Of a DNA stretch of 64,000 bases, positions 1 to 64,000 are shown piece by piece. A model generated the notes under the pieces. The model had not been told where the DNA came from. It saw only the letters and a list, made by a program, of their open reading frames with translations, and did not search any database. The stretch spans positions 62,001 through 126,000 of the IMG/VR virus record IMGVR_UViG_3300011113_000747; one strand, given 5' to 3'. The position numbers and the translations under genes were made by a program. This DNA is from a virus. The stretch's first letter is position 1. Every line of letters begins with the position of its first letter.

Positions 1-536
1 AAAGGACTTTCTGGTGATACAGCATATTTAATGGTATTAGGTTTAAAAGAAATAAATGTATTAGTGTTACGAATACCATCTATTGTATTTGGTGTTTCTG
101 TTTGTTTAATTTGATTATCAAACATATAATCCATTTGATAAATACCCTTCAAATTTAATGATGGTATATATTGAAGAGCTAACTTAAGCTTTTCAGCTAA
201 ACCAGGACTGTTAGAGTGGTTTGCATCAATGTCATCTTCTGTATAATTTATCTTTGGATTTTTTGCAAATGCTGATTTACTTGCAACGAAGAACTTACCC
301 TGAGGGTCTTTACCTGCAACAATAGCAGGTGAGCCATCAAACTTTGTAGAGATCTGATAGTCAGTTTCACTTACAAAGTATTCAATAGCCTTATCGATAT
401 ACTCCAAAGCCTCGATCACACCATCACGACCTTTATTGATAATATTTTCTTCTAAATGGTCAATATGCTTGACAGCTCCTTCAACTTCATCGAAGAACTC
501 TAGAAATATTTTATTGTATTGTTTAAATGTTATCAT
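1..536 (-). CDS. KxDG-motif protein, nucleotidyltransferase-like (partial)
   Basis: The gene starts with ATG at 536 and runs off the left edge, so only about 178 N-terminal residues are visible. The N-terminus (MITFKQYNKIFLEFFDEVEG) has the F-x-x-hydrophobic pattern seen in other head-targeted proteins of this phage. Residues 65-68 read K-F-D-G within STKFDGSPAIVAG, which resembles motif I (lysine-x-D-G) of ATP-dependent DNA/RNA ligases and related nucleotidyltransferases. A later GIYQMDYMF segment could be the acidic strand that follows. Homologues of unknown function occur in marine T4-like phages. The ligase-like activity is inferred from the motif only; the C-terminal part needed to judge it lies outside the window. 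It is followed on the same strand by the gene ending at 541 only 4 nt upstream. Confidence 0.7.
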   Translation of the reverse strand, partial: MITFKQYNKIFLEFFDEVEGAVKHIDHLEENIINKGRDGVIEALEYIDKAIEYFVSETDYQISTKFDGSPAIVAGKDPQGKFFVASKSAFAKNPKINYTEDDIDANHSNSPGLAEKLKLALQYIPSLNLKGIYQMDYMFDNQIKQTETPNTIDGIRNTNTFISFKPNTIKYAVSPESP

Positions 537-540
537 TTTT

Positions 541-1959
541 TTATTGATTGAGAGTTATACCAACACTCGTTCTTGTTGGATCAATTGACATATTAATAAT
601 AAAGCCAGTGCTAAACATTTCGAAAAATCTAGGAATTTCACTATTTAAATTACCTTCACCTGTAAATACAACTGGGTAAAACTTTTTAGTTTCATCATTC
701 GTGAATACAATACCATTGAACAATTTATCATTATGGTAACACGCTAAATGAATAGCAGCAATCAAAGGTCTTAACTTTGTGGAAACTGGATCTAAAAATT
801 CCTGATAATTATCAGGTGTTACAACATTTTTAATACCCACTGTTAAATCATCAATATTAGCGCCTTTATAATTTCTTGTATTAACAAAACCATTAATAAT
901 ATCATCATAAGATAGATTATTATCTTTCATAAAGAATGTAGCTATACTAGTAGAAAACGACATGTTTTTTCCTTTAATTTTAGAAACTTTATTATAGCTC
1001 GTCTCAATAGTTTTTATTACACTTTGTTTAACTTTTTGATCTCTAGCAGGGTTAGGATCAAAAACAACAGAACTAATCACATTTTTTATTTCTTCTATAT
1101 TATCAGTATCTTTAATTGATTTTGAAATTTTTGCTCCATGCGCAGCCCATCTAAGCTTACCAATAACGTTGCTGACAGAATTTATTACTTTCTGTTTAAC
1201 CGCTTGAAGACTTTTAAGACCTAAATCCGCAGAATTATTACTTAAAATTTCTTCTAATTTTTTAGGAGTTTGTAAAGTATAACCATCACCACCTAACCTA
1301 GCACCTGTACCTTTAACTTCATATTCACCAAACCCTGGAAAATCTAAATCACCCACGTCGCCTTTTTTGGCATCGGAAATTAACGTACTAATTAATTCAC
1401 CTTTACCCACACTGACTGTATTTACAAGAAACTTAACATTATAAAGTCTTTCGAATGCATCTTTTGCATCCTCAGGCATTTCAAATAAATCTATAAACTC
1501 ACTAGGTAATGTATTATACCAACTTTTAACACCTTTTGATAATAACATATTTCGAAATGGTGTATTAGGTGAACCTTGTAGTTTAGTAAATTTGGAAATA
1601 GTTTCGTTGTTTATTTTTAAATCATAGGACTTTAAAATATACATTACAGGGTTTAATACATCTGTAGTATAAGCAGAATTACCTTCATACCACCCTTTAG
1701 TCTGTAAAATATTATCAATAATTGTTTCGAAAGACCCACCACCAGCACCTTCAAATTTTTTATTTGTATTAATTTCTCTCTTTACCTTTTTAACAAAGTC
1801 ATCTGTAACAGGTTCGTTAATGATGGTCTCACCATTTTTTAAAACTGTAAGTTGAGCATCTTCTCTTATAACCTTGTAGATATCTTGCAAAGTTTTTGTC
1901 TGTTTGTGTTTTTTTCTATTACAAACCTGTTCATATAGTTTTGTTAAATTATAGTCCAT
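541..1959 (-). CDS. putative PD-(D/E)XK nuclease-like phage protein
   Basis: This 472-residue protein is counted from the ATG at 1959. The open frame extends to a TTG at 1977, but the ATG lies 18 nt after the stop of the upstream gene and is the better start. Family not recognised with certainty. Residues about 186-222 contain GKGE (E188), then GDLDF (D204, D206), then YEVKG (E214-V-K216), an order that matches the PD-(D/E)XK nuclease core (E, D, ExK). A glycine-rich stretch GAGGG lies near residue 71 and a GTGARLGG loop follows the ExK. No signal peptide or membrane segment is visible. It sits in a minus-strand run with small late proteins, so it is probably late-expressed. The nuclease call is an inference from spacing of acidic residues. 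Confidence 0.6.
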   Translation of the reverse strand: MDYNLTKLYEQVCNRKKHKQTKTLQDIYKVIREDAQLTVLKNGETIINEPVTDDFVKKVKREINTNKKFEGAGGGSFETIIDNILQTKGWYEGNSAYTTDVLNPVMYILKSYDLKINNETISKFTKLQGSPNTPFRNMLLSKGVKSWYNTLPSEFIDLFEMPEDAKDAFERLYNVKFLVNTVSVGKGELISTLISDAKKGDVGDLDFPGFGEYEVKGTGARLGGDGYTLQTPKKLEEILSNNSADLGLKSLQAVKQKVINSVSNVIGKLRWAAHGAKISKSIKDTDNIEEIKNVISSVVFDPNPARDQKVKQSVIKTIETSYNKVSKIKGKNMSFSTSIATFFMKDNNLSYDDIINGFVNTRNYKGANIDDLTVGIKNVVTPDNYQEFLDPVSTKLRPLIAAIHLACYHNDKLFNGIVFTNDETKKFYPVVFTGEGNLNSEIPRFFEMFSTGFIINMSIDPTRTSVGITLNQ

Positions 1960-1977
1960 ATGTATTATTAATTGCAA

Positions 1978-2364
1978 TTATAGTCCATACTTATTATCGA
2001 TTTCTGCAGTTTCGTAATCAGATTTATTCGAAACGAACATAGACTCAAATTTTTTGAGCATATCTCTTGCATTACTTGCATCTATTGAATCTACATCAAA
2101 GTTAGCAATCATTGATCTAGTTGACTCATCAGGTTCAGATGTAACTACAGTTTGTAATAATGTTACAAGCTTTTTAATCATGTTAACTTCACCTTGAGAT
2201 GTTAGTTTCAGTACTTCTTGCTGTTCTGGTGCTTGAGGTTCAGCTGCCATTGTTGGGTCATTACCTTCTGGTGATGGTGGTGATGCATCACCACCAGCTT
2301 CTGGAAATGGAGCTGCTTCTAACAATGAATATGCTTGTTCGATTAATTTGAGAGTTTTTTTCAT
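1978..2364 (-). CDS. small acidic protein with capsid-targeting-like N-terminus
   Basis: The product is 128 residues and I recognise no enzyme family. The N-terminus MKKTLKLIEQAYSLLEAAP is an amphipathic helix ending in L-L-E-A, the form of a T4 gp21 protease site ((L/I)-x-E followed by a small residue), as in the capsid-targeting sequences of T4 internal proteins. It is followed by a Pro/Gly/Glu-rich linker (residues about 20-50) and a helical acidic C-terminal part. It overlaps the upstream gene by 4 nt and is followed after 18 nt by the PD-(D/E)XK-like gene, so the three are probably co-transcribed. Likely a virion-internal or core protein; the packaging role is inferred. Confidence 0.65.
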   Translation of the reverse strand: MKKTLKLIEQAYSLLEAAPFPEAGGDASPPSPEGNDPTMAAEPQAPEQQEVLKLTSQGEVNMIKKLVTLLQTVVTSEPDESTRSMIANFDVDSIDASNARDMLKKFESMFVSNKSDYETAEIDNKYGL

Positions 2365-2774
2365 ACTGTTTTTGTTGTTGGTGTGTTCACCTGCTTTAAT
2401 AAATTATCATACTGCTTTTTTAACTTTGCAGTAGTATTTTTATATAATTGAACTATTTGAGGTTCTAATGTTTTTCTTTCTCTTACAGCTCCTTTAGCTG
2501 CTCTCGAATTAGAATCCACAACACCTCCTAGTAAACCTGTTCTATCAGCCATATTTTGAACTGTTGTATCAACAGCTAGTCTTGATGTGTAAGGATCTTC
2601 AGCTTCTTCGTCTGGTATGTCTTCCCCAATATAAAATGTAATTGCTACCCCCTTTTCGGTTTTTTTGATATCAACTCCAGCATCTCTCAATTTTTGAATT
2701 GTTCCATCATCTAGAATATTGGATGATGAGCTACCTGGCTGATTTTCATTTATTAGATCTAAAAACTTCGACAT
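2361..2774 (-). CDS. small late protein with capsid-targeting-like N-terminus
   Basis: The product is 137 residues from the ATG at 2774. An upstream in-frame start at 2798 is rejected because the late box AATAAATA at 2780-2787 lies inside that extension and ends 5 nt before the 2774 ATG. The N-terminus MSKFLDLINENQPG resembles the F-x-x-L-x-E targeting helix. The middle holds a VDIKKTEKGVAITFYIG strand-rich segment, and the C-terminus is a basic helical region rich in Lys, Leu and Gln. No known domain is recognised. It overlaps the next gene downstream by 4 nt, which indicates translational coupling. Confidence 0.65.
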   Translation of the reverse strand: MSKFLDLINENQPGSSSSNILDDGTIQKLRDAGVDIKKTEKGVAITFYIGEDIPDEEAEDPYTSRLAVDTTVQNMADRTGLLGGVVDSNSRAAKGAVRERKTLEPQIVQLYKNTTAKLKKQYDNLLKQVNTPTTKTV

Positions 2775-2779
2775 ATTGA

Positions 2780-2787
2780 TATTTATT
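2780..2787 (-). promoter_or_regulatory. late promoter box AATAAATA
   Basis: T4-type late (gp55) promoter octamer on the minus strand, 5 nt before the ATG at 2774. It overlaps the 3' end of the upstream gene. Predicted transcription start coincides with the start codon. Confidence 0.6.
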
Positions 2788-3319
2788 ATTTTAACCAAAA
2801 TTTAACCTTTGTCTCTGTTTTATAAATATTTGATAACGATTTTAATCCATGTTTATCCAAAAATCTATAAACTTTCTCAGATTTTATCTCTTTTTTACTA
2901 ATAGATTTTTGCAACTTTTCCTGTAAAAAAGCATCGGTTTTAAGCTCTTCTGCATAAGCTTTAAATGAATATCCACCACAAACAAAGCAAATATTCATAT
3001 TGTTCTTAAGCTTTTTAATAAACTCGACAAAAAATTTCAAAAATACCTTCTTATCATTATCACCAATTAAACAACAGGATTGTAATTTAAGCTTATCTAC
3101 ATAAAAAACTTTTTTATCTAGAGTCTTTTGATCAATAAAATACGATATAATACATTCAATTATAGAGTGATAAAATATTTTTTTAACATCTTCGTTAGTT
3201 ATATCATTTACCATAGAATATGTTGTAAGAGACGACAGATATTTCTTGCAGCAGTTTTTATCTACAAACTGGAGGAAATCAATTAGCTGAATACCTCTAT
3301 GTGGTATTTTATACGTCAT
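2786..3319 (-). CDS. hypothetical protein
   Basis: The product is 177 residues, Lys-, Phe- and Cys-rich, with no family I can name. Visible features are paired cysteines (NCCKK near residue 22, SCCLIG near residue 82, CFVCGG near residue 111), which could be metal ligands, and a basic C-terminus ending KVKFWLK. Its start overlaps the stop of the GIY-YIG gene by 4 nt, so the two are translated from one mRNA. A role as partner of the endonuclease is possible but not shown by sequence. Confidence 0.6.
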   Translation of the reverse strand: MTYKIPHRGIQLIDFLQFVDKNCCKKYLSSLTTYSMVNDITNEDVKKIFYHSIIECIISYFIDQKTLDKKVFYVDKLKLQSCCLIGDNDKKVFLKFFVEFIKKLKNNMNICFVCGGYSFKAYAEELKTDAFLQEKLQKSISKKEIKSEKVYRFLDKHGLKSLSNIYKTETKVKFWLK

Positions 3320-3729
3320 TCTTCTATTATATGACTCTTTGGCGCTTTTCCAATACGACAGTTAATAATTCCGTTATAATAATTTTCTGACACCAAAACA
3401 TCTAACTGAAACTGTATTTTTGACTCGTAATAAGCTAACTCCCATTTACTGTTACAGAACTGTAAAATGTCAAACTTAAAATTTTCCTTGCCATATTTTT
3501 CAATATCAGCATTTAATTCATTTGATGAACCAGTATAAGTACGCCAATCCGTTTCAACCTCTTTATGTCTTTTATTTTTGCGACCCTTTAAAGGTGGCAT
3601 TTTTTTAACTGACTTCATTTGTTTTTTACCAATATACGATTTATTGTTAGCAAGATTTGTAATCTTGTAAATAAACCCATATGCTGAATCAGGTATTTCA
3701 GTTATATTCCAATGTCCAAAGTCGTTCAT
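3316..3729 (-). CDS. GIY-YIG endonuclease
   Basis: The 137-residue product has the GIY-YIG nuclease fold at its N-terminus: GFIYKITN at about residues 18-25 supplies the first Tyr, SYIGKK at about 31-36 the second, followed by a basic helix region and a YTGSS segment. A later glutamate in AYYESKIQ near residue 104 fits the metal-binding Glu. It is of the size of single-domain phage enzymes like the T4 Seg proteins, which are free-standing homing endonucleases. No DNA-binding tail beyond the basic loop (GRKNKRHK) is visible. It overlaps both neighbours by 4 nt. Whether it is a homing enzyme or a recombination nuclease cannot be told from sequence. Confidence 0.8.
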   Translation of the reverse strand: MNDFGHWNITEIPDSAYGFIYKITNLANNKSYIGKKQMKSVKKMPPLKGRKNKRHKEVETDWRTYTGSSNELNADIEKYGKENFKFDILQFCNSKWELAYYESKIQFQLDVLVSENYYNGIINCRIGKAPKSHIIEE

Positions 3730-3968
3730 TTTTTCTTACGCTTGCGGCGTCTTTTACTTAAGCCGCCTCTGCGCTGAACTCCACCGAGTGCTTTCGGCAT
3801 TCTAGAATCACCTGGAGCGTAGATCGAATCATTAGATGTAAACCTACCTTCATTTGGATTATAGATACCACCATCGTTATCAACAGCACCACCAAAGACA
3901 GAGTTAGCTCCCCCTGCTACATTATCTTCTTCGATAAGCTTTAAAAAAATATCCTTGAAAGTTGACAT
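3726..3968 (-). CDS. small basic head-type protein with capsid-targeting-like N-terminus
   Basis: The product is 80 residues. The N-terminus MSTFKDIFLKLIEEDNVAGG is a good match to the T4 internal-protein targeting pattern, with L-I-E-E as a candidate protease site. The middle is Gly/Asn-rich and low complexity, and the C-terminus is strongly basic (RRGG then KRRRKRKKK), suited to bind DNA. The inferred role is a DNA-binding protein packaged in the head and trimmed by the prohead protease. A perfect T4 late box (TATAAATA) lies 11 nt upstream of the ATG. Confidence 0.7.
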   Translation of the reverse strand: MSTFKDIFLKLIEEDNVAGGANSVFGGAVDNDGGIYNPNEGRFTSNDSIYAPGDSRMPKALGGVQRRGGLSKRRRKRKKK

Positions 3969-3989
3969 CTTGGTATTATTATTTATAAT
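3962..3989 (+). promoter_or_regulatory. consensus sigma-70-type early promoter
   Basis: TTGACA at 3962-3967, a 16-nt spacer and TATAAT at 3984-3989: both boxes match the bacterial consensus fully. The -10 box ends 5 nt before the uvsY-like ATG at 3995, so the start codon lies at or next to +1 and the mRNA should be leaderless. The -35 box lies within the first codons of the minus-strand gene that starts at 3968. Confidence 0.8.
3980..3987 (-). promoter_or_regulatory. late promoter box TATAAATA
   Basis: Exact T4 late promoter consensus on the minus strand, 11 nt before the ATG at 3968. It overlaps the -10 box of the plus-strand early promoter, so early and late polymerases compete for the same bases. 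Confidence 0.75.
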
Positions 3990-3994
3990 TAAGA

Positions 3995-4390
3995 ATGAGT
4001 CTGCTAAGTAAATATATAAAAGAGGTTGAGCAAGACCTCGTATTGAATGATTTCAATATTAAAGAAACACAATTAAGACTACCAGCTCGTAAACATTTTT
4101 GGGTAGCAAGATTGATTGAAGCAAAACGTGATCTTCAAAACCTTGTTGAAAAGGAAAAAAAGCTAACTAAAAAACTATCTGTTAAAGTGAAGGAGCAAGC
4201 TCCAGTTCATCTTACTGATAAAGCTGTAAGTAATCTTATCGACGAACAAGATGAAATGGTCTCGATAAAAGAACAAAAACGCGACCTTTCTAATGTTATC
4301 GAATATCTTGAAAAGGTTGAAAAAATACTTTCAAGTATGCACTGGGAAGTCAAAAACATTATTGATCTCAATAAACTTGAAACATTATGA
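3995..4390 (+). CDS. uvsY: UvsY-like recombination mediator
   Basis: The product is 131 residues, close to T4 UvsY (137). UvsY loads the UvsX recombinase onto gp32-coated single-stranded DNA. The sequence shows the expected pattern: an all-helical protein with a conserved Trp region (KHFWVARLIEAK, about residues 28-39), a central charged coiled coil, and a C-terminal helix with W-E-V-K-N-I-I near residue 120 that resembles the end of UvsY. It overlaps the helicase gene by ATGA, and uvsY and uvsW are also neighbours in T4, which supports the call. Identification rests on length, pattern and synteny rather than a catalytic motif. Confidence 0.6.
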   Translation: MSLLSKYIKEVEQDLVLNDFNIKETQLRLPARKHFWVARLIEAKRDLQNLVEKEKKLTKKLSVKVKEQAPVHLTDKAVSNLIDEQDEMVSIKEQKRDLSNVIEYLEKVEKILSSMHWEVKNIIDLNKLETL

Positions 4391-5802
4391 AATTTGACCT
4401 CAAAAGTAATAAGCTTATTTTTCAATGCGAAACTGAATTGTTTAAGCAGGTAAGAGAACATTTTAGTTGTCCTTATGAAGGTCATTCTTTCATGAAAAGA
4501 AAAAATAAGTTTATACCAAGCCGCAAATATTTCATTACACCTACAGGTCAATGTGAGATGGGTATGTTTTGGGAGATTAACAAATACCTTCATGAATGCA
4601 ATATTGTTGTACCATCATCATGCATTACTAAAGAGCTTTCAGATTACCTTACAAAACAGTATGACTTAAAGTTCTATAACAATTTAAAAGCTGATGGTAA
4701 TACCTTAAGAGAATATCAAGAAGATGCAGTTAAAATAGCACTTAGGTATGGCCGTGGTATTTGTCTGATGGGTACCGGGGCAGGTAAAACTATTACAACA
4801 GCAACATTAATTGAAAATTATTATCTAAATGCAACTAATAAAAATGCATTTAAATGTTTAGTTGTAGTACCTGATCTTGGTCTTGTTACACAAACATACA
4901 ACGATTTCCTTTCATATGGTGTTTCCTTCAAACCAACTAAATGGACAGGAAAACATGCACCTGATTTAACATCAAATGTGTTTGTGGTCAATCTTGGTAT
5001 TTTACAAAGTAAGTTTGAGGAAAATAAGTGGTTGGAACATATCGATCTATTAATTGTTGATGAATGCCATAAAGGAAAGGCTGAAGTAACAGGAAAGATT
5101 ATTTCCAAAATAAAAACATCACATAAGTATGGTTTCACAGGAACATTACCAGATAAGAACGGTGATAGGTGGTCTGTACTTGGTAAACTCGGACCAATCA
5201 TATTTGAGAAGAATTCCTACGAGTTGAGACAGGAAAATTACCTTACAAACGTTGAAGTTAAGTGTGTAAATCTATGTTATAAACCTGTTCCTAGAATGAA
5301 ATATAGAGAGGAACTAGATTTCCTTTATGAGTCGGAGTTTAGGAACAACACGATTAAGGAAATCGCGACCAAATTTCCTAAAAATGTCCTCATTCTAATC
5401 AACCATATCCGACATGGGGAAATTCTAATGGAAAAACTTCGCGGACTTTCCAAAAAGGTTTTCTTCATTCAAGGGAAAGTTGAGGTGGAAGAACGGGAAA
5501 AGATTAAGGAAATTATTGAGAAACACGACGATGTAGTGTGTATTGCGTTAAGTTCCATCTTTTCGACTGGTGTTAATATTAAGAATTTACACATGATTAT
5601 GTTTGCCGCAGGTGGGAAAGCCTTTATTCGTACAGTGCAATCGATTGGTCGTGGCTTGCGACTACATCCTTCTAAAAATAAACTATACATTTTTGACTTA
5701 ATTGACAATCTTCGTTATGGTTCCGAACATGGAGATGCAAGAAAAGACATCTATCAACGAGAAAAAATACAATTTATTGAAAAAAATATTAGAGAACCTT
5801 GA
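4387..5802 (+). CDS. uvsW: UvsW-like superfamily 2 helicase
   Basis: This 471-residue SF2 helicase resembles T4 UvsW, which unwinds recombination intermediates and R-loops and helps switch from origin- to recombination-dependent replication. Visible motifs are a Q-type LREYQEDAV segment (about residue 107), Walker A GTGAGKT (about 129-135), motif II VDECH (about 223), motif III TGT, a second RecA-like domain from about residue 290, and motif VI QSIGRGLRLHP (about 418). The N-terminal 100 residues form the small substrate-recognition domain. It follows the uvsY-like gene with a 4-nt overlap and is read from the same promoter. Confidence 0.85.
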   Translation: MKFDLKSNKLIFQCETELFKQVREHFSCPYEGHSFMKRKNKFIPSRKYFITPTGQCEMGMFWEINKYLHECNIVVPSSCITKELSDYLTKQYDLKFYNNLKADGNTLREYQEDAVKIALRYGRGICLMGTGAGKTITTATLIENYYLNATNKNAFKCLVVVPDLGLVTQTYNDFLSYGVSFKPTKWTGKHAPDLTSNVFVVNLGILQSKFEENKWLEHIDLLIVDECHKGKAEVTGKIISKIKTSHKYGFTGTLPDKNGDRWSVLGKLGPIIFEKNSYELRQENYLTNVEVKCVNLCYKPVPRMKYREELDFLYESEFRNNTIKEIATKFPKNVLILINHIRHGEILMEKLRGLSKKVFFIQGKVEVEEREKIKEIIEKHDDVVCIALSSIFSTGVNIKNLHMIMFAAGGKAFIRTVQSIGRGLRLHPSKNKLYIFDLIDNLRYGSEHGDARKDIYQREKIQFIEKNIREP

Positions 5803-5826
5803 TTTAATCTCTTTATATCATATATT
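5799..5826 (+). promoter_or_regulatory. sigma-70-type promoter of gene 55 operon
   Basis: TTGATT at 5799-5804, 16-nt spacer, TATATT at 5821-5826, then 5 nt to the ATG at 5832. The -35 box includes the stop codon of the helicase gene. Predicted leaderless transcript. Confidence 0.7.
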
Positions 5827-5831
5827 GTGCT

Positions 5832-6287
5832 ATGAGTTCCAAAAAAGAAAAAAAAGAACACTACGTAAACTCTGAAGATTTCAAGAGAGAGCTTCAAAAG
5901 TATTACGACTCTGATGTAATGACTGAGATATTAGGTGTATATATTAAAAAAATTGCAACTGGTCTTAGTTATCTACCTAATTTTATTAACTACACCTATA
6001 AAGATGACATGATAGGTGATGCTCTTATTAAGATGTACAGTGCTCTTAAGAACAAAAAGTATGATTTTTCATCTGGATCCAATCCATTCTCGTATTTTAC
6101 AACGATTGCCTTTCATGCTTTCATTAATAGGATTAAAAAAGAACAAAAACATCACGAAACAATCACAAATTATAAGTCGCAGGTATACGAATCTATGATG
6201 ACCGACCCTGAGATGTCAAATTATGTCTATGTAAAGCCTGAAGGTGATGGTGATGACATGGACTCATATTATAACGAAAATGATTAA
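5832..6287 (+). CDS. 55: late sigma factor gp55
   Basis: The product is 151 residues (T4 gp55 is 185). gp55 is the phage sigma factor that binds host RNA polymerase and recognises the late TATAAATA box. The match to T4 is clear in the middle: a helix with DMIGDALIKMYSAL (about residues 57-70), then NPFSYFTTIAFHAFINRIKKE (about 80-100), corresponding to the conserved segment PHAYITQACFNAF in T4, and an acidic C-terminal tail. Its presence explains the nnTAAATA boxes found before nearly every structural gene in the window. It heads an operon with genes 47 and 46. Confidence 0.88.
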   Translation: MSSKKEKKEHYVNSEDFKRELQKYYDSDVMTEILGVYIKKIATGLSYLPNFINYTYKDDMIGDALIKMYSALKNKKYDFSSGSNPFSYFTTIAFHAFINRIKKEQKHHETITNYKSQVYESMMTDPEMSNYVYVKPEGDGDDMDSYYNEND

Positions 6288-7335
6288 TAAGTCGAGAGTA
6301 GCGATCTTTTCTGATTTACATTTAGGTGTTCATGGTAATTCAAACCAATGGCATGAAATTGCTTTAAATTGGTGTCGTTGGTTTGTTGAAGATCTGAAAC
6401 GTAACAATATTAAAGATGTTATCTTCTGTGGTGATTGGCATCATAATAGAAGTGAAATATCTGTTGATACACTTACCGTATCAGCTGAAATATTTGAGTT
6501 ACTAAGTGAGTTTAACCTCACTGTTATAACTGGTAACCATGATATGTATTTCAAACATAGAACTGATGTGCATTCACTTAACATTGTTAAGGGTAAAGAA
6601 AATGTAAACGTTATTGATAAACCGTTTGTTTTAGAACGTTTCGATAAAACTCTAGCATTTTTACCTTGGGGTTTTTCACTCAACGACGTACCTAATGGTG
6701 ATATTCTTTTCGGTCATTTAGAAATCGAATCTTTTAAAATGAACTCAATGAAAGATTGCGATGAAGGAATGAAAGCAAGTGAGCTGCTTCGTAAGTTTAA
6801 TCTTATTATATCAGGACACTTTCATACAAGACATGAACGTAATTTTGGAGCTGGTACAATCCTCTATACCGGTAATCCTTTTGAAATGGATTTTGGTGAT
6901 TGTGGTAATGATAAAGGGTACTATATCCTTGATATTGAGACTAATGAGTTGCAGTTCATTCAGAATAATATATCACCAAGATATAAAAAGATAACTCTTA
7001 GTGATATGGTAAGCATTGGTACTATTGATAATAGTATTAAATCAATTTTTAATAACAACTTTGTAAAGCTAAAAATTGACAAAAATATTAGTTCTGATGA
7101 TATGGATATTTTACGTGGTAAGTTAAGCCAACTTAAACCTACAAGCTTCATCGTTGAATATGATTTTGATTACAATAAACTTATTACAAAAGATACCTGG
7201 TTAACTCAATCTTTAGATGATTCAATTAATATACCAACTGCAATCGAAGAGTTTATTAATTTACTGGATATTGAAGATAAAAAATCTATATTAGACTATA
7301 CTCTCAACCTTTATGGTAAGTGTACAACGGTATGA
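6280..7335 (+). CDS. 47: recombination nuclease subunit gp47 (SbcD/Mre11-like)
   Basis: The product is 351 residues from the ATG at 6280, which overlaps the end of gene 55 by 8 nt; the open frame extends 36 nt further upstream but that part lies within gene 55. It is a calcineurin-like metallophosphoesterase: metal-binding motifs FSDLHLG (about residues 9-15), GDWHHN (about 50), TGNHD (about 83-87) and SGHFHTRHE (about 179-187) are all present. With gp46 it forms the Mre11/Rad50-type complex that resects DNA ends for recombination-dependent replication. T4 gp47 has 339 residues. The stop overlaps the gene 46 start by ATGA. Confidence 0.9.
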   Translation: MINKSRVAIFSDLHLGVHGNSNQWHEIALNWCRWFVEDLKRNNIKDVIFCGDWHHNRSEISVDTLTVSAEIFELLSEFNLTVITGNHDMYFKHRTDVHSLNIVKGKENVNVIDKPFVLERFDKTLAFLPWGFSLNDVPNGDILFGHLEIESFKMNSMKDCDEGMKASELLRKFNLIISGHFHTRHERNFGAGTILYTGNPFEMDFGDCGNDKGYYILDIETNELQFIQNNISPRYKKITLSDMVSIGTIDNSIKSIFNNNFVKLKIDKNISSDDMDILRGKLSQLKPTSFIVEYDFDYNKLITKDTWLTQSLDDSINIPTAIEEFINLLDIEDKKSILDYTLNLYGKCTTV

Positions 7336-9137
7336 AAAACGTTTTATTCAAAAGTCTTAAGATTCAAAATTACCTTTCAGTTGGAAACAATCCTGTGTGC
7401 ATTAACTTTAATGCAGGTATTAATCTAATTACTGGTATTAATAAAGATAAGCCAGATAGAAGAAATGCAATTGGTAAATCTACTATAGCTGATGCATTAT
7501 ACTTTGGTATTTTTGGAGACCCTTTGCGTGAGATTAAAAAAGATCTCGTAATTAATAATATTACTGGTGGTACAACTACCATTGAAATTGAGTATGATGT
7601 AATAACTTCGAAAGAAACAAATTCATATAAAGTTATTCGTAAACTTAACCCATCAAAGGTTTTTATCTATAAAGATGGTGAAGATGCAACTAGAGATACC
7701 ATCGCAAATACCAACAAATATATTTGCGAAACTCTAAGTGCTACACCTTCATTATTTCAAAATTGTGTTATTATGACTGTTAATAACGCAGTACCTTTTA
7801 TGGCTAAAAATAAGGTCGAAAAGAGAAAATTTATCGAAGATATTTTTGGACTTGAAGTGTTTAGTAATATGTTATCAGAACTGCGTGGTGAATTAAATGC
7901 AGTTTCAAGAGAATATGAACTCGAGCAAGCAAAATATAACGAAGTTGAACGTACTGTTTCCGAATATGAAAAACAGAAACTTAAGGTATTAGATCATAGA
8001 AAGCAAAAACATGCTACATATCTAACACGTCAAAAAGAAAATGAGGACAATTTACATAAGCTTGAAACCAAGAGGGATGCTATTTTTTGGTTTGATGAAA
8101 CCTTGGTAAAAGAAAATATTGAAAAGCTTAAAGGTGGTATTACTAAATGTGATACTGCTATTAATGATAAAAATCATTTTATCGGTGAACTAACTGCAAA
8201 GATTAAAAACCTCAAAACCAACTTATCTAAGATCGGTACCGATGAAGATAAATGTCCAGTTTGCTTAAGATCAATTGAGGATCACGATGCTAATTATATC
8301 GAAGCTGAAAAAGAGAAAATTGAAGCTGAAATTAAAACGTATTTGGTGTCTCTCAAAGATGCAAAAGATGAGGTAATATCTATTCAGAATAAAAAAGACA
8401 GCATTAGCAATAAATTGAGAGAAGAAGAAAACAAACTTTCAAAAAATAAACTTAATACACAAGAAGAAAAAAACCTAACAGAAAAAATTGAACAGATTTA
8501 TAAATGGCAAAAATCTCTTATTGAGGATATTGAGCAAGTAGAAAATACTCAAACGGAATTTGACACTCTCATTGAAACTTCTAAAGTACGGGTTAATGAA
8601 CTCAATACATGCATTATTGAAAAGAAAAATAAAGTGCAAATGCTTGAAGTAGTTAAGTATGTTATTAGTGAAGAAGGTGTTAAGTCATACATTGTTAACA
8701 AATTGCTTGAACTTCTCAATGGTAGGTTGATGTATTATCTCAAAAAGCTTGACAGTAATGCTATTTGTTATTTTAATGAGTTTTTTGAAGAAGAGCTTGT
8801 TAATGATAAAAATAAAATTTGCTCATACTTTAACTTCTCTGGAGCTGAACGTAAGAGTGTTGACCTGGCATGTTTGTTTACTTTCTCTGACTTGAGAAGA
8901 ATGCAGGGTGGTGTTCAATATAATATTGCTTTTTATGATGAGTTATTTGATTCATCATTTGATAGTAAGGGTGTTGAACTTATAAGTGAAATACTTAAAG
9001 AACGTACTGAACAATTTAATGAGTGTATCTATATTATTTCACACAGGCCTGAATCACTAAAATCTGTTACAGGTGAAGTTGTATACTTAGAAAAAGAAAA
9101 TGGTATTACTAACCGAGTTGAGTTTACTGATATTTGA
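7332..9137 (+). CDS. 46: recombination nuclease subunit gp46 (SbcC/Rad50-like)
   Basis: The product is 601 residues from the ATG at 7332, which overlaps the gene 47 stop; an earlier ATG at 7320 is inside gene 47. It is an SMC-like ATPase with the P-loop spread over GINKDKPDRRNAIGKST (about residues 34-50), which carries an insertion compared with the usual GxNGxGKS. A long coiled coil (about 190-450) is interrupted by the zinc-hook CPVC at about residue 307. The C-terminal lobe has a signature-like FSGAERKSVDLA segment and a Walker B FYDELFD. It partners gp47. Confidence 0.9.
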   Translation: MKNVLFKSLKIQNYLSVGNNPVCINFNAGINLITGINKDKPDRRNAIGKSTIADALYFGIFGDPLREIKKDLVINNITGGTTTIEIEYDVITSKETNSYKVIRKLNPSKVFIYKDGEDATRDTIANTNKYICETLSATPSLFQNCVIMTVNNAVPFMAKNKVEKRKFIEDIFGLEVFSNMLSELRGELNAVSREYELEQAKYNEVERTVSEYEKQKLKVLDHRKQKHATYLTRQKENEDNLHKLETKRDAIFWFDETLVKENIEKLKGGITKCDTAINDKNHFIGELTAKIKNLKTNLSKIGTDEDKCPVCLRSIEDHDANYIEAEKEKIEAEIKTYLVSLKDAKDEVISIQNKKDSISNKLREEENKLSKNKLNTQEEKNLTEKIEQIYKWQKSLIEDIEQVENTQTEFDTLIETSKVRVNELNTCIIEKKNKVQMLEVVKYVISEEGVKSYIVNKLLELLNGRLMYYLKKLDSNAICYFNEFFEEELVNDKNKICSYFNFSGAERKSVDLACLFTFSDLRRMQGGVQYNIAFYDELFDSSFDSKGVELISEILKERTEQFNECIYIISHRPESLKSVTGEVVYLEKENGITNRVEFTDI

Positions 9138-9151
9138 TATAAATTTGTAAT

Positions 9152-10351
9152 ATGTTTCCATCGCCGTTTGTATCCCCTTTCATTCCAGTTCAAGGCGCTA
9201 AATTAGCTTTTACACCCACAAAACCGAAAGAAATTCCAGCACCTCGCGAGCTTTCTTTACCTCGTGTTGTTAACTACCTTGCTGACTACAGTGGCTGTGG
9301 ACATTGGAGAGTTATTTGGCCTGAACAGATTTTAAACGGCAATGGTATGATGATATCACAATCAAATACATGTATGGTATTTGATCCTAAATGGTATGAA
9401 GGTGTTACTGCAATTAAAATTCAGAGACAAGCAACTACAGATCAAAAACGATTTATTGAGTACTTGAAGTCTATTCAAGCTCAATGTGGATTTAAAATAA
9501 TCTATGAAGTTGATGATGTGGTCTTCAGAGAAGATATTCCCGACTACAACAAGTTTAAATTTGCATTTGATAATGATGAGGTAAGACAAAATTGTATTGA
9601 TATTATCAACATGGCTGATGAGGTCACTGTAACATGTGACTACATGAGAGATTTATATAGAGAAAAAACTGGTAAGCAAGAAATTACAGTCATTCCTAAC
9701 TTCCCTCCATATTTCTGGATGGGCTATCTTTTCAATCATTCTAAAGTATGTAACTCATTAGATAAAAATCACAAAAAACCCCGTATTCTTTATACGGGGT
9801 CTGGAGCTCATTATGACGTAGACAATAAAGTTGGTGGTAAGGATGATTTTGAGCATGTAATTCAAGTGATCATTGATACCAGACACAAATATCAGTGGGT
9901 GTTTATGGGTTCATTCCCACCACCACTTTTACCATATGTGCAGTCTGGTGAGATTGAGTTTCATCAATGGCAAACACTTTATCAATATCCAAAGAAGATT
10001 TATGAACTTGATATTAATTTGATGATTGCTCCGTTGCAGGATAACCCATTCAACAGATCTAAGTCTGATATTAAATTCATCGAGGCATGCTTATTCGGTA
10101 TACCTGTTATTTGTCAGGATATGGTTACATATAAGGATGCACCACTTAAATTTAAAACTGGTGAGCAGCTTAAAGAGCTTATTGCATCAACACTCAAAAA
10201 TAAACCAAAATATCGCAAGATGTCTATAGAAATGAGACAAATTGGCGAACAACGCATTCTTGAAAAACAAGAAAACATTGGATGCATTTTTGAAGCATAC
10301 ACCACACCATATAATTCTCCTGAAAGAAAATACTTGAAGAAGTGGAATTAG
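9152..10351 (+). CDS. GT-B family glycosyltransferase
   Basis: The product is 399 residues. The C-terminal half has the GT4-like signature: RILYTGSGA (about residue 211), then APLQDNPFNRSKSDIKFIEACLFGIPVI (about 291-318), where the last glutamate contacts the nucleotide-sugar in this superfamily. The N-terminal domain contains YEVDDVVF and VTCDYMRDLY segments typical of phage and bacterial group 1 transferases. The acceptor is unknown; candidates are modified DNA bases (the phage has a queC-type pathway) or a virion or host-surface glycan. It lies between gene 46 and the DNA polymerase with gaps of 14 and 18 nt. A hairpin at 9773-9800 inside the gene has a T-run only on the opposite strand. 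Confidence 0.85.
   Translation: MFPSPFVSPFIPVQGAKLAFTPTKPKEIPAPRELSLPRVVNYLADYSGCGHWRVIWPEQILNGNGMMISQSNTCMVFDPKWYEGVTAIKIQRQATTDQKRFIEYLKSIQAQCGFKIIYEVDDVVFREDIPDYNKFKFAFDNDEVRQNCIDIINMADEVTVTCDYMRDLYREKTGKQEITVIPNFPPYFWMGYLFNHSKVCNSLDKNHKKPRILYTGSGAHYDVDNKVGGKDDFEHVIQVIIDTRHKYQWVFMGSFPPPLLPYVQSGEIEFHQWQTLYQYPKKIYELDINLMIAPLQDNPFNRSKSDIKFIEACLFGIPVICQDMVTYKDAPLKFKTGEQLKELIASTLKNKPKYRKMSIEMRQIGEQRILEKQENIGCIFEAYTTPYNSPERKYLKKWN
9773..9800 (-). terminator. antisense-oriented hairpin with T-run inside a gene
   Basis: ACCCCGTAT at 9778-9786 pairs perfectly with ATACGGGGT at 9792-9800 (9 bp, 5-nt loop). Read on the minus strand the stem is followed by six Ts (complement of 9773-9778), which is the form of an intrinsic terminator for antisense transcription. 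There is no T-run in the sense direction. Confidence 0.45.
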
Positions 10352-10361
10352 TTCATATAAT
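10334..10361 (+). promoter_or_regulatory. sigma-70-type promoter of gene 43
   Basis: TTGAAG at 10334-10339, 16-nt spacer, TATAAT at 10356-10361, then 8 nt to the ATG at 10370. It lies over the 3' end of the glycosyltransferase gene. Predicted 5' leader of 0-2 nt. Confidence 0.7.
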
Positions 10362-10369
10362 AAGACGAA

Positions 10370-12946
10370 ATGTCTTATAGAAACTGTTTTTACGATAATA
10401 ATAATCGATCAGTAGAACTCTTTGCGTGGGATAAAGACGGTAATCGTGTTCGTTATACTGTATCTCACGACCCTTATTTATACCTTGAAGACCCTAAAGG
10501 TGAAAGCACATCGATTTACAATACTAAATTGAAGAAGAAAGTGTTTCGTAATGGTTACGAACGCAGTAAATTTCTTCGTGATAGTGGTATCAGGAGGGTG
10601 TTTGAAAACGTACCCCCAGCTCAGCAATACTTGCTTGATACATTCTGGCGTGATAATGAAAAGCCAGAATTTACGCAGCATCCAATTAAGATCTGCTTTA
10701 TAGATATTGAAACCTATTCTGTTGACTCATTTCCAAATCCAGAAGATCCTACTCATGAGGTGACCGTTATTACTTGTTATGATAGTTTGAGTAAAAAGTT
10801 TCATACATTTGGTATTAAGCCATACAATGGCTCAAACAAAACTGTAAAGTATACTCATTGTAAAAATGAGAGGGAATTGTTCATAAAATTCATTGAGTAT
10901 TTGAAAAAGGATTATCCAGATATTATGTCTGGGTGGAACTCTGAGTTCTTTGATATTCCGTACATCATTAATCGTTGTACTAGAATTTTAGGTGAAGAAT
11001 ATACTAAAGGGTTATCACCTCTTGGACGTGTACATTATCGCGATATAGTTGGTAAGTTTGGTATGCAACAGCGTCGTTATTATATCGATGGTATTTCGAT
11101 TCTTGACTACTTGGATATTTACAAACGTTTCTGCTTTAAAGAACGTGATAGTTACAAGCTCGATAACATTGGTGAAATCGAACTTGGTGAGAAGAAGGTT
11201 AATTTAAATGGTATGTCTCTTGCTCAGTTAACAGATACTGATTGGGATACATTTATTGATTATAACATTCAGGACGTTAATATCGTTGTTCGTCTTGAGG
11301 AGAAGCTGCAGTATGTTAACTTATTGAGGATGTTATCTTATGCTGGGTTGTGTACGTTTGAACAAGCAATGGGTACATTGTCTGTGATCAATGGTGCTTT
11401 ATGTATCAAAGCTCGTGAAATTGGTAAAGTTATTTCAACTTTTATTCGTAATGATCCTGATAGTGTTAACCCAGGGGCTTATGTTGCAGAACCTAGAGGG
11501 GGATTTCAAGAGAAGATTATTTCGTTTGACGCAAACTCTCTGTATCCGAACGTGATGATTTCACTTAATTTATCTCCTGAAACTAAAGTGGGTAAGTTTG
11601 AGAAGGTTGATGATGACAACTATGTTGTGAGACATGTAAGTGGTAAAACGTTCAATCTTACCAAGACAAGATTTGCTGAACTTATTAAAGCAGAAGAGCT
11701 TGCAATTACAAAAGCAAACTTCTTGTTTACTCAAAAGTTTAAAGGTATTGTTCCATTATTTGTTGATCACTTTTATAACAAGCGTGTTGAAATTAAGAAA
11801 GAACTCCAAAAGTATAAAGTTGAGTTGAGTAAACTTAAGAAAGGTACTGCTGATTATAAACGTGTATCTGATATGGTTGATAAACTTAATGCGCATCAGA
11901 TGTGTGTGAAAGTTTTGATTAACTCTTGTTATGGATATTTTGGTAATAAGCAAGCGCCTATTGGAGATGATGATATTGCATCGTCTGTTACGCTAACAGG
12001 TCAGGCAGTTATCAAAGAATCAAATACACTTATCAAGGAATATCTCAAAAATAATGTTACTAACATTACAGATAGGGACTTAGAGGAAGCTATCATTTAT
12101 AACGATACAGATTCTTCTTATGTATCCATTAAGTCTCTCTTCAAAGACAATAAAATACAGTTCATTGATAAAGATGGGAATCTTACCAAAGAAACTCATG
12201 AGCAAGTGCAAAACATTGAAAACTTTCTTAATGAAAAGATTAAGATTTGGGGTAAAAAAGCTCTCAATTCAAAAGATTGTCGATTTGTTTTCAAACGTGA
12301 AAGCATTGGTGATGTTGGTATTTTCTTGCAGAAAAAACGTTATGTTTTACATGTACTAGATGATGAAGGTATTCCTTGTAGTAAGTTCAAGTATACCGGA
12401 GTTGAAGTTGTGCGTACAACAATGCCAAACGCAATTAAACCTTATGCTAAGAAGATTATTGAGACGATGATGCTCACAAAATCTCAAGCAGAAACAAATA
12501 GGGTGTTAAATGAAACGTACGATATCTTTAAGAGTTTGACTATTCAGGATATTGCATTTGTTATGGGATTGAAAGGTTATGATAAATATGCAGTTAAATG
12601 TAGGGAGTTTGAAACTGCAAAGTCAATGCCATTGCATGTAAAATCTAGTTATTATTACAACCTACTTCTTGATAAATTTAAACTTAATAACAAGTATGAG
12701 ACTTTATCATCTGGTGATAAAGTTAGATACATTTACGTAGAAACTCCAAATAAATACATGCTTGAATCAATTGCATTTAAAAATGAATTCCCTGAAGAGT
12801 TTAATCAGCTTTTTAAGGTAGATTATGATAAGATGTTTGAGAAGATTCTTTTTCAAGCAATTGAACGTTTTTATGAAGCAGTTAACTGGACTGTACGTAA
12901 ACCGAAAGATAATGTGCAAACAGAATTATTTGATTTGTTTGGTTGA
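10370..12946 (+). CDS. 43: family B DNA polymerase gp43
   Basis: The product is 858 residues (T4 gp43 has 898) and is complete. The 3'-5' exonuclease domain shows Exo I FIDIETY (about residue 109), Exo II region GWNSEFFDIPYI (about 186) and Exo III YNIQDVNIV (about 299). The polymerase domain has motif A SFDANSLYPNVM (about 385-396), motif B region NSCYGYFGNKQAP (about 519) and motif C YNDTDSSYV (about 577-585), so both active sites look intact. The C-terminal tail QTELFDLFG is a good PCNA-box-like peptide for binding the sliding clamp gp45. It is transcribed from its own early-type promoter. Confidence 0.97.
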   Translation: MSYRNCFYDNNNRSVELFAWDKDGNRVRYTVSHDPYLYLEDPKGESTSIYNTKLKKKVFRNGYERSKFLRDSGIRRVFENVPPAQQYLLDTFWRDNEKPEFTQHPIKICFIDIETYSVDSFPNPEDPTHEVTVITCYDSLSKKFHTFGIKPYNGSNKTVKYTHCKNERELFIKFIEYLKKDYPDIMSGWNSEFFDIPYIINRCTRILGEEYTKGLSPLGRVHYRDIVGKFGMQQRRYYIDGISILDYLDIYKRFCFKERDSYKLDNIGEIELGEKKVNLNGMSLAQLTDTDWDTFIDYNIQDVNIVVRLEEKLQYVNLLRMLSYAGLCTFEQAMGTLSVINGALCIKAREIGKVISTFIRNDPDSVNPGAYVAEPRGGFQEKIISFDANSLYPNVMISLNLSPETKVGKFEKVDDDNYVVRHVSGKTFNLTKTRFAELIKAEELAITKANFLFTQKFKGIVPLFVDHFYNKRVEIKKELQKYKVELSKLKKGTADYKRVSDMVDKLNAHQMCVKVLINSCYGYFGNKQAPIGDDDIASSVTLTGQAVIKESNTLIKEYLKNNVTNITDRDLEEAIIYNDTDSSYVSIKSLFKDNKIQFIDKDGNLTKETHEQVQNIENFLNEKIKIWGKKALNSKDCRFVFKRESIGDVGIFLQKKRYVLHVLDDEGIPCSKFKYTGVEVVRTTMPNAIKPYAKKIIETMMLTKSQAETNRVLNETYDIFKSLTIQDIAFVMGLKGYDKYAVKCREFETAKSMPLHVKSSYYYNLLLDKFKLNNKYETLSSGDKVRYIYVETPNKYMLESIAFKNEFPEEFNQLFKVDYDKMFEKILFQAIERFYEAVNWTVRKPKDNVQTELFDLFG

Positions 12947-12963
12947 TTTATCACAAATATAAT
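12935..12963 (+). promoter_or_regulatory. possible sigma-70-type promoter
   Basis: TTGTTT at 12935-12940, 17-nt spacer, TATAAT at 12958-12963, 13 nt before the ATG at 12977. The weaker -35 and the longer leader make it less certain than its relatives. Confidence 0.45.
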
Positions 12964-12976
12964 TCATAATATTTAT

Positions 12977-13318
12977 ATGAACGAACAAATTAAAGTTATT
13001 ATCGACAACGTTGGTAGGTTTATTATCGGTAAAGTTGTATCAGAAAGTGATACAGTTTTATCTCTAAAGACACCTGTAATTCTTCACGTACAACCAAGCC
13101 AGACAGGTCAGCTTCAAGTTCAGACTATCCCACTTTTCTTTGGTGAATTTGTAAAAAACAAAGATACCAATGTTTGGAATTATGCAAAATCAACAATTGC
13201 ATTTAGTGATGTTGAACTTGATGATAGACTTGTTAGTCAGTATCAGGCTATTGCTAACCCATCTCCAATCATCCAACCTACAGCAGATCCACAGGTTGTA
13301 AAGTTGTTTGATGATTAA
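12977..13318 (+). CDS. small beta-rich hypothetical protein
   Basis: The product is 113 residues, not recognised with certainty. The first 80 residues alternate as beta strands (VIIDNVGRFIIGKVV, TVLSLKTPVILHVQ, VQTIPLFFGEFV), which could form an Sm-like or OB-like barrel. A Pro-rich linker leads to an acidic end QVVKLFDD that resembles a clamp-binding peptide. It lies directly after DNA polymerase and is closed by a strong terminator, so it may be a replication accessory protein; that is inferred from position. Confidence 0.65.
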   Translation: MNEQIKVIIDNVGRFIIGKVVSESDTVLSLKTPVILHVQPSQTGQLQVQTIPLFFGEFVKNKDTNVWNYAKSTIAFSDVELDDRLVSQYQAIANPSPIIQPTADPQVVKLFDD

Positions 13319-13339
13319 TTATTAATAACAGCCAACCCG

Positions 13340-13370
13340 AGCCCGTTAGACTAGTCTAACGGGCTTTTTT
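13340..13370 (+). terminator. intrinsic terminator
   Basis: Perfect 26-nt inverted repeat at 13340-13365 (AGCCCGTTAGACT with its complement) followed by a T-run to 13370. It ends the polymerase transcription unit and is followed after 1 nt by the -35 box of the uvsX promoter. Confidence 0.9.
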
Positions 13371-13371
13371 G

Positions 13372-13399
13372 TTGATATTTTGAAAATTGAATTTAGATT
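13372..13399 (+). promoter_or_regulatory. sigma-70-type promoter of uvsX operon
   Basis: TTGATA at 13372-13377, 16-nt spacer, TAGATT at 13394-13399, then 5 nt to the ATG at 13405. Predicted leaderless transcript. Confidence 0.65.
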
Positions 13400-13404
13400 A
13401 ATAC

Positions 13405-14526
13405 ATGGACAAAGAATTAAAAGCTGCATTAGATAGTATTGACGAAATTAACCCATACGCAACATATCTCGATAAGAACTCCCTTAGTTTAGTAGATGGT
13501 TGGATTGATACAGGATCGATGGTGTTAAACGCTCTCATCTCTGGTAAATTAGATGGAGGTATTCCAAAGGGTCGAGTTACTCTTTTAGCTGGTGAATCAA
13601 TGACTGGTAAGTCTCTTTTTGTACAAAAGATTCTTGCTCGAGCTCAGCGTCAAGGTTTAACTCCGGTTATCTTTGATACTGAAAATAGTATTGACCCTGA
13701 AGGTGCATCTCGCTTAGGACTTGATGTTTCAAAGGTAAAATATGTACCTTCCGTTACAATTGAAGAAACAAGAAATGCCATCTTCAAATTTTTAACTAAC
13801 GTTAAAGCAAAAGGTCTTGAAGGTAAATTTATTATTGCTATTGACTCGTTGGGTAACCTTCAATCACAGCAAGAAATGAATCGAATGGAGAAAGAGAGTA
13901 CATCTGCTGATATGGGTAGTGCAGCTCGTGCTATGAAGTCACTTCTTAAGACTTGCAATAATATGGGTGCTCTCACTAAAACAACCATTCTTTGCACGAA
14001 TCATGTGTATGATGATCCATCTGCAATGTTCCCATCACTTGAAAAACATATGCCTGGTGGTAAGTCTGTGACTTATCTACCATCTGTTTCTGTTCAGTTA
14101 GCTCGTAAGCCATTAAAAGATGATGGTGGTAAGACATTTGATAGTAACATGGTTGCTGGTCAGAAGAATTACTCTGGTGTGATTATTCGTGCTCTTACAC
14201 GTAAGAATCGTTTTATTAAACAGTACCTTGAAGCTGAGATGTACTTAAGCTTCTCAACGGGATTAGATAAATACTACGGTCTTCTTGATCTTGCAGTGGG
14301 TATGGGTGCTGTTATTCAAAATGGTTCTACTTATGCTCTACCAGACGGAACTAAGCTCGGTTATTACAAATCATGGCGTAAAGATTCTGACGTTTGGGAT
14401 CAGATTTTACCTAAACTTCAAGAAGAAATCACCAAAAATTGGGCATATAGTGAAGGTGAATCATCAGCTAATGATGTTGATGAAATTGATGAACTTGACG
14501 AAATGGAGGATAACGAAAATGAATAA
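13405..14526 (+). CDS. uvsX: UvsX RecA-like recombinase
   Basis: The product is 373 residues (T4 UvsX about 390). It forms ATP-dependent filaments on single-stranded DNA and drives strand exchange for recombination-dependent replication. Walker A is GESMTGKS (about residues 63-70); a Walker B-type strand FIIAIDSLGNLQ follows near 148-159, then the DNA-binding loop region with MEKESTSADMGSAARAMKS. The C-terminus is very acidic (DVDEIDELDEMEDNENE), as expected for regulation of DNA binding. It overlaps the thioredoxin gene by 8 nt and is co-transcribed with it and queC. Confidence 0.93.
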   Translation: MDKELKAALDSIDEINPYATYLDKNSLSLVDGWIDTGSMVLNALISGKLDGGIPKGRVTLLAGESMTGKSLFVQKILARAQRQGLTPVIFDTENSIDPEGASRLGLDVSKVKYVPSVTIEETRNAIFKFLTNVKAKGLEGKFIIAIDSLGNLQSQQEMNRMEKESTSADMGSAARAMKSLLKTCNNMGALTKTTILCTNHVYDDPSAMFPSLEKHMPGGKSVTYLPSVSVQLARKPLKDDGGKTFDSNMVAGQKNYSGVIIRALTRKNRFIKQYLEAEMYLSFSTGLDKYYGLLDLAVGMGAVIQNGSTYALPDGTKLGYYKSWRKDSDVWDQILPKLQEEITKNWAYSEGESSANDVDEIDELDEMEDNENE

Positions 14527-14788
14527 TATCAAACTACTATATTTTAGTGCACCGTGGTGTGGTCCATGTAAAATGTTTAAACCTGTAATTGAGCAGTTTA
14601 AACAAAAACAAACTGAATGTGATGTTCAAATTATTGACATTGAAGAGAATGAAGATCTTGGTAAACAATACAGTATTAATGCTGTACCCACATGCATCAT
14701 TCTTAAAAATGACAAAGAAGTATCTCGCTTTTCTGGCATGAAAGGTATTTCGTATATTGAATCTCTCGTAGACGAAGCTAAAATCTAA
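14519..14788 (+). CDS. thioredoxin
   Basis: The product is 89 residues from the ATG at 14519. The frame is open from 14285, but that part is the shadow of uvsX. A GGAGG sits 9 nt upstream at 14506-14510, one of the few Shine-Dalgarno sequences here. It has the thioredoxin fold with the active site APWCGPCKMFKP (about residues 11-22) and the cis-proline loop AVPTC (about 60). It would act as a protein disulfide reductase, for example for a phage ribonucleotide reductase, or as a polymerase-type accessory as in T7; the sequence does not decide. It sits between uvsX and queC in one operon. Confidence 0.92.
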   Translation: MNNIKLLYFSAPWCGPCKMFKPVIEQFKQKQTECDVQIIDIEENEDLGKQYSINAVPTCIILKNDKEVSRFSGMKGISYIESLVDEAKI

Positions 14789-14790
14789 TT

Positions 14791-15519
14791 ATGTCAAAAG
14801 TTGTACTAGCATTTAGTGGTGGAATGGACTCTTCAGTCTTGCTTCATATGGCAGCTGAAAAGTTTGATGAAGTGTATTGCTTATTCTTTGATTATGGTCA
14901 AAGACATAAGAAGGAACTTCAATGTGCAGAAAAGCAGCTGAAGAGTCTTAACGAAGGTGTTAAAATGTTGGTGATTGATACACCACTAAATGTTCTTGCT
15001 CCAACCTCATCTCTTACTAATCTGGATATCGATACCCCAGATGTAAGAGAGATGAGAGGTGAGGCTCAACCTAAGAGTTATGTACCATTTCGCAATATGC
15101 TGTTTATCTCATACCTTTTGTCATATGCAGAGGGAGTGGGTGCAGATGCTGTTTGGTATGGTGCAGCTCAAGTTGACTCATTAGCTGGCTATTGGGATGG
15201 AAGTCCAGAATTTTTAAAAGAGATCAATGATGTAGCTGCTTTGAACCGTGAACATCGTATTGTTGTTGAAGCACCGCTTCTTACAATGTCAAAAGCAGAT
15301 ATCATCTTAGAAGGTATTAGACTTGGAGTTAAGTTTAGTGATACTTGGACTTGTTATGCAGGTGAAGAAAAAGCAGATGCATATTCACCTTCCTCAAGTT
15401 TGAGATTACAAGGATTTGCTTCAGCTGGATATATCGATCCAATTCCTTACAAACAAGATTTAAGGAATGTTTGGAAGCAAAATAACTGTAAGAAGATTCC
15501 TTACGAAACTTATCTGTAA
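14791..15519 (+). CDS. queC: QueC-like 7-cyano-7-deazaguanine synthase with altered zinc site
   Basis: The product is 242 residues. QueC converts carboxy-deazaguanine to preQ0 with ATP and ammonia. The PP-loop AFSGGMDSS (about residues 7-15) and the family segment VPFRNMLFISYLLSYAEGVG (about 98-117) are clear. The usual zinc site is a Cys after TWS/TWT followed by C-x2-C-x2-C; here only the first (C188 in TWTCYAG) is present and the rest reads ADAYSPSSS, so three zinc ligands are missing. In phages such as 9g, QueC fused to a glutamine amidotransferase gives deoxyarchaeosine in DNA. A separate amidotransferase lies 1.1 kb downstream. Its stop overlaps a convergent minus-strand gene by 10 bp. 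Confidence 0.85.
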   Translation: MSKVVLAFSGGMDSSVLLHMAAEKFDEVYCLFFDYGQRHKKELQCAEKQLKSLNEGVKMLVIDTPLNVLAPTSSLTNLDIDTPDVREMRGEAQPKSYVPFRNMLFISYLLSYAEGVGADAVWYGAAQVDSLAGYWDGSPEFLKEINDVAALNREHRIVVEAPLLTMSKADIILEGIRLGVKFSDTWTCYAGEEKADAYSPSSSLRLQGFASAGYIDPIPYKQDLRNVWKQNNCKKIPYETYL

Positions 15520-16550
15520 TACATCTCTTGCTGCATCATCTTCTGATGATATGTCTTAGCTTTGATGTCTTTGTTAGCCACATACTTAATTTTAGGTCTG
15601 TGGCTTTCCTTTACAATCTCTTCTTCATCTTCGAATGGATTTGCTAAACGTCTAGCAGAATCATCTTGAGCAATTGTACCCATTCCATAACCTTGAGTAT
15701 CAATACCAGATCTCATTGATTTAGTTTTAGGTTTTTCTGCTTTATCCTCAAATTCAAAATAACCTGGAGCGTGTACAATAACTTCAAATTCATCTACATC
15801 CAATCCAAGAGCTTTACCTAAAGATGCTTTGATAGATGCTTCGACTTTACCAGCACCTAGCTTGTTAACAATTTTAGTAATAGGTGTTTCTTCACCAAAC
15901 TCTAAGTCAACGCTATTTGAACTACCAACATCAACATCAAATTGTTGATTTTTGTTAGCAGCATTAAAGAACTTTTGGATCTTTTCAATATCTAGTGGTA
16001 TTTCTTGATCTGAAACAATTTCAATAATGGAAGACTTAGCGTCAATTGGTGATGTTGGTGAAATATCATCTGCTGCAGCTTTTTGCGCATCCTTTTTAGC
16101 TTGTTTTTCAGCTGCCATTTCTTCTGGTGTTTTAACTTTACCGAATTGCTCGAAATCCTGTTTTGTTTCAAAAGTTTTACCAATATTTTCACCCTTACCT
16201 CTTGATCTAACTTGCTGTTTACGTTGCAAGAATGAACTTAAGTTACCTTCCATATATTGCTTAAATTCGTCAGCAATTTCGTCTTTAATGACACCACTAT
16301 CGACGAGGTTCTTAATAAATTCACCAGCTTCAGCTGCATATCTTGAACCAGCAAATGCAGTACCTTCTGGTACCATTCCCTTTTCTTTCAAGAAATTGAT
16401 AATAAATTCAAAAACGATTGGTCTAGCAATACCGATCTTTTTATCTTCGATAGCTTTTTTAAGGTAACCTGTATTAAAAAGCTTATCAAAGCGACCTGCT
16501 CTAGCTTCTTCAAGGATTTCTAATTTATTAACAAGGGAATTGAAATTCAT
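15510..16550 (-). CDS. late protein with capsid-targeting-like N-terminus
   Basis: The product is 346 residues, family not recognised. The N-terminus MNFNSLVNKLEILEEARAGR carries I-L-E-E-A, a candidate gp21-type cleavage site, and a late box lies exactly 5 nt upstream of the ATG. The body is helical up to about residue 110, followed by a basic linker (RKQQVRSRGKG) and an Ala/Lys/Glu-rich stretch (about 135-165). The C-terminal part has beta character (FEVIVHAPGYFEFE) and ends in a basic helix with MMQQEMYYR. Likely a virion head or core component; it is convergent with queC. Confidence 0.7.
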   Translation of the reverse strand: MNFNSLVNKLEILEEARAGRFDKLFNTGYLKKAIEDKKIGIARPIVFEFIINFLKEKGMVPEGTAFAGSRYAAEAGEFIKNLVDSGVIKDEIADEFKQYMEGNLSSFLQRKQQVRSRGKGENIGKTFETKQDFEQFGKVKTPEEMAAEKQAKKDAQKAAADDISPTSPIDAKSSIIEIVSDQEIPLDIEKIQKFFNAANKNQQFDVDVGSSNSVDLEFGEETPITKIVNKLGAGKVEASIKASLGKALGLDVDEFEVIVHAPGYFEFEDKAEKPKTKSMRSGIDTQGYGMGTIAQDDSARRLANPFEDEEEIVKESHRPKIKYVANKDIKAKTYHQKMMQQEMYYR

Positions 16551-16555
16551 AGAAT

Positions 16556-16563
16556 TATTTATT
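16556..16563 (-). promoter_or_regulatory. late promoter box AATAAATA
   Basis: Minus-strand late octamer, 5 nt before the ATG at 16550. It abuts the -35 box of the divergent early promoter for the amidotransferase gene. Confidence 0.7.
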
Positions 16564-16589
16564 GTTTTTTATCTATTAACGTCTATATT
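16562..16589 (+). promoter_or_regulatory. sigma-70-type promoter of amidotransferase gene
   Basis: TTGTTT at 16562-16567, 16-nt spacer, TATATT at 16584-16589, then 9 nt to the ATG at 16599. It overlaps the late promoter facing the other way by two bases. Confidence 0.55.
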
Positions 16590-16598
16590 TAATATATT

Positions 16599-17300
16599 AT
16601 GTGCGCGATATTTGGATCGACAGATCAATCAATGTTTGAAATATTATTTGAAGCTAATAAAGTAAGAGGTACTTTTGCTTCATCATTAGTAACACTAATG
16701 AAAAATCCAGTTGGTCAAGTTGATGATGTTACAATTCGTAAAGAGCAGGGATTATATTCGTTTGAAAAACTAAAACTCAAACCAAAAAATCATGCTTACT
16801 ATATGGGCCATGTACAGGCTCCTACATCGTCAGCTAGAAAATACAATTATGATACATCACATCCATTTGAGCAAGAAGATTGGCTTGTGTTTCATAATGG
16901 TGTGTTAACTAATCATGAAAGTTTAAATGCAGTTTATTGTAAATGGAATGAAAATCCTGTAGATACATCAGTTATTCCATGTATGCTTCAAGAAAAGTGG
17001 AATGAACTTAAAGAAGGTAAAGCTAAAGCTTCTTCTACTGATGAAGTCAAGATAATTGAAACAATCTGTGAACGACTTCAAGGAACATTTGCTCTCTGTA
17101 TTGTTAACACAACGACCCTTAACGTCTACTTAACTAGACAAGGTAGTACATTATTCTACGACGACAAAGGTAACTACTCTTCAATCAAAGGTAAAACGAT
17201 GGAAGAAGTACCAGAAGGTAAAATTCTCAAACTAACAAAAGATTTCACATTCAAAGCAGTAGGTAAATTCAAACCAAGTTCTCCATTTTTAATCATATGA
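16599..17300 (+). CDS. class II glutamine amidotransferase (Gat partner of QueC)
   Basis: The product is 233 residues and consists only of an N-terminal-nucleophile glutamine amidotransferase domain. It begins MCAIFG, which places the catalytic Cys at position 2 as in GlmS and asparagine synthetase. GHVQAPTS (about residues 68-75), HPFEQ (about 88) and FHNGVLTNHESL (about 98-109) match the glutamine-binding motifs. The domain would release ammonia from glutamine. No synthase domain is attached. Phage Gat-QueC fusions use such a domain to amidate preQ0, and queC is 1.1 kb upstream, so a split Gat/QueC system is the most economical reading. An unrelated sugar or peptide amidation role cannot be excluded, since the next gene is a glycosyltransferase overlapping by ATGA. 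Confidence 0.85.
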   Translation: MCAIFGSTDQSMFEILFEANKVRGTFASSLVTLMKNPVGQVDDVTIRKEQGLYSFEKLKLKPKNHAYYMGHVQAPTSSARKYNYDTSHPFEQEDWLVFHNGVLTNHESLNAVYCKWNENPVDTSVIPCMLQEKWNELKEGKAKASSTDEVKIIETICERLQGTFALCIVNTTTLNVYLTRQGSTLFYDDKGNYSSIKGKTMEEVPEGKILKLTKDFTFKAVGKFKPSSPFLII

Positions 17301-17950
17301 TCGCATTCGTATCAGCAACCAAAGGTGACCCAACCAAAACATTACTTTATAATAGCACAAAAGATATTCTAGAGGTAGCTTGGGCAGCAAACAATACAGA
17401 CCCACTCCCTGTCGTCTATAATGACGCTATTGCGGACTTTACAATTACAGATTATGACTGGGTTGTATTTGTTCATGACGATGTTATCATTGAATCACCA
17501 GAAGCTATTGAGAGACAAATTTATAATCTTGGTGTTGAATTTGATGTCATCGGTGTAGCAGGTACCAGAGAGGTAAAATTACAAGAACCAGCATTGTGGC
17601 ATCTTATGGGTGATAGAAAACATCACAGAGGAGCTGTAGCACACTTGTGTGAATCTACAGGTAAAAAGTTTATGACCAGTTTTGGTAGCTATCCTGATAG
17701 GGTTGTACTTATCGATGGTGTGTTTATGGCTGCTAAAACAGAAGTACTTCAAAAAGTTAGTTTTGATGAAACCAATCCTGCTGGGTTTCACTTTTATGAT
17801 CTAGACTTTTCTATGGCATGTCATAAGGCTGGTTACAGGGTTGGTGTGGGTGATATAACAATCACACACGCATCACCTGGATTACGACAATTCATAGATG
17901 AATGGAAGAAGGGGCAAGATTGGTTCCTTAATAAATGGGTAACAAAATAA
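17297..17950 (+). CDS. GT-A type glycosyltransferase
   Basis: The product is 217 residues. The fold looks like a small family-2-like (StrF/Glyco_tranf_2_5 type) transferase: an N-terminal FVSATKGDP strand, then WVVFVHDDVIIES (about residues 54-66) with the HDD metal-nucleotide motif, LIDGVFMAAKTEVL (about 138-151), and FHFYDLDFSMACHKAGYRVGV (about 162-182) with the acceptor-site acidic residues. Such proteins are common in marine T4-like phages. The acceptor is unknown. It overlaps the amidotransferase gene by 4 nt and is followed at once by a strong terminator. Confidence 0.8.
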   Translation: MIAFVSATKGDPTKTLLYNSTKDILEVAWAANNTDPLPVVYNDAIADFTITDYDWVVFVHDDVIIESPEAIERQIYNLGVEFDVIGVAGTREVKLQEPALWHLMGDRKHHRGAVAHLCESTGKKFMTSFGSYPDRVVLIDGVFMAAKTEVLQKVSFDETNPAGFHFYDLDFSMACHKAGYRVGVGDITITHASPGLRQFIDEWKKGQDWFLNKWVTK

Positions 17951-17980
17951 AAAAAGGCGGCTTAATTAAGCCGCCTTTTT
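17951..17980. terminator. bidirectional intrinsic terminator
   Basis: A perfect 30-nt palindrome: AAAAAGGCGGCTTAA followed by its complement. The GC stem is flanked by A-run and T-run, so it can stop transcription from both sides. It lies between the stop of the glycosyltransferase (17950) and the stop of the convergent DUF1501 gene (17983). Confidence 0.92.
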
Positions 17981-17982
17981 TG

Positions 17983-19242
17983 TTATGCTAATATCTGCTC
18001 TATTGGTTCAGCCTCGTAAACCACCTCAACTGGTCTTAAATCTGGAGTCATCAACTTTGTTCTTGGTGATATACCAATTAAATGGAACATTGTAGCAGCA
18101 AATTGCTGCGGTGTAACTGGATCTGAGTCAGGCTCTGAAGCTAATGCATCAGACGTACCATAAGCATAACCTGCTTTAACACCACCACCAGCTAAAACTG
18201 TTGAGAATACCTTTGGCCAATGGTCTCTTCCGTTTGTAGCATTAATTTTAGGTGTACGACCAAACTCAGATGTCACCATTACAAGGGTTGAATCAAGTAA
18301 TCCACGTTGTTTTAAGTCATTAATAAAGGTTGCAAAGGCTTTATCAAAGTTAATCATATTAGATTCATATGCACCTTTAAGATTTGAGTGGTGATCCCAT
18401 GAACCATACGTTACTGTAACCATTCTTACACCTGCTTCAACAAGACGACGAGCTAGAAGTAAACGTTGACCAGCAGCATTACGGCCATATGCATCGCGAA
18501 CCACATCAGGCTCTTTAGAAAGCTCAAAAGATTCACGAGCTTGTGTTGATGATAACATTGAATATGCATCATTATAGAAAGAATCCATTGCTTTTACTGC
18601 ATCTACGTTTGATTCACGTGTTTTGAAGTAATCATCCACCGCTCCAAGCAATGCACGGCGACGATCTAATTGTTTATCGGAAACATCCTTAGGTGTATTG
18701 AGGTCTTTCACAACAAATCCCGGATCTTCTGGATTAGAACCTAAAGCAAACGGTCCATACTTGGTAGACAAGTAACCGGTGCCGTTTTCAGGTGCAAACT
18801 GATTAGGAACTAACACATAAGCAGGTAGATTGTTACGATTTCCTAATTCATGGCTAATAACACTACCAAATGATGGGTAGTTTAATGCTGGAGATGGTTT
18901 ATAACCAGTGAGCATGTTATGTGTTCCTCTTTCATGAGCTGCTTCACCGTGAGTCATTGAACGAATTACTGTAAGATTGTCAGAGACCTTTGCTGTTTCC
19001 TTTAGAAGTTCACCAAAATGAACACCATCTATCTTTGTCTTAACAGGAGCAAATGGTCCTCTATATTCTGGTGAGCCATTTACCTTATAATCCCACGAAT
19101 CTTGATGTGAAATACCACCAGGTAAGTAGATTTGAACTACTGATGTAGCTTTTGCAGGTGTTTGTGCTTGAGCTTTTAATAATTGTGGTAAACTTACACA
19201 ACCAGCAGCACCAATTCTTAGAATTTCACGTCTGTTATACAT
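17983..19242 (-). CDS. DUF1501 family exported protein, copy 1
   Basis: The product is 419 residues. DUF1501 (PF07394) proteins are sulfatase/alkaline-phosphatase-like and abundant in Planctomycetes and Verrucomicrobia; their substrate is unknown. The N-terminus has a twin-arginine signal (NRREILRIGAAG, about residues 3-14) followed by a hydrophobic stretch and an AQAQTPA-type cleavage region. Family motifs seen are YLPGGISHQDSWD (about 38-50), SMTHGEAAHERGTHNMLTGY (about 97-116), SWDHHSNLK and TSEFGRTPKIN followed by GRDHWPKVFS, then AGGGVKAGYAYG. The late box 5 nt upstream of the ATG shows it is a phage late gene. It is unlike its neighbours in origin and is probably host-derived. It differs considerably from copy 2 at 26660-27895. 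Confidence 0.92.
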   Translation of the reverse strand: MYNRREILRIGAAGCVSLPQLLKAQAQTPAKATSVVQIYLPGGISHQDSWDYKVNGSPEYRGPFAPVKTKIDGVHFGELLKETAKVSDNLTVIRSMTHGEAAHERGTHNMLTGYKPSPALNYPSFGSVISHELGNRNNLPAYVLVPNQFAPENGTGYLSTKYGPFALGSNPEDPGFVVKDLNTPKDVSDKQLDRRRALLGAVDDYFKTRESNVDAVKAMDSFYNDAYSMLSSTQARESFELSKEPDVVRDAYGRNAAGQRLLLARRLVEAGVRMVTVTYGSWDHHSNLKGAYESNMINFDKAFATFINDLKQRGLLDSTLVMVTSEFGRTPKINATNGRDHWPKVFSTVLAGGGVKAGYAYGTSDALASEPDSDPVTPQQFAATMFHLIGISPRTKLMTPDLRPVEVVYEAEPIEQILA

Positions 19243-19247
19243 ACTCT

Positions 19248-19255
19248 TATTTAAT
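19248..19255 (-). promoter_or_regulatory. late promoter box ATTAAATA
   Basis: Minus-strand late-type octamer 5 nt before the ATG at 19242 of the DUF1501 gene. Predicted leaderless late transcript. Confidence 0.6.
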
Positions 19256-19289
19256 TATCTACTCAAAAAATTAAAAATCCACTTTTATC

Positions 19290-19317
19290 TTGATATTAGA
19301 ATGTAATAAACTATCAT
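19290..19317 (+). promoter_or_regulatory. sigma-70-type promoter of gene 41
   Basis: TTGATA at 19290-19295, 16-nt spacer, TATCAT at 19312-19317, then 6 nt to the ATG at 19324, which places +1 on the A of the start codon. Confidence 0.72.
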
Positions 19318-19323
19318 AAAGAG

Positions 19324-20643
19324 ATGTTAAAGCTCGATCTAGACTTCTTTGAGAATATTTTCTTATACAAATGCTGCACAGATAAAAGATATCTTGCAAC
19401 TACTATCGATTACACAAAGCCTGATTATTTCAAAAATGCAGATAACAAAAAAATATTTGAAATTATAAAAGGGTTCTATGATAATCGAAATGAATTACCC
19501 AACCTAACTGAGATTAAACAGTATTGTGCTGATGATGTAAGTAGATCTTCATTCAAAAATGTACTTACTACATTTCAATCATTAGATAAAACCTTTAATG
19601 AAGATGAGTTATATGAGAATACAGAGCAGTTTTTGAAAGAAAAGGCTGTATTCAATACTCTACTTGAGGTAGCAGCTGATGTTTCAAAGAGTAAAGCTGA
19701 TACATCTGTAATTCTAGATAAGTTTGAGAAGAGTTGCAATATATCATTGCAGACTGATGTTGGTTTAGACTTATATGAAGACATTGACAATGTTATTCAA
19801 CAGATTCAAGACGTTCAAGAGACGATTCCAAGTAAGTGGCCTTGGTTGGATGACTATATCGGTGGTGGGTTTATGAAAGATGGGCGTGCTTTGTATGTGT
19901 TTGCAGGTGAGACTAACATTGGTAAGTCAATTTTCCTTGGTAATATTGCAGCTAATATAGCAGATCAGAATAAGACTGTGTTGTTAATTACATTAGAAAT
20001 GCCTGAAATCTTATATGCAAAACGTATTTGTACTAATGTGAGTAAGATTCCAATGAAGACTCTTCATTTAGAGACAGGATCACTTAAAGCAGCTATTGAA
20101 GAGCTCAAGAAGAACAAGCCTGGTGGTAAGATTCTAATTAAAGAGTTTCCTCCAGCAACGATGACACCCAGACAAATTCAAGCTTTTATTAAAAAGATTG
20201 AAGATAAAGGTATTAAAATTGACGCAATTGTATTAGATTATTTGAATCTTTTGCATTCACCTCTTGGCAACAACAGTTACGAGCGAATTAAACATGTTAC
20301 TGAGCAGGTTCGTGCAATGTCATACATCTTTAACTGCCCGGTCATTAGTGCAACTCAGTTGAATCGTTCAGGTTTTGATGTATCTAACCCCGATCTTAAT
20401 ACAATTAGTGAGTCGATTGGTCTTGCAGCTACTGCAGATGTGATTGTTTCTATCTTCCAAAACGATGAAGATCGCGAACTAGAAATTATTAAGATGGGTA
20501 TGATGAAAAACCGTTTTGGAGCTCGTGGAACCACAACAGCGATGAAAATTGATTATTCAACTCTTACTATTTCTGAAGCAGATGGTCAGTCAGGTGGTAT
20601 GGAGAGTGAAATGTTAAGCTCTTTGAGTATGTTCGCGAGTTGA
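19324..20643 (+). CDS. 41: replicative DNA helicase gp41 (DnaB-like)
   Basis: The product is 439 residues (T4 gp41 has 475). It is the hexameric 5'-3' replicative helicase that works with primase gp61. The N-terminal 150 residues are helical, as in DnaB. The RecA-like domain shows Walker A AGETNIGKS (about residues 194-202), a Walker B region IDAIVLDYLNLLHSP (about 300-314), the H4-type ATQLNRS segment (about 345) and an arginine-finger region near KNRFGARGTT (about 396). The protein appears complete. Confidence 0.93.
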   Translation: MLKLDLDFFENIFLYKCCTDKRYLATTIDYTKPDYFKNADNKKIFEIIKGFYDNRNELPNLTEIKQYCADDVSRSSFKNVLTTFQSLDKTFNEDELYENTEQFLKEKAVFNTLLEVAADVSKSKADTSVILDKFEKSCNISLQTDVGLDLYEDIDNVIQQIQDVQETIPSKWPWLDDYIGGGFMKDGRALYVFAGETNIGKSIFLGNIAANIADQNKTVLLITLEMPEILYAKRICTNVSKIPMKTLHLETGSLKAAIEELKKNKPGGKILIKEFPPATMTPRQIQAFIKKIEDKGIKIDAIVLDYLNLLHSPLGNNSYERIKHVTEQVRAMSYIFNCPVISATQLNRSGFDVSNPDLNTISESIGLAATADVIVSIFQNDEDRELEIIKMGMMKNRFGARGTTTAMKIDYSTLTISEADGQSGGMESEMLSSLSMFAS

Positions 20644-20658
20644 TTATTTAGTTCATCC

Positions 20659-20666
20659 TCTAAATA
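20659..20666 (+). promoter_or_regulatory. late-type box TCTAAATA
   Basis: Late-type octamer 5 nt before the GTG at 20672. It is one of few plus-strand late boxes inside the replication region. Confidence 0.45.
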
Positions 20667-20671
20667 ATGAG

Positions 20672-20998
20672 GTGAACCAAAACTTTATAGAATATCTTAA
20701 AGAAAAATTCAAAACGACACAATTTTTTCAATTAAAACTTAATGGTAAATTATTTGTGAGCTTTTTTGATTTAGGTGTTACAACACCTGAGTTTATTAAA
20801 CTATGTCAGAAAAAGTTTAACTGTGATGTATTACTAATTGTAAATACAAAAAACAAAGAAGTTAATGTTTATAAAAACGAATTATCTGATATTGATATGT
20901 TATCGTTTAATAAAAAGGTATTTGGTAAAGGTATGGGTAATACATTTACATTTACAAAAGAGTTTTTAGGTTTAACCAAACATTTCAAGCCATGTTAA
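20672..20998 (+). CDS. hypothetical protein
   Basis: The product is 108 residues from a GTG at 20672 that follows a late-type box by 5 nt. I do not recognise a family. An initial amphipathic helix (MNQNFIEYLKEKF) leads into alternating beta segments (LNGKLFVSFFDLGV, DVLLIVNTKNKEVNVYK) and a Gly-rich KVFGKGMGNTFTF segment. It overlaps the next gene by 7 nt. It lies between gene 41 and gene 32, where T4 carries genes 33 and 59, but no similarity to either is visible. Confidence 0.6.
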   Translation: MNQNFIEYLKEKFKTTQFFQLKLNGKLFVSFFDLGVTTPEFIKLCQKKFNCDVLLIVNTKNKEVNVYKNELSDIDMLSFNKKVFGKGMGNTFTFTKEFLGLTKHFKPC

Positions 20999-21279
20999 TT
21001 GCAAATAAACACTACAACCCATCTCACTTTTTAGTAGAAGATGAAACAGAGCATGCATTGTTGTCTTTTTGTACCTTTTGCACTCTTTTGGTGGGTAAAA
21101 AACTATCTTTTCAGAATGTATTCTTGTTGATTCTGAAAGATGCTAAGCTAAAAAATATACTTAAACGAACTTTAGACGTTGATTCTGACTTTGAAATAGT
21201 TAAAATGTTTATAGATTACGATAATACAATTACTAAGTCAAAATATGTCACAAAATACATCAATTCTCTCAAAAAATGA
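20992..21279 (+). CDS. hypothetical protein
   Basis: The product is 95 residues, not recognised. It contains a hydrophobic Cys-containing centre (LLSFCTFCTLLVGKKLSF, about residues 23-40) and a lysine-rich helical C-terminus. Its start overlaps the upstream gene and its end overlaps the next start by 35 nt, so all three are probably one translated unit. By position it could take the part of a late-transcription co-activator (T4 gene 33 lies before 59 and 32), but there is no sequence support. Confidence 0.55.
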   Translation: MLIANKHYNPSHFLVEDETEHALLSFCTFCTLLVGKKLSFQNVFLLILKDAKLKNILKRTLDVDSDFEIVKMFIDYDNTITKSKYVTKYINSLKK

Positions 21280-21934
21280 TATTACAGAGGATGAAAAATT
21301 TATATACAATGCATTTTTAGTCGCGTCAAGAAAATCTAAAAATAAACCTTTCAAAATTCGTTCTGACTTTTCGGACATTTCAGATGAAATCTACATTAAC
21401 CTAAAAAAATTAGGTTCGTTTTTTGCAGCACATAAAAATATCGGTTACAACGACTTTTTTTGGGCTCCATATGAAGTATATTCTAAAGATGAATATTTTG
21501 ACCTTAATTTTTACAATACAAGAAAGGCTATTGTAGCATATACACAATTTGTACGTAAAAAAGAAACGCAAGACCCAGATAGTGAAAGTTGTATTAATGA
21601 ATGTAAAGATGGTCTTAAAAACATTTACAATGAGTGCTTAATAAACGGTATAAACCTTGCTCAATATAAAGCATCAGCTCCACCAGTACCAATTTTCTTA
21701 ATTAATCTTAAATCCCATCTTATTAATTTTTACATTCTACATGGTTTGGATGTAGAAAAACAAATTAAGAGCATCGAACCAGAACTATTAGATTTTTATT
21801 GTAAAGATTTTTACGATACATTTTATAAAACAAGAACCAAATTTATTGCATCACAAAGATTAAAAGTAGTAATAAGAGAAGGTTTAAAAATAATTGAAAA
21901 AAAGCTGTTGAATTTTCCAAAACACAATCCATAA
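21245..21934 (+). CDS. hypothetical protein at the gene 59 position
   Basis: The product is 229 residues and probably all-helical, rich in Lys, Phe and Tyr, with aromatic segments NDFFWAPYEVYSKDEYF (about residues 67-83) and FYCKDFYDTFYKTRTKF (about 178-194). It lies directly before gene 32 (12-nt gap). In T4 that place is held by the helicase loader gp59, of similar length (217) and helical content. I see no diagnostic residues of gp59, so this is a positional guess. Confidence 0.6.
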   Translation: MSQNTSILSKNDITEDEKFIYNAFLVASRKSKNKPFKIRSDFSDISDEIYINLKKLGSFFAAHKNIGYNDFFWAPYEVYSKDEYFDLNFYNTRKAIVAYTQFVRKKETQDPDSESCINECKDGLKNIYNECLINGINLAQYKASAPPVPIFLINLKSHLINFYILHGLDVEKQIKSIEPELLDFYCKDFYDTFYKTRTKFIASQRLKVVIREGLKIIEKKLLNFPKHNP

Positions 21935-21946
21935 TAAAAGTATACT

Positions 21947-22798
21947 ATGAGTAAATATAACCTAACGTCAATGTTCGATTCAATCAAAGAAGCTCTTACC
22001 TCTCAGGATAAAAAGCAGGGTGGTTTGCAGGATATTATGCAACTTAAAACTGGTAATACCTATACGGTTAGACTTCTTCCTAATACAAAGAATCCAAAGC
22101 AGTCTCTCTTTCATCATTTTACGCATGGTTGGAATTCTCTTGCTACTGGTAAGTATGTAAGTGCAATTTCACCTACAACATTCGGTGAACGTGATCCAAT
22201 TGCAGAAGAAAGGTACAAGGTTCTTCGAACTGGTACAGAAGAAGAAAAGGAAAAGATGAAAGTTATTCGTCGTGCTGAGCAGTGGCTTGTAAACGTCTAT
22301 GTTATCGATGATCCTTCTAATCCAGATAACAATGGTAAGGTAAAGATTCTTCGCTATGGTAAACAGCTTGGTAACATTATCAATAGTGCTATCAGTGGTG
22401 ATGAAGCTGAAGAGTTTGGTATGCGAGTTTTCGATCTTTCTAAAGAAGGTGTTAACTTCAAGATTAAGGTTGAGAAGCAGGGTGATTACCCAGTGTATAC
22501 TTCTTCGCGATTCACTTCTGTTGGTAGAGATCTCGGTTTGAGTGATTCGAAGCAAGATGAAATTCTTGAATCAACTCACGATCTTGAAAGTGTCTTCCGT
22601 GTCAAAACAGAAGATGAACTTAAGCAAATGCTTGATGAGCATTTTTATTGCAAGACTGCAGAAGATCGTGAAACTTCTACTTCATTACCTGAAGCAGATG
22701 AAGCAATTGCAGAACTTAGTAATAAAGTTAAACAACCTTCAGTTGTAGCATCTACTGTTGAGGATGCTGACATTGACGAGCTTCTTAAAGATCTATGA
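21947..22798 (+). CDS. 32: single-stranded DNA-binding protein gp32 lacking the zinc cysteines
   Basis: The product is 283 residues (T4 gp32 has 301). The protein coats single-stranded DNA and organises replication and repair. It has the N-terminal self-association region, an OB-fold core with NTYTVRLLPNTKNPKQSLFH (about residues 37-56) and an acidic C-terminal tail (EDADIDELLKDL) for contacts with other replication proteins. In T4 a Zn is held by His64, Cys77, Cys87 and Cys90; here the region reads AISPTTFGERDPIAEERY (about 73-90) with Ser, Asp and Ala at the cysteine positions, so this form probably folds without zinc. The stop overlaps the next start by ATGA. Confidence 0.9.
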   Translation: MSKYNLTSMFDSIKEALTSQDKKQGGLQDIMQLKTGNTYTVRLLPNTKNPKQSLFHHFTHGWNSLATGKYVSAISPTTFGERDPIAEERYKVLRTGTEEEKEKMKVIRRAEQWLVNVYVIDDPSNPDNNGKVKILRYGKQLGNIINSAISGDEAEEFGMRVFDLSKEGVNFKIKVEKQGDYPVYTSSRFTSVGRDLGLSDSKQDEILESTHDLESVFRVKTEDELKQMLDEHFYCKTAEDRETSTSLPEADEAIAELSNKVKQPSVVASTVEDADIDELLKDL

Positions 22799-23313
22799 GT
22801 CCAGAAGAAATTGAACAACAAAAAATGCTACTCAATTTAATGGGTAGCATTTATGGTGAAGCCAAAAAGATTGATCAAAATCTAGTTGGTACATCTCTTA
22901 ATTTGAGACCTCAAAGTGAGAACGTCAAGCAGTTGTTCGAGGGTGCGCTGAGATCTACTCAGCCACCCGCTCCACCACCACAACCGCAGATTGTGCATGT
23001 ACCACCACCTAATACTGTTAATTTACCGCATGTTGTACAACCAGCACAAGAATCTAAACCAATTCAATTAGTTGACAATTCAGATCTTGTATCTACATTA
23101 AAAGGTATTGAAAGCAATCTTGGTAAGTTGGTAGAATTATTCACACAATATGAAGTTAAAGTTAAAAAAGCAACAAATCGAAAAGTTTCTAGAGTCTCTG
23201 GCGAAGATAAACGACCAGTGCATAGTGAAAGTGGAGAAGGACAAGATATCGTCGATAGTAACATCGACGGACAACACGTTGATCCTTTACGCAACTCTAA
23301 ACCATACGAATGA
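22795..23313 (+). CDS. hypothetical protein overlapping gene 45
   Basis: The product is 172 residues, not recognised. It has an N-terminal helix (about residues 1-55), a Pro-rich linker with PPAPPPQPQIVHVPPP (about 57-72), a short helix GIESNLGKLVELF (about 105-117) and a charged C-terminus. Its last 55 codons share 164 bp with the start of the sliding clamp gene in another frame, so that stretch codes for two proteins. It is coupled to gene 32 by an ATGA overlap. Confidence 0.65.
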   Translation: MSPEEIEQQKMLLNLMGSIYGEAKKIDQNLVGTSLNLRPQSENVKQLFEGALRSTQPPAPPPQPQIVHVPPPNTVNLPHVVQPAQESKPIQLVDNSDLVSTLKGIESNLGKLVELFTQYEVKVKKATNRKVSRVSGEDKRPVHSESGEGQDIVDSNIDGQHVDPLRNSKPYE

Positions 23314-23860
23314 ATCCGAAAGATCCTTGTGTATACCGGATTTAAAAAAGCTTAATCGTGTTTTAGACTGTATTAGTAGTGATGAAATTGAACTCCAAGT
23401 TAATCAAAATAACTTGGAGTATAAGTCTCCAGAGATAAAGTTTAAGTATCACCTATTTGAAGATGATTTTATTACACCTCCTTCAATTAAACCAGATAAA
23501 ATTATGTCTTTCGAGACTGATTTTACCTTTGAACTAATGAAAGATGACTTTAGTAAAATCAATAAAGCTTCAACATTTACAACTGAAACGAATAAGATTT
23601 ATTTTTATTTAGAAGATGGGGTTGTTAAGTGTGAACTTACAGATAAAGCTAGACATAATACAGATTCATTTCAATTACAGGTTGGTAAAAATATAGCAGG
23701 AGCTGAATTGAAGAATTTACCTGTTAATTTTGATAATTTCAAACTTATCAATTCAGATAACGTTAAAGTGTCTATTAATAACAGATACGGCGTACTTATA
23801 TTTGATATTGATCAGGAGCCGCTTAAATTAAGATATATTTTATCATCACTTACTCAATAA
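23150..23860 (+). CDS. 45: sliding clamp gp45
   Basis: The product is 236 residues (T4 gp45 has 228). gp45 is the trimeric ring that tethers DNA polymerase and also activates late transcription with gp55. The N-terminal start MKLKLKKQQIEKFLESLAKI mirrors MKLSKDTTALLKNF of T4, followed by the repeating beta-alpha pattern of a clamp. Segments such as KIYFYLEDGVVKCELTDKA (about 149-167) and YGVLIFDIDQEPLKLRYIL (about 213-231) match the second domain. The clamp loader gp44 is 36 kb away in this window. The start lies within the preceding gene, an unusually long overlap. Confidence 0.78.
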   Translation: MKLKLKKQQIEKFLESLAKINDQCIVKVEKDKISSIVTSTDNTLILYATLNHTNESERSLCIPDLKKLNRVLDCISSDEIELQVNQNNLEYKSPEIKFKYHLFEDDFITPPSIKPDKIMSFETDFTFELMKDDFSKINKASTFTTETNKIYFYLEDGVVKCELTDKARHNTDSFQLQVGKNIAGAELKNLPVNFDNFKLINSDNVKVSINNRYGVLIFDIDQEPLKLRYILSSLTQ

Positions 23861-23861
23861 T

Positions 23862-24215
23862 ATGGAATCCACATTAACATATCAAGACAAAAACAAACTC
23901 AAAACACCAGGATATTTTATCAAACGTCTCAAGGACAGTGGTATTATTACTCTCAGAGTGTTCCAAACATATGGAATGTCTGATCCTCGTAAGTGGACTA
24001 TTCTTGTAGACCCAGGTGTAGCATCAGTTTATGTTACATGCTATCAGAATAAAGAAAAGTTAAATGAAATTATGTTTGAAATTGATGATGGTGGTGTGAG
24101 ATTTCCTCGCAACTACTTTATTAAAACTCATTCTATTGAAGTTATTGTTGAATATCTTCTCGAAAAGGGTATTGCACAATATGATAAAAGCAACCCGTTC
24201 TACAAAAAGGACTAA
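23862..24215 (+). CDS. conserved hypothetical protein next to gene 45
   Basis: The product is 117 residues. It begins 1 nt after the gene 45 stop. It looks like a compact alpha/beta protein with FIKRLKDSGIITLRVFQTYG (about residues 19-38), DPRKWTILVDPGVASVYVTC (about 41-60) and a C-terminal helix. I cannot name the family or a function. Its tight coupling to the clamp suggests a replication or late-transcription role. Confidence 0.65.
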   Translation: MESTLTYQDKNKLKTPGYFIKRLKDSGIITLRVFQTYGMSDPRKWTILVDPGVASVYVTCYQNKEKLNEIMFEIDDGGVRFPRNYFIKTHSIEVIVEYLLEKGIAQYDKSNPFYKKD

Positions 24216-24217
24216 AT

Positions 24218-24586
24218 ATGTTTATGAGTGATGAACCTAAAAGGCGTAAAAAGAAAAAAACCACGCCACCAGCTCCAAAACAGGAAACTGAATGGGTACC
24301 ATCTGATAATGATGTAAGAGACTTAATTAATAGCATTCTTTCCAACAGAATAAAAGAAGTTAAGAAAATTAAAGACGTTGAGGATATTAATAATGCTCTC
24401 GTTTGCACAATAAGTGAGTTTCTTGATAGTTTTATGATATTAGGATACAATAGTGAAGGTATACCTATTGCTTTAACAAAAGCTAACACACCTCTTGATG
24501 CAGATGCGTTACATTCTCTTTTAGTTAAGTTCTTTTCAATTCAAATGGTTAAATTTAATGGTAAATATGGTGGGGAAGATTTTTAA
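24218..24586 (+). CDS. small helical protein with basic N-terminus
   Basis: The product is 122 residues (an ATG two codons downstream at 24224 is also possible). The N-terminus is basic and low complexity (KRRKKKKTTPPAPK); the rest is helical with DVEDINNALVCTISEFLDSF (about residues 52-71) and MILGYNSEGIPIALT. No family is recognised with certainty. A small transcription co-activator in the manner of T4 gp33 is conceivable because gp55 and gp45 are both present and gp33 is not otherwise seen, but this is a guess. Confidence 0.6.
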   Translation: MFMSDEPKRRKKKKTTPPAPKQETEWVPSDNDVRDLINSILSNRIKEVKKIKDVEDINNALVCTISEFLDSFMILGYNSEGIPIALTKANTPLDADALHSLLVKFFSIQMVKFNGKYGGEDF

Positions 24587-24851
24587 ACGTGAGCCAGAGC
24601 CTAAAGCAAAAATACCCTATGCAGTACAAAATGGTCACTATGTAGGTGAAATGTTTGTTTATATGGAGAAAGACGATAAAAACTTTTATTTTATCTCTAT
24701 ACCTAAAAATATTAACAGAGAAGTCCCTAAAGAGAAGTTTTTCTTCGGTATTGAAAACAAAATACTAGAAGAAGTTGAAAAACTACCCAATAACATTTAT
24801 AGTCTTTTAAAATCGCAATATTTCTACAACAAAAAGAGAAATACTAAATAA
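24567..24851 (+). CDS. hypothetical protein
   Basis: The product is 94 residues from the ATG at 24567; another in-frame ATG lies at 24558. Both overlap the end of the upstream gene. It has strand-rich NGHYVGEMFVYMEKDDKNFYF (about residues 20-40 split around Met) and a basic C-terminus ending in KKRNTK. Not recognised. Its stop codon overlaps the late promoter of the DUF1549 gene. Confidence 0.55.
   Translation: MVGKIFKREPEPKAKIPYAVQNGHYVGEMFVYMEKDDKNFYFISIPKNINREVPKEKFFFGIENKILEEVEKLPNNIYSLLKSQYFYNKKRNTK
24843..24850 (+). promoter_or_regulatory. late promoter box ACTAAATA
   Basis: Late octamer 13 nt before the ATG at 24864, overlapping the end of the upstream gene. It places the DUF1549/1553 gene in the phage late class. 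Confidence 0.65.
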
Positions 24852-24863
24852 TAAAAGACTATT

Positions 24864-26651
24864 ATGAAAAAACTCATCTTATTACTAGTAAGTATATGCA
24901 CCTTATCATTTGGTGCTACATTAGAACAGCTTAATAACTATAGTGGTTGGGTTGATTCTGTGTTACAAAAACAATATGTAGCTGCTAATGTTCAACCTCT
25001 TGGTAGGGTTAATGACGATACTTTTGTTCGTCGTGCATATCTTACAATTATTGGTAGAAACCCCACATACGAAGAGTATGAAATGTTCAATAAGGCGACT
25101 GATCCTAATAAAAGACAAGGATTAATTCAGTTTCTTATTAATCACCCTGGTTATACATCACATATGTTTAACTTTTGGGCTGAGTCGTTAAGATTGCGTG
25201 ATAGAATCAACACCACCAATAACTTCTCTGGTGGTCCTTATATTGATTATGTGAAGGATTCTATTGCAGCTAATAAATCTTATTCGAAATTTGTTACAGA
25301 TCTATTAACAGCAACAGGTTCTTATTACGATAATCCAGCTACTGGCTATTTCTATCGTGATTTAGGAATGCCTTTAGATAATCTAATTGGCACAGGTAAA
25401 GTGTTTATGGGTACTGATATTGGATGCGCACAATGCCATGATGATCCGTTCCAAGACTTCACTCAAATGCAGTTCTATAAGATGGCTGCTATGTTTAATC
25501 AGGTAGAACTTAGAGGTCGTGGAAGAGATAAAGACCCAGCTGTTGCAGCTCGTCAAAAAGCATTGAGAGAAGAAATTGATGCTTTGATTAAAGCTGATCC
25601 AATGAAGAATCGTGGATTGAACAATACAATTAATAACTTTGTTGCTGCTATGAGAGCTAATCTTGAAGTAGATGAAAAGCGCGAACTAAAACTACCACAT
25701 GATTACAACTACAAAGATGCAAAGCCATTTGATACAGTTGTACCTGCAGTTCTTTCTGGTAAAACAGAGATTAAAAACAAAGACGACATGAGAAAAGATG
25801 TTGTTGCTTGGTTGGTTAACCCAGAACACCCAACATTCACAAAGAACATTGTGAACCGTTACTGGAAATGGGTGTTCGGTAAGCATATCATCGAAGATTA
25901 TGATAATATCTATGATGATGAAAAGCTTAATAGTGAGCTTATGAATACACTTGCTGCAATTATGGTAAGTGTAAATTATGATACCAAACAGTTCATGTAT
26001 GTATTATACAATACCAAGTTATTTCAACGTGAACTCTACGATGGTGCATATTCAAATTCAGATAAGTTTGTGTTTATTGGACCAGTTAAACAACGTTTAA
26101 CTGCAGAGCAGATGTGGGATTCAGTTATTTCTATTGCTCTTGATAAACCAGATACATTCAAATTGACTTTCCAAGATGAATATGTAAAAGTAATGAGATA
26201 TTCATTAGAAGATCTCACTATTGATAAATTAAAAGCAAAGAATGAGGAATATCAGAAGATTATTCGTTCAAAATACGAGACTGCTCCAAAATATCGTAAT
26301 TACCCTCTTGTAAGAGCATCAGAGGTTAATGATAATGGACCCGTTAATACTATTCTTGAACAGCTTGGTCGTAGTGATCGTGAATTAATTGACACTTCAT
26401 CACGAGAAGGTTCAGTTACACAGGTTATTTCTTTCATGAACGGTCAATTAGCTGAAGTAGCAGTCAACAAAGAGACAAACCTTGCAAAGTTACTTGCAGG
26501 TAAGTCTCCAACCGATACCATTGATATTATCTTTAAGTCTGTATTAGTAAGAAGACCAACAATTGATGAAAAATCTAAGTTTGTTGGTGTGCAGGACGAT
26601 GATATCATCTGGGCACTAGTAAACAGTTCGGAGTTCAAATTCAATAAATAA
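24864..26651 (+). CDS. DUF1549/DUF1553 c-type haem-motif secreted protein
   Basis: The product is 595 residues. It begins with a Sec signal peptide (KKLILLLVSICTLSFGA, about residues 2-18). DUF1549 (PSCyt2) follows, including FVRRAYLTIIGRNPTYEEYE and the conserved CAQCHDDPF at residues 188-196, where C-x-x-C-H is a covalent haem c site. DUF1553 (PSD1) covers about 300-580, with WLVNPEHPTFTKNIVNRYWK (about 313-332) and a later AEQMWDSV segment. In PVC bacteria these proteins are nearly always encoded next to a DUF1501 gene, as here, and are usually longer because of an added PSCyt1 domain. The function is unknown even in bacteria. A late box precedes it. It is flanked on both sides by phage replication genes, so it belongs to the phage genome. 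Confidence 0.93.
   Translation: MKKLILLLVSICTLSFGATLEQLNNYSGWVDSVLQKQYVAANVQPLGRVNDDTFVRRAYLTIIGRNPTYEEYEMFNKATDPNKRQGLIQFLINHPGYTSHMFNFWAESLRLRDRINTTNNFSGGPYIDYVKDSIAANKSYSKFVTDLLTATGSYYDNPATGYFYRDLGMPLDNLIGTGKVFMGTDIGCAQCHDDPFQDFTQMQFYKMAAMFNQVELRGRGRDKDPAVAARQKALREEIDALIKADPMKNRGLNNTINNFVAAMRANLEVDEKRELKLPHDYNYKDAKPFDTVVPAVLSGKTEIKNKDDMRKDVVAWLVNPEHPTFTKNIVNRYWKWVFGKHIIEDYDNIYDDEKLNSELMNTLAAIMVSVNYDTKQFMYVLYNTKLFQRELYDGAYSNSDKFVFIGPVKQRLTAEQMWDSVISIALDKPDTFKLTFQDEYVKVMRYSLEDLTIDKLKAKNEEYQKIIRSKYETAPKYRNYPLVRASEVNDNGPVNTILEQLGRSDRELIDTSSREGSVTQVISFMNGQLAEVAVNKETNLAKLLAGKSPTDTIDIIFKSVLVRRPTIDEKSKFVGVQDDDIIWALVNSSEFKFNK
26643..26650 (+). promoter_or_regulatory. late promoter box AATAAATA
   Basis: Late octamer 9 nt before the ATG at 26660; it overlaps the last codons and stop of the DUF1549/1553 gene. 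Confidence 0.6.
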
Positions 26652-26659
26652 TAAAAGCC

Positions 26660-27895
26660 ATGAATAACTTAACAAGACGTAATTTCGTGCTTAATCTTGC
26701 TTCTGCAGGTTTAGGTGTAACCGTTCTACCTCACGTTGCAGCTGCTCCAGCTAGCAAAAAAGCAGAACATATCATTTATTTGTTTATGAATGGTGGTATG
26801 AGTCATTTAGATACATTTGATCCTAAAACTAATGCAGAAGTTAAGGGTGAATTTAATTCTATTACCACAAATGCAGGTTATGAAATCTCAGAACACCTAC
26901 CTTTGATGGCTAAGCATGGTGATAAGATGGCAGTTGTTCGTTCCATGATGGTTACAACAGGTGATCACGCTGGAGCGCAATATTTACAAAGAACTTCATT
27001 CAAGAAGATTGGTACAATTGTACACCCTAACATGGGAGCTTGGATGTGTCATTATACTGAAGATGGAAAACCAAAAGTCATTCCACAAAACGTATTAATC
27101 GGTGGTGGAGCTGATCATCCTGGTGCTGGTTGGATGCCTAAGAAGTATTCTCCTATTCCAGTTGCAGATCCAATGAGAGGTCTTGATAATACTAAGCTTA
27201 AGAATACAGCAGAGTTCGCAAAGAGGGTGCAAATCCTAGAAAAGCTTGAAAAAGATGCAAATAAGATTATTAACCCAGCTCAAAAGTCATATGCTGAGTT
27301 TTATGATCAAACAATCCGTCTTCTTAACTCTAATGAGCTTGATGTATTTGATCTTTCTAAGGTAGATCAAGCAACAAGAGACAAATATGGTAATAATCGT
27401 TTTGGTCAAGGGGTTTGCTTAGCAAAACGCTTGATTGAGCAAGGTAAATGTAAGTTCATTGAAGTTTCTGATGGTGGTTGGGATACACACGTTAATAACT
27501 TTGAGTCTCTTGAAACCAAACTTGGTATTCTTGATCAAGCAGTCAACGCACTTATCGAAGACCTTAAAGCATCAGGTCTTTACGATAAGACCCTTATCGT
27601 AATTGCAACAGACTTCGGTAGAACACCAAATATTAACATTAATAATGGTAGGGATCACCATCCAGGTGCTTTCTGCGGTGTTCTTATCGGAGCAGGCATT
27701 AAAGGTGGTCAAGCTTATGGTAAATCTGATGATAAAGGTATGAAAGCTGTTGAAAACATTGTAAGTCCATCTGATTTCAATGCTACTATTGCAGCTGCTG
27801 CCGGGTTACCAATTGATGAAATTGTAATGTCACCTGAAAATCGACCATTCAAGATCGCAGATAAAGGTAAACCTATTCAAGCACTTTTAGCTTGA
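26660..27895 (+). CDS. DUF1501 family exported protein, copy 2
   Basis: The product is 411 residues. A twin-arginine signal (LTRRNFVLNLASAG, about residues 4-17) and an AAAPAS cleavage region precede the sulfatase-like DUF1501 domain. Motifs are YLFMNGGMSHLDTFDPK (about 38-54), SMMVTTGDHAGAQYL (about 95-109), DGGWDTHVN (about 273) and ATDFGRTPN followed by GRDHHPGAFCGVLIGAG and GGQAYG. The metal-site segment is DHH instead of the DHW of copy 1. It follows the DUF1549/1553 gene by 8 nt, which reproduces the standard bacterial gene pair, and has its own late box. The predicted location is the host periplasm or the surface of released particles; which is not known. Confidence 0.93.
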   Translation: MNNLTRRNFVLNLASAGLGVTVLPHVAAAPASKKAEHIIYLFMNGGMSHLDTFDPKTNAEVKGEFNSITTNAGYEISEHLPLMAKHGDKMAVVRSMMVTTGDHAGAQYLQRTSFKKIGTIVHPNMGAWMCHYTEDGKPKVIPQNVLIGGGADHPGAGWMPKKYSPIPVADPMRGLDNTKLKNTAEFAKRVQILEKLEKDANKIINPAQKSYAEFYDQTIRLLNSNELDVFDLSKVDQATRDKYGNNRFGQGVCLAKRLIEQGKCKFIEVSDGGWDTHVNNFESLETKLGILDQAVNALIEDLKASGLYDKTLIVIATDFGRTPNININNGRDHHPGAFCGVLIGAGIKGGQAYGKSDDKGMKAVENIVSPSDFNATIAAAAGLPIDEIVMSPENRPFKIADKGKPIQALLA

Positions 27896-27919
27896 TAATA
27901 TAAGGAAATCGTCTATAAT
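27892..27919 (+). promoter_or_regulatory. sigma-70-type promoter of RNase H-primase operon
   Basis: TTGATA at 27892-27897, 16-nt spacer, TATAAT at 27914-27919, then 6 nt to the ATG at 27926, which places +1 on the start codon. Confidence 0.8.
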
Positions 27920-27925
27920 AGGGGT

Positions 27926-28792
27926 ATGAAAACTCTTATTATAGACGGAAATAACCTTGTTCATCGTTGTTTCTGGGTTGCAAACAACCAGACTAAAGGT
28001 GAAGACTCTTATCTCCATGTATATATGGTGCTTAACTCTGTTAAGACATATGTAGAGAAGTTCAAACCTGATAAAATTTACTGTTGCTGGGATGAGAAGA
28101 AAGATTACGGTGTAAACGAACGTAAAGAAATGTTCGCTGATTACAAAGGTAATCGTGATCGTGAATATAGTGCTCAAGTTCATGATAAAAACGAGCATAT
28201 TAAGCATTTACTTAGCTGTCTTGGGGTTAAAAACTTCTTCCCATTACGTTTAGAAGCAGATGATTGCATGGCTTTCCTTTGCAAAGAGCTTCCAGGTAAG
28301 AAAGTGGTGGTTACAGTTGATAAGGACCTTTGTCAGTGCATTGATACTAATGTTATTGTGTATGATCCTATTAGAAAGCAGGAGATTAATATTGATAACT
28401 TCTTAGATATAATGAAAGTTACTAAAGAGCATTATCTTATAGAGAAATGCTTTAGAGGTGATAAGTCTGATAATGTACCAGGTGTAACTGGGATGGGTAA
28501 AAAGAAGATTGAAAAGTTTTTCATTGGTGCTTATAGGACTACGAATGAGCAAGATGCTGAATTTAAAAGAAATTATGATCTCTTTAGACTTGATAGATAT
28601 ACCATGCATACAGATGAACATTCGTGGTATAAAGAGCAGGTAGACGTTGAACAAAAACATGATTTCAAACAATTTAAGTTGTATTGTGAAGATCTTAAAT
28701 TAGATTCTATTCTGAAAAAGCAAGATAGATGGTATGATATCTTCTGTTTTGGTAATGATTACCAGAGCTATCTCATGAATATGTTAAAATGA
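27926..28792 (+). CDS. rnh: RNase H / 5' nuclease (FEN family)
   Basis: The product is 288 residues (T4 RNase H has 305). It removes RNA primers and adjacent DNA from lagging-strand fragments. The FEN metal-binding acidic residues are seen in LIIDGNNLVHR (about residues 4-14), EADDCMAF (about 111-118), VTVDKDLCQ (about 130-138) and FRGDKSDNVPGV followed by GMGKKKIEKF (about 175-196, helix-hairpin-helix). The stop overlaps the primase start by ATGA. Confidence 0.92.
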   Translation: MKTLIIDGNNLVHRCFWVANNQTKGEDSYLHVYMVLNSVKTYVEKFKPDKIYCCWDEKKDYGVNERKEMFADYKGNRDREYSAQVHDKNEHIKHLLSCLGVKNFFPLRLEADDCMAFLCKELPGKKVVVTVDKDLCQCIDTNVIVYDPIRKQEINIDNFLDIMKVTKEHYLIEKCFRGDKSDNVPGVTGMGKKKIEKFFIGAYRTTNEQDAEFKRNYDLFRLDRYTMHTDEHSWYKEQVDVEQKHDFKQFKLYCEDLKLDSILKKQDRWYDIFCFGNDYQSYLMNMLK

Positions 28793-29829
28793 TACTTCCT
28801 GAAGAATACATCATAGAAAAGTTTTATACTTACGGTTATCAACCTAAGCGTAACAAATACAATAAGACATATCAATGTGGGTGTCCTATTTGTCGTGAAG
28901 GTAAATCGTTAGGTATAAAACGTAGATGTTTTTATATACCTAAAAATAATAATATCTTCTGCCATAACTGTGGATGGAGCTCACCTCCACTTAAATGGAT
29001 TGAAAAGGTATCAGGACTCACATATGCTCAAATACTTGATGAAGCTAGTAAGTATGATACCACCAAAGTATACGACTTTAAAGATGTTGTAATCAAGAAA
29101 GAGTATGTAGCACCTACATTACCAACAGATTCAATTAATTTATTTGATAAAACTCAGGTAAAGTTTCATAAAGACAACGAAGTTGTGAGAGCATGCCTTA
29201 AACTTATCAAGGATAGACGTATTCATAAAGCTATCAATAAACCAAAAGCTCTTTATGTATCATTGAAAGATAAAACCCATAAAAATAGATTGGTTATTCC
29301 ATTCTATAATGAACATGGAGATATTGTTTTCTATCAATCTAGAACAGTACTACCTAGTATCAATGACATTAAGTCGAAATATACGTCTAAGGTAGGGAGC
29401 GATAAGTCTCTTTATGGTATTAACAATGTAAAAGATGATCTTAACTATGTTTTTCTATTTGAAGGTCCAATTAATGCAATGTTTACTAAGAATGGACTTG
29501 CAGTTGCTGGCATTTCAAAAGGAGAACATTTATTGACTCAAACTCAACAGGATCAACTTAAACGTTATCAGTTTTATAATCGTATTTGGGTGTTAGACTC
29601 CCAGTGGATTGATAATACATCGTTAGTTAAGACTGAAAAGTTACTCAAAAAAGGTGAAACGGTGTTTATTTGGCCAGCAAAGTATGGTAAAAAGCTGAAA
29701 GACTTCAACGATATAGCAATGAAGTATAATCTTGATGAGATTACACCAGAATTTGTTATTGAAAATAGTTTTACTGAATTAATGGGTATGGTAAAACTAG
29801 CAGAGATAAAAAAAGCGAGCAGAAAGTAA
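28789..29829 (+). CDS. 61: DNA primase gp61
   Basis: The product is 346 residues (T4 gp61 has 342). It makes RNA primers with the gp41 helicase. The N-terminal zinc ribbon is CGCPIC (about residues 24-29) and FCHNCGWS (about 57-64). A TOPRIM domain follows, with YVFLFEGPINAMFTKNG (about 221-237) and the acidic WVLDSQWID (about 263-271). Its stop codon is in the loop of the terminator at 29809-29844. Confidence 0.9.
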   Translation: MILPEEYIIEKFYTYGYQPKRNKYNKTYQCGCPICREGKSLGIKRRCFYIPKNNNIFCHNCGWSSPPLKWIEKVSGLTYAQILDEASKYDTTKVYDFKDVVIKKEYVAPTLPTDSINLFDKTQVKFHKDNEVVRACLKLIKDRRIHKAINKPKALYVSLKDKTHKNRLVIPFYNEHGDIVFYQSRTVLPSINDIKSKYTSKVGSDKSLYGINNVKDDLNYVFLFEGPINAMFTKNGLAVAGISKGEHLLTQTQQDQLKRYQFYNRIWVLDSQWIDNTSLVKTEKLLKKGETVFIWPAKYGKKLKDFNDIAMKYNLDEITPEFVIENSFTELMGMVKLAEIKKASRK

Positions 29830-29844
29830 TCTGCTCGCTTTTTT
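29809..29844. terminator. bidirectional intrinsic terminator
   Basis: AAAAAAGCGAGCAGA at 29809-29823 pairs with TCTGCTCGCTTTTTT at 29830-29844 around a 6-nt loop that contains the primase stop codon. A- and T-runs on both sides allow it to end transcription from either strand; the convergent gene ends at 29861. Confidence 0.92.
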
Positions 29845-29860
29845 ATTGTTATAATGTGAA

Positions 29861-30280
29861 TTAAACACCCTTGTACTTAGGATCTCTAGCTGTAGCAAGG
29901 TAACCTTGGAAAATTTGAGAAAGAGCTGCAAGGTCCATTGCTGAACGAGCAATTTTCTTGGTTTCAGTTGTACGAATTTTATCAAGAATGGTATCTGGTG
30001 TAGCATCCTTAAGTGTATTCTGGATAGATTTGCCTGTAGGTGAGTTAAGATATTTTACGAACTCATCAAGTTTAACGATCCATCCTTGTACTGTGCTAAT
30101 CATTTGCTGTTGCTGTTGAGCTACTGCAGTAGCAGCCTGCGCATCAATATCAGCACCAAGTGCTGCTGGATCTGTTTCAGCATCTAATGTTGCAGCCATT
30201 GCAGCCTCATCAGGTGTTGGTGTAACATCTTGCTCGTCTTGTTCAAGGAGTGTAAAGAATTTTTTTGTAAAGCTACTCAT
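29861..30280 (-). CDS. late protein with capsid-targeting-like N-terminus
   Basis: The product is 139 residues. The N-terminus MSSFTKKFFTLLEQDEQD fits the targeting pattern (L-L-E-Q). An acidic, Ala/Gln-rich low-complexity part (about residues 20-65) and a helical C-terminal domain follow. No family is recognised. The late box lies 5 nt upstream of the ATG. Inferred head-internal protein. Confidence 0.68.
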   Translation of the reverse strand: MSSFTKKFFTLLEQDEQDVTPTPDEAAMAATLDAETDPAALGADIDAQAATAVAQQQQQMISTVQGWIVKLDEFVKYLNSPTGKSIQNTLKDATPDTILDKIRTTETKKIARSAMDLAALSQIFQGYLATARDPKYKGV

Positions 30281-30285
30281 ACTAT

Positions 30286-30293
30286 TATTTATT
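30286..30293 (-). promoter_or_regulatory. late promoter box AATAAATA
   Basis: Minus-strand late octamer, 5 nt before the ATG at 30280; back-to-back with a plus-strand late box at 30300. Confidence 0.7.
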
Positions 30294-30299
30294 GGAAGT

Positions 30300-30307
30300 G
30301 ATAAATA
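30300..30307 (+). promoter_or_regulatory. late promoter box GATAAATA
   Basis: Plus-strand late octamer, 6 nt before the ATG at 30314. Confidence 0.65.
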
Positions 30308-30313
30308 TATTTA

Positions 30314-30643
30314 ATGATTAACGTAGGAGATCCATACTCTGTTACAAGAGCTCAACCACCTAAATTAGGTGACGATTACACAGCTGCTTATGACTTACTA
30401 AAACAAGAGCAAGAAGAAGCTGCGCAAGCTCCTCCTGAGCTACCTCACGAGTTGACTCAGATTTATTCTCAGATTGGTGAAATGGTTAACACCCTTAATA
30501 ATATTGCAGCTGTTTTAGAAAAAGGTGTAGGAGAAATTCCATTACTTAAAGGTAAGCGTATTGATAATCAAATTGATCAGATAATTAAGATTAGAGAAGA
30601 GTTATTCGAGTTGAATAATTCTCTCATTGATCTTAAATTATAA
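30314..30643 (+). CDS. small helical late protein
   Basis: The product is 109 residues, not recognised. A short N-terminal stretch with Pro (GDPYSVTRAQPPKLGDDY) is followed by helices with coiled-coil spacing (about residues 50-105: EMVNTLNNIAAVLEKGVG and IDQIIKIREELFELNNSL). The late box upstream marks it as a probable virion or assembly gene. The next gene begins 1 nt after its stop. Confidence 0.62.
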   Translation: MINVGDPYSVTRAQPPKLGDDYTAAYDLLKQEQEEAAQAPPELPHELTQIYSQIGEMVNTLNNIAAVLEKGVGEIPLLKGKRIDNQIDQIIKIREELFELNNSLIDLKL

Positions 30644-30644
30644 T

Positions 30645-31055
30645 ATGATCAAACAGGTTTTGCAAAGTTTTGCGATTGTAATCGTTATAAGCAGTATTTT
30701 TGGATACACTCTAGGTACGATTATGGGTGGTTGGCAACATGCATTTGTTTTTTCTATGCTTTTGCAGCTAATTGGTGGTTATTTTTACAATGATATTACA
30801 ATCCGTAGTGATTCACTTAAAAAAGAAAGCATTTTAAATGAAAGATTTGATATTCTTTCACGTAACATCGTATCATTTCCATGCCCTTGTGGTGGTAATA
30901 CATTTGAAGAGATAGTTTATCCAGGTGAAGATAATAACTTTGTTTGTGAGAAGTGTAATCAAGAAATTAGAGTAGATGTTTCGTTTACACCTATCGTAAT
31001 TACAAAACCTTTACTTTCTGATCCATTAGAAAAAATTAAAACACCTGTAGAATAA
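30645..31055 (+). CDS. membrane protein with zinc-ribbon-like Cys pairs
   Basis: The product is 136 residues from the ATG at 30645; the open frame extends to 30627 but that lies within the upstream gene. Two hydrophobic segments (about residues 8-26, FAIVIVISSIFGYTLG; and about 33-50, FVFSMLLQLIGGYFY) predict two membrane passes. The soluble part has CPCGG (about residue 84) and CEKCNQ (about 108), four Cys that can form a zinc ribbon. The function is unknown; inner-membrane placement during infection is likely. Confidence 0.68.
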   Translation: MIKQVLQSFAIVIVISSIFGYTLGTIMGGWQHAFVFSMLLQLIGGYFYNDITIRSDSLKKESILNERFDILSRNIVSFPCPCGGNTFEEIVYPGEDNNFVCEKCNQEIRVDVSFTPIVITKPLLSDPLEKIKTPVE

Positions 31056-31071
31056 TTAGAGGAAATTTAGT

Positions 31072-31077
31072 ATAATA
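31072..31077 (+). promoter_or_regulatory. -10 box TATAAT
   Basis: TATAAT ending 5 nt before the ATG at 31083. The -35 region is poor (TAGAAT with a 17-nt spacer), so it is a weaker member of the early-type promoter set. Confidence 0.5.
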
Positions 31078-31082
31078 TTATT

Positions 31083-31337
31083 ATGAAAAAAGATAATATT
31101 TATATTTCAGTCAATACAAAGAGTGGTAAAGAACAAATGCATATTGATCATTATGCAAGGTGGCTTTGTTTGATTGAAGCAATCGATTATATCGATAAAA
31201 AGTGTGAGGATATGGGAACAGATATTGAAAGTGTTGATTGGGTCAAGCCAATTGCATTCCAAAAATACATCGATGAGCGTTTTCACTCAATGAAGCATGA
31301 TCTTAAGTACGAATACACAAATGGTCTATTAGAATAG
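31083..31337 (+). CDS. small hypothetical protein
   Basis: The product is 84 residues, not recognised. It is helical, with HYARWLCLIEAIDYIDKK (about residues 22-39). A TATAAT box lies 5 nt upstream of the ATG. The last 9 bases overlap the convergent tail fibre gene end. Confidence 0.58.
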   Translation: MKKDNIYISVNTKSGKEQMHIDHYARWLCLIEAIDYIDKKCEDMGTDIESVDWVKPIAFQKYIDERFHSMKHDLKYEYTNGLLE

Positions 31338-33515
31338 ACTTACTCTAATAGGTACATCAATTATTTCAGGGTTTAAATTAGCAACACCCGCATTAGGTAC
31401 ACCAGTTTGACCGAAAAGGTTATATCCCCATGAATATAATTCATTGGAATTACTTTTAGCAAGTACTGTTTTATTGATACCATTTTGTTCGTATGAAAAT
31501 ACTTCAAAATCAGTCCAAGTTACACCTTGTGGTCTAATAACCTGTTGTAAGGTATTTTGTTTTGTGACATTACCTTCACCTCTACCATCTATACCACCCT
31601 GCACAAATCCAGATACATAAATATCACCTGAACTAGTTAAAACAAACAGTGTAGCGTTGTTACCAATACCAACCATTTTAGCTTTTTCTACTCCAAAGAT
31701 ATTAGGTACTGGTGTAGTTGCGAGAGATTTATTCTGGTTATCACTGGTACCAAGAGCTCCATTACCATTATTACCCCAAACTCTAATCTCTTTAGAGCTA
31801 AGTACTGCACACACACTTACGTTGCCATTTCCAGTAGGGTCTCCATTTGTTGTAATGTATCTTACACCTGTAAGAGTTTGTGTACTTGATGAAACTGGAG
31901 TCCAAAAAGTCTGAAGAGTTTTAAAGCCTGGAACACCTAAGAAAGAACCGTTACCACATGCACCTTTACCATTATTACCACAAGACCAAACTTTACCCCC
32001 TGTTAAAATATATGAAGTAGAACCAGATGTATAAACATCATCGGCGGACATTTGTTCAGATACCAGCACAGGTAGTGTAACCGACTTTTTAGGGTTAACT
32101 TGAACAGAAGATAAAGCCCAAAGTGGTGAATCTCTGAATGTTGTGGTGTTGGTAGGGGGTCTACCTAAAGCAATATTATTACCTGTACCAGTTGTTGCTG
32201 CGCTAAGACCCAATTGACCAGCTCCGTTCCACCCAACTACATGTACACCGTTAGTTGTATCAATTGCAAGAGCATATCCAAGTGTATTTGAGTTTGAAGC
32301 AGTAATTTTGCGGAGTGAAACACCACCGATTGAACCTGGGGTGGCTACATTATTAATGCAAAGTGGCGTTCTAGTATTAATTAAATCACCTGTACCTAAT
32401 TGACCAATTTTATTTGATCCCCAAGCCCAAAGATTACCACCACTTATTGCATAAACAGAGCAATTAGTAGCACCTATATCATTACCTAAACTAATTGCAA
32501 GACTATCAATACCTGAAAGTGGTGATGTTGTTGGTCCTGAACCAGAAGGTATAACTGTAAATGTATTTCTTCTTGTGGTGTCGCCTAGACCTAACTGTCC
32601 TGCTGTATTATCACCTGCAGAATAAACATAACCTCTGTTGGTAAGTAAAAGAGTTGTTAACCCTGTGGTGCAAATATTAGTAACATATTCTGAAGTAAGA
32701 CCTGTTACAAATGAAACGGGAATTTGTGGAAAATTACCGTAAGCGTTTTGATAAAACCCCATACCACCGTTTTTTGTATTACCATATAAACCACTTGTTC
32801 TTATTTTCCTATCATTATCGTTTATAAATGTAACATTATTACCTGTATTACCTCTACCGTTATTATCGTCACCATTTATTAAAAAAGAAGATAATGGATT
32901 TAGTCTAGAACCAGGTTGTGCTGCTATTCTACTTTCAACATAACCTATAGTAGCAATCCTCGTACTAGGTTCTCCAACTGAAGGTGTTGAAGCTGAAATT
33001 CCACCTGTAAATGTACCACCAGAAAGTGGCATAAACTTACCATCTACATAACCTTTATTAATTAACTCTGTAGAATTAACAGGAGTTAAATTAGATGTTA
33101 TATTACCTGTGATGGTGCTACCAGTTAGTGCAACAAAATTTGCAAATACATAAGCTGGTGATACACTACTCACACTTATCACCGCAGCATCAACATATGA
33201 TTTACTAGCAGCTTTAGAACCTTCTGATAAATCACTTGAGAGGTAAATAAAGCAACTATTATTACCAAAAACATATAAGTTAGCACCAGTAAGAGCAGTT
33301 AGTGTACCAGTAAATGTATCACCTGATGCCTGCAAGTAACGTGTATCATTAGGTGTTAATAAACTACTTAAAATATTACTAGTTAGTGAACCGTAATCAG
33401 TTTTATATGATACTGATGATTCTCCATCTACCACATAGAAAAAATCTCCTGAAGTGTATGTACTTAATGATGAAAGTGTTGTGAGTTTAGTTCCTGGAAC
33501 GATATAGGTGCTCAT
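31329..33515 (-). CDS. tail fibre with seven-repeat RCC1-like propeller
   Basis: The product is 728 residues. The N-terminal 250 residues resemble a phage fibre shaft, with repeats of the form PLSGGTFTGGI and STITGNITSNL. From about residue 285 to the end there are seven RCC1/alpha-tubulin-suppressor-like repeats, each with a W/Y-G/S-x-G-x-N-x-x-G-Q-L-G core: for example YSAGDNTAGQLGLGD, WAWGSNKIGQLGTGD, VVGWNGAGQLGLS, WSCGNNGKGACGNG, VWGNNGNGALGTSD, YVSGFVQGGIDGRG and YSWGYNLFGQTGV. Seven repeats are what is needed to close a seven-bladed propeller. The role is presumably host-receptor binding at the fibre tip. A late box precedes the start. Confidence 0.85.
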   Translation of the reverse strand: MSTYIVPGTKLTTLSSLSTYTSGDFFYVVDGESSVSYKTDYGSLTSNILSSLLTPNDTRYLQASGDTFTGTLTALTGANLYVFGNNSCFIYLSSDLSEGSKAASKSYVDAAVISVSSVSPAYVFANFVALTGSTITGNITSNLTPVNSTELINKGYVDGKFMPLSGGTFTGGISASTPSVGEPSTRIATIGYVESRIAAQPGSRLNPLSSFLINGDDNNGRGNTGNNVTFINDNDRKIRTSGLYGNTKNGGMGFYQNAYGNFPQIPVSFVTGLTSEYVTNICTTGLTTLLLTNRGYVYSAGDNTAGQLGLGDTTRRNTFTVIPSGSGPTTSPLSGIDSLAISLGNDIGATNCSVYAISGGNLWAWGSNKIGQLGTGDLINTRTPLCINNVATPGSIGGVSLRKITASNSNTLGYALAIDTTNGVHVVGWNGAGQLGLSAATTGTGNNIALGRPPTNTTTFRDSPLWALSSVQVNPKKSVTLPVLVSEQMSADDVYTSGSTSYILTGGKVWSCGNNGKGACGNGSFLGVPGFKTLQTFWTPVSSSTQTLTGVRYITTNGDPTGNGNVSVCAVLSSKEIRVWGNNGNGALGTSDNQNKSLATTPVPNIFGVEKAKMVGIGNNATLFVLTSSGDIYVSGFVQGGIDGRGEGNVTKQNTLQQVIRPQGVTWTDFEVFSYEQNGINKTVLAKSNSNELYSWGYNLFGQTGVPNAGVANLNPEIIDVPIRVSLF

Positions 33516-33524
33516 TTCTTAATA

Positions 33525-33532
33525 TATTTATG
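33525..33532 (-). promoter_or_regulatory. late promoter box CATAAATA
   Basis: Minus-strand late octamer, 9 nt before the ATG at 33515, overlapping the 3' end of the upstream gene. Confidence 0.6.
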
Positions 33533-34316
33533 TGAGTAAGATATGTTCATCTTCAGTAGCAAATGCACTTAGAGATGAAATAGGTGTGATACCTGATTCT
33601 ACCAGAAGAGCAGTTATACCCACACTACTTGTTGTTGGAATATAGGTTGTGGGTGCAGAAGTTGAGCCTTCAATCTGAAAATTTTTAATTCTAAAAATTG
33701 TATTGTTGGATGCTGCAAATGATGTACCTGTAATAGGAAAACTACTAGAAATACCAACTTTATAAAAACTTGAATCTTGTATTGGTAAGGTTATGGGTAG
33801 TTCTAGAACTTGTGCATATGAATCATTATCATTAATTCTATGATCTATGTAAAGAGTTTGTCCAACATTACCTATTCTAAATCTTAACCATTGATAACTA
33901 TCAGTATTGGTTAAAAGAGTCATATTTGTATTGAGAGCTGATAAACTTTCATTATACAACAACTCAAAACCACTAAAACCACTTCTTATTGTTAATGAAT
34001 TGGGTTTTGCTGCAGTAATGTTAACTCCGGAGGTTCTATTACCAATACCAGATACAGCAAACAAACCCAACGTATCAAAACCGATACCTAAAACAGAACC
34101 TACAATACCATTCGTATTGGGGTTGTTATCATAACCCAAGAAAAAACCACTACCACCTACAGAATATGAAGTGCTAGAGGTTGAAACATAGGTAACAAAA
34201 CCACCTTGGTGTTGTGAAGTCACACCAGTGCTGGATAGTAGATATTTGAAAGACCAAACAATGTCGAAGTTTGGATTAGCACTTACAGTATTAAGAATGT
34301 TTGAAATTTTTGACAT
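33528..34316 (-). CDS. lectin-like (ConA fold) adhesion protein
   Basis: The product is 262 residues. The segments GGFVTYVSTSS, SGFFLGYDNNP, VLGIGFDTLGLFAV and a later LRFRIGNVGQTLYIDHRI follow the strand pattern of legume-lectin/concanavalin A-like domains, including the FDT motif typical of L-type lectins. Calcium-site residues cannot be assigned by eye. The C-terminal 30 residues (TPISSLSAFATEDEHILLT) resemble the N-termini of the fibre genes. It overlaps its upstream neighbour by 1 nt. The likely role is carbohydrate binding in the fibre network. Confidence 0.7.
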   Translation of the reverse strand: MSKISNILNTVSANPNFDIVWSFKYLLSSTGVTSQHQGGFVTYVSTSSTSYSVGGSGFFLGYDNNPNTNGIVGSVLGIGFDTLGLFAVSGIGNRTSGVNITAAKPNSLTIRSGFSGFELLYNESLSALNTNMTLLTNTDSYQWLRFRIGNVGQTLYIDHRINDNDSYAQVLELPITLPIQDSSFYKVGISSSFPITGTSFAASNNTIFRIKNFQIEGSTSAPTTYIPTTSSVGITALLVESGITPISSLSAFATEDEHILLT

Positions 34317-34984
34317 TATGACGTGTAGATAAACACATTTGCATTACGTGTACCAGTAAGTGCACCATTAGAGTTTGTATTTGTAACTCTTACGAAAGTT
34401 GTAGTTTTGGTAGTATTGGTGGTTCCATTATCAGTACTATTGTCTGTTTTAATTTGTAATGTAGAGCCTGCACCTGAATTACCAAATACAACTGCGTACG
34501 CTGATGTAGAAAAAGCATTAGTGAAATTAACTATAAAATCACCCAATCCAGCAGCTGAAACACTACTTACATTATATGAACTGTTTATAGTTGCATTACC
34601 AGTAGTTGCAGTACCATCAAAATTTACCCACGCTTTAGGTGTAGCTGCGACAGGTACTACAGGAGTCCAACTAGTTAAATCATTTGTGTTTGTAGTTTTA
34701 ATAAATGCTGTGTAGTATTGATTGAAACCAGATTTGGTAGCATATACTAAATCACCTGTTAATGCCGTTGAAATACTGGTGGGTGATGTAACTTCGCCTA
34801 GGTATTTATTACCAGCTAAAACTCCACCTGATAATACACCATTACCGATGAATAGTCGGTTAGTATCTGTAGTAAATCCTGGTTCACCTAAGCTTAATAC
34901 AACATTCTGTCTATCAGAGTCTGTACCTCTTCTAAAAAGAAGCTTAGTAATGGTGTTTTCTAAAATTTCAATCTTGTTTGACAT
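34316..34984 (-). CDS. tail fibre protein
   Basis: The product is 222 residues. The N-terminus contains LLFRRGTDSDRQNVVLSLGE and TDTNRLFIGNG (about residues 15-48), the RRG-GE-tDT-iGnG pattern of phage receptor-binding proteins such as the major tropism determinant family. The C-terminal part with AWVNFDGTATTGNATINSSY and GDFIVNFTNAFSTSAY matches a C-terminal beta domain found in many phage fibres. Preceded by a late box. Confidence 0.8.
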   Translation of the reverse strand: MSNKIEILENTITKLLFRRGTDSDRQNVVLSLGEPGFTTDTNRLFIGNGVLSGGVLAGNKYLGEVTSPTSISTALTGDLVYATKSGFNQYYTAFIKTTNTNDLTSWTPVVPVAATPKAWVNFDGTATTGNATINSSYNVSSVSAAGLGDFIVNFTNAFSTSAYAVVFGNSGAGSTLQIKTDNSTDNGTTNTTKTTTFVRVTNTNSNGALTGTRNANVFIYTS

Positions 34985-34990
34985 TTGAAT

Positions 34991-34998
34991 TATTTAAT
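34991..34998 (-). promoter_or_regulatory. late promoter box ATTAAATA
   Basis: Minus-strand late octamer, 6 nt before the ATG at 34984. Confidence 0.65.
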
Positions 34999-35002
34999 TG
35001 GT

Positions 35003-36808
35003 TTAATTTAAATACAATACATTATCCGTAGTTAGTAACGGTACTAACGAAGTATTTGCAACATATGACGATTGTAACAAAGAACGCTGTAAATTATAAA
35101 GATTATAAAAACAACGATTAATTACACTGTTGTTCAACGGTTCATTTTCGTGGATAAAAAAGTCAGACTCATTTGTAATATCTAAGAAATCATAGTTTAA
35201 AAAATAATTTATACCTTTCAACGTTAAAGATGGTGTATATAATGAGTCTTCATAGGTAAGTTGGTTGTTGGTAAGTTCATATTTACCATAAAATGAACCA
35301 ACTAATTGATTTTTTAACCTGATAATGTTTTCAAATATTTTATATAATTCTTTGTTAATATAATTTGCTTGAAAATACTCACTTTTTCTGAGATTAATAT
35401 CACCTATCTCATAGTTAGCAAAATTCTTTGTTTTTAACAGATCCACAAAGGTGTTCGGTTCATTTAAAAAAATGAATCTATCGTTTTTAAGAAGTATTAT
35501 AAAATCGTAATTATTATTAGAACCCAAAAGAGTGCCGCCGAGATATTTGCCCGAATCTCCTTGTATTTTTAAGTTGGTATCAGAAAAAATACCAATTAAA
35601 TCACCAGGTTTGTTAACAAACATTTTGTATACATAGTTGGTACTTATAATGTAGTAAACATTTGAATCATTTTCACTAAACACGATTTTTTTAATTGTTT
35701 CATCTGTAGTGAATCTGATATTAAGTGGATAACTTGCTACTACATTAAAATCGTTTGAAAGGTAATAGAACGTATATACATCATTTACTTTTACCACACA
35801 TGCTAACAAATCATAAAATTTGTTATAACCAATACCAACAACTTCTTCGTTAACTCTTCTAAATACTTTTCTATAGTTAACCAAGTTTAAGTTAATATCG
35901 TAAGATTTAAAAAACCTGTCAGATTGTTGATATATGTAAATGTTATTTTTCGATGCAGTTAATAAATTAGGAAAATTAAACGTTGAAGGTTGGTTTCTAC
36001 CACCACCACTCTTGATTTCTATAGTAATTCTCTGCTTTGGAGCTGCTTGATCACCGCTATAAAAATTTACAATATTGTATTTTACGATAGAATTGTTGCC
36101 TTTATCTAGTACGAAAAGGAAATCACCTAAAATCTCCATCCCAACAATATCATTGTAGAGATAATCCCCCGATAAATCACTAATACATGATGTACATAAA
36201 GAAATACCACATGTTGATGTAACTGTATTACCTGTGATAGCAGTTATAATAGAGGATGTAGCAGCAAAAATAACATAGTTGTTGTTGATCTCATTCTCTT
36301 TGTAAGCTATAGAATTAACTTGGTTAAAATTATAACCAGACACGAATGTATTTGTAGTAAAACTACTAGGTGTGAATGTTATATCTTGAGGGATAACAGT
36401 TAAAGGTGTGGTTGGTGTGGTGGTGCCTATAAAATATGATAAACCTTTAGGTAAGTTACTATCATAGATAAAAAATCTCGAATACAAATAATTTGTATTT
36501 TCATAAAATTTTTTAAAATAACCATTAAGGTTATCTGCAGTCAAAAATTCCCCAGTTGGTACTATAAAATCTTGCTCATTATATACTAACATTGTTGTTT
36601 CATCAAGGGCTCTATCAAAAAGATAAGGAGATGTAAGAACATTATTGGTAAAATTATTTTGATTGCATAATGTTTCAGTAAAAGATTGTTTACCTTTATA
36701 TGGTGCACCACTTAATATTGTATAATAACCGGTATATGCCTGAGATTGGTAATTGAAAGCATCACCACTTGTATAACCAACTCTTAAATTTTTAAAATTA
36801 TCTAGCAT
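35003..36808 (-). CDS. large beta-rich virion protein, propeller-like
   Basis: The product is 601 residues, family not recognised. The centre (about residues 150-440) alternates strands of the type MEILGDFLFVLDKGNNSIVK and KIVFSENDSNVYYIISTNYV, as in NHL or WD-like propellers. The C-terminal 150 residues are helical and Asn/Tyr-rich. It starts 1 nt after the stop of the 1094-residue protein and must be co-expressed with it. Place in the particle unknown; baseplate or fibre network is inferred from neighbours. Confidence 0.72.
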   Translation of the reverse strand: MLDNFKNLRVGYTSGDAFNYQSQAYTGYYTILSGAPYKGKQSFTETLCNQNNFTNNVLTSPYLFDRALDETTMLVYNEQDFIVPTGEFLTADNLNGYFKKFYENTNYLYSRFFIYDSNLPKGLSYFIGTTTPTTPLTVIPQDITFTPSSFTTNTFVSGYNFNQVNSIAYKENEINNNYVIFAATSSIITAITGNTVTSTCGISLCTSCISDLSGDYLYNDIVGMEILGDFLFVLDKGNNSIVKYNIVNFYSGDQAAPKQRITIEIKSGGGRNQPSTFNFPNLLTASKNNIYIYQQSDRFFKSYDINLNLVNYRKVFRRVNEEVVGIGYNKFYDLLACVVKVNDVYTFYYLSNDFNVVASYPLNIRFTTDETIKKIVFSENDSNVYYIISTNYVYKMFVNKPGDLIGIFSDTNLKIQGDSGKYLGGTLLGSNNNYDFIILLKNDRFIFLNEPNTFVDLLKTKNFANYEIGDINLRKSEYFQANYINKELYKIFENIIRLKNQLVGSFYGKYELTNNQLTYEDSLYTPSLTLKGINYFLNYDFLDITNESDFFIHENEPLNNSVINRCFYNLYNLQRSLLQSSYVANTSLVPLLTTDNVLYLN

Positions 36809-36809
36809 A

Positions 36810-39800
36810 TTAATAGTTAATAAATTTTACATCTCTTACTGTAACATCACCTGGTAAAATATCCCTTACACCTTGCAATACGCTAGTTGTAATTTGCGAT
36901 TGTAATACACTATCTGTAATAGTTGTATCTTTCACGACAACATCAACAACGTTACTTTTGCTAGATGGTTGAGCTAATTTGAACACACTCTGTATTTCCT
37001 CTATACCATTTCTTTGACCACATGGTAACGATGTGTATAGTGTATTTACACTACCATTTGTTTGTAAAAACAATGATTTTATTTCAGTATCAGTAAGCCC
37101 GTTATTATAAATTTTAAAGTTATAAATAGATGCATTATTAAGCTTTCCATATGATGGTATACCTAAGAAATCACCTATTACAGTGTTGTTGTGGAATGGA
37201 ATTGACCCAATTACAATATCATCTTTCACAAAAATATTACCAATATATTTGTAACTATCAATAGATTGGGAGTAAATCTTAGTACCATTAACATACACAG
37301 ATAAATTACCATCATTACTGTAATTAAAACAAAACGTATTGTATAGTTTTGATAAGTTTGAAATAGGTGTTGAAAATTTAAATTTTTGTTTATCAGTTGT
37401 ATTAAAAATATTAACAAGCGAAACTTCAAAATTTAAGTTTTTGTAATCTGTATTACCTACGAAGAAATTGTAATCTGTAAAATTTTGTTTTTCACCATTA
37501 TATACGCAACCTTCTACTAAGGTTGTGGTATTAACATTTGTAGTAAAGCTGAAATCCTTTATAGTGTATACAGCATTTTCTGAATCATATGCTAACACAA
37601 CTGGGTAAAATTTATTACCAGTATTAGTACCATCATATCTATATTCATTAACAAAATCTATACCATAGCATGTTAGTGTATCTACAAAAGATAGTGAATT
37701 TAAAAATTTACGATTTTTATCTACCTGAGTTAACTCATAATTGTTATGCAAGATATATACATTATCGTCTTTATCTATATTAAAATCAGGTATACCCGTA
37801 TTTGATCTTGCAAATACTACAGGCTCAGTATTCGGCTCTTTAAGATAATATCTAGCTAAAACATCATTGTCAAAAATACCATATAAATAACCTCTAGAAT
37901 CTACTTTTAATTGATTAGCTTCAAATCCATAGACTACGTCATTATAGACATAAATTCCAGTAGGGGTTGTTTCGTTACTAGCAAATATATTAATGGTACC
38001 TGTAACTGCTTGCTTAGTTGTGGTGTTATAATCTAGATATGTTGTATTATCTGATAGTAAGAATACTATTTTTTCAGTGGTTGGTGTGGTATAATGATAA
38101 AAATCTAGATAATCAGATATCTGACTAAGGTTTACCTTATCGAGAATTGTACCATCAGTCGCGATATTATATACCCCGGTACCCACCACCACATGATAGT
38201 GAGAAAGTCCAGCTGGATCTATAACATCAGTAATAACATCATCAAAACTAAGGGAATAAAGTAAACTTGTATCTGTACTATAAACATTAAGAGTTTTACC
38301 ACTCTTGATATACATCATAGGTGTTATAGCAGAATCACTGTAAATACCTATACCTGTATCAACAATATTACCCAATACGTAACTAAATTTAGCGTCTAGT
38401 GGTGTTTCTAGTGTGAAGAAAACTGCAAAAGAACCAGAACTATTAATTGTTTCTACTGGTATGGATGTATAATTACTACCATTCAGATCCAACGTATCGT
38501 AATTCTGAACGTTTACAATATTTTCATTATTAACGATAAATGTAAAATCTTTTTGTAGTAATCCAGAGATGCTACTAACGTATCCATTTATATTATTAAG
38601 ACCTACACGTGTGTATGCATATGATTCATTTGGTGAAAAAACTAAATCACTTATAACATCAAAATATTGATAGTTTGCTACTCTATTTTTGTTGTCGTAT
38701 GCTAGTTGACTTATAATATTATCAAATGTGGGTGTGAAAACAGCATTACCGCTAAGAGCATTTTGTCTTGTAATAATATCTGGGAAATAGTACCTATCTA
38801 ACCAGGTATTACCTGAAAGCCAGGTTGTAAGATACGTACCAAATTGATTTTGAGTGTTAATTCCATTTTTTGTTGTTACTTTATCACTTAATAATGGTGT
38901 TAGTCCTCCCATAGCACCATCTACAACGAAGCTAGTATCATTAATATTAAGTTGATCAAATGGAAATATTGAAGATGGTGTGTTAAAATTGGTTGTTGTA
39001 TCAGATGGAAAAGCTAAATCAGTATTATAATATACATAATTGAGAGTTATATCTTTGTAACCTACTTCTTGGCTACCACCGGTGTAAATATTTGTATATT
39101 CTCTGAAGAACGGAGTGGGTGTATTATCACCAGATTCAATTATTGGATTACCTCTTTTAGATACAAACTTATCAGTATAAAGGTTTTTTAATTTAAATGT
39201 ATTGAAATCAATATAACTTGTATCTCTAATATTCTGATACTCAAAATGTAATATATTATTATTTTTATAATCGAAACCACTTTTACTGTCATTCACCTTA
39301 AGATTGTATAAACTTTCAGGGTTATATGATATCCATGAAGTATTGATTTTAGGATCTAACGATGTGTTAGTTAATAACACTCTAAACAAACACAAATTTG
39401 TGTCAAAAACATTGCTATCTGTAGCGCGCTTCAAAACTAAGCTGTTATTTTCGACACATAATACATGATAATCACCTCTTACAAATTTTGTAAAATATAC
39501 AAAACCTGAGTCATCTAACACATAATCAAAACCATCAGGATAACCAGCATTAAAATAATTTGGTAAATTGTCTACGTTAGTAGACGTAATAAAATAAAAA
39601 TTAGTAGAATATACACCACTCTGATCGTAAACTAAAAAGAAATCGGTTTCTTCTCTAGTGTGTTTTATTCTGCAGGTATTTTCGTTAAAAATTTCTAATT
39701 GGAAAAACAGTCTAGATGTATCGGGTTGCTCACTAGATGTTACCAATGAATATGAATTAGCATAACCTGAAATAGGTAATGTGTTTACTGTATCAAAATT

Positions 39801-40094
39801 TAAATAAGATAAATTACTGTTAGAGCTTAAAATAGCAACGTATGTAATAATATTAGAAACCTGATTAGATAATAAGCTTACATCAAAAATATCTTTATCT
39901 ACTTTGAGGTTAGTAAGATATATTCCACTATAATTACTAATTTTGGAGTCATTTGGTGCAGATAATGCATTAATATAATTTAAAGTTACACCTTGCTCAA
40001 AAAATGCACGCTCTTGATTGTAGCTTAAAAAAGCATCAGAGTAACGAGCTGATGGAGATGAAATTTCTGAGAAACTATGTTTTTGAAGACTCAC
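36810..40094 (-). CDS. giant virion adhesion protein with LamG-like domain
   Basis: The product is 1094 residues from a GTG at 40094. The N-terminal 250 residues are strand-rich. A propeller-like region with DKDDNVYILHNNYEL and DSRGYLYGIFDNDVL (about 750-810) is visible. A LamG/concanavalin-like domain lies near the C-terminus (about 900-1035), with LSVYVNGTKIYSQSI, IVIGSIPFHNN and ASIYNFKIYNNGLTDTEIKS, the classic strand-turn pattern of LamG_3. The last 50 residues (VVDVVVKDTTITDSVLQSQI and VRDVKFINY) may anchor it to the baseplate. A late box lies exactly 5 nt before the GTG. Confidence 0.78.
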   Translation of the reverse strand: MSLQKHSFSEISSPSARYSDAFLSYNQERAFFEQGVTLNYINALSAPNDSKISNYSGIYLTNLKVDKDIFDVSLLSNQVSNIITYVAILSSNSNLSYLNFDTVNTLPISGYANSYSLVTSSEQPDTSRLFFQLEIFNENTCRIKHTREETDFFLVYDQSGVYSTNFYFITSTNVDNLPNYFNAGYPDGFDYVLDDSGFVYFTKFVRGDYHVLCVENNSLVLKRATDSNVFDTNLCLFRVLLTNTSLDPKINTSWISYNPESLYNLKVNDSKSGFDYKNNNILHFEYQNIRDTSYIDFNTFKLKNLYTDKFVSKRGNPIIESGDNTPTPFFREYTNIYTGGSQEVGYKDITLNYVYYNTDLAFPSDTTTNFNTPSSIFPFDQLNINDTSFVVDGAMGGLTPLLSDKVTTKNGINTQNQFGTYLTTWLSGNTWLDRYYFPDIITRQNALSGNAVFTPTFDNIISQLAYDNKNRVANYQYFDVISDLVFSPNESYAYTRVGLNNINGYVSSISGLLQKDFTFIVNNENIVNVQNYDTLDLNGSNYTSIPVETINSSGSFAVFFTLETPLDAKFSYVLGNIVDTGIGIYSDSAITPMMYIKSGKTLNVYSTDTSLLYSLSFDDVITDVIDPAGLSHYHVVVGTGVYNIATDGTILDKVNLSQISDYLDFYHYTTPTTEKIVFLLSDNTTYLDYNTTTKQAVTGTINIFASNETTPTGIYVYNDVVYGFEANQLKVDSRGYLYGIFDNDVLARYYLKEPNTEPVVFARSNTGIPDFNIDKDDNVYILHNNYELTQVDKNRKFLNSLSFVDTLTCYGIDFVNEYRYDGTNTGNKFYPVVLAYDSENAVYTIKDFSFTTNVNTTTLVEGCVYNGEKQNFTDYNFFVGNTDYKNLNFEVSLVNIFNTTDKQKFKFSTPISNLSKLYNTFCFNYSNDGNLSVYVNGTKIYSQSIDSYKYIGNIFVKDDIVIGSIPFHNNTVIGDFLGIPSYGKLNNASIYNFKIYNNGLTDTEIKSLFLQTNGSVNTLYTSLPCGQRNGIEEIQSVFKLAQPSSKSNVVDVVVKDTTITDSVLQSQITTSVLQGVRDILPGDVTVRDVKFINY

Positions 40095-40099
40095 ATTTA

Positions 40100-40107
40100 T
40101 ATTTATC
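40100..40107 (-). promoter_or_regulatory. late promoter box GATAAATA
   Basis: Minus-strand late octamer, 5 nt before the GTG at 40094. A GGAGG lies just upstream of the box at 40107-40111, outside the predicted transcript, so it cannot act as a ribosome site for this start. Confidence 0.68.
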
Positions 40108-40150
40108 CTCCAATCTTTAATACATAAACTAACCTGACATTAACTTTTGT

Positions 40151-40158
40151 AATAAATA
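40151..40158 (+). promoter_or_regulatory. late promoter box AATAAATA
   Basis: Plus-strand late octamer, 10 nt before the ATG at 40169; divergent to the box at 40100. Confidence 0.6.
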
Positions 40159-40168
40159 ATTTAGTAAT

Positions 40169-41428
40169 ATGTCATCACCGGTAAATTTTTCATCTCTTAC
40201 CTCGTTATCAACAATTAGCAATACAGATCAGCTGTTAGTTAGAATTGATAATTCGCTTTCCGGAACATCCGGTTTTGGTAGAATAACAAAATCTAGACTT
40301 TTATCTAGTGTGGATCTTACAAGTTTATCTGCTAACTGGCAAGGTACGTATACCACCGTAAGTGCTAATTCTGGAGTTTGGAACAATGCATTAACCATTT
40401 TTAAACAGGTATCTTCTACATCAACACCTAATAACTTAACTAATGCATATGCAATATCTGTAATTTCATTATCATCAAATGTTGATTTTGCTATTGTAGC
40501 AAAAGGTACAGGTGCAACTCTTGCTAATATACCCGATAATACAGCTACAGGTGGTAATAAACGTGGTCCATGGGCTACAGACTTACAAAAACTAAGAGCT
40601 GATGAAACACGTGTAGCTGCTGGTAGCGCGAGTGTAATATGCGGTGGTGGATATAATACCGTAAATAGTGAATATTCTGTTGTTGTGGGTGGTTATGGTA
40701 ATACTATAGATTCAACCTCAACATACAGTACGGTTGGTGGTGGCAGTAATAATTCGATAACTAATGGTGTACAATCTATAATTGCTGGTGGTGTATCTAA
40801 CCAAGTAAAACAATCATATGGAACAGTCGGAGGTGGTAGTAATAATATTTGTGATGGTCCAGCTGCATCAATTGGTGGTGGTGCCAATAACATCATTATT
40901 GTGGGTGAATATTCTACAATTGCTGGTGGTTATTTTAATACATTATCTGGTAATTTTTCATCTGCTGTTGGTTCATACAATTCAGATAGAGATTTAAGTA
41001 ATGTTCATCTTTTAGGTTCTAATTTATCAGCAAGTCAAGCTAATTTTACATATGTAAATAATATTTCATCACAAGGAATTATCACCGGTACCTTAAGTGC
41101 TGCAACATATGTAGCAACTGTAACATCTTCATCAAATACAAACTATGTATTACAGTTAACAGATGCATCTAAAACCATTATTGATACAGCATCAACCACC
41201 ACAACATATAGTATACCAGCAAATTCAGTAACAGCATTTGCAATAGGAACACAAATCATAATCATTCAAGGTAACAAAAACGCAAGTAATTATACAATAC
41301 TTTCCGCAGGTGTTGGTGTGACAATTAATAGTTACATGTCCTCATTATCTCTTGGTGGTAATTATGCAGCTGGTACATTAATTAAAACAGATACCAATAC
41401 ATGGTATTTAATAGGTAATTTAGCATGA
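40169..41428 (+). CDS. tail fibre with YadA-head-like repeats
   Basis: The product is 419 residues. The N-terminal 100 residues resemble those of the RCC1 fibre (SSLTSLSTISNTDQLLVRID). From about residue 150 to 275 there are repeats of about 14-18 residues with GGG/GGY-x-N: VICGGGYNTVNSEYSVVVGG, YSTVGGGSNNSITNG, SIIAGGVSNQV, GTVGGGSNNICDG, SIGGGANNIII, STIAGGYFNTLSG and SSAVGSYNSDRD. This is the left-handed beta-roll pattern of trimeric autotransporter head domains. A beta C-terminal domain follows. It overlaps the next gene by ATGA. Confidence 0.82.
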   Translation: MSSPVNFSSLTSLSTISNTDQLLVRIDNSLSGTSGFGRITKSRLLSSVDLTSLSANWQGTYTTVSANSGVWNNALTIFKQVSSTSTPNNLTNAYAISVISLSSNVDFAIVAKGTGATLANIPDNTATGGNKRGPWATDLQKLRADETRVAAGSASVICGGGYNTVNSEYSVVVGGYGNTIDSTSTYSTVGGGSNNSITNGVQSIIAGGVSNQVKQSYGTVGGGSNNICDGPAASIGGGANNIIIVGEYSTIAGGYFNTLSGNFSSAVGSYNSDRDLSNVHLLGSNLSASQANFTYVNNISSQGIITGTLSAATYVATVTSSSNTNYVLQLTDASKTIIDTASTTTTYSIPANSVTAFAIGTQIIIIQGNKNASNYTILSAGVGVTINSYMSSLSLGGNYAAGTLIKTDTNTWYLIGNLA

Positions 41429-41913
41429 TACCAATCATCACAGGTGTAATAGCAAGCAGTGTAGCTAGAGGTGTATACTCTTTTACCGGTCAAGCTGACT
41501 GTTTTGGAAGCTCCCCTGTAACTGTTTATACCTCATCATCTTCACTCAGTTATTCATCTGTCTTGTATCAAAATCCAGACTTGACTAGTCCGTACAGTGG
41601 TCTTTTTATCACAAGTGGTATGGTTTATGTTGTTTCAGAAACAGGAAATATAACAATTATAGCAACAGAATTTGTCTCTGGTAGATATTCAACTTATGAT
41701 GGTTGTGGTGGTGAAACACCATCAGGAAATATATGGATACCATCTGGTAATACAAATAGCGGTGCAGTTTATACAGCATGTTATGCTGATGATTCAACGA
41801 AAGCTTTGAATCAAACTTATAATATTGATAATTCTGGTAGTAATCTTATAGCGACTGCTACCATCACAACAGATGGTTCTGGTATAATTACTGGAAATAT
41901 ACCTTGTGAATAA
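41425..41913 (+). CDS. small fibre-associated beta protein
   Basis: The product is 162 residues. It is Ser/Thr/Gly-rich and beta, with YSFTGQADCFGSSPVTVYTS (about residues 18-37), LYQNPDLTSPYSGLFI (about 47-62) and six Cys spread along the chain that could pair. Similar short proteins follow fibre genes in other phages as tip or adhesin subunits. It is translationally coupled to the YadA-like fibre. Confidence 0.68.
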   Translation: MIPIITGVIASSVARGVYSFTGQADCFGSSPVTVYTSSSSLSYSSVLYQNPDLTSPYSGLFITSGMVYVVSETGNITIIATEFVSGRYSTYDGCGGETPSGNIWIPSGNTNSGAVYTACYADDSTKALNQTYNIDNSGSNLIATATITTDGSGIITGNIPCE

Positions 41914-41938
41914 TGTGAGTAACAAATTTAATTCAATA

Positions 41939-42691
41939 TTATCCGTATAATCCGTAAATATCGGTGTTATTGACATTTTGATTAAACACTTTATCAATGC
42001 TTAATTGATCAACATTACCTGGATAAGACTTAGCAGGTGATTGACTTTGTATAGCAGATGATACAACACCTGAAAATGTGTTGTCAAACACTTGATTATT
42101 TCCTGATTCACCAGATAATCCAGGCTCGAAAGAGTACTCGAAACGTTTACCTTTCAATCTATAGATATATGAACCATAAAGTGGGTTAATTGCTGATAGA
42201 TCTTCATCAACCCTTTCTGTAATTTCATACATTCTCGGACCCCTATCACCTGGTCTGCAAGAGTAATCAATTAACTCTACAACATCACCAGATTTAGGTT
42301 CGATTCGTTGACCAAATGTGTTATATGAAAGTGAACTAAACAACGAAGTAAACGTATCTATATGTAAAAAACCTGTAAACTCTTCATCAGTTACGAAACC
42401 AAATTTTCTAAGGGTGATAGCATTAGCTCCCACCTCAACATACATTCTTATTGTACGTGGTGCTGAGTATGGTCTAGTAGGATCTTCACCATATAAGTTA
42501 TCTGTAGCAGAAACGTTGTATGTATTAACATAATAGTTAACGTTTGTGCCAAAATTCTTGATTAGATCTTTAAATGCATTGTCGTAGATGATCTGCTCAC
42601 CTTGAAAATTGTTAGCATTAAAGATTTCACAATTTGCTGTATTGGAACCAGCAAATATATCACAGCTTTGTAATGGACGACAATCACTCAT
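41939..42691 (-). CDS. 14: neck protein gp14-like
   Basis: The product is 250 residues (T4 gp14 has 256). gp14 closes the filled head and joins it to the tail. The middle carries the pattern of this family: DNLYGEDPTRPYSAPRTIRM (about residues 65-84), EPKSGDVVELIDY (about 130-142), PRMYEITERVDED (about 151-163) and YIYRLKGKRFEYSFEPG (about 174-190). The first 30 residues are Cys-containing. The start overlaps the upstream gene by 8 nt. Confidence 0.72.
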   Translation of the reverse strand: MSDCRPLQSCDIFAGSNTANCEIFNANNFQGEQIIYDNAFKDLIKNFGTNVNYYVNTYNVSATDNLYGEDPTRPYSAPRTIRMYVEVGANAITLRKFGFVTDEEFTGFLHIDTFTSLFSSLSYNTFGQRIEPKSGDVVELIDYSCRPGDRGPRMYEITERVDEDLSAINPLYGSYIYRLKGKRFEYSFEPGLSGESGNNQVFDNTFSGVVSSAIQSQSPAKSYPGNVDQLSIDKVFNQNVNNTDIYGLYG

Positions 42692-42989
42692 TTGTTTTTG
42701 TTAAGTAAAACTTACCTTTTTCCTTTACCATCTTTATATTTGAGTTGGAATTAATACTTACTTCCTCACCCTCTTCTGGTAAATTAATACCATACTCTTG
42801 ACTCACCGTAAAAGCTCTATCATCTGTTAAAAATGGTTTTGGGTTCATACCCTTGAATAGAGATTCAACCTCAATTGTTTTTCTTTGACCGCTTATCTTC
42901 TTATCCTTAGCAACTTTAGGATTCATAGGGTTCATTCTTTGATTACGACCCGTTATATGAAGTGTTTTGGAATTTTTGGGTTGCCCCAT
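42684..42989 (-). CDS. small basic late protein
   Basis: The product is 101 residues from the ATG at 42989. The open frame extends to 43055, but that start falls in a hairpin and upstream of the late box. The N-terminal half is basic and Pro/Asn/Lys-rich (GRNQRMNPMNPKVAKDKK); the C-terminal half reads INSNSNIKMVKEKGKFYLTK. No family is recognised. It is coupled to the neck gene downstream, so a head-completion accessory role is possible. Confidence 0.6.
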   Translation of the reverse strand: MGQPKNSKTLHITGRNQRMNPMNPKVAKDKKISGQRKTIEVESLFKGMNPKPFLTDDRAFTVSQEYGINLPEEGEEVSINSNSNIKMVKEKGKFYLTKTNE

Positions 42990-43015
42990 GAATTGTTTAA
43001 AGGAAATCACAATAT

Positions 43016-43023
43016 TATTTAAT
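43016..43023 (-). promoter_or_regulatory. late promoter box ATTAAATA
   Basis: Minus-strand late-type octamer 26 nt before the ATG at 42989, the longest leader among the late genes of the window. Confidence 0.45.
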
Positions 43024-43036
43024 ATAAACAGTAGAA

Positions 43037-43062
43037 AGCTCGGATGAATTAACATCCGAGCT
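43037..43062 (-). terminator. intergenic hairpin, possible terminator
   Basis: AGCTCGGATG at 43037-43046 pairs perfectly with CATCCGAGCT at 43053-43062 around a 6-nt loop. No clear T-run follows in either direction. It separates the acidic head protein gene from the neck genes and may be a terminator or an mRNA-end stabiliser. Confidence 0.45.
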
Positions 43063-43087
43063 CTCCGTATTTTAGCTTCTATTTTAA

Positions 43088-43960
43088 TTATGCGAAGAAG
43101 TCACTACCAACTTTACCTGTCTTTGTCTGGCCTTTTACCTTGTTACCACCCTTTTCACCCATATCTGGCTTCTTAGCATTAACAAGAGCGTGACCAATAT
43201 CACCTGCATCACCCTTTACCTCATCGGTATATTTACCATCACCACCGTTACCACCACTTGGCTTAAGCTTCATGTTAACTTTGTTATTGCCTTTTTCACC
43301 CATGTTTGGCTTCTTAGCATTTACAAGGACGTGGCCCATTTCTTCTTCATCTTCTTCAAGTGAATCGGATTCAAAATCCATTTCATCACCACCTTCTTCA
43401 CCCATTTCTTCACCCATGTCTTCCATTTCGGTTTCACCTTCACCGATGACACCCATAAGCACGTCATGAAGCTGCTTAGCGAGATCCTTAGAAAGGGTAA
43501 TTGTGACTGTATCTTCTTCACCACCCATTTCATCACCACCTGCATCATCCTCGATACCAAGTGCGTCAAGTTCCATTGATTCAGCGTCCTCACCACCCAT
43601 GGAGTCAGACATTACGTTTTCGTATAATTTATCAAAAATAGATTTGCTCATAAAGTTATTTATTGCTCTTTGTGATGATTTTTCAACAATTTCTTCATCT
43701 TCTTCTGCAGTAAGTGTATTTCCTACATAGATGTTATCTTCATCTTCTTTCTTGGAAATTTTATTAGGGTCAATCTCAGCTGGTTTGAATCCACCTTTTT
43801 CTGTTGGACCTCCATCTTGTAGCTTTGCTGCGTCCTTATCGTTCAATTCTTTAGCACCAGGACCTTGCTTTTTAGGAAGAGTTTTTTCCTCAACAACTTT
43901 AACGCTATTGAGCATACTACCGTATATCTTACCTAAATTCATTAGAGATTTTTTTGACAT
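43088..43960 (-). CDS. acidic head/core-type protein with duplicated motif
   Basis: The product is 290 residues, very acidic in the middle (runs of Glu, Asp, Gly and Met at about residues 120-210) like T4 prohead core proteins. Residues about 103-118 (FMSKSIFDKLYENVMSDS) look like an internal targeting helix. A TITLSKDLAKQLHDVLMGVI helix follows. Two near-identical units GHxLVNAKKPxMGEKGxNKV occur at about 210-230 and 255-275. Likely a prohead core or internal head protein. A late box lies 6 nt upstream. Confidence 0.7.
   Translation of the reverse strand: MSKKSLMNLGKIYGSMLNSVKVVEEKTLPKKQGPGAKELNDKDAAKLQDGGPTEKGGFKPAEIDPNKISKKEDEDNIYVGNTLTAEEDEEIVEKSSQRAINNFMSKSIFDKLYENVMSDSMGGEDAESMELDALGIEDDAGGDEMGGEEDTVTITLSKDLAKQLHDVLMGVIGEGETEMEDMGEEMGEEGGDEMDFESDSLEEDEEEMGHVLVNAKKPNMGEKGNNKVNMKLKPSGGNGGDGKYTDEVKGDAGDIGHALVNAKKPDMGEKGGNKVKGQTKTGKVGSDFFA
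43137..43338 (-). repeat. imperfect direct repeat, two copies
   Basis: Copies at about 43137-43199 and 43280-43338 share long matches such as GGCTTCTTAGCATT and code for the duplicated VNAKKP-MGEKG unit of the acidic head protein. It is an intragenic duplication rather than a mobile element. Confidence 0.7.
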
Positions 43961-43966
43961 ATAATT

Positions 43967-43974
43967 TATTTAGT
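43967..43974 (-). promoter_or_regulatory. late promoter box ACTAAATA
   Basis: Minus-strand late octamer, 6 nt before the ATG at 43960; touches the stop of the upstream gene. Confidence 0.7.
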
Positions 43975-44189
43975 CAGAAACGAATAAAAACACAAGTAAA
44001 TGAGTTAGTTTCATCCATTTTTGACATATGTACAAGCATGTAACCGTACTTTTTGATTTCTTTCCTTAAAGTTGGAAATCTTTCCTTATGAATATTAATA
44101 ATAATACTTTTATGTATATCATCATAAAGTACCGTATCTGTGAATTCCTCACAGACTGCAACCACTCGCGAAACAAGTGCATTAGTCAT
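43974..44189 (-). CDS. small hypothetical protein
   Basis: The product is 71 residues, not recognised. It is an alpha/beta sequence with VVAVCEEFTDTVLYDDIHKS (about residues 9-28) and YGYMLVHMSKMDETNSF (about 48-64). The late box 6 nt before the ATG and the tight packing against neighbours support that it is a gene. It is divergent from the terminase gene with 17 bp between the start codons. Confidence 0.6.
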   Translation of the reverse strand: MTNALVSRVVAVCEEFTDTVLYDDIHKSIIINIHKERFPTLRKEIKKYGYMLVHMSKMDETNSFTCVFIRF

Positions 44190-44190
44190 A

Positions 44191-44196
44191 TATAAT
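44191..44196 (+). promoter_or_regulatory. -10 box TATAAT before terminase
   Basis: TATAAT 10 nt before the ATG at 44207. No -35 box is visible. It shares its last base with the minus-strand late box at 44196-44203, all within a 17-bp intergenic space. Confidence 0.4.
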
Positions 44197-44203
44197 ATTT
44201 AGA
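44196..44203 (-). promoter_or_regulatory. late promoter box TCTAAATA
   Basis: Minus-strand late octamer, 6 nt before the ATG at 44189. Confidence 0.6.
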
Positions 44204-44206
44204 GAT

Positions 44207-45898
44207 ATGTCAGGTCCCATAAAAAAGAAACAAACTTACTTAAATAACCCAAACCTACCAACTTCTGGTGCAGTATTTGAATATACCCCAAAGATGGTAA
44301 AGGAAATCAAGAAGTGTTCTCAAAACATATTACATTTTGCAGAAGAGTATTTCTTTATTGTTCACCCTGATAAAGGTAGAATGAAAATACCTCTTAGACC
44401 TTACCAGAAGAGAGTACTAAGAAAGATGAGAGACAACAGATTCTTCATTCTTCTTTCACCACGTCAGTCAGGTAAGTCAACCATGTATACTATTTACTCT
44501 TTGTGGCATGCATGTTTTGAAGCTGATAAGCGTGTTGTTATTGTAGCTAACAAAGAGGCAACTGCAATTGAAATCTTCAAACGTATTAGATTAGCTTATG
44601 AGGAACTACCTAACTGGTTAAAACCGGGTGTTGAAGAGTATGGAAAAACTTCTATGAAGTTAGCTAATGGTTCTGAAATCGGTATTTCAACCACAACAGG
44701 AAGCGCAGCTCGTGGTATGTCTATTTCCTTATTATTCATTGACGAGCTTGCATTCATTGAGCCTGGGTTGATGGAAGATTTTTGGAAATCCGTTTACCCT
44801 ACAATTTCCTCAGCTGAAAAAGCAAAGATCTTTATTGCATCAACACCTAATGGTACAGGAAATCTTTTCCATAAGTTATGGATGGGTGCAATGAAGGGTG
44901 ATAATGGGTTTGGTTTTGATGAAATTAAATGGGATGAACCACCAAGACGAGATGAAGCGTTTAAAAAGAAGACCATTGAAAACCTAGGTTCATATGAAGC
45001 TTGGTTACAAGAATATGAGTGTGTTTTCCTTCAGCATGGTGATGGTGCTATTGACCATGAATATTTTGATAAGTTAATTAAGAGTGCTAAACAACCAGTG
45101 GAGATTTATGAAAATGGTTGTTATAGAATTTTTGAACCACCACGACCTGAACGAATTTATGCAGCTGGTGTGGATACAGCAGAAGGTATCGGAAAAGATT
45201 ACTCCGTTATTAATATATACGATTTAACTGACCTTTCTAACATTGAGCAGGTAGCTGTTTATTCAAACAATAAGATATCACCTTACGATTTTTCCACAAA
45301 AGTACCTGAAATATTAGCACAATGGGGTAAACCACTTGCATTAGTTGAACGAAATGGTGTTGGAGCTCAGATTGCCGATGCTTTGAGGAACAGATTTTCC
45401 TATGAACGTCTTGTAAACTGGGGTGGTCAACTAGCTAACCGTAAACAACAAAATGGTATGATTTGCCATTCCAACACTAAAGGAAAAGCTGTTACCAATA
45501 TGAGGTATTGGGTATCAGAGCTCAAGTGTGTGAAGTTAAATGATTTAGAGACGATTAGAGAGTTCCGTGATTTTATTAGATATCCTAATGGTACATGGGC
45601 TGCTAAAGATGGTTGTAATGATGATAAGGTGATGTCTACTATATGGGCTCTAATGGCACTTTATGAGGATATTTGCCAGGTGTACTTTGAAATAGCTGAG
45701 ACAGATGATAATAATAAACCTAAAAAACTTGTGGTTACTGATTTCGGAATGAACCTAATGGTTAATCCAAAGTCACTTTATGGTGATAATGAGTTATTTA
45801 AAAATGATATCTTTACACTACCTTGTGTATTTGGTATGGGTGATCAGGTTTACAGTGATATAAATATGTTAGAAGACGAAGGTTGGGCTATACTATGA
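44207..45898 (+). CDS. 17: terminase large subunit gp17
   Basis: The product is 563 residues (T4 gp17 has 610). It is the ATP-driven motor that packages DNA into the prohead and cuts concatemers. The ATPase domain has LRPYQKRVLRKM (about residues 63-74), Walker A SPRQSGKST (about 84-92), Walker B LLFIDELAFIEP (about 175-186) and the coupling motif STPNGTGN (about 210-217). The nuclease domain begins near residue 320 with AAGVDTAEGIGKDYSV, containing the first metal Asp, then ALVERNGVG and later GCNDDKVMS acidic residues. It overlaps the next gene by ATGA. Confidence 0.95.
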   Translation: MSGPIKKKQTYLNNPNLPTSGAVFEYTPKMVKEIKKCSQNILHFAEEYFFIVHPDKGRMKIPLRPYQKRVLRKMRDNRFFILLSPRQSGKSTMYTIYSLWHACFEADKRVVIVANKEATAIEIFKRIRLAYEELPNWLKPGVEEYGKTSMKLANGSEIGISTTTGSAARGMSISLLFIDELAFIEPGLMEDFWKSVYPTISSAEKAKIFIASTPNGTGNLFHKLWMGAMKGDNGFGFDEIKWDEPPRRDEAFKKKTIENLGSYEAWLQEYECVFLQHGDGAIDHEYFDKLIKSAKQPVEIYENGCYRIFEPPRPERIYAAGVDTAEGIGKDYSVINIYDLTDLSNIEQVAVYSNNKISPYDFSTKVPEILAQWGKPLALVERNGVGAQIADALRNRFSYERLVNWGGQLANRKQQNGMICHSNTKGKAVTNMRYWVSELKCVKLNDLETIREFRDFIRYPNGTWAAKDGCNDDKVMSTIWALMALYEDICQVYFEIAETDDNNKPKKLVVTDFGMNLMVNPKSLYGDNELFKNDIFTLPCVFGMGDQVYSDINMLEDEGWAIL

Positions 45899-46470
45899 GT
45901 GATATTATTCAACAAACATATCTTAATAAATCTAGAAAGGATAAGTTCCTTTTTACGTTGAATTTACCTAACGCCCTTAAAGGTAAAAACAGCATTACAC
46001 AAAGAAGTGATTCAAAACTCAATTTAGATGCTTTGCAATTTTCAGTATATGGTACTATTATACCTAAAATTGAAAAACCAGCTGTAGAAATAAGATATTC
46101 AGGTAATACATTATATAACTCAGCGCATTCTATTAACTCTTACCCACCTGTAACGGTAAATTTTACTATTGATAATAGATTTAACAATTACTGGGCTATA
46201 TATTCTTGGTTAAACCTAATGCACGATCAAATAGATGGTGCATATGATAAAGAAAATCTTATTTTAGAAAAAAAATTCGAAAATTACCAAGCAGATTTTA
46301 TTGTAACAGCCCTTGATGAATTTGATAAACCTGTAATTTCATTCAATTATATAAAAGCATTTCCTACCGAGCTTGGTGAGATAGAACTTAACTATAGAAA
46401 TGCAGAAGAGGTGCAATGCACGTTCACTTTTGTATATTCTCAGTTAAAAGTTAATTTGGTGAGTTTATAA
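45895..46470 (+). CDS. tail tube-like protein (gp19 fold paralogue)
   Basis: The product is 191 residues from the ATG at 45895, which overlaps the terminase stop; an ATG at 45883 lies inside gene 17. The segments FLFTLNLPNAL, YGTIIPKIEKPAVEIRYSG, PPVTVNFTIDNRFNNYWAIY and PTELGEIELNYRNAEEVQCTF fit the beta-barrel pattern of phage tail tube and tube-like baseplate proteins. T4 has no gene between 17 and 18, so this is an addition shared with marine relatives. Could be a tube-terminator or tube-initiator subunit. Confidence 0.62.
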   Translation: MSDIIQQTYLNKSRKDKFLFTLNLPNALKGKNSITQRSDSKLNLDALQFSVYGTIIPKIEKPAVEIRYSGNTLYNSAHSINSYPPVTVNFTIDNRFNNYWAIYSWLNLMHDQIDGAYDKENLILEKKFENYQADFIVTALDEFDKPVISFNYIKAFPTELGEIELNYRNAEEVQCTFTFVYSQLKVNLVSL

Positions 46471-46489
46471 AAAAATAAAGTTGCCAAAA

Positions 46490-46497
46490 CATAAATA
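46490..46497 (+). promoter_or_regulatory. late promoter box CATAAATA
   Basis: Late octamer 5 nt before the ATG of the tail sheath gene (46503). Confidence 0.72.
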
Positions 46498-46502
46498 TCT
46501 GT

Positions 46503-48893
46503 ATGGCAAGACGTATTCAATCACCAGGAGTTCAAATTACCGAATTCGATTATTCAGAAAGACCACCATTGGCAACAGGCACTTCTGTTTTTGTAACAGG
46601 GTTTGCTGATCAAGGTCCAACAGACGAAATTAATTTCATTCAAAGCATCAACGATTTCACAAATCTTTACGGTGCTCCAACCAATGCAGCTGAACGTTAC
46701 TTTTACCACACAGTAAAAGGTGTTCTTAACTCAAATGCAACAGTTATCACCAACAGAATGCCTTATGGTTCTGGGGGTGGGGATGGTTTCGGCTCATATT
46801 ATACAGCACTAGTTTACCCTACTAAACTTGTTAATCCTAGCCTTTCTGGTACAACAGGTATTACAAGCAACCTCAATGCTGTATCCGGTGTATATTTCCT
46901 CGGTGCACCTAAATCATTATCACTTACCAAATCTGAGTATGAGTCTATTATTGATGGTACAGCTTTCAATTGGTCTGCTACAGCAACTGAACTAAGCGGT
47001 TTATCTGCTCTTTCAACTTTAGGTAGTGCTGGTGTTATTGTTTTAAATGAAAGACAAACAGCAATCGATCAATCATTCCAAGGTTATTACATTGGGTTAG
47101 CTGATAACTTTGATGCTGATAACCAAAATTCAGATTTCAATAAAATCCGCAACATTAAAACTGTTACAAATGTTGGAACTGGTTCTGGTATTACAAATTT
47201 TATTGATGTACCAACCACAACTCTTGCTTTCCAAATTACATCTTTAGCATCTGCGAATGTAAATTCTCTTGCAAGATCAATTGAAACTGGTTCAGATGGT
47301 TACATTATTGGTAATAGATTAGAGTTTGATGATGTACTTAACGTTGGTATTTACAAACTCACAAATAGTGTATTCCAAGACGATCCAACAAAACTTGTAT
47401 ATGCTCTTCAAGAACTCTATACAGGTTCTGCTACAAACAATTTTAGACAAGTAGCAGCTCCTACAGGTGGTGAACCTGTAACTTATAGCTTACAAACTAT
47501 TGTTGGTAACAGAAGTCCAAATGCTACAATGTTGATTAATCCATATATCAATAACGTTGCATCTGATAGTGTGGGTAGAGGTTCATCTTATGATACTAAT
47601 TCACAATATATTACTCTCAAGAAAGTAAGATTGCTAACACAAACCCTTGTTGATGGTGTAAGTAGCGCAACCCTCTCTGCTTCTATTGGATTTTCTAATC
47701 AAAGTGGTGTTTCAGGTGGTTGGGGTACAATTATTAATCAATTAAGTACATCTCTTGGTTTAGCAGATTCAATTTACCCACTTGGTACATACAATCCGGT
47801 TGGTAATACAAATTTAAAAGTGATCGGTAATGTACCAACTAAAGTTGAAAAATCCTTAGGTAAGGTAAAAGATCCTGAAATCTTTGATGTTGATGTTCTT
47901 GTTGAAGGTGGTCTTGGTACCATTTATACCTTCACAACAATTGCTAGTACATCAGCATATGATGATACTATTTCTAATTCAACATTTACCACGGAGTTGA
48001 GTGAACTTCAAGGAGGATTAGTTACATCAAATGATATTCTTACGAATTATCAAGCAGTAGCTAACAAGTTCCTTGAACTTGCACAACCTGAAAAGGATGG
48101 TGGTAGGGGTGATACATTCTTTGTAGCAGATCCTATCAGACAGTTCTTTATTACTGGTGCTAATTCTAAGTTAATTGATAAGACCAGCAGCTCTAACAAC
48201 TACCAGAAGATTTATTACGCACTTAGAAACCTCTATAGTAATTATGATACATCTTATGCAGGTGCTTACCCTAACTGGTTAGCAGTTATTGATGATGTAA
48301 CCGGATTACAAACATGGGTACCACCTTCAGGTTTTGTAGCTGCTATTATGGCTAATACCGATGCAGGTACCGGTCCATGGGAAGCACCAGCAGGTTTTAA
48401 TCGTGGTATAATTAGAGGTGTTGTTGATGTTGCTTGGAATCCAAATCAACGTCAACGTGATGACCTTTACAAAATTAGTTTGAACCCAATCGCTTCATTC
48501 CCAGGTCAGGGTACAGTAGTTTATGGTCAGAAAACACTTCAGAATAAGCCAAGTGCTTTCGATAGAATTAATGTACGTCGTAACTTCCTCTTCATGGAGA
48601 AGACAGTTAAAGATATCATGAAGTTCTTCGTATTTGAACCAAATACTAAGTTTACAAGAGATAGAGTTCTTGCAACCCTTAATCCGTTCTTTATCAATAT
48701 CCAAGCTAACGGTGGTCTTTATGACTTCCTTGTAGTCTGCGATGAGAGAAATAACTCAGATGCGACAATCGAAGATAATACTTTAGTTGTTGATATTTAT
48801 CTCAAGCCAACAAGAACAGCAGAATTCATCCTAGTTAACTTCTATGCTACAAGACAAAGCGCTAGCTTTGAAGAATTAGTAGCAAGAGCATAA
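46503..48893 (+). CDS. 18: tail sheath protein gp18
   Basis: The product is 796 residues, longer than T4 gp18 (659), with extra length in the surface domains. The contractile sheath surrounds the tube. The start SPGVQITEFDYSERPPLATG with VFVTGFADQGP (about residues 30-40) is the sheath N-terminus. The C-terminal polymerising domain is well conserved: GIIRGVVDVAWNPNQRQRDD (about 636-655), INVRRNFLFMEKTVKDIMKF (about 690-709) and the final strand AEFILVNFYATRQSASFEEL. It is followed by the tube gene after 19 nt. Confidence 0.95.
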   Translation: MARRIQSPGVQITEFDYSERPPLATGTSVFVTGFADQGPTDEINFIQSINDFTNLYGAPTNAAERYFYHTVKGVLNSNATVITNRMPYGSGGGDGFGSYYTALVYPTKLVNPSLSGTTGITSNLNAVSGVYFLGAPKSLSLTKSEYESIIDGTAFNWSATATELSGLSALSTLGSAGVIVLNERQTAIDQSFQGYYIGLADNFDADNQNSDFNKIRNIKTVTNVGTGSGITNFIDVPTTTLAFQITSLASANVNSLARSIETGSDGYIIGNRLEFDDVLNVGIYKLTNSVFQDDPTKLVYALQELYTGSATNNFRQVAAPTGGEPVTYSLQTIVGNRSPNATMLINPYINNVASDSVGRGSSYDTNSQYITLKKVRLLTQTLVDGVSSATLSASIGFSNQSGVSGGWGTIINQLSTSLGLADSIYPLGTYNPVGNTNLKVIGNVPTKVEKSLGKVKDPEIFDVDVLVEGGLGTIYTFTTIASTSAYDDTISNSTFTTELSELQGGLVTSNDILTNYQAVANKFLELAQPEKDGGRGDTFFVADPIRQFFITGANSKLIDKTSSSNNYQKIYYALRNLYSNYDTSYAGAYPNWLAVIDDVTGLQTWVPPSGFVAAIMANTDAGTGPWEAPAGFNRGIIRGVVDVAWNPNQRQRDDLYKISLNPIASFPGQGTVVYGQKTLQNKPSAFDRINVRRNFLFMEKTVKDIMKFFVFEPNTKFTRDRVLATLNPFFINIQANGGLYDFLVVCDERNNSDATIEDNTLVVDIYLKPTRTAEFILVNFYATRQSASFEELVARA

Positions 48894-48899
48894 TGGGTA

Positions 48900-48907
48900 A
48901 CTAAATA
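48900..48907 (+). promoter_or_regulatory. late promoter box ACTAAATA
   Basis: Late octamer 5 nt before the ATG at 48913 of the tube gene. Confidence 0.7.
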
Positions 48908-48912
48908 TTATT

Positions 48913-49485
48913 ATGGCACAAAATATCCAACAATTCTACAAAACAGCAAAAAATAGAGACTTCTCAAGAGATTTCCTCTTGAGAGTCACTAATATGAGTG
49001 TTGCAGGTCTTCCTCAGATTACTGAGGATGATCTTGTTTATGTAAAAACAGCTACATTACCTGGTAGAGATATCGGTAACGTTGCTGTACCTTACATGGG
49101 CTTACAGTTTAACGTTCCTGGCGCTGCATCATACCCTGGTTCAGATTCATATAAACTTACATTTTATCTTGATGATCCTGGTCAAAACCAGAATGATTTA
49201 AGATCTAAGTTTGAAGCTGCATCAAGAAATATTTTTGATGATCTTACTTCAACAGGTCTTTATCAAGTTCCTGGAAATGAATCACAAATTGTGTTAACCC
49301 AACTTAATAAAAGCCTTGCACCAACCGGTAATGCATATAAGCTTGTAGGTGTCTCTATTAGAAAAATTGGTAATATTGAATATAAAATTGCTGAAGGTAA
49401 AGGTGAAACTCTTTCACTTGATGTTGATTTTGCATATCACTATTACACAACAGAACAATTCCCTGATAGAGCTGTTACTAATTAA
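48913..49485 (+). CDS. 19: tail tube protein gp19
   Basis: The product is 190 residues (T4 gp19 has 163). The tube monomer stacks as hexamers inside the sheath. Recognisable parts are RDFLLRVTNMSVAGLPQITE (about residues 19-38), VKTATLPGRDIGNVAVPYMG (about 44-63), YKLTFYLDDPGQNQNDLRSK and the final VDFAYHYYTTEQ strand. Order sheath-tube is the same as in T4. Confidence 0.88.
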   Translation: MAQNIQQFYKTAKNRDFSRDFLLRVTNMSVAGLPQITEDDLVYVKTATLPGRDIGNVAVPYMGLQFNVPGAASYPGSDSYKLTFYLDDPGQNQNDLRSKFEAASRNIFDDLTSTGLYQVPGNESQIVLTQLNKSLAPTGNAYKLVGVSIRKIGNIEYKIAEGKGETLSLDVDFAYHYYTTEQFPDRAVTN

Positions 49486-49496
49486 TAAGTAATTAA

Positions 49497-50207
49497 ATGC
49501 CAAGAAGAACAGAACAATTTCTTGCTTATCTGGGTAAGAATTGGAACAATTCGTTACCTCTCAGAAATCTCTGGGAGGTAAACTTTTCTGTACCCCTAGC
49601 TCGCGAGATCAATTTAGATGTAGGATCACCCACTGTAACACAAGGTGGAGCTGTTGATTTAGAATCAAACATACAAAGAGTAATTGAGACTTATGAAGGA
49701 GCAAAAAGATTTAGCGTCATACCAGGTTTTTTTACCTCACAGAGTAATGGTGAAGTAAGTAATATTTCATTTTTAGCACAGAGTATATCACTACCAACAG
49801 ATGCTTTTGATGTTTCTGTATCAAATAATGATAATGCTGGTGGTTATAGAGGCGGCTACATTGGAGGTGATAGAACACAATATCAACCACTCACCATCTC
49901 GTTTTTAGAAACTAATATTGATGTATTTGAATATCTACTAAGACCATGGACTATTGCATGTGCATACAAAGGTCTCATTGAAGATGGTATTCCAGGTACT
50001 AATATTAAAGCAGGTATGGAAGTTATACAGTATAGTAGACAGGGGTTTAATGTTGATACGTGGTTACCACGTAAACAATATTCTTTTCAAGGTGTTGTGC
50101 CGATTTCGATTGAGGGTGATAAACTCACTTACGAACCAAACGATATTAGTAATATTGTAAGATCCGCATCGTTTACGTTTAAAGATTACACAATGAAAAA
50201 ACCTTAA
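49497..50207 (+). CDS. tube-like baseplate/tail protein
   Basis: The product is 236 residues. The segments RNLWEVNFSVPLAREI, ISFLAQSISLPTDAFDVSVS, YQPLTISFLETNIDVFEYLL and DISNIVRSASFTFKDYTM follow the tail-tube fold, so this is a third tube-like protein in a row. By fold it may correspond to T4 gp54 or a similar tube initiator, although those are larger. No clear late box is upstream; it is probably read through from gene 19. Confidence 0.68.
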   Translation: MPRRTEQFLAYLGKNWNNSLPLRNLWEVNFSVPLAREINLDVGSPTVTQGGAVDLESNIQRVIETYEGAKRFSVIPGFFTSQSNGEVSNISFLAQSISLPTDAFDVSVSNNDNAGGYRGGYIGGDRTQYQPLTISFLETNIDVFEYLLRPWTIACAYKGLIEDGIPGTNIKAGMEVIQYSRQGFNVDTWLPRKQYSFQGVVPISIEGDKLTYEPNDISNIVRSASFTFKDYTMKKP

Positions 50208-50229
50208 CCTGGTTTAGTTAATTACACTG

Positions 50230-50237
50230 TATAAATA
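50230..50237 (+). promoter_or_regulatory. late promoter box TATAAATA
   Basis: Exact T4 late consensus, 6 nt before the GTG at 50244. It supports the GTG as start. Confidence 0.78.
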
Positions 50238-50243
50238 CCATCG

Positions 50244-51074
50244 GTGTTTACATTTAACGTCAAGTTACCTTATTATGGAGATTTACGAGTAGAAGAACTT
50301 TCTAATCGTGATATTTTTACTATTTTTAAATATTGCACTGCAGATGATGTAGAAGGTCTTAGTTTATTTTTTGAAAAGGTAATTTTCAGTAAACTTCCTT
50401 TATTAAACGTTATCGATAAATTATACTTACTGTTATTTTACAGATCTTTTTATTTAGATGATATAATACAGATAAGAGTGGATCATGAAAAAGCTAAACA
50501 TATGGACTTTTTCATTGAAAATATGTTAGAAAAAATTCATAACATAGACTTCATTCAGGATGAGGAGATTATATCAAATAATCTCAAGATAACATTATCA
50601 TTACCTTCATCTCTCTACCATAAAACAGGTGAAGATATAATCTACGACTGCATAAAAAGTGTTAAAATAGGCAATGAAACTATTTTTTTACATAACCTCA
50701 ATAAAGTAGAAAAAAACGAATTGTTAGATACATTACCAGCTAAGATTACATCAAATATTTTAGAGTATTTCAAAAAAGTATCTGCTGCAGCAGGTAGTGT
50801 ATCCGTTATTGATGAAAACATTAAATATCAAATCGATCGTGTAAATATACAACTATTATCTAATCAACCTATTGAATTTATTAAAATTTTATTCAAACAA
50901 GATATGGTAAACTACCTCGAGTTTATGTATCACTATGTTAATAAAGTAGGAGGAACCTTTGAAGACTTTTTCAATCTTACATTTAATGATACAAAAATTA
51001 TTCTAGATTTTCACAGAGAGGAAGTTATTCAGCAAAATGAATCATTGAAAACACCACCACCAACCAATATATAA
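50244..51074 (+). CDS. baseplate hub assembly protein (gp26/gp51-type, tentative)
   Basis: The product is 276 residues from a GTG placed 6 nt after a perfect late box. It is mostly helical, with NVKLPYYGDLRVEELSNRDI (about residues 4-23), which resembles the start of T4 baseplate assembly proteins that read LP-x-G followed by R-x-x-T/N-x-x-D. The rest is Lys/Ile/Asn-rich. It precedes a clearer member of the gp26/gp51 family, and paired genes of this type are usual in T4-like phages. Function: helps assemble the hub or load the tape measure, by analogy. Confidence 0.55.
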   Translation: MFTFNVKLPYYGDLRVEELSNRDIFTIFKYCTADDVEGLSLFFEKVIFSKLPLLNVIDKLYLLLFYRSFYLDDIIQIRVDHEKAKHMDFFIENMLEKIHNIDFIQDEEIISNNLKITLSLPSSLYHKTGEDIIYDCIKSVKIGNETIFLHNLNKVEKNELLDTLPAKITSNILEYFKKVSAAAGSVSVIDENIKYQIDRVNIQLLSNQPIEFIKILFKQDMVNYLEFMYHYVNKVGGTFEDFFNLTFNDTKIILDFHREEVIQQNESLKTPPPTNI

Positions 51075-51078
51075 TTAT

Positions 51079-51816
51079 ATGTCTAACGTTAAAGATCTCA
51101 TTAGTAGAATTAGTTCTCTCAAAGAAGAAGAAAAGATCCCAGTCCTTATACCATCCCTCGGTAAAACTAAGGATTTCAAACCTATTAATGTAAGACAACA
51201 AAAAAATTTACTTAAAGAAACAATTGGTGGTGTAAGCAGTATTTCTGAACTACTTATCCAATTTAATACTATTATTTTGGATAACATTAACGACGATTCT
51301 GAAGATTTATTATGTCTTGATAAGTACCCTGTGCTTGTTGAACTTAGAAAGAATGCTTTCGGTGATAAAATTAACATCAAAGGAAAAGAATATAGCCTAA
51401 ATGATCTTCAACCACCATGTAAGGTTACTGGTAATATCTCCAATAAGGAAATTGATTTTAAAACTATTAAAGTTTTCCTCAAAACACCCACTATCAAGGA
51501 AGAAAATCAGTTTTTAGCTAAACAATCTAACGAAATTAAAAAGAAAAACATCGATGACGGTAAAGATGTTATATCAGCGTTATATGTTTTTGAAATTGCT
51601 AAATTTGTTGAAAGTATTTCTATTGAAGATACACAAGTTTCTTTCGCAAATCTTAGTATTAATGAGAGGATTGCTATTATAGAGTCTTTACCAATTTCAC
51701 TCAATCAGAAAATTCTTAATTTTATTAGTAAAGTAAGAGAATTTGAAAATAAATTCATTACCTTTGATGATGGTACCACCTTACCTATTGATGCTTTATT
51801 CGTTACCACGGATTAA
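51079..51816 (+). CDS. baseplate hub assembly protein gp26-like
   Basis: The product is 245 residues. It has IPSLGKTKDFKPINVRQQKN (about residues 23-42) followed by LLKE, LDKYPVLVELRKNAFGDKI (about 78-96) and an acidic end DDGTTLPIDALFVTTD, matching the T4 baseplate family PF12322 (gp26/gp51) in order and spacing. NERIAIIESLPISLNQKIL is the conserved late helix. Located directly before the tape measure gene, as expected for a protein that acts in hub assembly. Confidence 0.7.
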   Translation: MSNVKDLISRISSLKEEEKIPVLIPSLGKTKDFKPINVRQQKNLLKETIGGVSSISELLIQFNTIILDNINDDSEDLLCLDKYPVLVELRKNAFGDKINIKGKEYSLNDLQPPCKVTGNISNKEIDFKTIKVFLKTPTIKEENQFLAKQSNEIKKKNIDDGKDVISALYVFEIAKFVESISIEDTQVSFANLSINERIAIIESLPISLNQKILNFISKVREFENKFITFDDGTTLPIDALFVTTD

Positions 51817-51826
51817 GTATTAATAG

Positions 51827-53950
51827 ATGGATCCAATAGTAGTCGATTTACTAAATAAACTTAAGCAGTTAACAGAAGCGTTAACTGCAAAAACAGGTGT
51901 TCCTCAACCTAAAAAGAACACAAACGTACAACCATCACCTGGTAGTCCAACATATGACACTGGTATACCACCTGATGAATACTATGTAAGATTAAGTTCA
52001 GTTTTACAATTAGGTAAATATGCTACTGAAAGTGATAAAAGGGCTAACAATAAAATTTTTATTGATCAGTTAATACCTAGAATAGATGGTATTCTCAACA
52101 AATATTTTAAACAAACACCCACTATCAAAGAGCAAGGGAAAGATACCACACCATCTGAAAAGAAAACACAAGGTATACTTGAAAAAGCTAAAGATGTTGG
52201 TGGTGGTCTATTGTCTATTGTACCAGCTATAGCTGGTTTAGCTTTAGCAGCTGGTCTTTGGAAAAATATTGATGTTGGTGTTATAGTTAAGATTGTAGGT
52301 ACAATTGGTGCACTAGTAGGTGGTTTATTTTTAATGGATAAAGTTAAAGGTCTTAAAACTAGCATAATCACATTTGCAGCAATTATATTGGAAATTGCTG
52401 CTCTTGGATTTGTTCTAAATCAATTTAAAGATGTTGTGAAAGGTTTTGCGGAAGTTGATCCTAGTGATCTATTAAAAGTTGGTGGTATTATTGTTGGTAT
52501 TGGTGGTATTGTAGCAGTTTTAGGATTAATACCAAAATCAATGTTAATAGCTGGTGTTGCAGCTTTTGCTGGTATTGAACTTTTAATTTTAGGTCTCAAT
52601 ACAGTTTTACCACCATTAGCTACTGCTATAAAATCTTTTGAAGGTGTGAGACCTCAAGACCTTGGTAAAATAGCAGGTGTTCTGGTTGGTATTGGAGTAA
52701 TAGCAGGTATATTGGGTGCAATCGCTGTAACGGGTATAGGTGGTGTAGCACTAACTGCTGGTGCGGCAGCGTTTTCAGGTATTCTTGTATTAGCACAAGG
52801 TCTTACTACAATATTACCACCATTAGCTGCAGCTATCAAATCACTTGAAGGTGTAAAACTTGAAGATATGGGTAAAGCTGGTTTAATAATTGCAGGTGTT
52901 GGCGCTTTAGCTGTAGCTTTAGGTATAGCTGCACCATTTGTGGTAGCTGCTAATTTAGGTATGTCATCATTTTCTAAATTTGTTGATGGTATTTCTGGAT
53001 TGATAACTAAATTAGGTACCACTGTTAGTAATTTTGCAAAAATTAACAAGGAGTCAATTACTGGTGCATTTGATAACATTAAGTTTTTCATGCAAGGTGC
53101 ACAGGGTCTATTCGGTGGTGGTGGAGTCGTTAGTTCTATTGGTAATTTTGTTAAAGGTGTGGTTAGTGGTGGTGGTGCTGCAGCTTTACTAGCACCATAT
53201 ATTCTAATTTCAGCTGAATTAGTAAAACTTGTTGATAATATCAAAGCTGTAATTGGATCAGCTACAGGTTTAACCAAGGATGGTATTATAACGCTTTTTG
53301 ACATACTTACAACTTTTGGTAAATCATCTACAGAATTAACTCAATCCCTTAAAGGCGGTTCATTTTTTGGAGGTACAAATATTAGCGCTTTAGCTACCGG
53401 GTTTGGTTTGTTAAAAGATCAGTTAGGTGGTATTACTACATTTGAATTACCTCTTTCCAATATTTCAAATAGCATTTCTAACCTTGTAACATCTATTTCA
53501 GATTTGAGATTAACCGACAGTGTAATTAAAAGTATTGAAAGTTCCATTTTAAATATTAAAGGAGCTGCATCAAATAATATATTTGGTTCAATGGAAAATA
53601 CATTTAGTAGTTTAGTTGAATCTATTAATAATATGAATGAAACTGTTAATGTATTGAATAACAGTATAGAATCATTTAATGCTTCTGCTGTTGTGAAGAT
53701 ATCTACTGATGAACCACTTAAAGTTGATATGAATACAACTAACTCCATACTTTACCGTTTAGTACAAACAAATGAACAGATGGTTGGTCTATTAAAGAAT
53801 GGTGGTATTGGTCAAAATACACAAAATATATTGTTACCACAAGTTGATAAGACAAATAATGCGTCTGGTGTTAAAACTTCGATTCCTTTTGTACCATTTT
53901 CACAATCACCTTATAACCCAGGAAACGGTCTAGCACCTACTAAATTTTAA
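51827..53950 (+). CDS. 29: tape measure protein (gp29-like)
   Basis: The product is 707 residues (T4 gp29 has 590). It sets tail length and is the core of the hub. Residues about 125-380 are very hydrophobic, with several predicted membrane-spanning stretches (LSIVPAIAGLALAAG, IVKIVGTIGALVGGLFLM, IITFAAIILEIAALGFVL). A repeat of about 69 residues is visible: LPPLATAIKSFEGV at 261-274 and LPPLAAAIKSLEGV at 330-343, each followed by a DLGK/DMGK-type and GIG/GVG segment, with a more diverged copy near 205-230. The C-terminal third is Asn/Ser-rich and helical. Position between hub assembly and tube-cap genes supports the call. Confidence 0.82.
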   Translation: MDPIVVDLLNKLKQLTEALTAKTGVPQPKKNTNVQPSPGSPTYDTGIPPDEYYVRLSSVLQLGKYATESDKRANNKIFIDQLIPRIDGILNKYFKQTPTIKEQGKDTTPSEKKTQGILEKAKDVGGGLLSIVPAIAGLALAAGLWKNIDVGVIVKIVGTIGALVGGLFLMDKVKGLKTSIITFAAIILEIAALGFVLNQFKDVVKGFAEVDPSDLLKVGGIIVGIGGIVAVLGLIPKSMLIAGVAAFAGIELLILGLNTVLPPLATAIKSFEGVRPQDLGKIAGVLVGIGVIAGILGAIAVTGIGGVALTAGAAAFSGILVLAQGLTTILPPLAAAIKSLEGVKLEDMGKAGLIIAGVGALAVALGIAAPFVVAANLGMSSFSKFVDGISGLITKLGTTVSNFAKINKESITGAFDNIKFFMQGAQGLFGGGGVVSSIGNFVKGVVSGGGAAALLAPYILISAELVKLVDNIKAVIGSATGLTKDGIITLFDILTTFGKSSTELTQSLKGGSFFGGTNISALATGFGLLKDQLGGITTFELPLSNISNSISNLVTSISDLRLTDSVIKSIESSILNIKGAASNNIFGSMENTFSSLVESINNMNETVNVLNNSIESFNASAVVKISTDEPLKVDMNTTNSILYRLVQTNEQMVGLLKNGGIGQNTQNILLPQVDKTNNASGVKTSIPFVPFSQSPYNPGNGLAPTKF

Positions 53951-53952
53951 TG

Positions 53953-53960
53953 ATTAAATA
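53953..53960 (+). promoter_or_regulatory. late promoter box ATTAAATA
   Basis: Late octamer 5 nt before the ATG at 53966. Confidence 0.65.
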
Positions 53961-53965
53961 CTAAT

Positions 53966-55378
53966 ATGGCAATTGATTATATTTTAAAATACGGTAATGC
54001 GGCTGATGAAAAAACTAAAAAAGGCGACAAACTTCTTGCCATACCACCTATTATAGCTGAGCCAAAAGCTTCAGGGTTAATAGATGTAATATCTGATTGT
54101 CAATTGTTTGCAAATAAAATTCCAGAGGCTGGTAAAAGTAAAATACCTTACATATTTTTTGAAGAATTTGATTTAACTGGTAACCCTCTTTTAACACAGT
54201 TTCAGTATTTGAATAATTTTTTACCTGAGTTTTTAACCTTACAGGGTAATAAGACAGCACCTACAACATCACCCCAACCTCAAGGTGGGTTGGGTGCGAG
54301 TACTTTTAATTATTTTTTCCCAAATTTTGCCAAAGCATTAAAAGTTGCAGATGGTGATCTATCACAACTTACTGATGAAACTGTTAGAAATATTTATGAG
54401 GAACTACAAAAGGTTACAGCTAGTTCAATTAATAAAGATTTTATAACTCTAAGTCCATATAGTGGGATGTATGCTCTAAACCCAACAAAATTTCAATATA
54501 TAATGCCTTATTATGATAATAAGATGCAAAATATAGGTAATAAGTTTAATGACTCGTTTACTAGTTTTTTTGGAGGTGAGGGTACTGGTCTTAGTAAAGC
54601 TGGTATACCAGGCACAAATCTTTTTGAAAAAGCAAAAGATCTTTTTGGAACATATTTAACCCTTTCAAATATTACTCAACCCTCTGCATATGTAGAATTT
54701 CCAAAATATTTTGCACCTGGGGAGTATGAAACTTATACAGTTAAATTTCAGCTTCTTAATACAATTGAACAAGATGCTATTCAGAAACACTATGACTTTT
54801 TATTTTTATTAGCGTTTCAAAACTTACCATTTAGAGAATCAATAATACGAGTTAGACCATGTAAGCTGTATTTTGTTGTAATACCAGGCACTCTAACTTT
54901 ACCATACTGTTTTATGGAATCAATTAATATTGATTATGTTGGTAATAGAAGAATGTTACAATTAGATAAATTTAATTTTAATGGTGATAAAATAGAAAAA
55001 ACAAAAACAGAATGCATTGTACCAGATTGTTATTCTGTAACAATAACATTTAGATCTTTATTGCGACCTGCTTCAAACTTTATGTTAACACCTAACATTA
55101 ATGTAAGAACAGCAATACCAACAAACAATATTACACCAGGAATAACACCAACATCACTATTACAAGAACAGAAGCCAGCACTCTTTACACGGGAAGCTCA
55201 ACAGCGAAGAGCTGAAGCGGCGGTTAAAAACTACATTGATAACCCAGATGCACGTGCGGCGCGCCCACAAACAAATACTAGAACACTACCAAGAGAATCA
55301 GCGGAGCCTTCACTTTCTTTACCAGATAATAACGCTGTTCAAAATTTAATTAATACAATAACAGGAGGTTTACAATAA
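53966..55378 (+). CDS. 48: baseplate tail-tube cap protein gp48-like
   Basis: The product is 470 residues (T4 gp48 has 364). The region AYVEFPKYFAPGEYETYTVK, LAFQNLPFRESIIRVRPCKL, YFVVIPGTLTLPYCFMESIN and VPDCYSVTITFRSLLRPASN (about residues 245-375) fits the tube-like domain of gp48/gp54 proteins, which form the platform on which the tube starts. The C-terminal 100 residues are Pro/Arg/Ala-rich and low complexity, an extension absent from T4. It is followed by the gp53-like gene after 7 nt. Confidence 0.62.
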   Translation: MAIDYILKYGNAADEKTKKGDKLLAIPPIIAEPKASGLIDVISDCQLFANKIPEAGKSKIPYIFFEEFDLTGNPLLTQFQYLNNFLPEFLTLQGNKTAPTTSPQPQGGLGASTFNYFFPNFAKALKVADGDLSQLTDETVRNIYEELQKVTASSINKDFITLSPYSGMYALNPTKFQYIMPYYDNKMQNIGNKFNDSFTSFFGGEGTGLSKAGIPGTNLFEKAKDLFGTYLTLSNITQPSAYVEFPKYFAPGEYETYTVKFQLLNTIEQDAIQKHYDFLFLLAFQNLPFRESIIRVRPCKLYFVVIPGTLTLPYCFMESINIDYVGNRRMLQLDKFNFNGDKIEKTKTECIVPDCYSVTITFRSLLRPASNFMLTPNINVRTAIPTNNITPGITPTSLLQEQKPALFTREAQQRRAEAAVKNYIDNPDARAARPQTNTRTLPRESAEPSLSLPDNNAVQNLINTITGGLQ

Positions 55379-55385
55379 TATTGAT

Positions 55386-55754
55386 ATGGAAGCATTATTT
55401 AAAAACAATCAAATACAAATTTTACCAACAATATCTAAGTTTAGATATGAAAATATTTTTAATGTTTATAAGTTTGCAAATTTTAACAAAGAGTTTTATT
55501 ACTATAATATAACTAACAAATTACAACTACCAGAAAAAATAGACAAGGTTTTTTTAAACTCTATTACTTTTGATTCGACAATACCACTCACAATTGCATC
55601 CCATAGAATTTATGGTAATCAATTTTTATGGTATTTACTTTATACCCTCAATACCAACACATCTAAACCTAGATTTTTTGTGGAAGCTGGTGAAGAAATT
55701 ATCTACATCAAACCTGAATTTTTAGATACAATAATAAGTAGATTAAATGGTTGA
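55386..55754 (+). CDS. 53: baseplate wedge protein gp53-like
   Basis: The product is 122 residues (T4 gp53 has 196). It has YYNITNKLQLPEKID and, towards the end, PLTIASHRIYGNQFLWYLLYTLN (in two parts, about residues 70-92), the LysM-like pattern Y-G-x-x-x-x-W-x-L found in gp53 and in tail protein X of other phages. It overlaps the next gene by 8 nt. A name of tail protein X-type would be equally defensible. Confidence 0.55.
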   Translation: MEALFKNNQIQILPTISKFRYENIFNVYKFANFNKEFYYYNITNKLQLPEKIDKVFLNSITFDSTIPLTIASHRIYGNQFLWYLLYTLNTNTSKPRFFVEAGEEIIYIKPEFLDTIISRLNG

Positions 55755-57159
55755 AGAAATTAAACTTAACGAAGCAAAATATTGGTTTGAAGCAAAGTTC
55801 GCTTCAAATAGTATAGTCACTGACTTAAACAATAAAATTTCTAGTTCAAACCCTAAATTTTTACCTGCTTCAATTAGCCTTTTTGATATGATTGAGGTGA
55901 GTGAAAATTTATTTGCTCGATTTACTAAAGTAAACTTAGGGATTGGTACATTAGGTGGTGGTATTGAAAGTTCAATATTACCTTTTAGTTTTAAATCAAA
56001 TAATACTAATATATTTGATATGACTTTAACCAATGAACTTGCAGGTGGGCCAAAATTACTTAATTCTACACGCGATCCAAATGTTGAGCATAATATACTT
56101 TCTTTTTTGGGTGTTATAAATAGTGGTGCAAATATAGGTACAGAAAAAAATATTTCAACATTTAACACATACGAATGTAAATCTATCGTAGAAGCTAATT
56201 TAGATGAAATTAAAATTAACACCACCATTTTTAACTTCATAGATAGAAATAAAACTATAAGTGAAAATTTGAAAGATATTTTATCTCTTGTTTTATCTGA
56301 TAATGAGATAGATAGTGTTTCATTTACGAGAGGTTATACTAAATTTCCAGAACCTTACATATATCCAAATCATTTTAGTGCTTTAGATGCACTATGCTTT
56401 TTATTGCCGTTTAATCTTACAAACGATACAAAAGGAATAACATCACAGCTTCTTATTTCTTATGATCGTGTAACAAGAAAATACAAGTTAATTTCACCAT
56501 TAGATGCTTTTATTGATAAATTTACACCCGAACAATTTACAATAACAACACAATCCACCAATGAAGGTCAAAACAAATCCCCATCATTGTTTGCACCAGC
56601 AAATGGTACATTTACCGTACGTGGTAATAACTCTATAGATAGTTACTTTTTTAGTGATGTCCATTATGATACAAGTAATAGTAAATTTGTTACGACATTT
56701 ATTACAACACCAAATAACCTAACAGGTACAAGTAGTAGTTTGGTAAAACTACAGGATGAAGTTGGAAATTACGAAAATGCTATTTTACCTTTAATACAAA
56801 GCCAGTATGGTAATAAAGCTAAACTTAATGTAGCTCTTGATCCAATAAAAATTACCAATTCATCGTATAGGGTGTTTAGAAGTCCGTATGATTTAAAACT
56901 AACCACAGATATTGTAAAAGCACAGATGTATAATTATTTCATGTTTGATAACATGCAACTTAAAATAACTGTACCAGGTCAAATTTATAGACAACCAGGA
57001 ACATTAATCATTATTGATAAAGATAGAAATGTGTCTGGTGGTGAATTTGATAAAAAAATAATTGGTCATTGGTATGTTATGGAAGTAAAACATACCTTCA
57101 ACAATAAAGGTTCATATATTAATGAACTTTATTGTTGCAAACCATTTATCCAGGAATAA
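55747..57159 (+). CDS. 27: baseplate hub protein gp27-like
   Basis: The product is 470 residues (T4 gp27 has 391). The hub ring links the tube to the spike. The C-terminal part is typical of hub/gpD-like proteins: LKLTTDIVKAQMYNYFMFDN (about residues 380-399), LKITVPGQIYRQPGTLIIID (about 402-421) and GHWYVMEVKHTFNNKGSYIN (about 438-457) with a final LYCCKPF. The N-terminal half is consistent with the two tube-like barrels of gp27. The stop is 8 nt before the proposed spike start. Confidence 0.75.
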   Translation: MVEEIKLNEAKYWFEAKFASNSIVTDLNNKISSSNPKFLPASISLFDMIEVSENLFARFTKVNLGIGTLGGGIESSILPFSFKSNNTNIFDMTLTNELAGGPKLLNSTRDPNVEHNILSFLGVINSGANIGTEKNISTFNTYECKSIVEANLDEIKINTTIFNFIDRNKTISENLKDILSLVLSDNEIDSVSFTRGYTKFPEPYIYPNHFSALDALCFLLPFNLTNDTKGITSQLLISYDRVTRKYKLISPLDAFIDKFTPEQFTITTQSTNEGQNKSPSLFAPANGTFTVRGNNSIDSYFFSDVHYDTSNSKFVTTFITTPNNLTGTSSSLVKLQDEVGNYENAILPLIQSQYGNKAKLNVALDPIKITNSSYRVFRSPYDLKLTTDIVKAQMYNYFMFDNMQLKITVPGQIYRQPGTLIIIDKDRNVSGGEFDKKIIGHWYVMEVKHTFNNKGSYINELYCCKPFIQE

Positions 57160-57162
57160 ATT
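57155..57162 (+). promoter_or_regulatory. late-type box AATAAATT
   Basis: Late-type octamer with one mismatch, 5 nt before the ATG at 57168; it supports this start over the upstream one at 57132. Confidence 0.45.
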
Positions 57163-57167
57163 TTTAT

Positions 57168-59000
57168 ATGCCTTCTTATCTACACCTCACACCTGAAGCA
57201 CTTACTATGCGTTTTCGAACAAAACAGCAAGTAAAAAATTCAGATTTATGTGGTCTCGTTGATGATAATTTACCAGATGATTTGTTTATTTTAAAGGGTG
57301 ATGAGCTAGATATAGTAGAACCAGAAGGAACGTTAAATAAAGACTTTGCATTAGCTTTAGGTTTTAATCAAATAACCGACGCTAACAAAGCTAAACAAGT
57401 GGCTAAATTACTAGTATTAAATGGTCCGGGGTTGGACCCATACACAATTAATTATTATACTAGAAGATTAAAAAATGGACCATACGGCACCATTGTTACA
57501 ACACATATTCAAACTAATTTTATAGCAGCTGCAGGTGGTAATAACTACGTACCATTTCAAAACTCTTTAGGTAATATATCAGATGTAGATAATGATTTTG
57601 TTGCAACACTAAAGGAAAAACTAGGTGCACTAGATTGTTTTTTAACACCTGCAAATTATTTTAATTTTCAGGGTATATATGGCGCTTTAGCAGAAAAGCA
57701 AGGTACATGGAATTACACAACATCACCTGCATGGGATACCAACAACAAACAAACATTAGGTCAAGAAGGTTATCAAACTGCTAAAAAAATGCCACCCATT
57801 TTTCAGGCAGTTACTGGTGCTCTTAATTTTGCATCATTAGGTACATATAAAAAGGCTCTTAAATTATTTTACACAAAAGAGCAGCTTGAAAAGCAAAAAC
57901 AAGAATTTGAAGCAGCAAACTCTCAAAGAAAACAAACTAATGGTGATCAACTTACACCGGATATATCAACAGCAAAAGTTATACAAGAAGCTGCTACAGA
58001 TGTTTTAACTTCAATTGCACAATTTTTAGGAGATACTGTACGAATTTTTGAATTTAAAAATATTAACCCATACCAGTATGTTAACGACCCTATAAACCCT
58101 GGTAATAATGCGCAGCGCTCCCAACCACCCGGTATGGTAGGCCCACAACCAAGTGCTACAAATACACCACTTAATAAGTCCCTTGCATCAGCTGATATAA
58201 TAGTTAAAGATCAAAATATTTCTAATAGATTATTTGACTTTACAGTGGTTACGAACATACCACCATCTACCAATACATCAGCACCATATGCACCCAAACT
58301 TACCACCTATGAAAACTATTCCAGTGGTAATACAAACCCTGTTAGTGTATTTGTAAGTAAAGATTTAGGTCTGAACATAGGTACACAAGTATATAGTGAA
58401 AAATTAACGTTAAATGGTAAGATAATACCACTTGTGGTAAGTGGTTACATCCAAGACAGCAATGATACAACAAGAGTGCAAATACTTGCAAGTAATCCTA
58501 ATTTAGCTCTTAATGTACAAAGAAGTGCGTTAATAACAACTGACGATAAAGGTAATAATCAAGTGTGCGTTGCACCTTCACCTACTAGTTCATTTATCAC
58601 TCAAGAAGGTTATATACCAGGTAGTGTTAGAATCGATACCGATGGTATATCAAAACCACCATTTTATGATCCTGATTATCAGCCAAATACCTCCTATCTT
58701 AATGGGGTATTGGACGCTAACATAGATAACTATGTGGTTGTACCTATAGGTAGTGATATACCACTCGGAACAAGAGTAAAACTTACAAATACTATAACAA
58801 ATAAAACTATTAATGCATTTGTGGGTGATAGAGGACCATCACAGAATGGATTAGGTGAAATGTCTCTTAATGCAGCTCGTGAATTGGGTGTGTGGCCGGT
58901 ACCTGGAGCTAAAAATTTAAATTCTGCACTGCAAAATCAACCTATTAAATGGGAGTTTGATCTTACATCTCCTAAAGTAATTAAAAAAGATATAAGATAA
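57168..59000 (+). CDS. tail spike/hub protein with GH75 chitosanase-like C-terminus
   Basis: The product is 610 residues from the ATG at 57168. The frame is open from 57132, inside the hub gene. The N-terminal 330 residues contain NGPGLDPYTINYYTRRLKNG and TLKEKLGALDCFLTPANYFN, unrecognised. A beta domain with NIGTQVYSEKLTLNGKIIPL (about 395-420) may be the OB fold of a gp5-like spike. The last 110 residues resemble glycoside hydrolase family 75: DTDGISKPPFYDPDYQ, LDANIDNYVVVPIG, then INAFVGDRGPS with D554 and GLGEMSLNAARELG with E564, the same Asp to Glu spacing as the catalytic pair of fungal chitosanases (within 1 residue). It would cut a host envelope glycan during injection, in place of the lysozyme of T4 gp5. 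Confidence 0.75.
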   Translation: MPSYLHLTPEALTMRFRTKQQVKNSDLCGLVDDNLPDDLFILKGDELDIVEPEGTLNKDFALALGFNQITDANKAKQVAKLLVLNGPGLDPYTINYYTRRLKNGPYGTIVTTHIQTNFIAAAGGNNYVPFQNSLGNISDVDNDFVATLKEKLGALDCFLTPANYFNFQGIYGALAEKQGTWNYTTSPAWDTNNKQTLGQEGYQTAKKMPPIFQAVTGALNFASLGTYKKALKLFYTKEQLEKQKQEFEAANSQRKQTNGDQLTPDISTAKVIQEAATDVLTSIAQFLGDTVRIFEFKNINPYQYVNDPINPGNNAQRSQPPGMVGPQPSATNTPLNKSLASADIIVKDQNISNRLFDFTVVTNIPPSTNTSAPYAPKLTTYENYSSGNTNPVSVFVSKDLGLNIGTQVYSEKLTLNGKIIPLVVSGYIQDSNDTTRVQILASNPNLALNVQRSALITTDDKGNNQVCVAPSPTSSFITQEGYIPGSVRIDTDGISKPPFYDPDYQPNTSYLNGVLDANIDNYVVVPIGSDIPLGTRVKLTNTITNKTINAFVGDRGPSQNGLGEMSLNAARELGVWPVPGAKNLNSALQNQPIKWEFDLTSPKVIKKDIR

Positions 59001-59002
59001 GA

Positions 59003-59467
59003 TTAACCAATATCGGTAGGTGTTACATCTCTGATATTTTCACTATCTGCAATAAGCTGTTTCATTAAATCTTCTCTAGAAAGAAGTAGTCTAGTCTGAT
59101 TATCTTGGATATTCATCTCTTTACGAGCTTTAATATCCATTTCTTTAAGTTCAACAGAAGTCTTAATCTTCTCTTTAGATTGTAATAGCTTATTCAATGA
59201 CTCTAGAGCTGCTGATGACGCTTTAACTACTTCAGCAAATGCTAATATTTCTCTATCACTAGCACCAGCTTGAATATAATCTTTAAGATTTTCAACTGCC
59301 TCCATTGATTGTGTTACCAACGTAGCAGAGTTATCAAGTACAAATTTTTCCAAGTTTTCAGCTGCTAACTCGGTTTTTGTAGATTGGGGTGGTTTGGTTG
59401 TTAGAGATGATTGTAATTGATCTAGTATTGAATCGCCTATTTTCTCTAATTCGTCATCATTTTCCAT
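59003..59467 (-). CDS. 16: terminase small subunit gp16-like
   Basis: The product is 154 residues (T4 gp16 has 164). It recognises DNA and stimulates the gp17 motor. The centre LKDYIQAGASDREILAFAEV (about residues 61-80) followed by SSAALESLNKLLQSKEKIK matches the helical hairpin core of gp16 family proteins; both ends are charged and flexible. It is 15 kb from gene 17 and on the opposite strand. A late box lies 6 nt upstream of the ATG. Confidence 0.65.
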   Translation of the reverse strand: MENDDELEKIGDSILDQLQSSLTTKPPQSTKTELAAENLEKFVLDNSATLVTQSMEAVENLKDYIQAGASDREILAFAEVVKASSAALESLNKLLQSKEKIKTSVELKEMDIKARKEMNIQDNQTRLLLSREDLMKQLIADSENIRDVTPTDIG

Positions 59468-59473
59468 TTAAAT

Positions 59474-59481
59474 TATTTAGT
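59474..59481 (-). promoter_or_regulatory. late promoter box ACTAAATA
   Basis: Minus-strand late octamer, 6 nt before the ATG at 59467. The divergent early promoter of the dUTPase gene begins 4 nt away. Confidence 0.7.
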
Positions 59482-59484
59482 TGG

Positions 59485-59512
59485 TTGATTTCAAAAACAA
59501 CTATGGTATAAT
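59485..59512 (+). promoter_or_regulatory. sigma-70-type promoter of dut operon
   Basis: TTGATT at 59485-59490, 16-nt spacer, TATAAT at 59507-59512, then 6 nt to the ATG at 59519, which places +1 on the start codon. Confidence 0.8.
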
Positions 59513-59518
59513 TAGTTT

Positions 59519-59971
59519 ATGAACGAAGAAAGTTATCAACCACCGAATTATAAGTTAGTTTTTGAAAAGACACACCCTGATGCAAAGCTTCCAGTGAAGA
59601 ATCATGATAATGATACAGGCTTTGATGTATTTTGTGTAGAAGATAAATTAATCCCAGCTAGAGGTTCTGCAGTTGTTGATGTTGGTCTTAAATTTGCAAA
59701 CATCCCTCATGGATATTGGGTAAAGGTTGAAGGTCGATCTGGTCTTGGATTTAAGCATGGTATTATTCCGCATCCTGGTATTATCGATAACGGTTACAGA
59801 GGTAATGCTGGTATTAAACTTTACAATCAAACTGATATTGATTACAATGTAAAGGCTGGTGATCGTATTGCTCAGTTTGTTCTTTACCCGCTTGTCTCTT
59901 GTCATGTAGAGTTTGGTGAGGTGCAAGAAACATCTCGTGGTGAAAAAGGTTTTGGATCTTCAGGAAATTAA
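59519..59971 (+). CDS. dut: dUTPase
   Basis: The product is 150 residues, the usual size of trimeric dUTPases. It hydrolyses dUTP to dUMP, keeps uracil out of DNA and feeds thymidylate synthesis. All five motifs are present: DTGFDVFC (about residues 31-38), EGRSGLGFKHGI (about 71-82), HPGIIDNGYRGNAGIKLYN (about 85-103), AGDRIAQFVLYP (about 112-123) and the C-terminal RGEKGFGSSG (about 140-149) that closes over the nucleotide. It leads a short operon with a basic peptide and gene 44. Confidence 0.95.
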   Translation: MNEESYQPPNYKLVFEKTHPDAKLPVKNHDNDTGFDVFCVEDKLIPARGSAVVDVGLKFANIPHGYWVKVEGRSGLGFKHGIIPHPGIIDNGYRGNAGIKLYNQTDIDYNVKAGDRIAQFVLYPLVSCHVEFGEVQETSRGEKGFGSSGN

Positions 59972-59980
59972 TTATACTAT

Positions 59981-60082
59981 ATGGGAAAGATACAAAAAGT
60001 TAAAGAGGTAATTCGTAAAGGATATAAAATTCGCAAAACAGTTACCATCACCAAAAAACGCGTCACTAAAAAGAAAAAATGA
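59981..60082 (+). CDS. very small basic peptide gene
   Basis: The open frame encodes 33 residues, 17 of which are Lys or Arg: it begins MGKIQKVKEVIRKGYKIRK and ends KKRVTKKKK. It fills the gap between dut and gene 44 and its stop overlaps the gene 44 start by ATGA, the same coupling used between known genes here. This suggests it is translated. A nucleic acid-binding role is possible from charge only. Confidence 0.55.
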   Translation: MGKIQKVKEVIRKGYKIRKTVTITKKRVTKKKK

Positions 60083-61008
60083 ATTTAGATAAAATCTGGG
60101 TAGAAAAGTATAGACCGAAAACTATTGATGAACTCATTGTTGAAGAAGATATTAAGTCCATTGTTAGAGACTTTGGTAAAAATGAGCAGATCCCTAATCT
60201 GCTTTTTGTTGGTTCACCAGGCACAGGTAAGACTTCTCTTGCAAAGATTCTAGTTCATGATGTATTGAAATGCAATTATCTTTACATTAATGCATCTGAT
60301 GAGAATGGTATTGATACTATTCGAAGCAAGGTGAGTAACTTTGCTCAAACTAGATCGTTTGATGGTAAAGTTAAGGTTGTTATTCTAGATGAGGCTGATG
60401 GTATTACTGCTCAAGGTCAGCAAGCTCTTCGTAACTTGATGGAGAGTTATAGTGGATATACACGTTTTATTCTTACTGCTAACTTCAAGCATAAGATTAT
60501 TACACCATTGCAATCTCGCTGTCAGAGTCTTAGTCTTAAACCTTCTGTTGAACAAGCAGTCAAACGTTGTTTCTCTATTCTTAAACAAGAGAATATTGAA
60601 CTAGAAGATGATCAGAAGAAGAGGTTTGTCGAGTTAGTTAAAAACTTCTTTCCGGATCTTCGCAAGACAATCAACGAACTTCAGAAGAGTGTTGTAGATG
60701 GTAAGCTTGTTATCAAGCATACACATATTGATAACGAAATTATCAAGACTATTTGCAATTATGTTAATAGTAAACAAACTTTAGAAGCTCGTAAATACTA
60801 TATTGCTAACGAAGATAAGTTTCAGAACGATTACCAAACGTTAATGAAGCAACTTCTTGAATATGTTTATACAGCAGATCTTGCTGAATACAAAAAGAAA
60901 GAGATGATTGCTATTATTGCAGAACATCTCTATCGTAGTGTGTTTGTTGTTGATGGTGAAATTAACTTCTTTGCATGTTTGATTACATGTGAGAAAGTTA
61001 TACCATAA
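60079..61008 (+). CDS. 44: clamp loader subunit gp44
   Basis: The product is 309 residues (T4 gp44 has 319). It is the AAA+ ATPase that opens the gp45 ring and loads it on DNA. Motifs are VEKYRPKTIDELI (about residues 8-20), Walker A FVGSPGTGKTSLAKIL (about 43-58), Walker B VVILDEADGI (about 99-108), sensor 1 RFILTANF (about 132-139) and the arginine-finger region LQSRCQSLSL (about 148-157). The partner gp62 is not in this window. Its stop abuts the stop of the convergent gene at 61009. Confidence 0.95.
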   Translation: MNLDKIWVEKYRPKTIDELIVEEDIKSIVRDFGKNEQIPNLLFVGSPGTGKTSLAKILVHDVLKCNYLYINASDENGIDTIRSKVSNFAQTRSFDGKVKVVILDEADGITAQGQQALRNLMESYSGYTRFILTANFKHKIITPLQSRCQSLSLKPSVEQAVKRCFSILKQENIELEDDQKKRFVELVKNFFPDLRKTINELQKSVVDGKLVIKHTHIDNEIIKTICNYVNSKQTLEARKYYIANEDKFQNDYQTLMKQLLEYVYTADLAEYKKKEMIAIIAEHLYRSVFVVDGEINFFACLITCEKVIP

Positions 61009-61701
61009 TTACATATCGTCTAAAGCTTTTTGTAAAAACTTTATACCGTCAGCTCTTTGCGCTGGATTTGCCAATAACGCCATTATCTGAGTAAGAGATT
61101 TTTGATTACCATCTGTATCTTCTAATTTATAGGTAGAAGCGCTACCTGGTGGTTGTGTCCAATCACCAATTAAAGCTTTAAGTTTATTTTTCTGTGGTGC
61201 AGTAAGTGTGCCAACTGTTTTATATGTATTGATAATATTCTGCAATGCAACTTTATCACCTGAAGCACCACCACCGCTCATATCTCTCATAGCAAATGCA
61301 ACTGTAATTGCTTCATTAATGTTTTTATCAGTTATAACAGGGGCAGCAAGATATGAACTAAGTGCTGGGTCATTTACATCAGCGCGTATTACATTTTTGA
61401 TAAAATTAGTTACAAATTGTTTATCCGCACCAGTTTTATCATTATATTTTACCCGTTTACTTTGTAAAAATAAAGTTTCAAATTGAGCTTTAGCTTTATT
61501 AATTTGTTGTTGAGATTCTTGATTTGACTCTATTCGTTCTTTTGCACCAGCAAAAGCATAACCAAGAATTGGAATATTAGATGCTTTATTAATTAAATTG
61601 CTTTTAAATCCCTGAAGCATTCTATCCCCCATACCTTGAGGTGCCTTTTCAAGCATCTTCACATAGGCTTCAGCGATTAAGTGTTGATCATATCTATTCA
61701 T
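61009..61701 (-). CDS. late protein with capsid-targeting-like N-terminus
   Basis: The product is 230 residues, not recognised. The N-terminus MNRYDQHLIAEAYVKMLEKAP contains both L-I-A-E-A and M-L-E-K-A; the first is nearly the T4 consensus site (I-A-E-A). The rest is helical and Ala/Asn/Lys-rich, with a Gly cluster DMSGGGASG near residue 143. It overlaps the upstream gene by 4 nt and so shares its late promoter. Inferred internal head protein. Confidence 0.68.
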   Translation of the reverse strand: MNRYDQHLIAEAYVKMLEKAPQGMGDRMLQGFKSNLINKASNIPILGYAFAGAKERIESNQESQQQINKAKAQFETLFLQSKRVKYNDKTGADKQFVTNFIKNVIRADVNDPALSSYLAAPVITDKNINEAITVAFAMRDMSGGGASGDKVALQNIINTYKTVGTLTAPQKNKLKALIGDWTQPPGSASTYKLEDTDGNQKSLTQIMALLANPAQRADGIKFLQKALDDM

Positions 61702-62285
61702 TTTTTTAACCCCTTTAAATATTCTTTAGTATAAGAATTTACCTGCATTGATTTTGTAGCAGGCTTACTTGAAAGAGTAACATTAGTATTACGAAGTTTT
61801 CTATCACCAAAACCAAGCTTACCATTACCCTTTACATCAGAGTTATTAACGTAAGCTTCTTCATCTGATTCGAGCTCTTCTGGCTTGATATTAACCTTAT
61901 GCTTAATTTCACGTTCAGGTGAAAGTGGGTTGAGATTTGGATATACATCATCTCTAACTAAAAGTGACGGGCAAATGGAAAGATAATCACTATAACGACC
62001 TCCAGCTTGGTCTAAGGCAATATCAACAACGAAATCAAATCCAGAGCTTTGTGGATTCGCTGGGTTAGCATTAGGTTTATAGGATTTAACATTAACAATA
62101 CGCATGTTAAGACCTGAGCTAATCATGTTATCAATAATTGTTTTAATATCATCATTAAGCTCTTTATATGCTTCTTTAGACTTAAAGCCGTCGCTAAACT
62201 TCACGTAATCTCCAACGAGAAAACCACCATTACGCTGATATCTTTGATATACAGATTCAAAAAGCTTGATAAATTTCTTTTCCAT
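61698..62285 (-). CDS. conserved late protein with capsid-targeting-like N-terminus
   Basis: The product is 195 residues. MEKKFIKLFESVYQRYQ has the F-x-x-L-F-E-S pattern. It is followed by GGFLVGDYVKFSDGFKSKEA (about residues 20-39), a small beta segment, a central FDFVVDIALDQAGGRYSDYL region (about 84-103) and a basic C-terminus. I have the impression that similar proteins occur in marine T4-like phages, but no function is known to me. The late box lies 8 nt upstream. Confidence 0.68.
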   Translation of the reverse strand: MEKKFIKLFESVYQRYQRNGGFLVGDYVKFSDGFKSKEAYKELNDDIKTIIDNMISSGLNMRIVNVKSYKPNANPANPQSSGFDFVVDIALDQAGGRYSDYLSICPSLLVRDDVYPNLNPLSPEREIKHKVNIKPEELESDEEAYVNNSDVKGNGKLGFGDRKLRNTNVTLSSKPATKSMQVNSYTKEYLKGLKK

Positions 62286-62293
62286 TATGATTA

Positions 62294-62301
62294 TATTTAT
62301 G
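62294..62301 (-). promoter_or_regulatory. late promoter box CATAAATA
   Basis: Minus-strand late octamer, 8 nt before the ATG at 62285, back-to-back with the plus-strand box at 62308. Confidence 0.68.
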
Positions 62302-62307
62302 GCTTTT

Positions 62308-62315
62308 CATAAATA
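62308..62315 (+). promoter_or_regulatory. late promoter box CATAAATA
   Basis: Plus-strand late octamer, 5 nt before the ATG at 62321. Confidence 0.72.
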
Positions 62316-62320
62316 ATCAT

Positions 62321-63793
62321 ATGACATTTGCAGAATTAGCTCAGAAAATTATCGGTGAAGCAACTACTCCTGATCCAAGAGGTTTAAGAACATCACGCGT
62401 CGGCGCTAGTGATTTCAATCCAATTATTAGACCAGATAAAGATAGAGGTCTTAAAGCAGGTAAGGATGCTCCAGGAGCAGGTGGTGTCGCTGCTAAAAAG
62501 CAACTTAGAAATGCTTTTAGGTTACTCCGAAATGATTCAGATCTTTCTTCAGAAGTTAATGACATTCTTGCTGATTATGCAAGCAAAAGAATGAGTATTA
62601 GCCATGAAGATGAAGTGGTTATCAGAAACAATATTGCTAATATTGACGATAACTCTGCAAAACTTAACAATTATGCTAAAGCTTTGCAGGATCACAATGA
62701 AGGTAAAGCTGTTCTCTCTGATCCAGATAATGTAAAATCAAAGATTCAAGGTCTTAAAGGTGAAATTGCTGATAAAAAAGCTGAACTCAAAGCAGTTCTT
62801 GATAAGGTTGAGTTTTATGCAGAAGATAATGAAGTATTAGAACAAAATCTTCGTAAAAAACTTACAAGGGTTGTTAAGCAAGCAGCTCAAAAATTAATTG
62901 ACAAACTTTCAACACCACAACAACAAGTTTCACAAGTCACATCACTTGATCAACTTGATAAGTTAGTTGCAACTGATGAAGAATTACAGCAACAAGAAAC
63001 AAAATTAGCTGTATTGAAGAGCTTAACAGATGAAAGTCCACAAAATAACATCTTGTTACGTTTCTTAGATTTATTTCTTAACAAATATGAAGATTACAAG
63101 AGTGGTTTATCAATGTCTGGTCCGCTTGCTACCATTGAACTTAACAAAGAGTTTAACAGATTACCACTTTCAGTGTTTGCTAACTTCTATAATTCATCTG
63201 TGAAGGATGCATCTGAAATTAAGTTACTTCCTGCATCTAAAGGAACACAAGCACTTTCAGGTGGCTTCAGAGGCTCACAAGCTGGTAAGAAAGCTGTTAG
63301 CCCTGTTGTTATGCAAGCTAAGAAATTACTTGATGGTAATTTTGGCTCTGGTCAACAAGGTGCTATGCTAAGTGCACTTAGCATGTTCAATAAGGGTGGT
63401 GCTGGTCCAAAAACAATGGAAAAGCTTCGTGCTATTGCTAATGATATTATCAATGGTGTTGAAGGTTCACCTGCTAGACTTGCAAGTATTGTATATGGTA
63501 ACGAAGGTCCAATCACTGAATCATTCAATGATCTTGTAGAACATTATCTTACAGAAGCTAAGAAAGGCGCTCGTTGCACTAAGGTTACAGGGCAGCAAGC
63601 TTCTTCACGCTCAGATAAGAAATATATGAGATGCGCGAGAGTTGATGGTAAGCTTAAGAGAATTCACTATGGTGATCCAAACTTAAGAATCAAGAAGTCC
63701 AATCCTAAGAAGCGTAAGTCTTTTAGAGCACGTCATAAGTGCTCATCTGCTAAACCAGGTACCGCTAAGTATTACTCTTGCAAGAATTGGTAA
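62321..63793 (+). CDS. head-targeted protein with releasable basic Cys domain
   Basis: The product is 490 residues. The N-terminus MTFAELAQKIIGEATTP has I-G-E-A, a candidate prohead protease site after residue 13. The body is helical with coiled-coil character (about residues 140-240) and a Ser/Gly/Lys-rich linker. A second targeting-like motif SFNDLVEHYLTEAKK places a candidate cut after residue 412. The C-terminal 78 residues are basic with four Cys, ending in RHKCSSAKPGTAKYYSCKNW, a module I believe is shared by short proteins of marine T4-like phages. The predicted result is packaging of the precursor followed by release of a small DNA-binding domain in the head. Confidence 0.72.
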   Translation: MTFAELAQKIIGEATTPDPRGLRTSRVGASDFNPIIRPDKDRGLKAGKDAPGAGGVAAKKQLRNAFRLLRNDSDLSSEVNDILADYASKRMSISHEDEVVIRNNIANIDDNSAKLNNYAKALQDHNEGKAVLSDPDNVKSKIQGLKGEIADKKAELKAVLDKVEFYAEDNEVLEQNLRKKLTRVVKQAAQKLIDKLSTPQQQVSQVTSLDQLDKLVATDEELQQQETKLAVLKSLTDESPQNNILLRFLDLFLNKYEDYKSGLSMSGPLATIELNKEFNRLPLSVFANFYNSSVKDASEIKLLPASKGTQALSGGFRGSQAGKKAVSPVVMQAKKLLDGNFGSGQQGAMLSALSMFNKGGAGPKTMEKLRAIANDIINGVEGSPARLASIVYGNEGPITESFNDLVEHYLTEAKKGARCTKVTGQQASSRSDKKYMRCARVDGKLKRIHYGDPNLRIKKSNPKKRKSFRARHKCSSAKPGTAKYYSCKNW

Positions 63794-63807
63794 TAACACA
63801 ACATTTA

Positions 63808-63815
63808 ACTAAATA
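63808..63815 (+). promoter_or_regulatory. late promoter box ACTAAATA
   Basis: Late octamer 5 nt before the ATG at 63821. Confidence 0.7.
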
Positions 63816-63820
63816 ATAAT

Positions 63821-64000
63821 ATGCCAGCAAAATCAGAAAAACAACGCAAATTCTTCGGCGCAGTAATGGGTGCTAAAAAGGGTAAAGGTAGTAAGGTAAA
63901 AGGTGCTGCTAAAAAGGTAGCTAAAGAAATGCCTGAAAAAGAGATTAAAAAGTTTCTTAAGAAAGAATCTTATGATGACCTCGTAAATGAATATCTTAAA
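63821..64000 (+). CDS. DUF3008-like basic protein with targeting motif (partial)
   Basis: Sixty residues are visible before the right edge. The start MPAKSEKQRKFFGAVMGAKK matches the DUF3008-type beginning (MPAKSKAQ-x-FFG) seen in bacteria and phages. After a Lys/Gly-rich stretch the sequence reaches ESYDDLVNEYLK, which closely resembles the internal SFNDLVEHYLTEA motif of the preceding gene, so another cleavage site may follow outside the window. The late box precedes it. Likely another head-internal basic protein. Confidence 0.72.
   Translation, partial: MPAKSEKQRKFFGAVMGAKKGKGSKVKGAAKKVAKEMPEKEIKKFLKKESYDDLVNEYLK

What the first reader, a model, noticed from the sequence alone, without database searches (positions are those of the whole stretch)
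14791..17300. Split amidotransferase and QueC suggest 7-deazaguanine DNA modification
QueC at 14791-15519 and a stand-alone class II amidotransferase (Cys2) at 16599-17300 correspond to the two halves of the Gat-QueC fusions known from phages such as 9g that carry deoxyarchaeosine. Here they are separate and expressed with uvsX and a glycosyltransferase. DpdA, FolE, QueD and QueE are not in the window.
Basis: partly seen in the sequence, partly recalled or inferred. Interest (0 to 1): 0.65.

Follow-up and report, generated by a model that had tools for sequence, protein, structure and literature searches.

The report
Phage guanine-replacement pathway with split QueC
This T4-like virus of bacteria carries the genes to swap guanine in its DNA for a 7-deazaguanine base, with the usual QueC enzyme lacking its zinc site and paired with a separate ammonia-supplying protein, and an acetyltransferase placed where related viruses have a formyltransferase, which suggests a DNA base not yet described.

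Summary
QueC (14791-15519) and a stand-alone class II amidotransferase, GAT (16599-17300), are real. The rest of the 184.5-kb virus record supplies what the window lacks: FolE, QueD, QueE, a bimodular QueF and a compact DpdA. The DpdA (genome 23088-23900) is 47% identical to that of Campylobacter phage CP220, whose guanines are fully replaced, and its model has the tRNA-guanine transglycosylase fold. So 7-deazaguanine DNA is very likely. The product is probably not deoxyarchaeosine. Split QueC+GAT is widespread in KVP40-like and marine T4-like phages. One of these, Vibrio phage 6E35.1a, carries the same pair plus QueF, and its DNA was measured as dPreQ1. GAT is best read as QueC's ammonia donor. 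Two less expected points: (1) QueC has lost three of four zinc cysteines across a supported clade of 25 phage sequences while keeping the other catalytic motifs; (2) the operon reads dpdA, GNAT, kinase, queF, and in relatives the GNAT slot is empty or holds a formyltransferase. All four known copies of this GNAT lie in that slot. This predicts N-acetyl-dPreQ1, a base I know of no report of. Chemistry is inferred; nothing was measured.

The parts
14791..15519 (+). QueC-family ATP-dependent enzyme (242 aa), expected to make preQ0 from 7-carboxy-7-deazaguanine; SGGxDS, YGQRHxxE and VPxRN kept, YPDC reads YWDG, zinc cysteines 2-4 replaced by non-cysteines
   Evidence: motifs from PMC13329287
16599..17300 (+). 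GAT: stand-alone class II (Ntn) glutamine amidotransferase (233 aa), proposed glutaminase partner of QueC
   Evidence: near QueC in relatives
14519..14788 (+). thioredoxin-like gene between uvsX and queC; start overlaps the uvsX stop
13405..14526 (+). uvsX/RecA-like recombinase, upstream neighbour; same place in relatives
   Evidence: identity recognised from sequence and synteny, not by a family search
15510..16550 (-). 346-aa protein of unknown family on the opposite strand between queC and gat; its slot is kept in relatives with other lengths
17297..17950 (+). glycosyltransferase (PF13712), overlaps gat by 4 bp; usually follows gat in T4-like relatives

Best explanation
The window holds the last step of a preQ0 pathway within a genome that encodes the whole route to a 7-deazaguanine base in DNA. 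Shown by sequence and structure comparison (genome coordinates; window = genome minus 62000): FolE 48741-49352, QueD 47913-48599, QueE 46347-47123, QueC 76791-77519, GAT 78599-79300, QueF 25007-25921, DpdA 23088-23900. Inferred mechanism: FolE, QueD and QueE turn GTP into 7-carboxy-7-deazaguanine (CDG). QueC activates CDG with ATP, and GAT hydrolyses glutamine and supplies the ammonia, as the glutaminase halves of AsnB and GMP synthetase do for their PP-loop partners. This gives preQ0. QueF reduces preQ0 to preQ1, which has a primary amine. The GNAT at 23897-24442 N-acylates that amine, most likely with acetyl. DpdA exchanges guanine in DNA for the finished or unfinished base, after replication and probably at nearly every guanine, as in its homolog-bearing relative CP220. 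My probabilities: 7-deazaguanine in the DNA 0.9; GAT serves QueC 0.75; QueF makes preQ1 0.8; GNAT acylates it 0.45.
For: All pathway enzymes are in one virus record. DpdA: 49.6% identity to immuto phage gp206 annotated DpdA and 47% to CP220; TGT fold, Z 18.1, 3.2 A over 237 of 270 residues. CP220 and CPt10 DNA is 100% dADG for dG (PMC8306585). QueF: TIGR03138 E 5e-78, with the ESKSxK segment and the SNC...QPDWG active-site segment aligned to Vibrio QueF 3bp1. GAT lies in the fetched locus in 57 of 83 QueC rows, with and without QueF, with DpdA2 or this DpdA. DpdA-kinase-QueF is the conserved core; the slot after dpdA is empty, formyltransferase or GNAT. The three other GNAT relatives found in IMG/VR all lie in that slot. 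No acyltransferase in 13 full DpdA loci without QueF against 16 of 48 with it (Fisher p 0.014, rows not independent). pN/pS 0.12-0.39 for all pathway genes tested.
Against: No measurement of this phage's DNA exists. The DpdA does not reach Pfam TGT or NCBIfam DpdA. Loss of the zinc cysteines could mean that QueC works differently. QueF scores just under the curated TIGR03138 cut-off. The GNAT's substrate is inferred from position and from the formyltransferase analogy alone. queC and gat are on separate transcription units.
Confidence: 0.72

Rival explanations
1. The split GAT+QueC acts like Gat-QueC of phage 9g and makes archaeosine (dG+) in DNA.
For: Same two enzyme classes; some loci have FolE-DpdA-QueC-GAT without QueF, where dG+ is plausible.
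Against: A QueF with reductase-type segments is present. Vibrio phage 6E35.1a has DpdA2, QueF, QueC and the same stand-alone GAT and was measured as dPreQ1 at 15% of dG (PMC12028318). Sequence relation to Gat-QueC is remote.
Confidence: 0.1
2. The DNA carries plain dPreQ1; the GNAT acts on something else (a protein, a host metabolite).
For: Most DpdA-kinase-QueF loci have no acyltransferase; GNATs are common and versatile.
Against: All known copies of this GNAT lie inside the deazaguanine operon, between dpdA and the kinase, exactly where others carry a formyltransferase.
Confidence: 0.35
3. GAT belongs to the glycosyltransferase next to it and amidates a sugar or surface glycan, not to QueC.
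For: gat overlaps the PF13712 glycosyltransferase gene by 4 bp, and a glycosyltransferase usually follows gat in the T4-like relatives.
Against: In KVP40, nt-1, pf16, 6E35.1a and the FolE-DpdA-QueC-GAT loci, GAT follows QueC directly and the genes after it are not this glycosyltransferase.
Confidence: 0.12
4. The zinc-less QueC is no longer a preQ0 synthase but a repurposed ligase, as Cap9 and QatC are.
For: Zinc cysteines lost in a clade; QueC-family proteins have been repurposed in defence systems (PMC13329287, PMC13279940).
Against: Cap9 and QatC motifs differ, and QatC keeps a zinc-site variant. Here the canonical non-zinc motifs, including Tyr189, are kept, and no other QueC is in the genome although all other pathway enzymes are.
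Confidence: 0.07

Closest known systems
KVP40-like Vibrio phages (KVP40, nt-1, 6E35.1a, 1.081.O) and Pseudomonas phage pf16: folE-dpdA2-(queF)-queC-gat clusters
   Same: Stand-alone QueC followed by a stand-alone class II GAT (annotated hypothetical in most); FolE; a transglycosylase; QueF in most.
   Different: They use DpdA2 (no match in this genome) and keep the QueC zinc site; queC and gat are adjacent; no GNAT between dpdA and queF.
Flavobacterium phage immuto (DpdA, formyltransferase, kinase, QueF) and Campylobacter phage CP220/CPt10
   Same: Same compact DpdA family (50% and 47% identity) followed by the same kinase family; QueF in immuto; immuto QueC also lacks zinc cysteines.
   Different: immuto has a formyltransferase where this phage has a GNAT, and no GAT was seen near its QueC; CP220 DNA is dADG and has no queF next to dpdA.
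Gat-QueC fusion of 9g-like phages (JenP2)
   Same: Class II GAT plus QueC.
   Different: Fused in one 471-aa protein, zinc cysteines kept, 23-28% identity to the two window proteins, no QueF adjacent.

Membership tests
Canonical QueC (PF06508 cluster 1) | SGGxDS, YxQxHxxE and VPxRN motifs, plus Tyr189 (zinc region) and Tyr131 (YPDC) | tested here: met
   SGGMDS, YGQRHKKE, VPFRN, YWDG (Tyr kept) and TCY (Tyr kept); VPxRN reads VAFRN in four close relatives
Canonical QueC (PF06508 cluster 1) | C(x)8CxxCxxC zinc site | tested here: not met
   Only the first Cys remains (TCYAGEEKADAYSPSSSLR); same in the 25-sequence clade. So it is a zinc-less variant, not a canonical QueC
Class II (Ntn) glutamine amidotransferase | N-terminal nucleophile Cys2, Arg, Asn-Gly oxyanion hole, Asp; Ntn fold | tested here: met
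   Invariant C2, R23, N100-G101, D122 in 18 sequences; PurF/GlmS fold, Z 23
Gat-QueC (archaeosine synthase fusion) | GAT and QueC in one polypeptide | tested here: not met
   Two genes with an opposite-strand gene between
DpdA DNA transglycosylase, compact (CP220/immuto) family | Homology to this DpdA group and TGT barrel | tested here: met
   47-50% identity, TGT Z 18.1. The name DpdA3 for this group is from memory of Cui et al. 2023, which was not readable here
DpdA DNA transglycosylase, compact (CP220/immuto) family | Inserts a deazaguanine in DNA | not testable with these tools
   Needs expression and nucleoside LC-MS
QueF nitrile reductase (bimodular) | QueF_N and QueF modules, ESKSxK segment, catalytic Cys and Asp | tested here: met
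   PF14819 E 5e-33, PF14489 E 7e-24; segments aligned to 3bp1
dPreQ1 acyltransferase (new function proposed for the GNAT) | Acetyl transfer to preQ1 or dPreQ1 | not tested
   GNAT fold by PF00583 E 2e-6; operon slot only

The most novel reading that the evidence does not exclude
This phage and its close relatives replace most or all guanines by 7-(acetylamino)methyl-7-deazaguanine, made by a GNAT that took the place of the preQ1 formyltransferase in the operon, with preQ0 produced by a zinc-free QueC fed with ammonia by a separate GAT.
Probability: 0.38. Interest if true: 0.78.

Novelty: new variant of a known kind. Interest (0 to 1): 0.6.

Why it matters
It extends phage 7-deazaguanine DNA chemistry in two testable ways. 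First, a QueC lineage has dropped its zinc site while keeping the other catalytic motifs and gaining a partner glutaminase, although zinc is regarded as required for QueC (PMC13329287); that asks what the zinc is for. Second, an interchangeable acyltransferase slot in one operon (none, formyl, acetyl) would explain how phages diversify one base to evade restriction, and points to an undescribed DNA base. It also shows that stand-alone GAT genes annotated hypothetical in KVP40-like phages are probably pathway members.

Tried and rejected
DpdA2 profile (four phages), Pfam TGT PF01702 and NCBIfam NF041059 found no transglycosylase; the DpdA was found by reading the operon around queF and then confirmed. 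Pfam radical SAM PF04055 missed QueE; blastp to nt-1/pf16 QueE and TIGR03365 found it. No solved-structure match by sequence for DpdA. No riboswitch at Rfam gathering level in 144 kb of the 184.5 kb; only tRNAs. Nucleotide-level incorporation without a transglycosylase: dropped once DpdA was found. A strict correlation of zinc loss with GAT: not seen (Zn+ and Zn- QueCs both have GAT); my regular expression scored pf16 as Zn-less by mistake, its sequence keeps CAKCPSC, so the tree needs three changes, not four. Cui et al. 2023 (NAR) was not held; what I say of DpdA3 and formylated dPreQ1 from it is memory.

Full report
Setting. The window is bases 62001-126000 of a 184,542-bp virus record. Genome coordinates below minus 62000 give window coordinates. 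G+C is 35%. Several ORFs are close to T4-type replication and structural genes, so I call it T4-like.

The two window genes. QueC (14791-15519) and GAT (16599-17300) are at the stated places. QueC reaches the curated cut-off of TIGR00364. GAT is weak by sequence, but its model is plainly a class II amidotransferase (PurF Z 23.2, GlmS Z 22.7) and the Ntn catalytic residues are invariant over 18 diverse relatives. queC follows uvsX and a thioredoxin gene closely. gat lies beyond an opposite-strand gene and overlaps a glycosyltransferase gene.

The rest of the pathway. Outside the window the same record encodes FolE at 48741-49352 (PF01227 E 1e-49), QueD at 47913-48599 (PF01242 E 4e-15), QueE at 46347-47123 (26% identity to nt-1 QueE, E 3e-21; TIGR03365 E 6e-11) and a bimodular QueF at 25007-25921. 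Standard transglycosylase models found nothing. Reading the genes before queF showed a 270-aa protein at 23088-23900. It is 49.6% identical to immuto phage gp206, annotated DpdA, and 47% to a hypothetical protein of Campylobacter phage CP220. Its model (pLDDT 87.7) matches tRNA-guanine transglycosylase over 237 of 270 residues (Z 18.1, 3.2 A). Asp55, Gln120-Gly121, Gly190 and Asp213 are invariant; they sit in segments that resemble TGT's catalytic segments (inference by motif). CP220 and CPt10 have all dG replaced by dADG (PMC8306585; it cites Crippen et al. 2019). So a transglycosylase of this group goes with full replacement at least there.

What the split pair means. Stand-alone GAT follows QueC in KVP40, nt-1, pf16 and Vibrio 1.081.O, and GAT lies in the fetched locus in 57 of 83 QueC rows of an IMG/VR sample, both with and without QueF. 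Vibrio phage 6E35.1a has queD-folE-dpdA2-queF-queC-gat (the GAT, annotated unknown, matches the GAT profile at E 2e-69), and a paper on what appears to be the same phage (6E351A) reports 15% of dG as dPreQ1 (PMC12028318). Hence this arrangement does not imply deoxyarchaeosine. The 9g-type fusion of JenP2 is a remote relative of both halves. The most economical role for GAT is the glutaminase of QueC.

Zinc loss. Canonical QueC binds zinc through C(x)8CxxCxxC, and zinc is regarded as required (PMC13329287). The window QueC keeps only the first Cys. A tree built without the zinc-motif region places it in a Zn-less clade of 25 sequences (SH-aLRT 97) beside Zn+ sequences with the same gene order. 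Losses also appear in L144 and in the immuto/L027/L169 group. The other motifs are kept and the genes are under purifying selection, so the enzyme is probably active.

The acyltransferase slot. Of 61 deduplicated DpdA loci with enough downstream sequence, 48 carry QueF within 3.5 kb, mostly as dpdA-kinase-queF. Between dpdA and the kinase there is nothing, a formyltransferase (PF00551, with a GHPG segment and a downstream Asp) or, in this genome and three others (L017, L018, L202), a GNAT. A scan of IMG/VR with the GNAT alignment found only those three relatives. No acyltransferase was seen in the 13 loci without QueF (p 0.014, not corrected for relatedness). A primary amine is what QueF makes and what both transferase classes use. 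I therefore propose N-acetyl-dPreQ1. Whether the GNAT acts on the free base or on DNA is open, and so is the acyl group.

Further pieces. A GMP reductase (18371-19321, NF003966 E 2e-92) and a phosphoribosyltransferase (12153-12614, PF00156) could remove the guanine set free by DpdA and so pull the exchange to completion. This is speculation: phosphoribosyltransferases lie in 21 and GMP reductases in 3 of 88 fetched DpdA loci, many of them truncated. The kinase that always accompanies DpdA-QueF (AAA_28, NadR-like) has no assigned role; this genome has a second copy at 43575-44321.

Limits. Loci were the best 80 per scan and are related to each other. The record is not shown to be complete. No nucleoside was measured. 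The DpdA3 name and formylated dPreQ1 as a reported base come from memory of a paper I could not open.

Noticed in passing
window 17983-19242 (-): DUF1501 protein (PF07394 E 2e-108) with a Tat-like N-terminus in the replication gene cluster, kept at 81-85% identity in all relatives that span the place; unusual cargo for a T4-like phage.
   Followed up: partly
genome 18371-19321 and 12153-12614 (L002): GMP reductase and a phosphoribosyltransferase; together they could clear guanine released by DpdA.
   Followed up: partly
genome 24439-24999 (L003 4939-5499) and 43575-44321: P-loop kinase (AAA_28, NadR-like) that accompanies DpdA and QueF in nearly every locus, role unknown; a second copy lies near thyX and queE.
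   Followed up: partly
window 17297-17950; L128, L131, L157: Glycosyltransferase overlapping gat; in some relatives an NAD-dependent sugar epimerase-like protein replaces or precedes it, hinting at a sugar modification of DNA or surface.
   Followed up: partly
L004 11788-19893: Cluster of 21 tRNA genes downstream of folE; none in the window.
   Followed up: no
window 15510-16550 (-), genome 60666-62536 (-): Several opposite-strand proteins begin with a short leader like FKQFILEQ or LEILEEA, which resembles T4 capsid-targeting sequences; they may be internal head proteins (recalled resemblance, not tested).
   Followed up: no

What the first reader, a model, noticed from the sequence alone, without database searches (positions are those of the whole stretch)
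24864..27895. Phage-encoded DUF1549/DUF1553 plus DUF1501 pair under late promoters
Seen: an exported haem-motif protein (C188-x-x-C-H) of DUF1549/1553 type followed 8 nt later by a Tat-signal DUF1501 protein, each with a late box, between gene 45-region and RNase H genes. Known: the pair is a hallmark of Planctomycetes and Verrucomicrobia and its function is unknown. Inferred: the phage infects a PVC host and uses the pair late, for envelope remodelling, glycan access, superinfection exclusion or as particle components. Late expression argues against a simple metabolic boost early in infection.
Basis: partly seen in the sequence, partly recalled or inferred. Interest (0 to 1): 0.88.

Follow-up and report, generated by a model that had tools for sequence, protein, structure and literature searches.

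The report
Phage-owned PVC haem–hydrolase envelope module
A T4-like virus, probably of Verrucomicrobia, carries a pair of exported proteins (a haem-motif protein and a phosphatase/sulfatase-like enzyme) known until now as an unexplained hallmark of such bacteria; it appears to switch them on late in infection, and in related viruses the pair sits among the genes that burst the cell, so it probably acts on the host envelope.

Summary
ORF A (24864-26651) is PSCyt2/PSD1 (DUF1549/DUF1553) with one CAQCH motif; ORF B (26660-27895) is a twin-arginine DUF1501 protein. All three have the T4-type late box; neighbouring replication genes do not. The pair is no chimera: IMG/VR holds about 50 distinct viral A genes, nearly all followed by B, in several genome contexts, including inside a gp20-gp23 head operon and, in a divergent lineage, beside amidase and lysozyme genes. 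INPHARED phages gave no match. 40 of 41 viral A proteins form one clade, and most viral B proteins another with matching sub-branches, nested among Verrucomicrobiota; window C is sister to a Verrucomicrobiota C clade. A, B and C are 81-92% identical between two phages whose head proteins are only 44-71% identical, so the genes move between phages. dN/dS is about 0.04-0.12; the haem motif and DUF1501 core residues are nearly invariant. DUF1501 resembles the alkaline-phosphatase/sulfatase superfamily. Best explanation: late, exported envelope-modifying enzymes that help lysis or release from a PVC host. Late signals, phage ownership and PVC origin are well supported; the biochemical role is inferred.

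The parts
24864..26651 (+). Gene A: exported PSCyt2/PSD1 (DUF1549/DUF1553) protein, 595 aa
   Evidence: Pfam PF07583 and PF07587 above cut-off; 40 of 41 viral A proteins form one clade
25425..25439 (+). CAQCH haem-attachment motif, residues 188-192 of A
   Evidence: Sequence; CAQCH in 41 of 41 full-length viral A and a CxxCH in 75 of 75 bacterial homologues
24843..24850 (+). Late-promoter box ACTAAATA before A
   Evidence: box conserved before A in divergent relatives
26660..27895 (+). Gene B: twin-arginine DUF1501 protein, 411 aa, alkaline-phosphatase/sulfatase-superfamily-like
   Evidence: PF07394; Foldseek top matches LtaS and S1 sulfatases on a weak model
26643..26650 (+). Late-promoter box AATAAATA before B (overlaps the last codons of A)
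26675..26680 (+). Twin arginines R6-R7 of B (Tat signal)
   Evidence: R6 212/214, R7 211/214 across DUF1501
27482..27490 (+). D275-T-H277 of B, conserved putative metal-site residues (others: H103 at 26966-26968, D332-H333 at 27653-27658)
   Evidence: Conservation in 218 DUF1501 sequences
17983..19242 (-). Gene C: second, unpaired twin-arginine DUF1501 protein, 419 aa, 34% identical to B
   Evidence: kept in the same place in related phages
19248..19255 (-). Late-promoter box ATTAAATA at -13 of C

Best explanation
A, B and C are exported enzymes that a T4-like phage, most likely of Verrucomicrobiota, makes late in infection to alter the host envelope and help lysis and release. A goes out through Sec and binds one c-type haem in the periplasm. 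B and C go out folded through Tat and act as alkaline-phosphatase/sulfatase-superfamily hydrolases. Together they are proposed to strip or loosen sulfated or phosphorylated surface glycan or outer-membrane material, beside the holin and endolysins, possibly also stopping progeny from re-adsorbing to the dying cell. Shown or strongly supported: genuine phage genes, late promoter boxes, export motifs, PVC origin, purifying selection, retained core residues, movement between phages, and a lysis-gene setting in a related lineage. Inferred: substrate, chemistry, role of the haem, and the lysis function in this phage.
For: Late boxes on A, B, C but not on the surrounding replication genes, conserved before A in divergent phages. 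Placement inside a late head operon in the L003 lineage. In the L024/L225-L244 lineage the pair is flanked by Amidase_2 and/or lysozyme genes (6 bp to about 2 kb) with one-TM holin-like ORFs, and in L015-L017 an amidase lies 1.1 kb past B. A weakly holin-like ORF directly precedes C in the L003 lineage. Sec- and Tat-type N-termini. DUF1501 core residues nearly invariant; Foldseek top 50 are of the sulfatase/LtaS type; weak Sulfatase and Phosphodiest Pfam hits. dN/dS about 0.04-0.12. Exchange between phages.
Against: In this phage A-B sits among replication genes, not beside its own amidase (G000 148671-149447) or holin-like ORF. The holin calls are weak (E 0.004 and 0.07, below cut-off). One related phage, L027, keeps C but has only a remnant of A-B, so the pair is dispensable there. 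The B model has low confidence (pLDDT 60). No biochemistry exists for either family.
Confidence: 0.45

Rival explanations
1. Superinfection exclusion or receptor masking: the exported proteins change the receptor glycan or a surface protein so that other phages, or progeny, cannot adsorb to the infected cell.
For: Exported enzymes with phage late boxes; genes shared between T4-like lineages that would compete for the same hosts.
Against: Exclusion genes are usually early (general knowledge), whereas these have late boxes; the neighbours in other lineages are lysis genes.
Confidence: 0.2
2. Auxiliary metabolism: the proteins free sugar, sulfate or phosphate from glycans, or serve periplasmic redox, to feed phage production.
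For: Bacterial PSCyt genes often lie near sulfatase genes and have been tied to carbohydrate use by genome context (PMC5615132).
Against: Late timing leaves little time to profit; no transport or catabolic partner gene is conserved next to the pair, B being the only constant neighbour.
Confidence: 0.12
3. Remodelling of the invaginated host membrane or periplasm: the phage uses the DUF1501 module, tied by gene distribution to PVC species with intracellular membranes, to reorganise the cell for assembly.
For: DUF1501 clusters are preferentially found in compartmentalised PVC species according to papers citing Kamneva et al. 2012 (PMC4960237, PMC4452313).
Against: That link is correlative; the host of this phage and its membrane organisation are unknown.
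Confidence: 0.08
4. Particle component, for example a tail or decoration protein that digests surface glycan on entry.
For: Late boxes; neighbours of head genes in the L003 lineage.
Against: Sec- and twin-arginine-type N-termini would take the proteins out of the cytoplasm, where such particles assemble; the arginines are conserved across DUF1501 (R6 212/214, R7 211/214).
Confidence: 0.05
5. Artefact: assembly chimera or host contamination.
For: The families are otherwise PVC hallmarks and INPHARED phages gave no match.
Against: Same order and context in independent contigs; phage-like GC3, 0.21-0.26 against 0.25-0.31 for replication genes; late boxes; all-viral clades; best bacterial identity to B-family proteins about 47%.
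Confidence: 0.01

Closest known systems
PSCyt2/PSD1 + DUF1501 gene pairs of Verrucomicrobiota and Planctomycetota
   Same: Same domains, same order (A then B, close together; 73 of the 80 nearest bacterial DUF1501 loci have an A-like gene in the flank, most directly upstream), CxxCH motif, export signals, conserved DUF1501 residues.
   Different: The phage forms are a separate clade, have T4-type late boxes, are mostly shorter (A 571-615 aa, one at 660; bacterial median 656), and no bacterial homologue of B-family proteins above about 47% identity was found.
Bacterial C-type DUF1501 genes of Verrucomicrobiota (Prosthecobacter and relatives)
   Same: 57-63% identical to viral C proteins and sister to the window C clade.
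   Different: In bacteria C is often followed by a PPC-domain exported protein, and in one annotated case then by a PSCyt1-PSCyt2-PSD1 protein; in the window phage it stands alone.
Alkaline-phosphatase superfamily (S1 sulfatases, lipoteichoic acid synthase LtaS, type I phosphodiesterases)
   Same: Best PDB fold matches and weak sequence matches of DUF1501.
   Different: Low-confidence model and low TM-scores (0.2-0.35); the catalytic nucleophile and substrate are not established.
Phage lysis cassettes (holin, endolysin, spanin)
   Same: In the L024/L225-L244 lineage the pair sits with amidase, lysozyme and holin-like genes and has a late box before A.
   Different: A and B match no holin, endolysin or spanin family in Pfam or PHROGs, and in the window phage they are not next to the lysis genes.

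Membership tests
PSCyt2/PSD1 (DUF1549/DUF1553) proteins | Both Pfam domains above curated cut-off | tested here: met
   123.2 bits against 29.8 and 94.2 against 28.5
PSCyt2/PSD1 (DUF1549/DUF1553) proteins | c-type haem motif CxxCH | tested here: met
   CAQCH 188-192; 41 of 41 viral and 75 of 75 bacterial homologues carry CxxCH
PSCyt2/PSD1 (DUF1549/DUF1553) proteins | Haem actually bound | not testable with these tools
   Needs expression and spectroscopy
DUF1501 proteins | PF07394 above cut-off over the full profile | tested here: met
   B 329.4 bits (positions 1-390); C 363.3 bits (positions 1-390)
DUF1501 proteins | Twin-arginine signal | tested here: met
   R6 212/214 and R7 211/214 across the family; present in B and C
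Alkaline-phosphatase superfamily | Superfamily fold | tested here: inconclusive
   Foldseek E 1.4e-4 to LtaS, all top matches of one superfamily, but model pLDDT 60 and TM about 0.2-0.35
Alkaline-phosphatase superfamily | Hydrolase activity | not testable with these tools
   Needs assays
T4-like phage late genes | T4-type late box upstream, in a T4-like genome | tested here: met
   Boxes at -21, -17, -13; gp23-type capsid in the record; gp32
Phage lysis cassette | Adjacent to endolysin/holin genes | tested here: not met
   Not met in this genome (amidase at G000 148671); met in the L024/L225-L244 lineage and L015-L017. So not filed as a lysis-cassette member, only as possibly working like one
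Phage lysis cassette | Needed for lysis | not testable with these tools
   Needs a phage isolate and deletions

The most novel reading that the evidence does not exclude
A new class of phage envelope-disruption factor: a haem protein plus a superfamily hydrolase, taken as a unit from Verrucomicrobiota, kept by many T4-like phages and dedicated to breaking or remodelling the envelope of PVC bacteria at lysis. It would also give the first functional handle on the PVC DUF1501/PSCyt module.
Probability: 0.3. Interest if true: 0.9.

Novelty: new variant of a known kind. Interest (0 to 1): 0.72.

Why it matters
PSCyt and DUF1501 proteins occur in many copies in PVC genomes (PSCyt2/PSD1 41 copies in Rhodopirellula baltica) and their function is unknown. 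Phages rarely keep unneeded genes, so a compact, late, conserved phage copy narrows the question to something useful near the end of infection and offers a small, testable version of the module. It also marks a group of T4-like viruses of hosts with few known phages. In the literature held here I found no report of these families in phages, apart from a passing domain label on a 61-aa ORF of a Pseudomonas phage.

Tried and rejected
Chimera or host contamination: rejected. PHROGs for A and B: no family. PDB by sequence: nothing for A, only weak sulfatase/LtaS-type matches for B. AlphaFold: B poor (pLDDT 60), A moderate (78) with no significant PDB match; repeated weak hits of A to phycobilisome-linker domains and DUF4214 were not pursued. 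tRNAs and Rfam in the window: none, so no host hint. Host by CRISPR: no suitable tool.

Full report
Observation. Searches confirm both ORFs at the stated coordinates. A (24864-26651) carries PSCyt2 and PSD1, a Sec-type N-terminus (by inspection) and one CAQCH motif. B (26660-27895) is a full-length DUF1501 protein with a twin-arginine N-terminus, 8 nt downstream. A family search of the 184,542-bp virus record found one PSCyt2 and two DUF1501 genes.

Late expression. Upstream of 266 ORFs, TAAATA occurs 64 times against 9.2 expected from random stretches of the same genome. The box sits near -13 of gp18, gp19, portal and gp21. A, B and C have it (-21, -17, -13); gp41, gp32, the putative gp45, the exonuclease and primase do not. 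The box before A recurs in phages whose A is about 36% identical to the window's. The box before B does not always recur and overlaps A's last codons, so the A and C boxes are the stronger evidence. No transcript data were available.

Not an artefact. IMG/VR scans gave 25 loci for B and 19 for A with the single proteins, and 112, 161 and 38 with the alignments of B, C and A; these counts overlap and several loci come from one contig. INPHARED gave none. Eleven loci share the window's replication-region context. In a second context the genes run C ... A-B, followed by a tail-sheath-stabiliser-like gene, portal, gp21-type protease and gp23-type capsid. Twelve of 31 records searched have a gp23-type capsid; the others were not proven T4-like and some may be fragments.

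The lysis link. Across 53 viral A loci, B was the only constant neighbour. In the L024/L225-L244 lineage the pair lies beside Amidase_2 and/or Phage_lysozyme genes, from 6 bp to about 2 kb away, with one-TM holin-like ORFs; in L015-L017 an amidase lies 1.1 kb past B. In the head-operon lineage a weakly holin-like ORF directly precedes C. In the window's own phage, amidase and holin-like genes exist, with late boxes, but elsewhere.

Origin. In a 100-row tree 40 of 41 viral A proteins form one clade (SH-aLRT 95) among Verrucomicrobiota; the exception, L148, groups with Opitutia in both A and B. Window B falls in a 33-row all-viral clade (support 96), and its main sub-branches match those of A, so the pair probably entered phages once and travelled together. 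The FastTree results contain long branches and have no bootstrap, so this is support, not proof. Window C's 14-row viral clade is sister (95) to 11 Verrucomicrobiota sequences. Other viral DUF1501 groups fall elsewhere, including beside Pirellulaceae, so phages took DUF1501 genes more than once.

Selection and exchange. dN/dS is about 0.04-0.12 where synonymous change is not saturated, similar to replication genes. Between the window phage and L003 the head proteins compared are 44-71% identical, but A, B and C are 86, 92 and 81%. Between L003 and L008, by contrast, gp23 is 91% and A 79%. That points to horizontal exchange between phage lineages.

Chemistry. H103, D275, H277, D332 and H333 of B are conserved in 215-218 of 218 viral and bacterial DUF1501 sequences. 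The best structural matches are LtaS and S1 sulfatases, but on a weak model. Assignment to the alkaline-phosphatase superfamily is likely, not proven. A's haem motif is invariant in viral copies; what the haem does is unknown.

Interpretation. Export motifs plus late boxes argue against particle components and an early metabolic boost. The lysis neighbourhood in related phages makes an envelope role at release the best reading. My confidence is 0.45 for that mechanism, and about 0.95 that these are genuine late phage genes of PVC origin. Rivals are exclusion, metabolism, membrane remodelling and a particle role. Published hints about the bacterial module (intracellular membranes; carbohydrate metabolism; redox) are all correlative.

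Noticed in passing
L027:12384-12782: A 203,774-bp phage contig keeps C, but A-B is reduced to a remnant: the start of A next to B residues 288-411, in an open frame of 136 aa.
   Followed up: partly
L185, L193, L198: Viral contigs with three or four DUF1501 genes close together and no PSCyt2 hit.
   Followed up: partly
L205:3239-4219: A prepilin-like ORF of the type common in Planctomycetes, judged by eye, in a viral contig that carries DUF1501 genes.
   Followed up: no
L003:7385-8203: An ORF with a weak FMN-reductase match (E 6.5e-5, just below the cut-off) between C and A in the head-operon lineage.
   Followed up: no
24864-26651 (A): The model of A repeatedly matches phycobilisome-linker domains weakly, and DUF4214 by sequence (E 0.0097), hinting at a shared helical linker module.
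   Followed up: no
14791-15519: QueC gene (PF06508, E 2.1e-52), suggesting queuosine-type metabolism or deazaguanine DNA modification.
   Followed up: no
17297-17950: Glycosyltransferase gene (PF13712) beside C, conserved in that place in related phages.
   Followed up: no
L171:2520-3554: Papain-family protease gene (PF00112) a few kilobases from two adjacent DUF1501 genes in a 184,465-bp viral contig.
   Followed up: no
L148: Contig listed as viral whose A and B both group with Opitutia; either bacterial or a separate acquisition.
   Followed up: no
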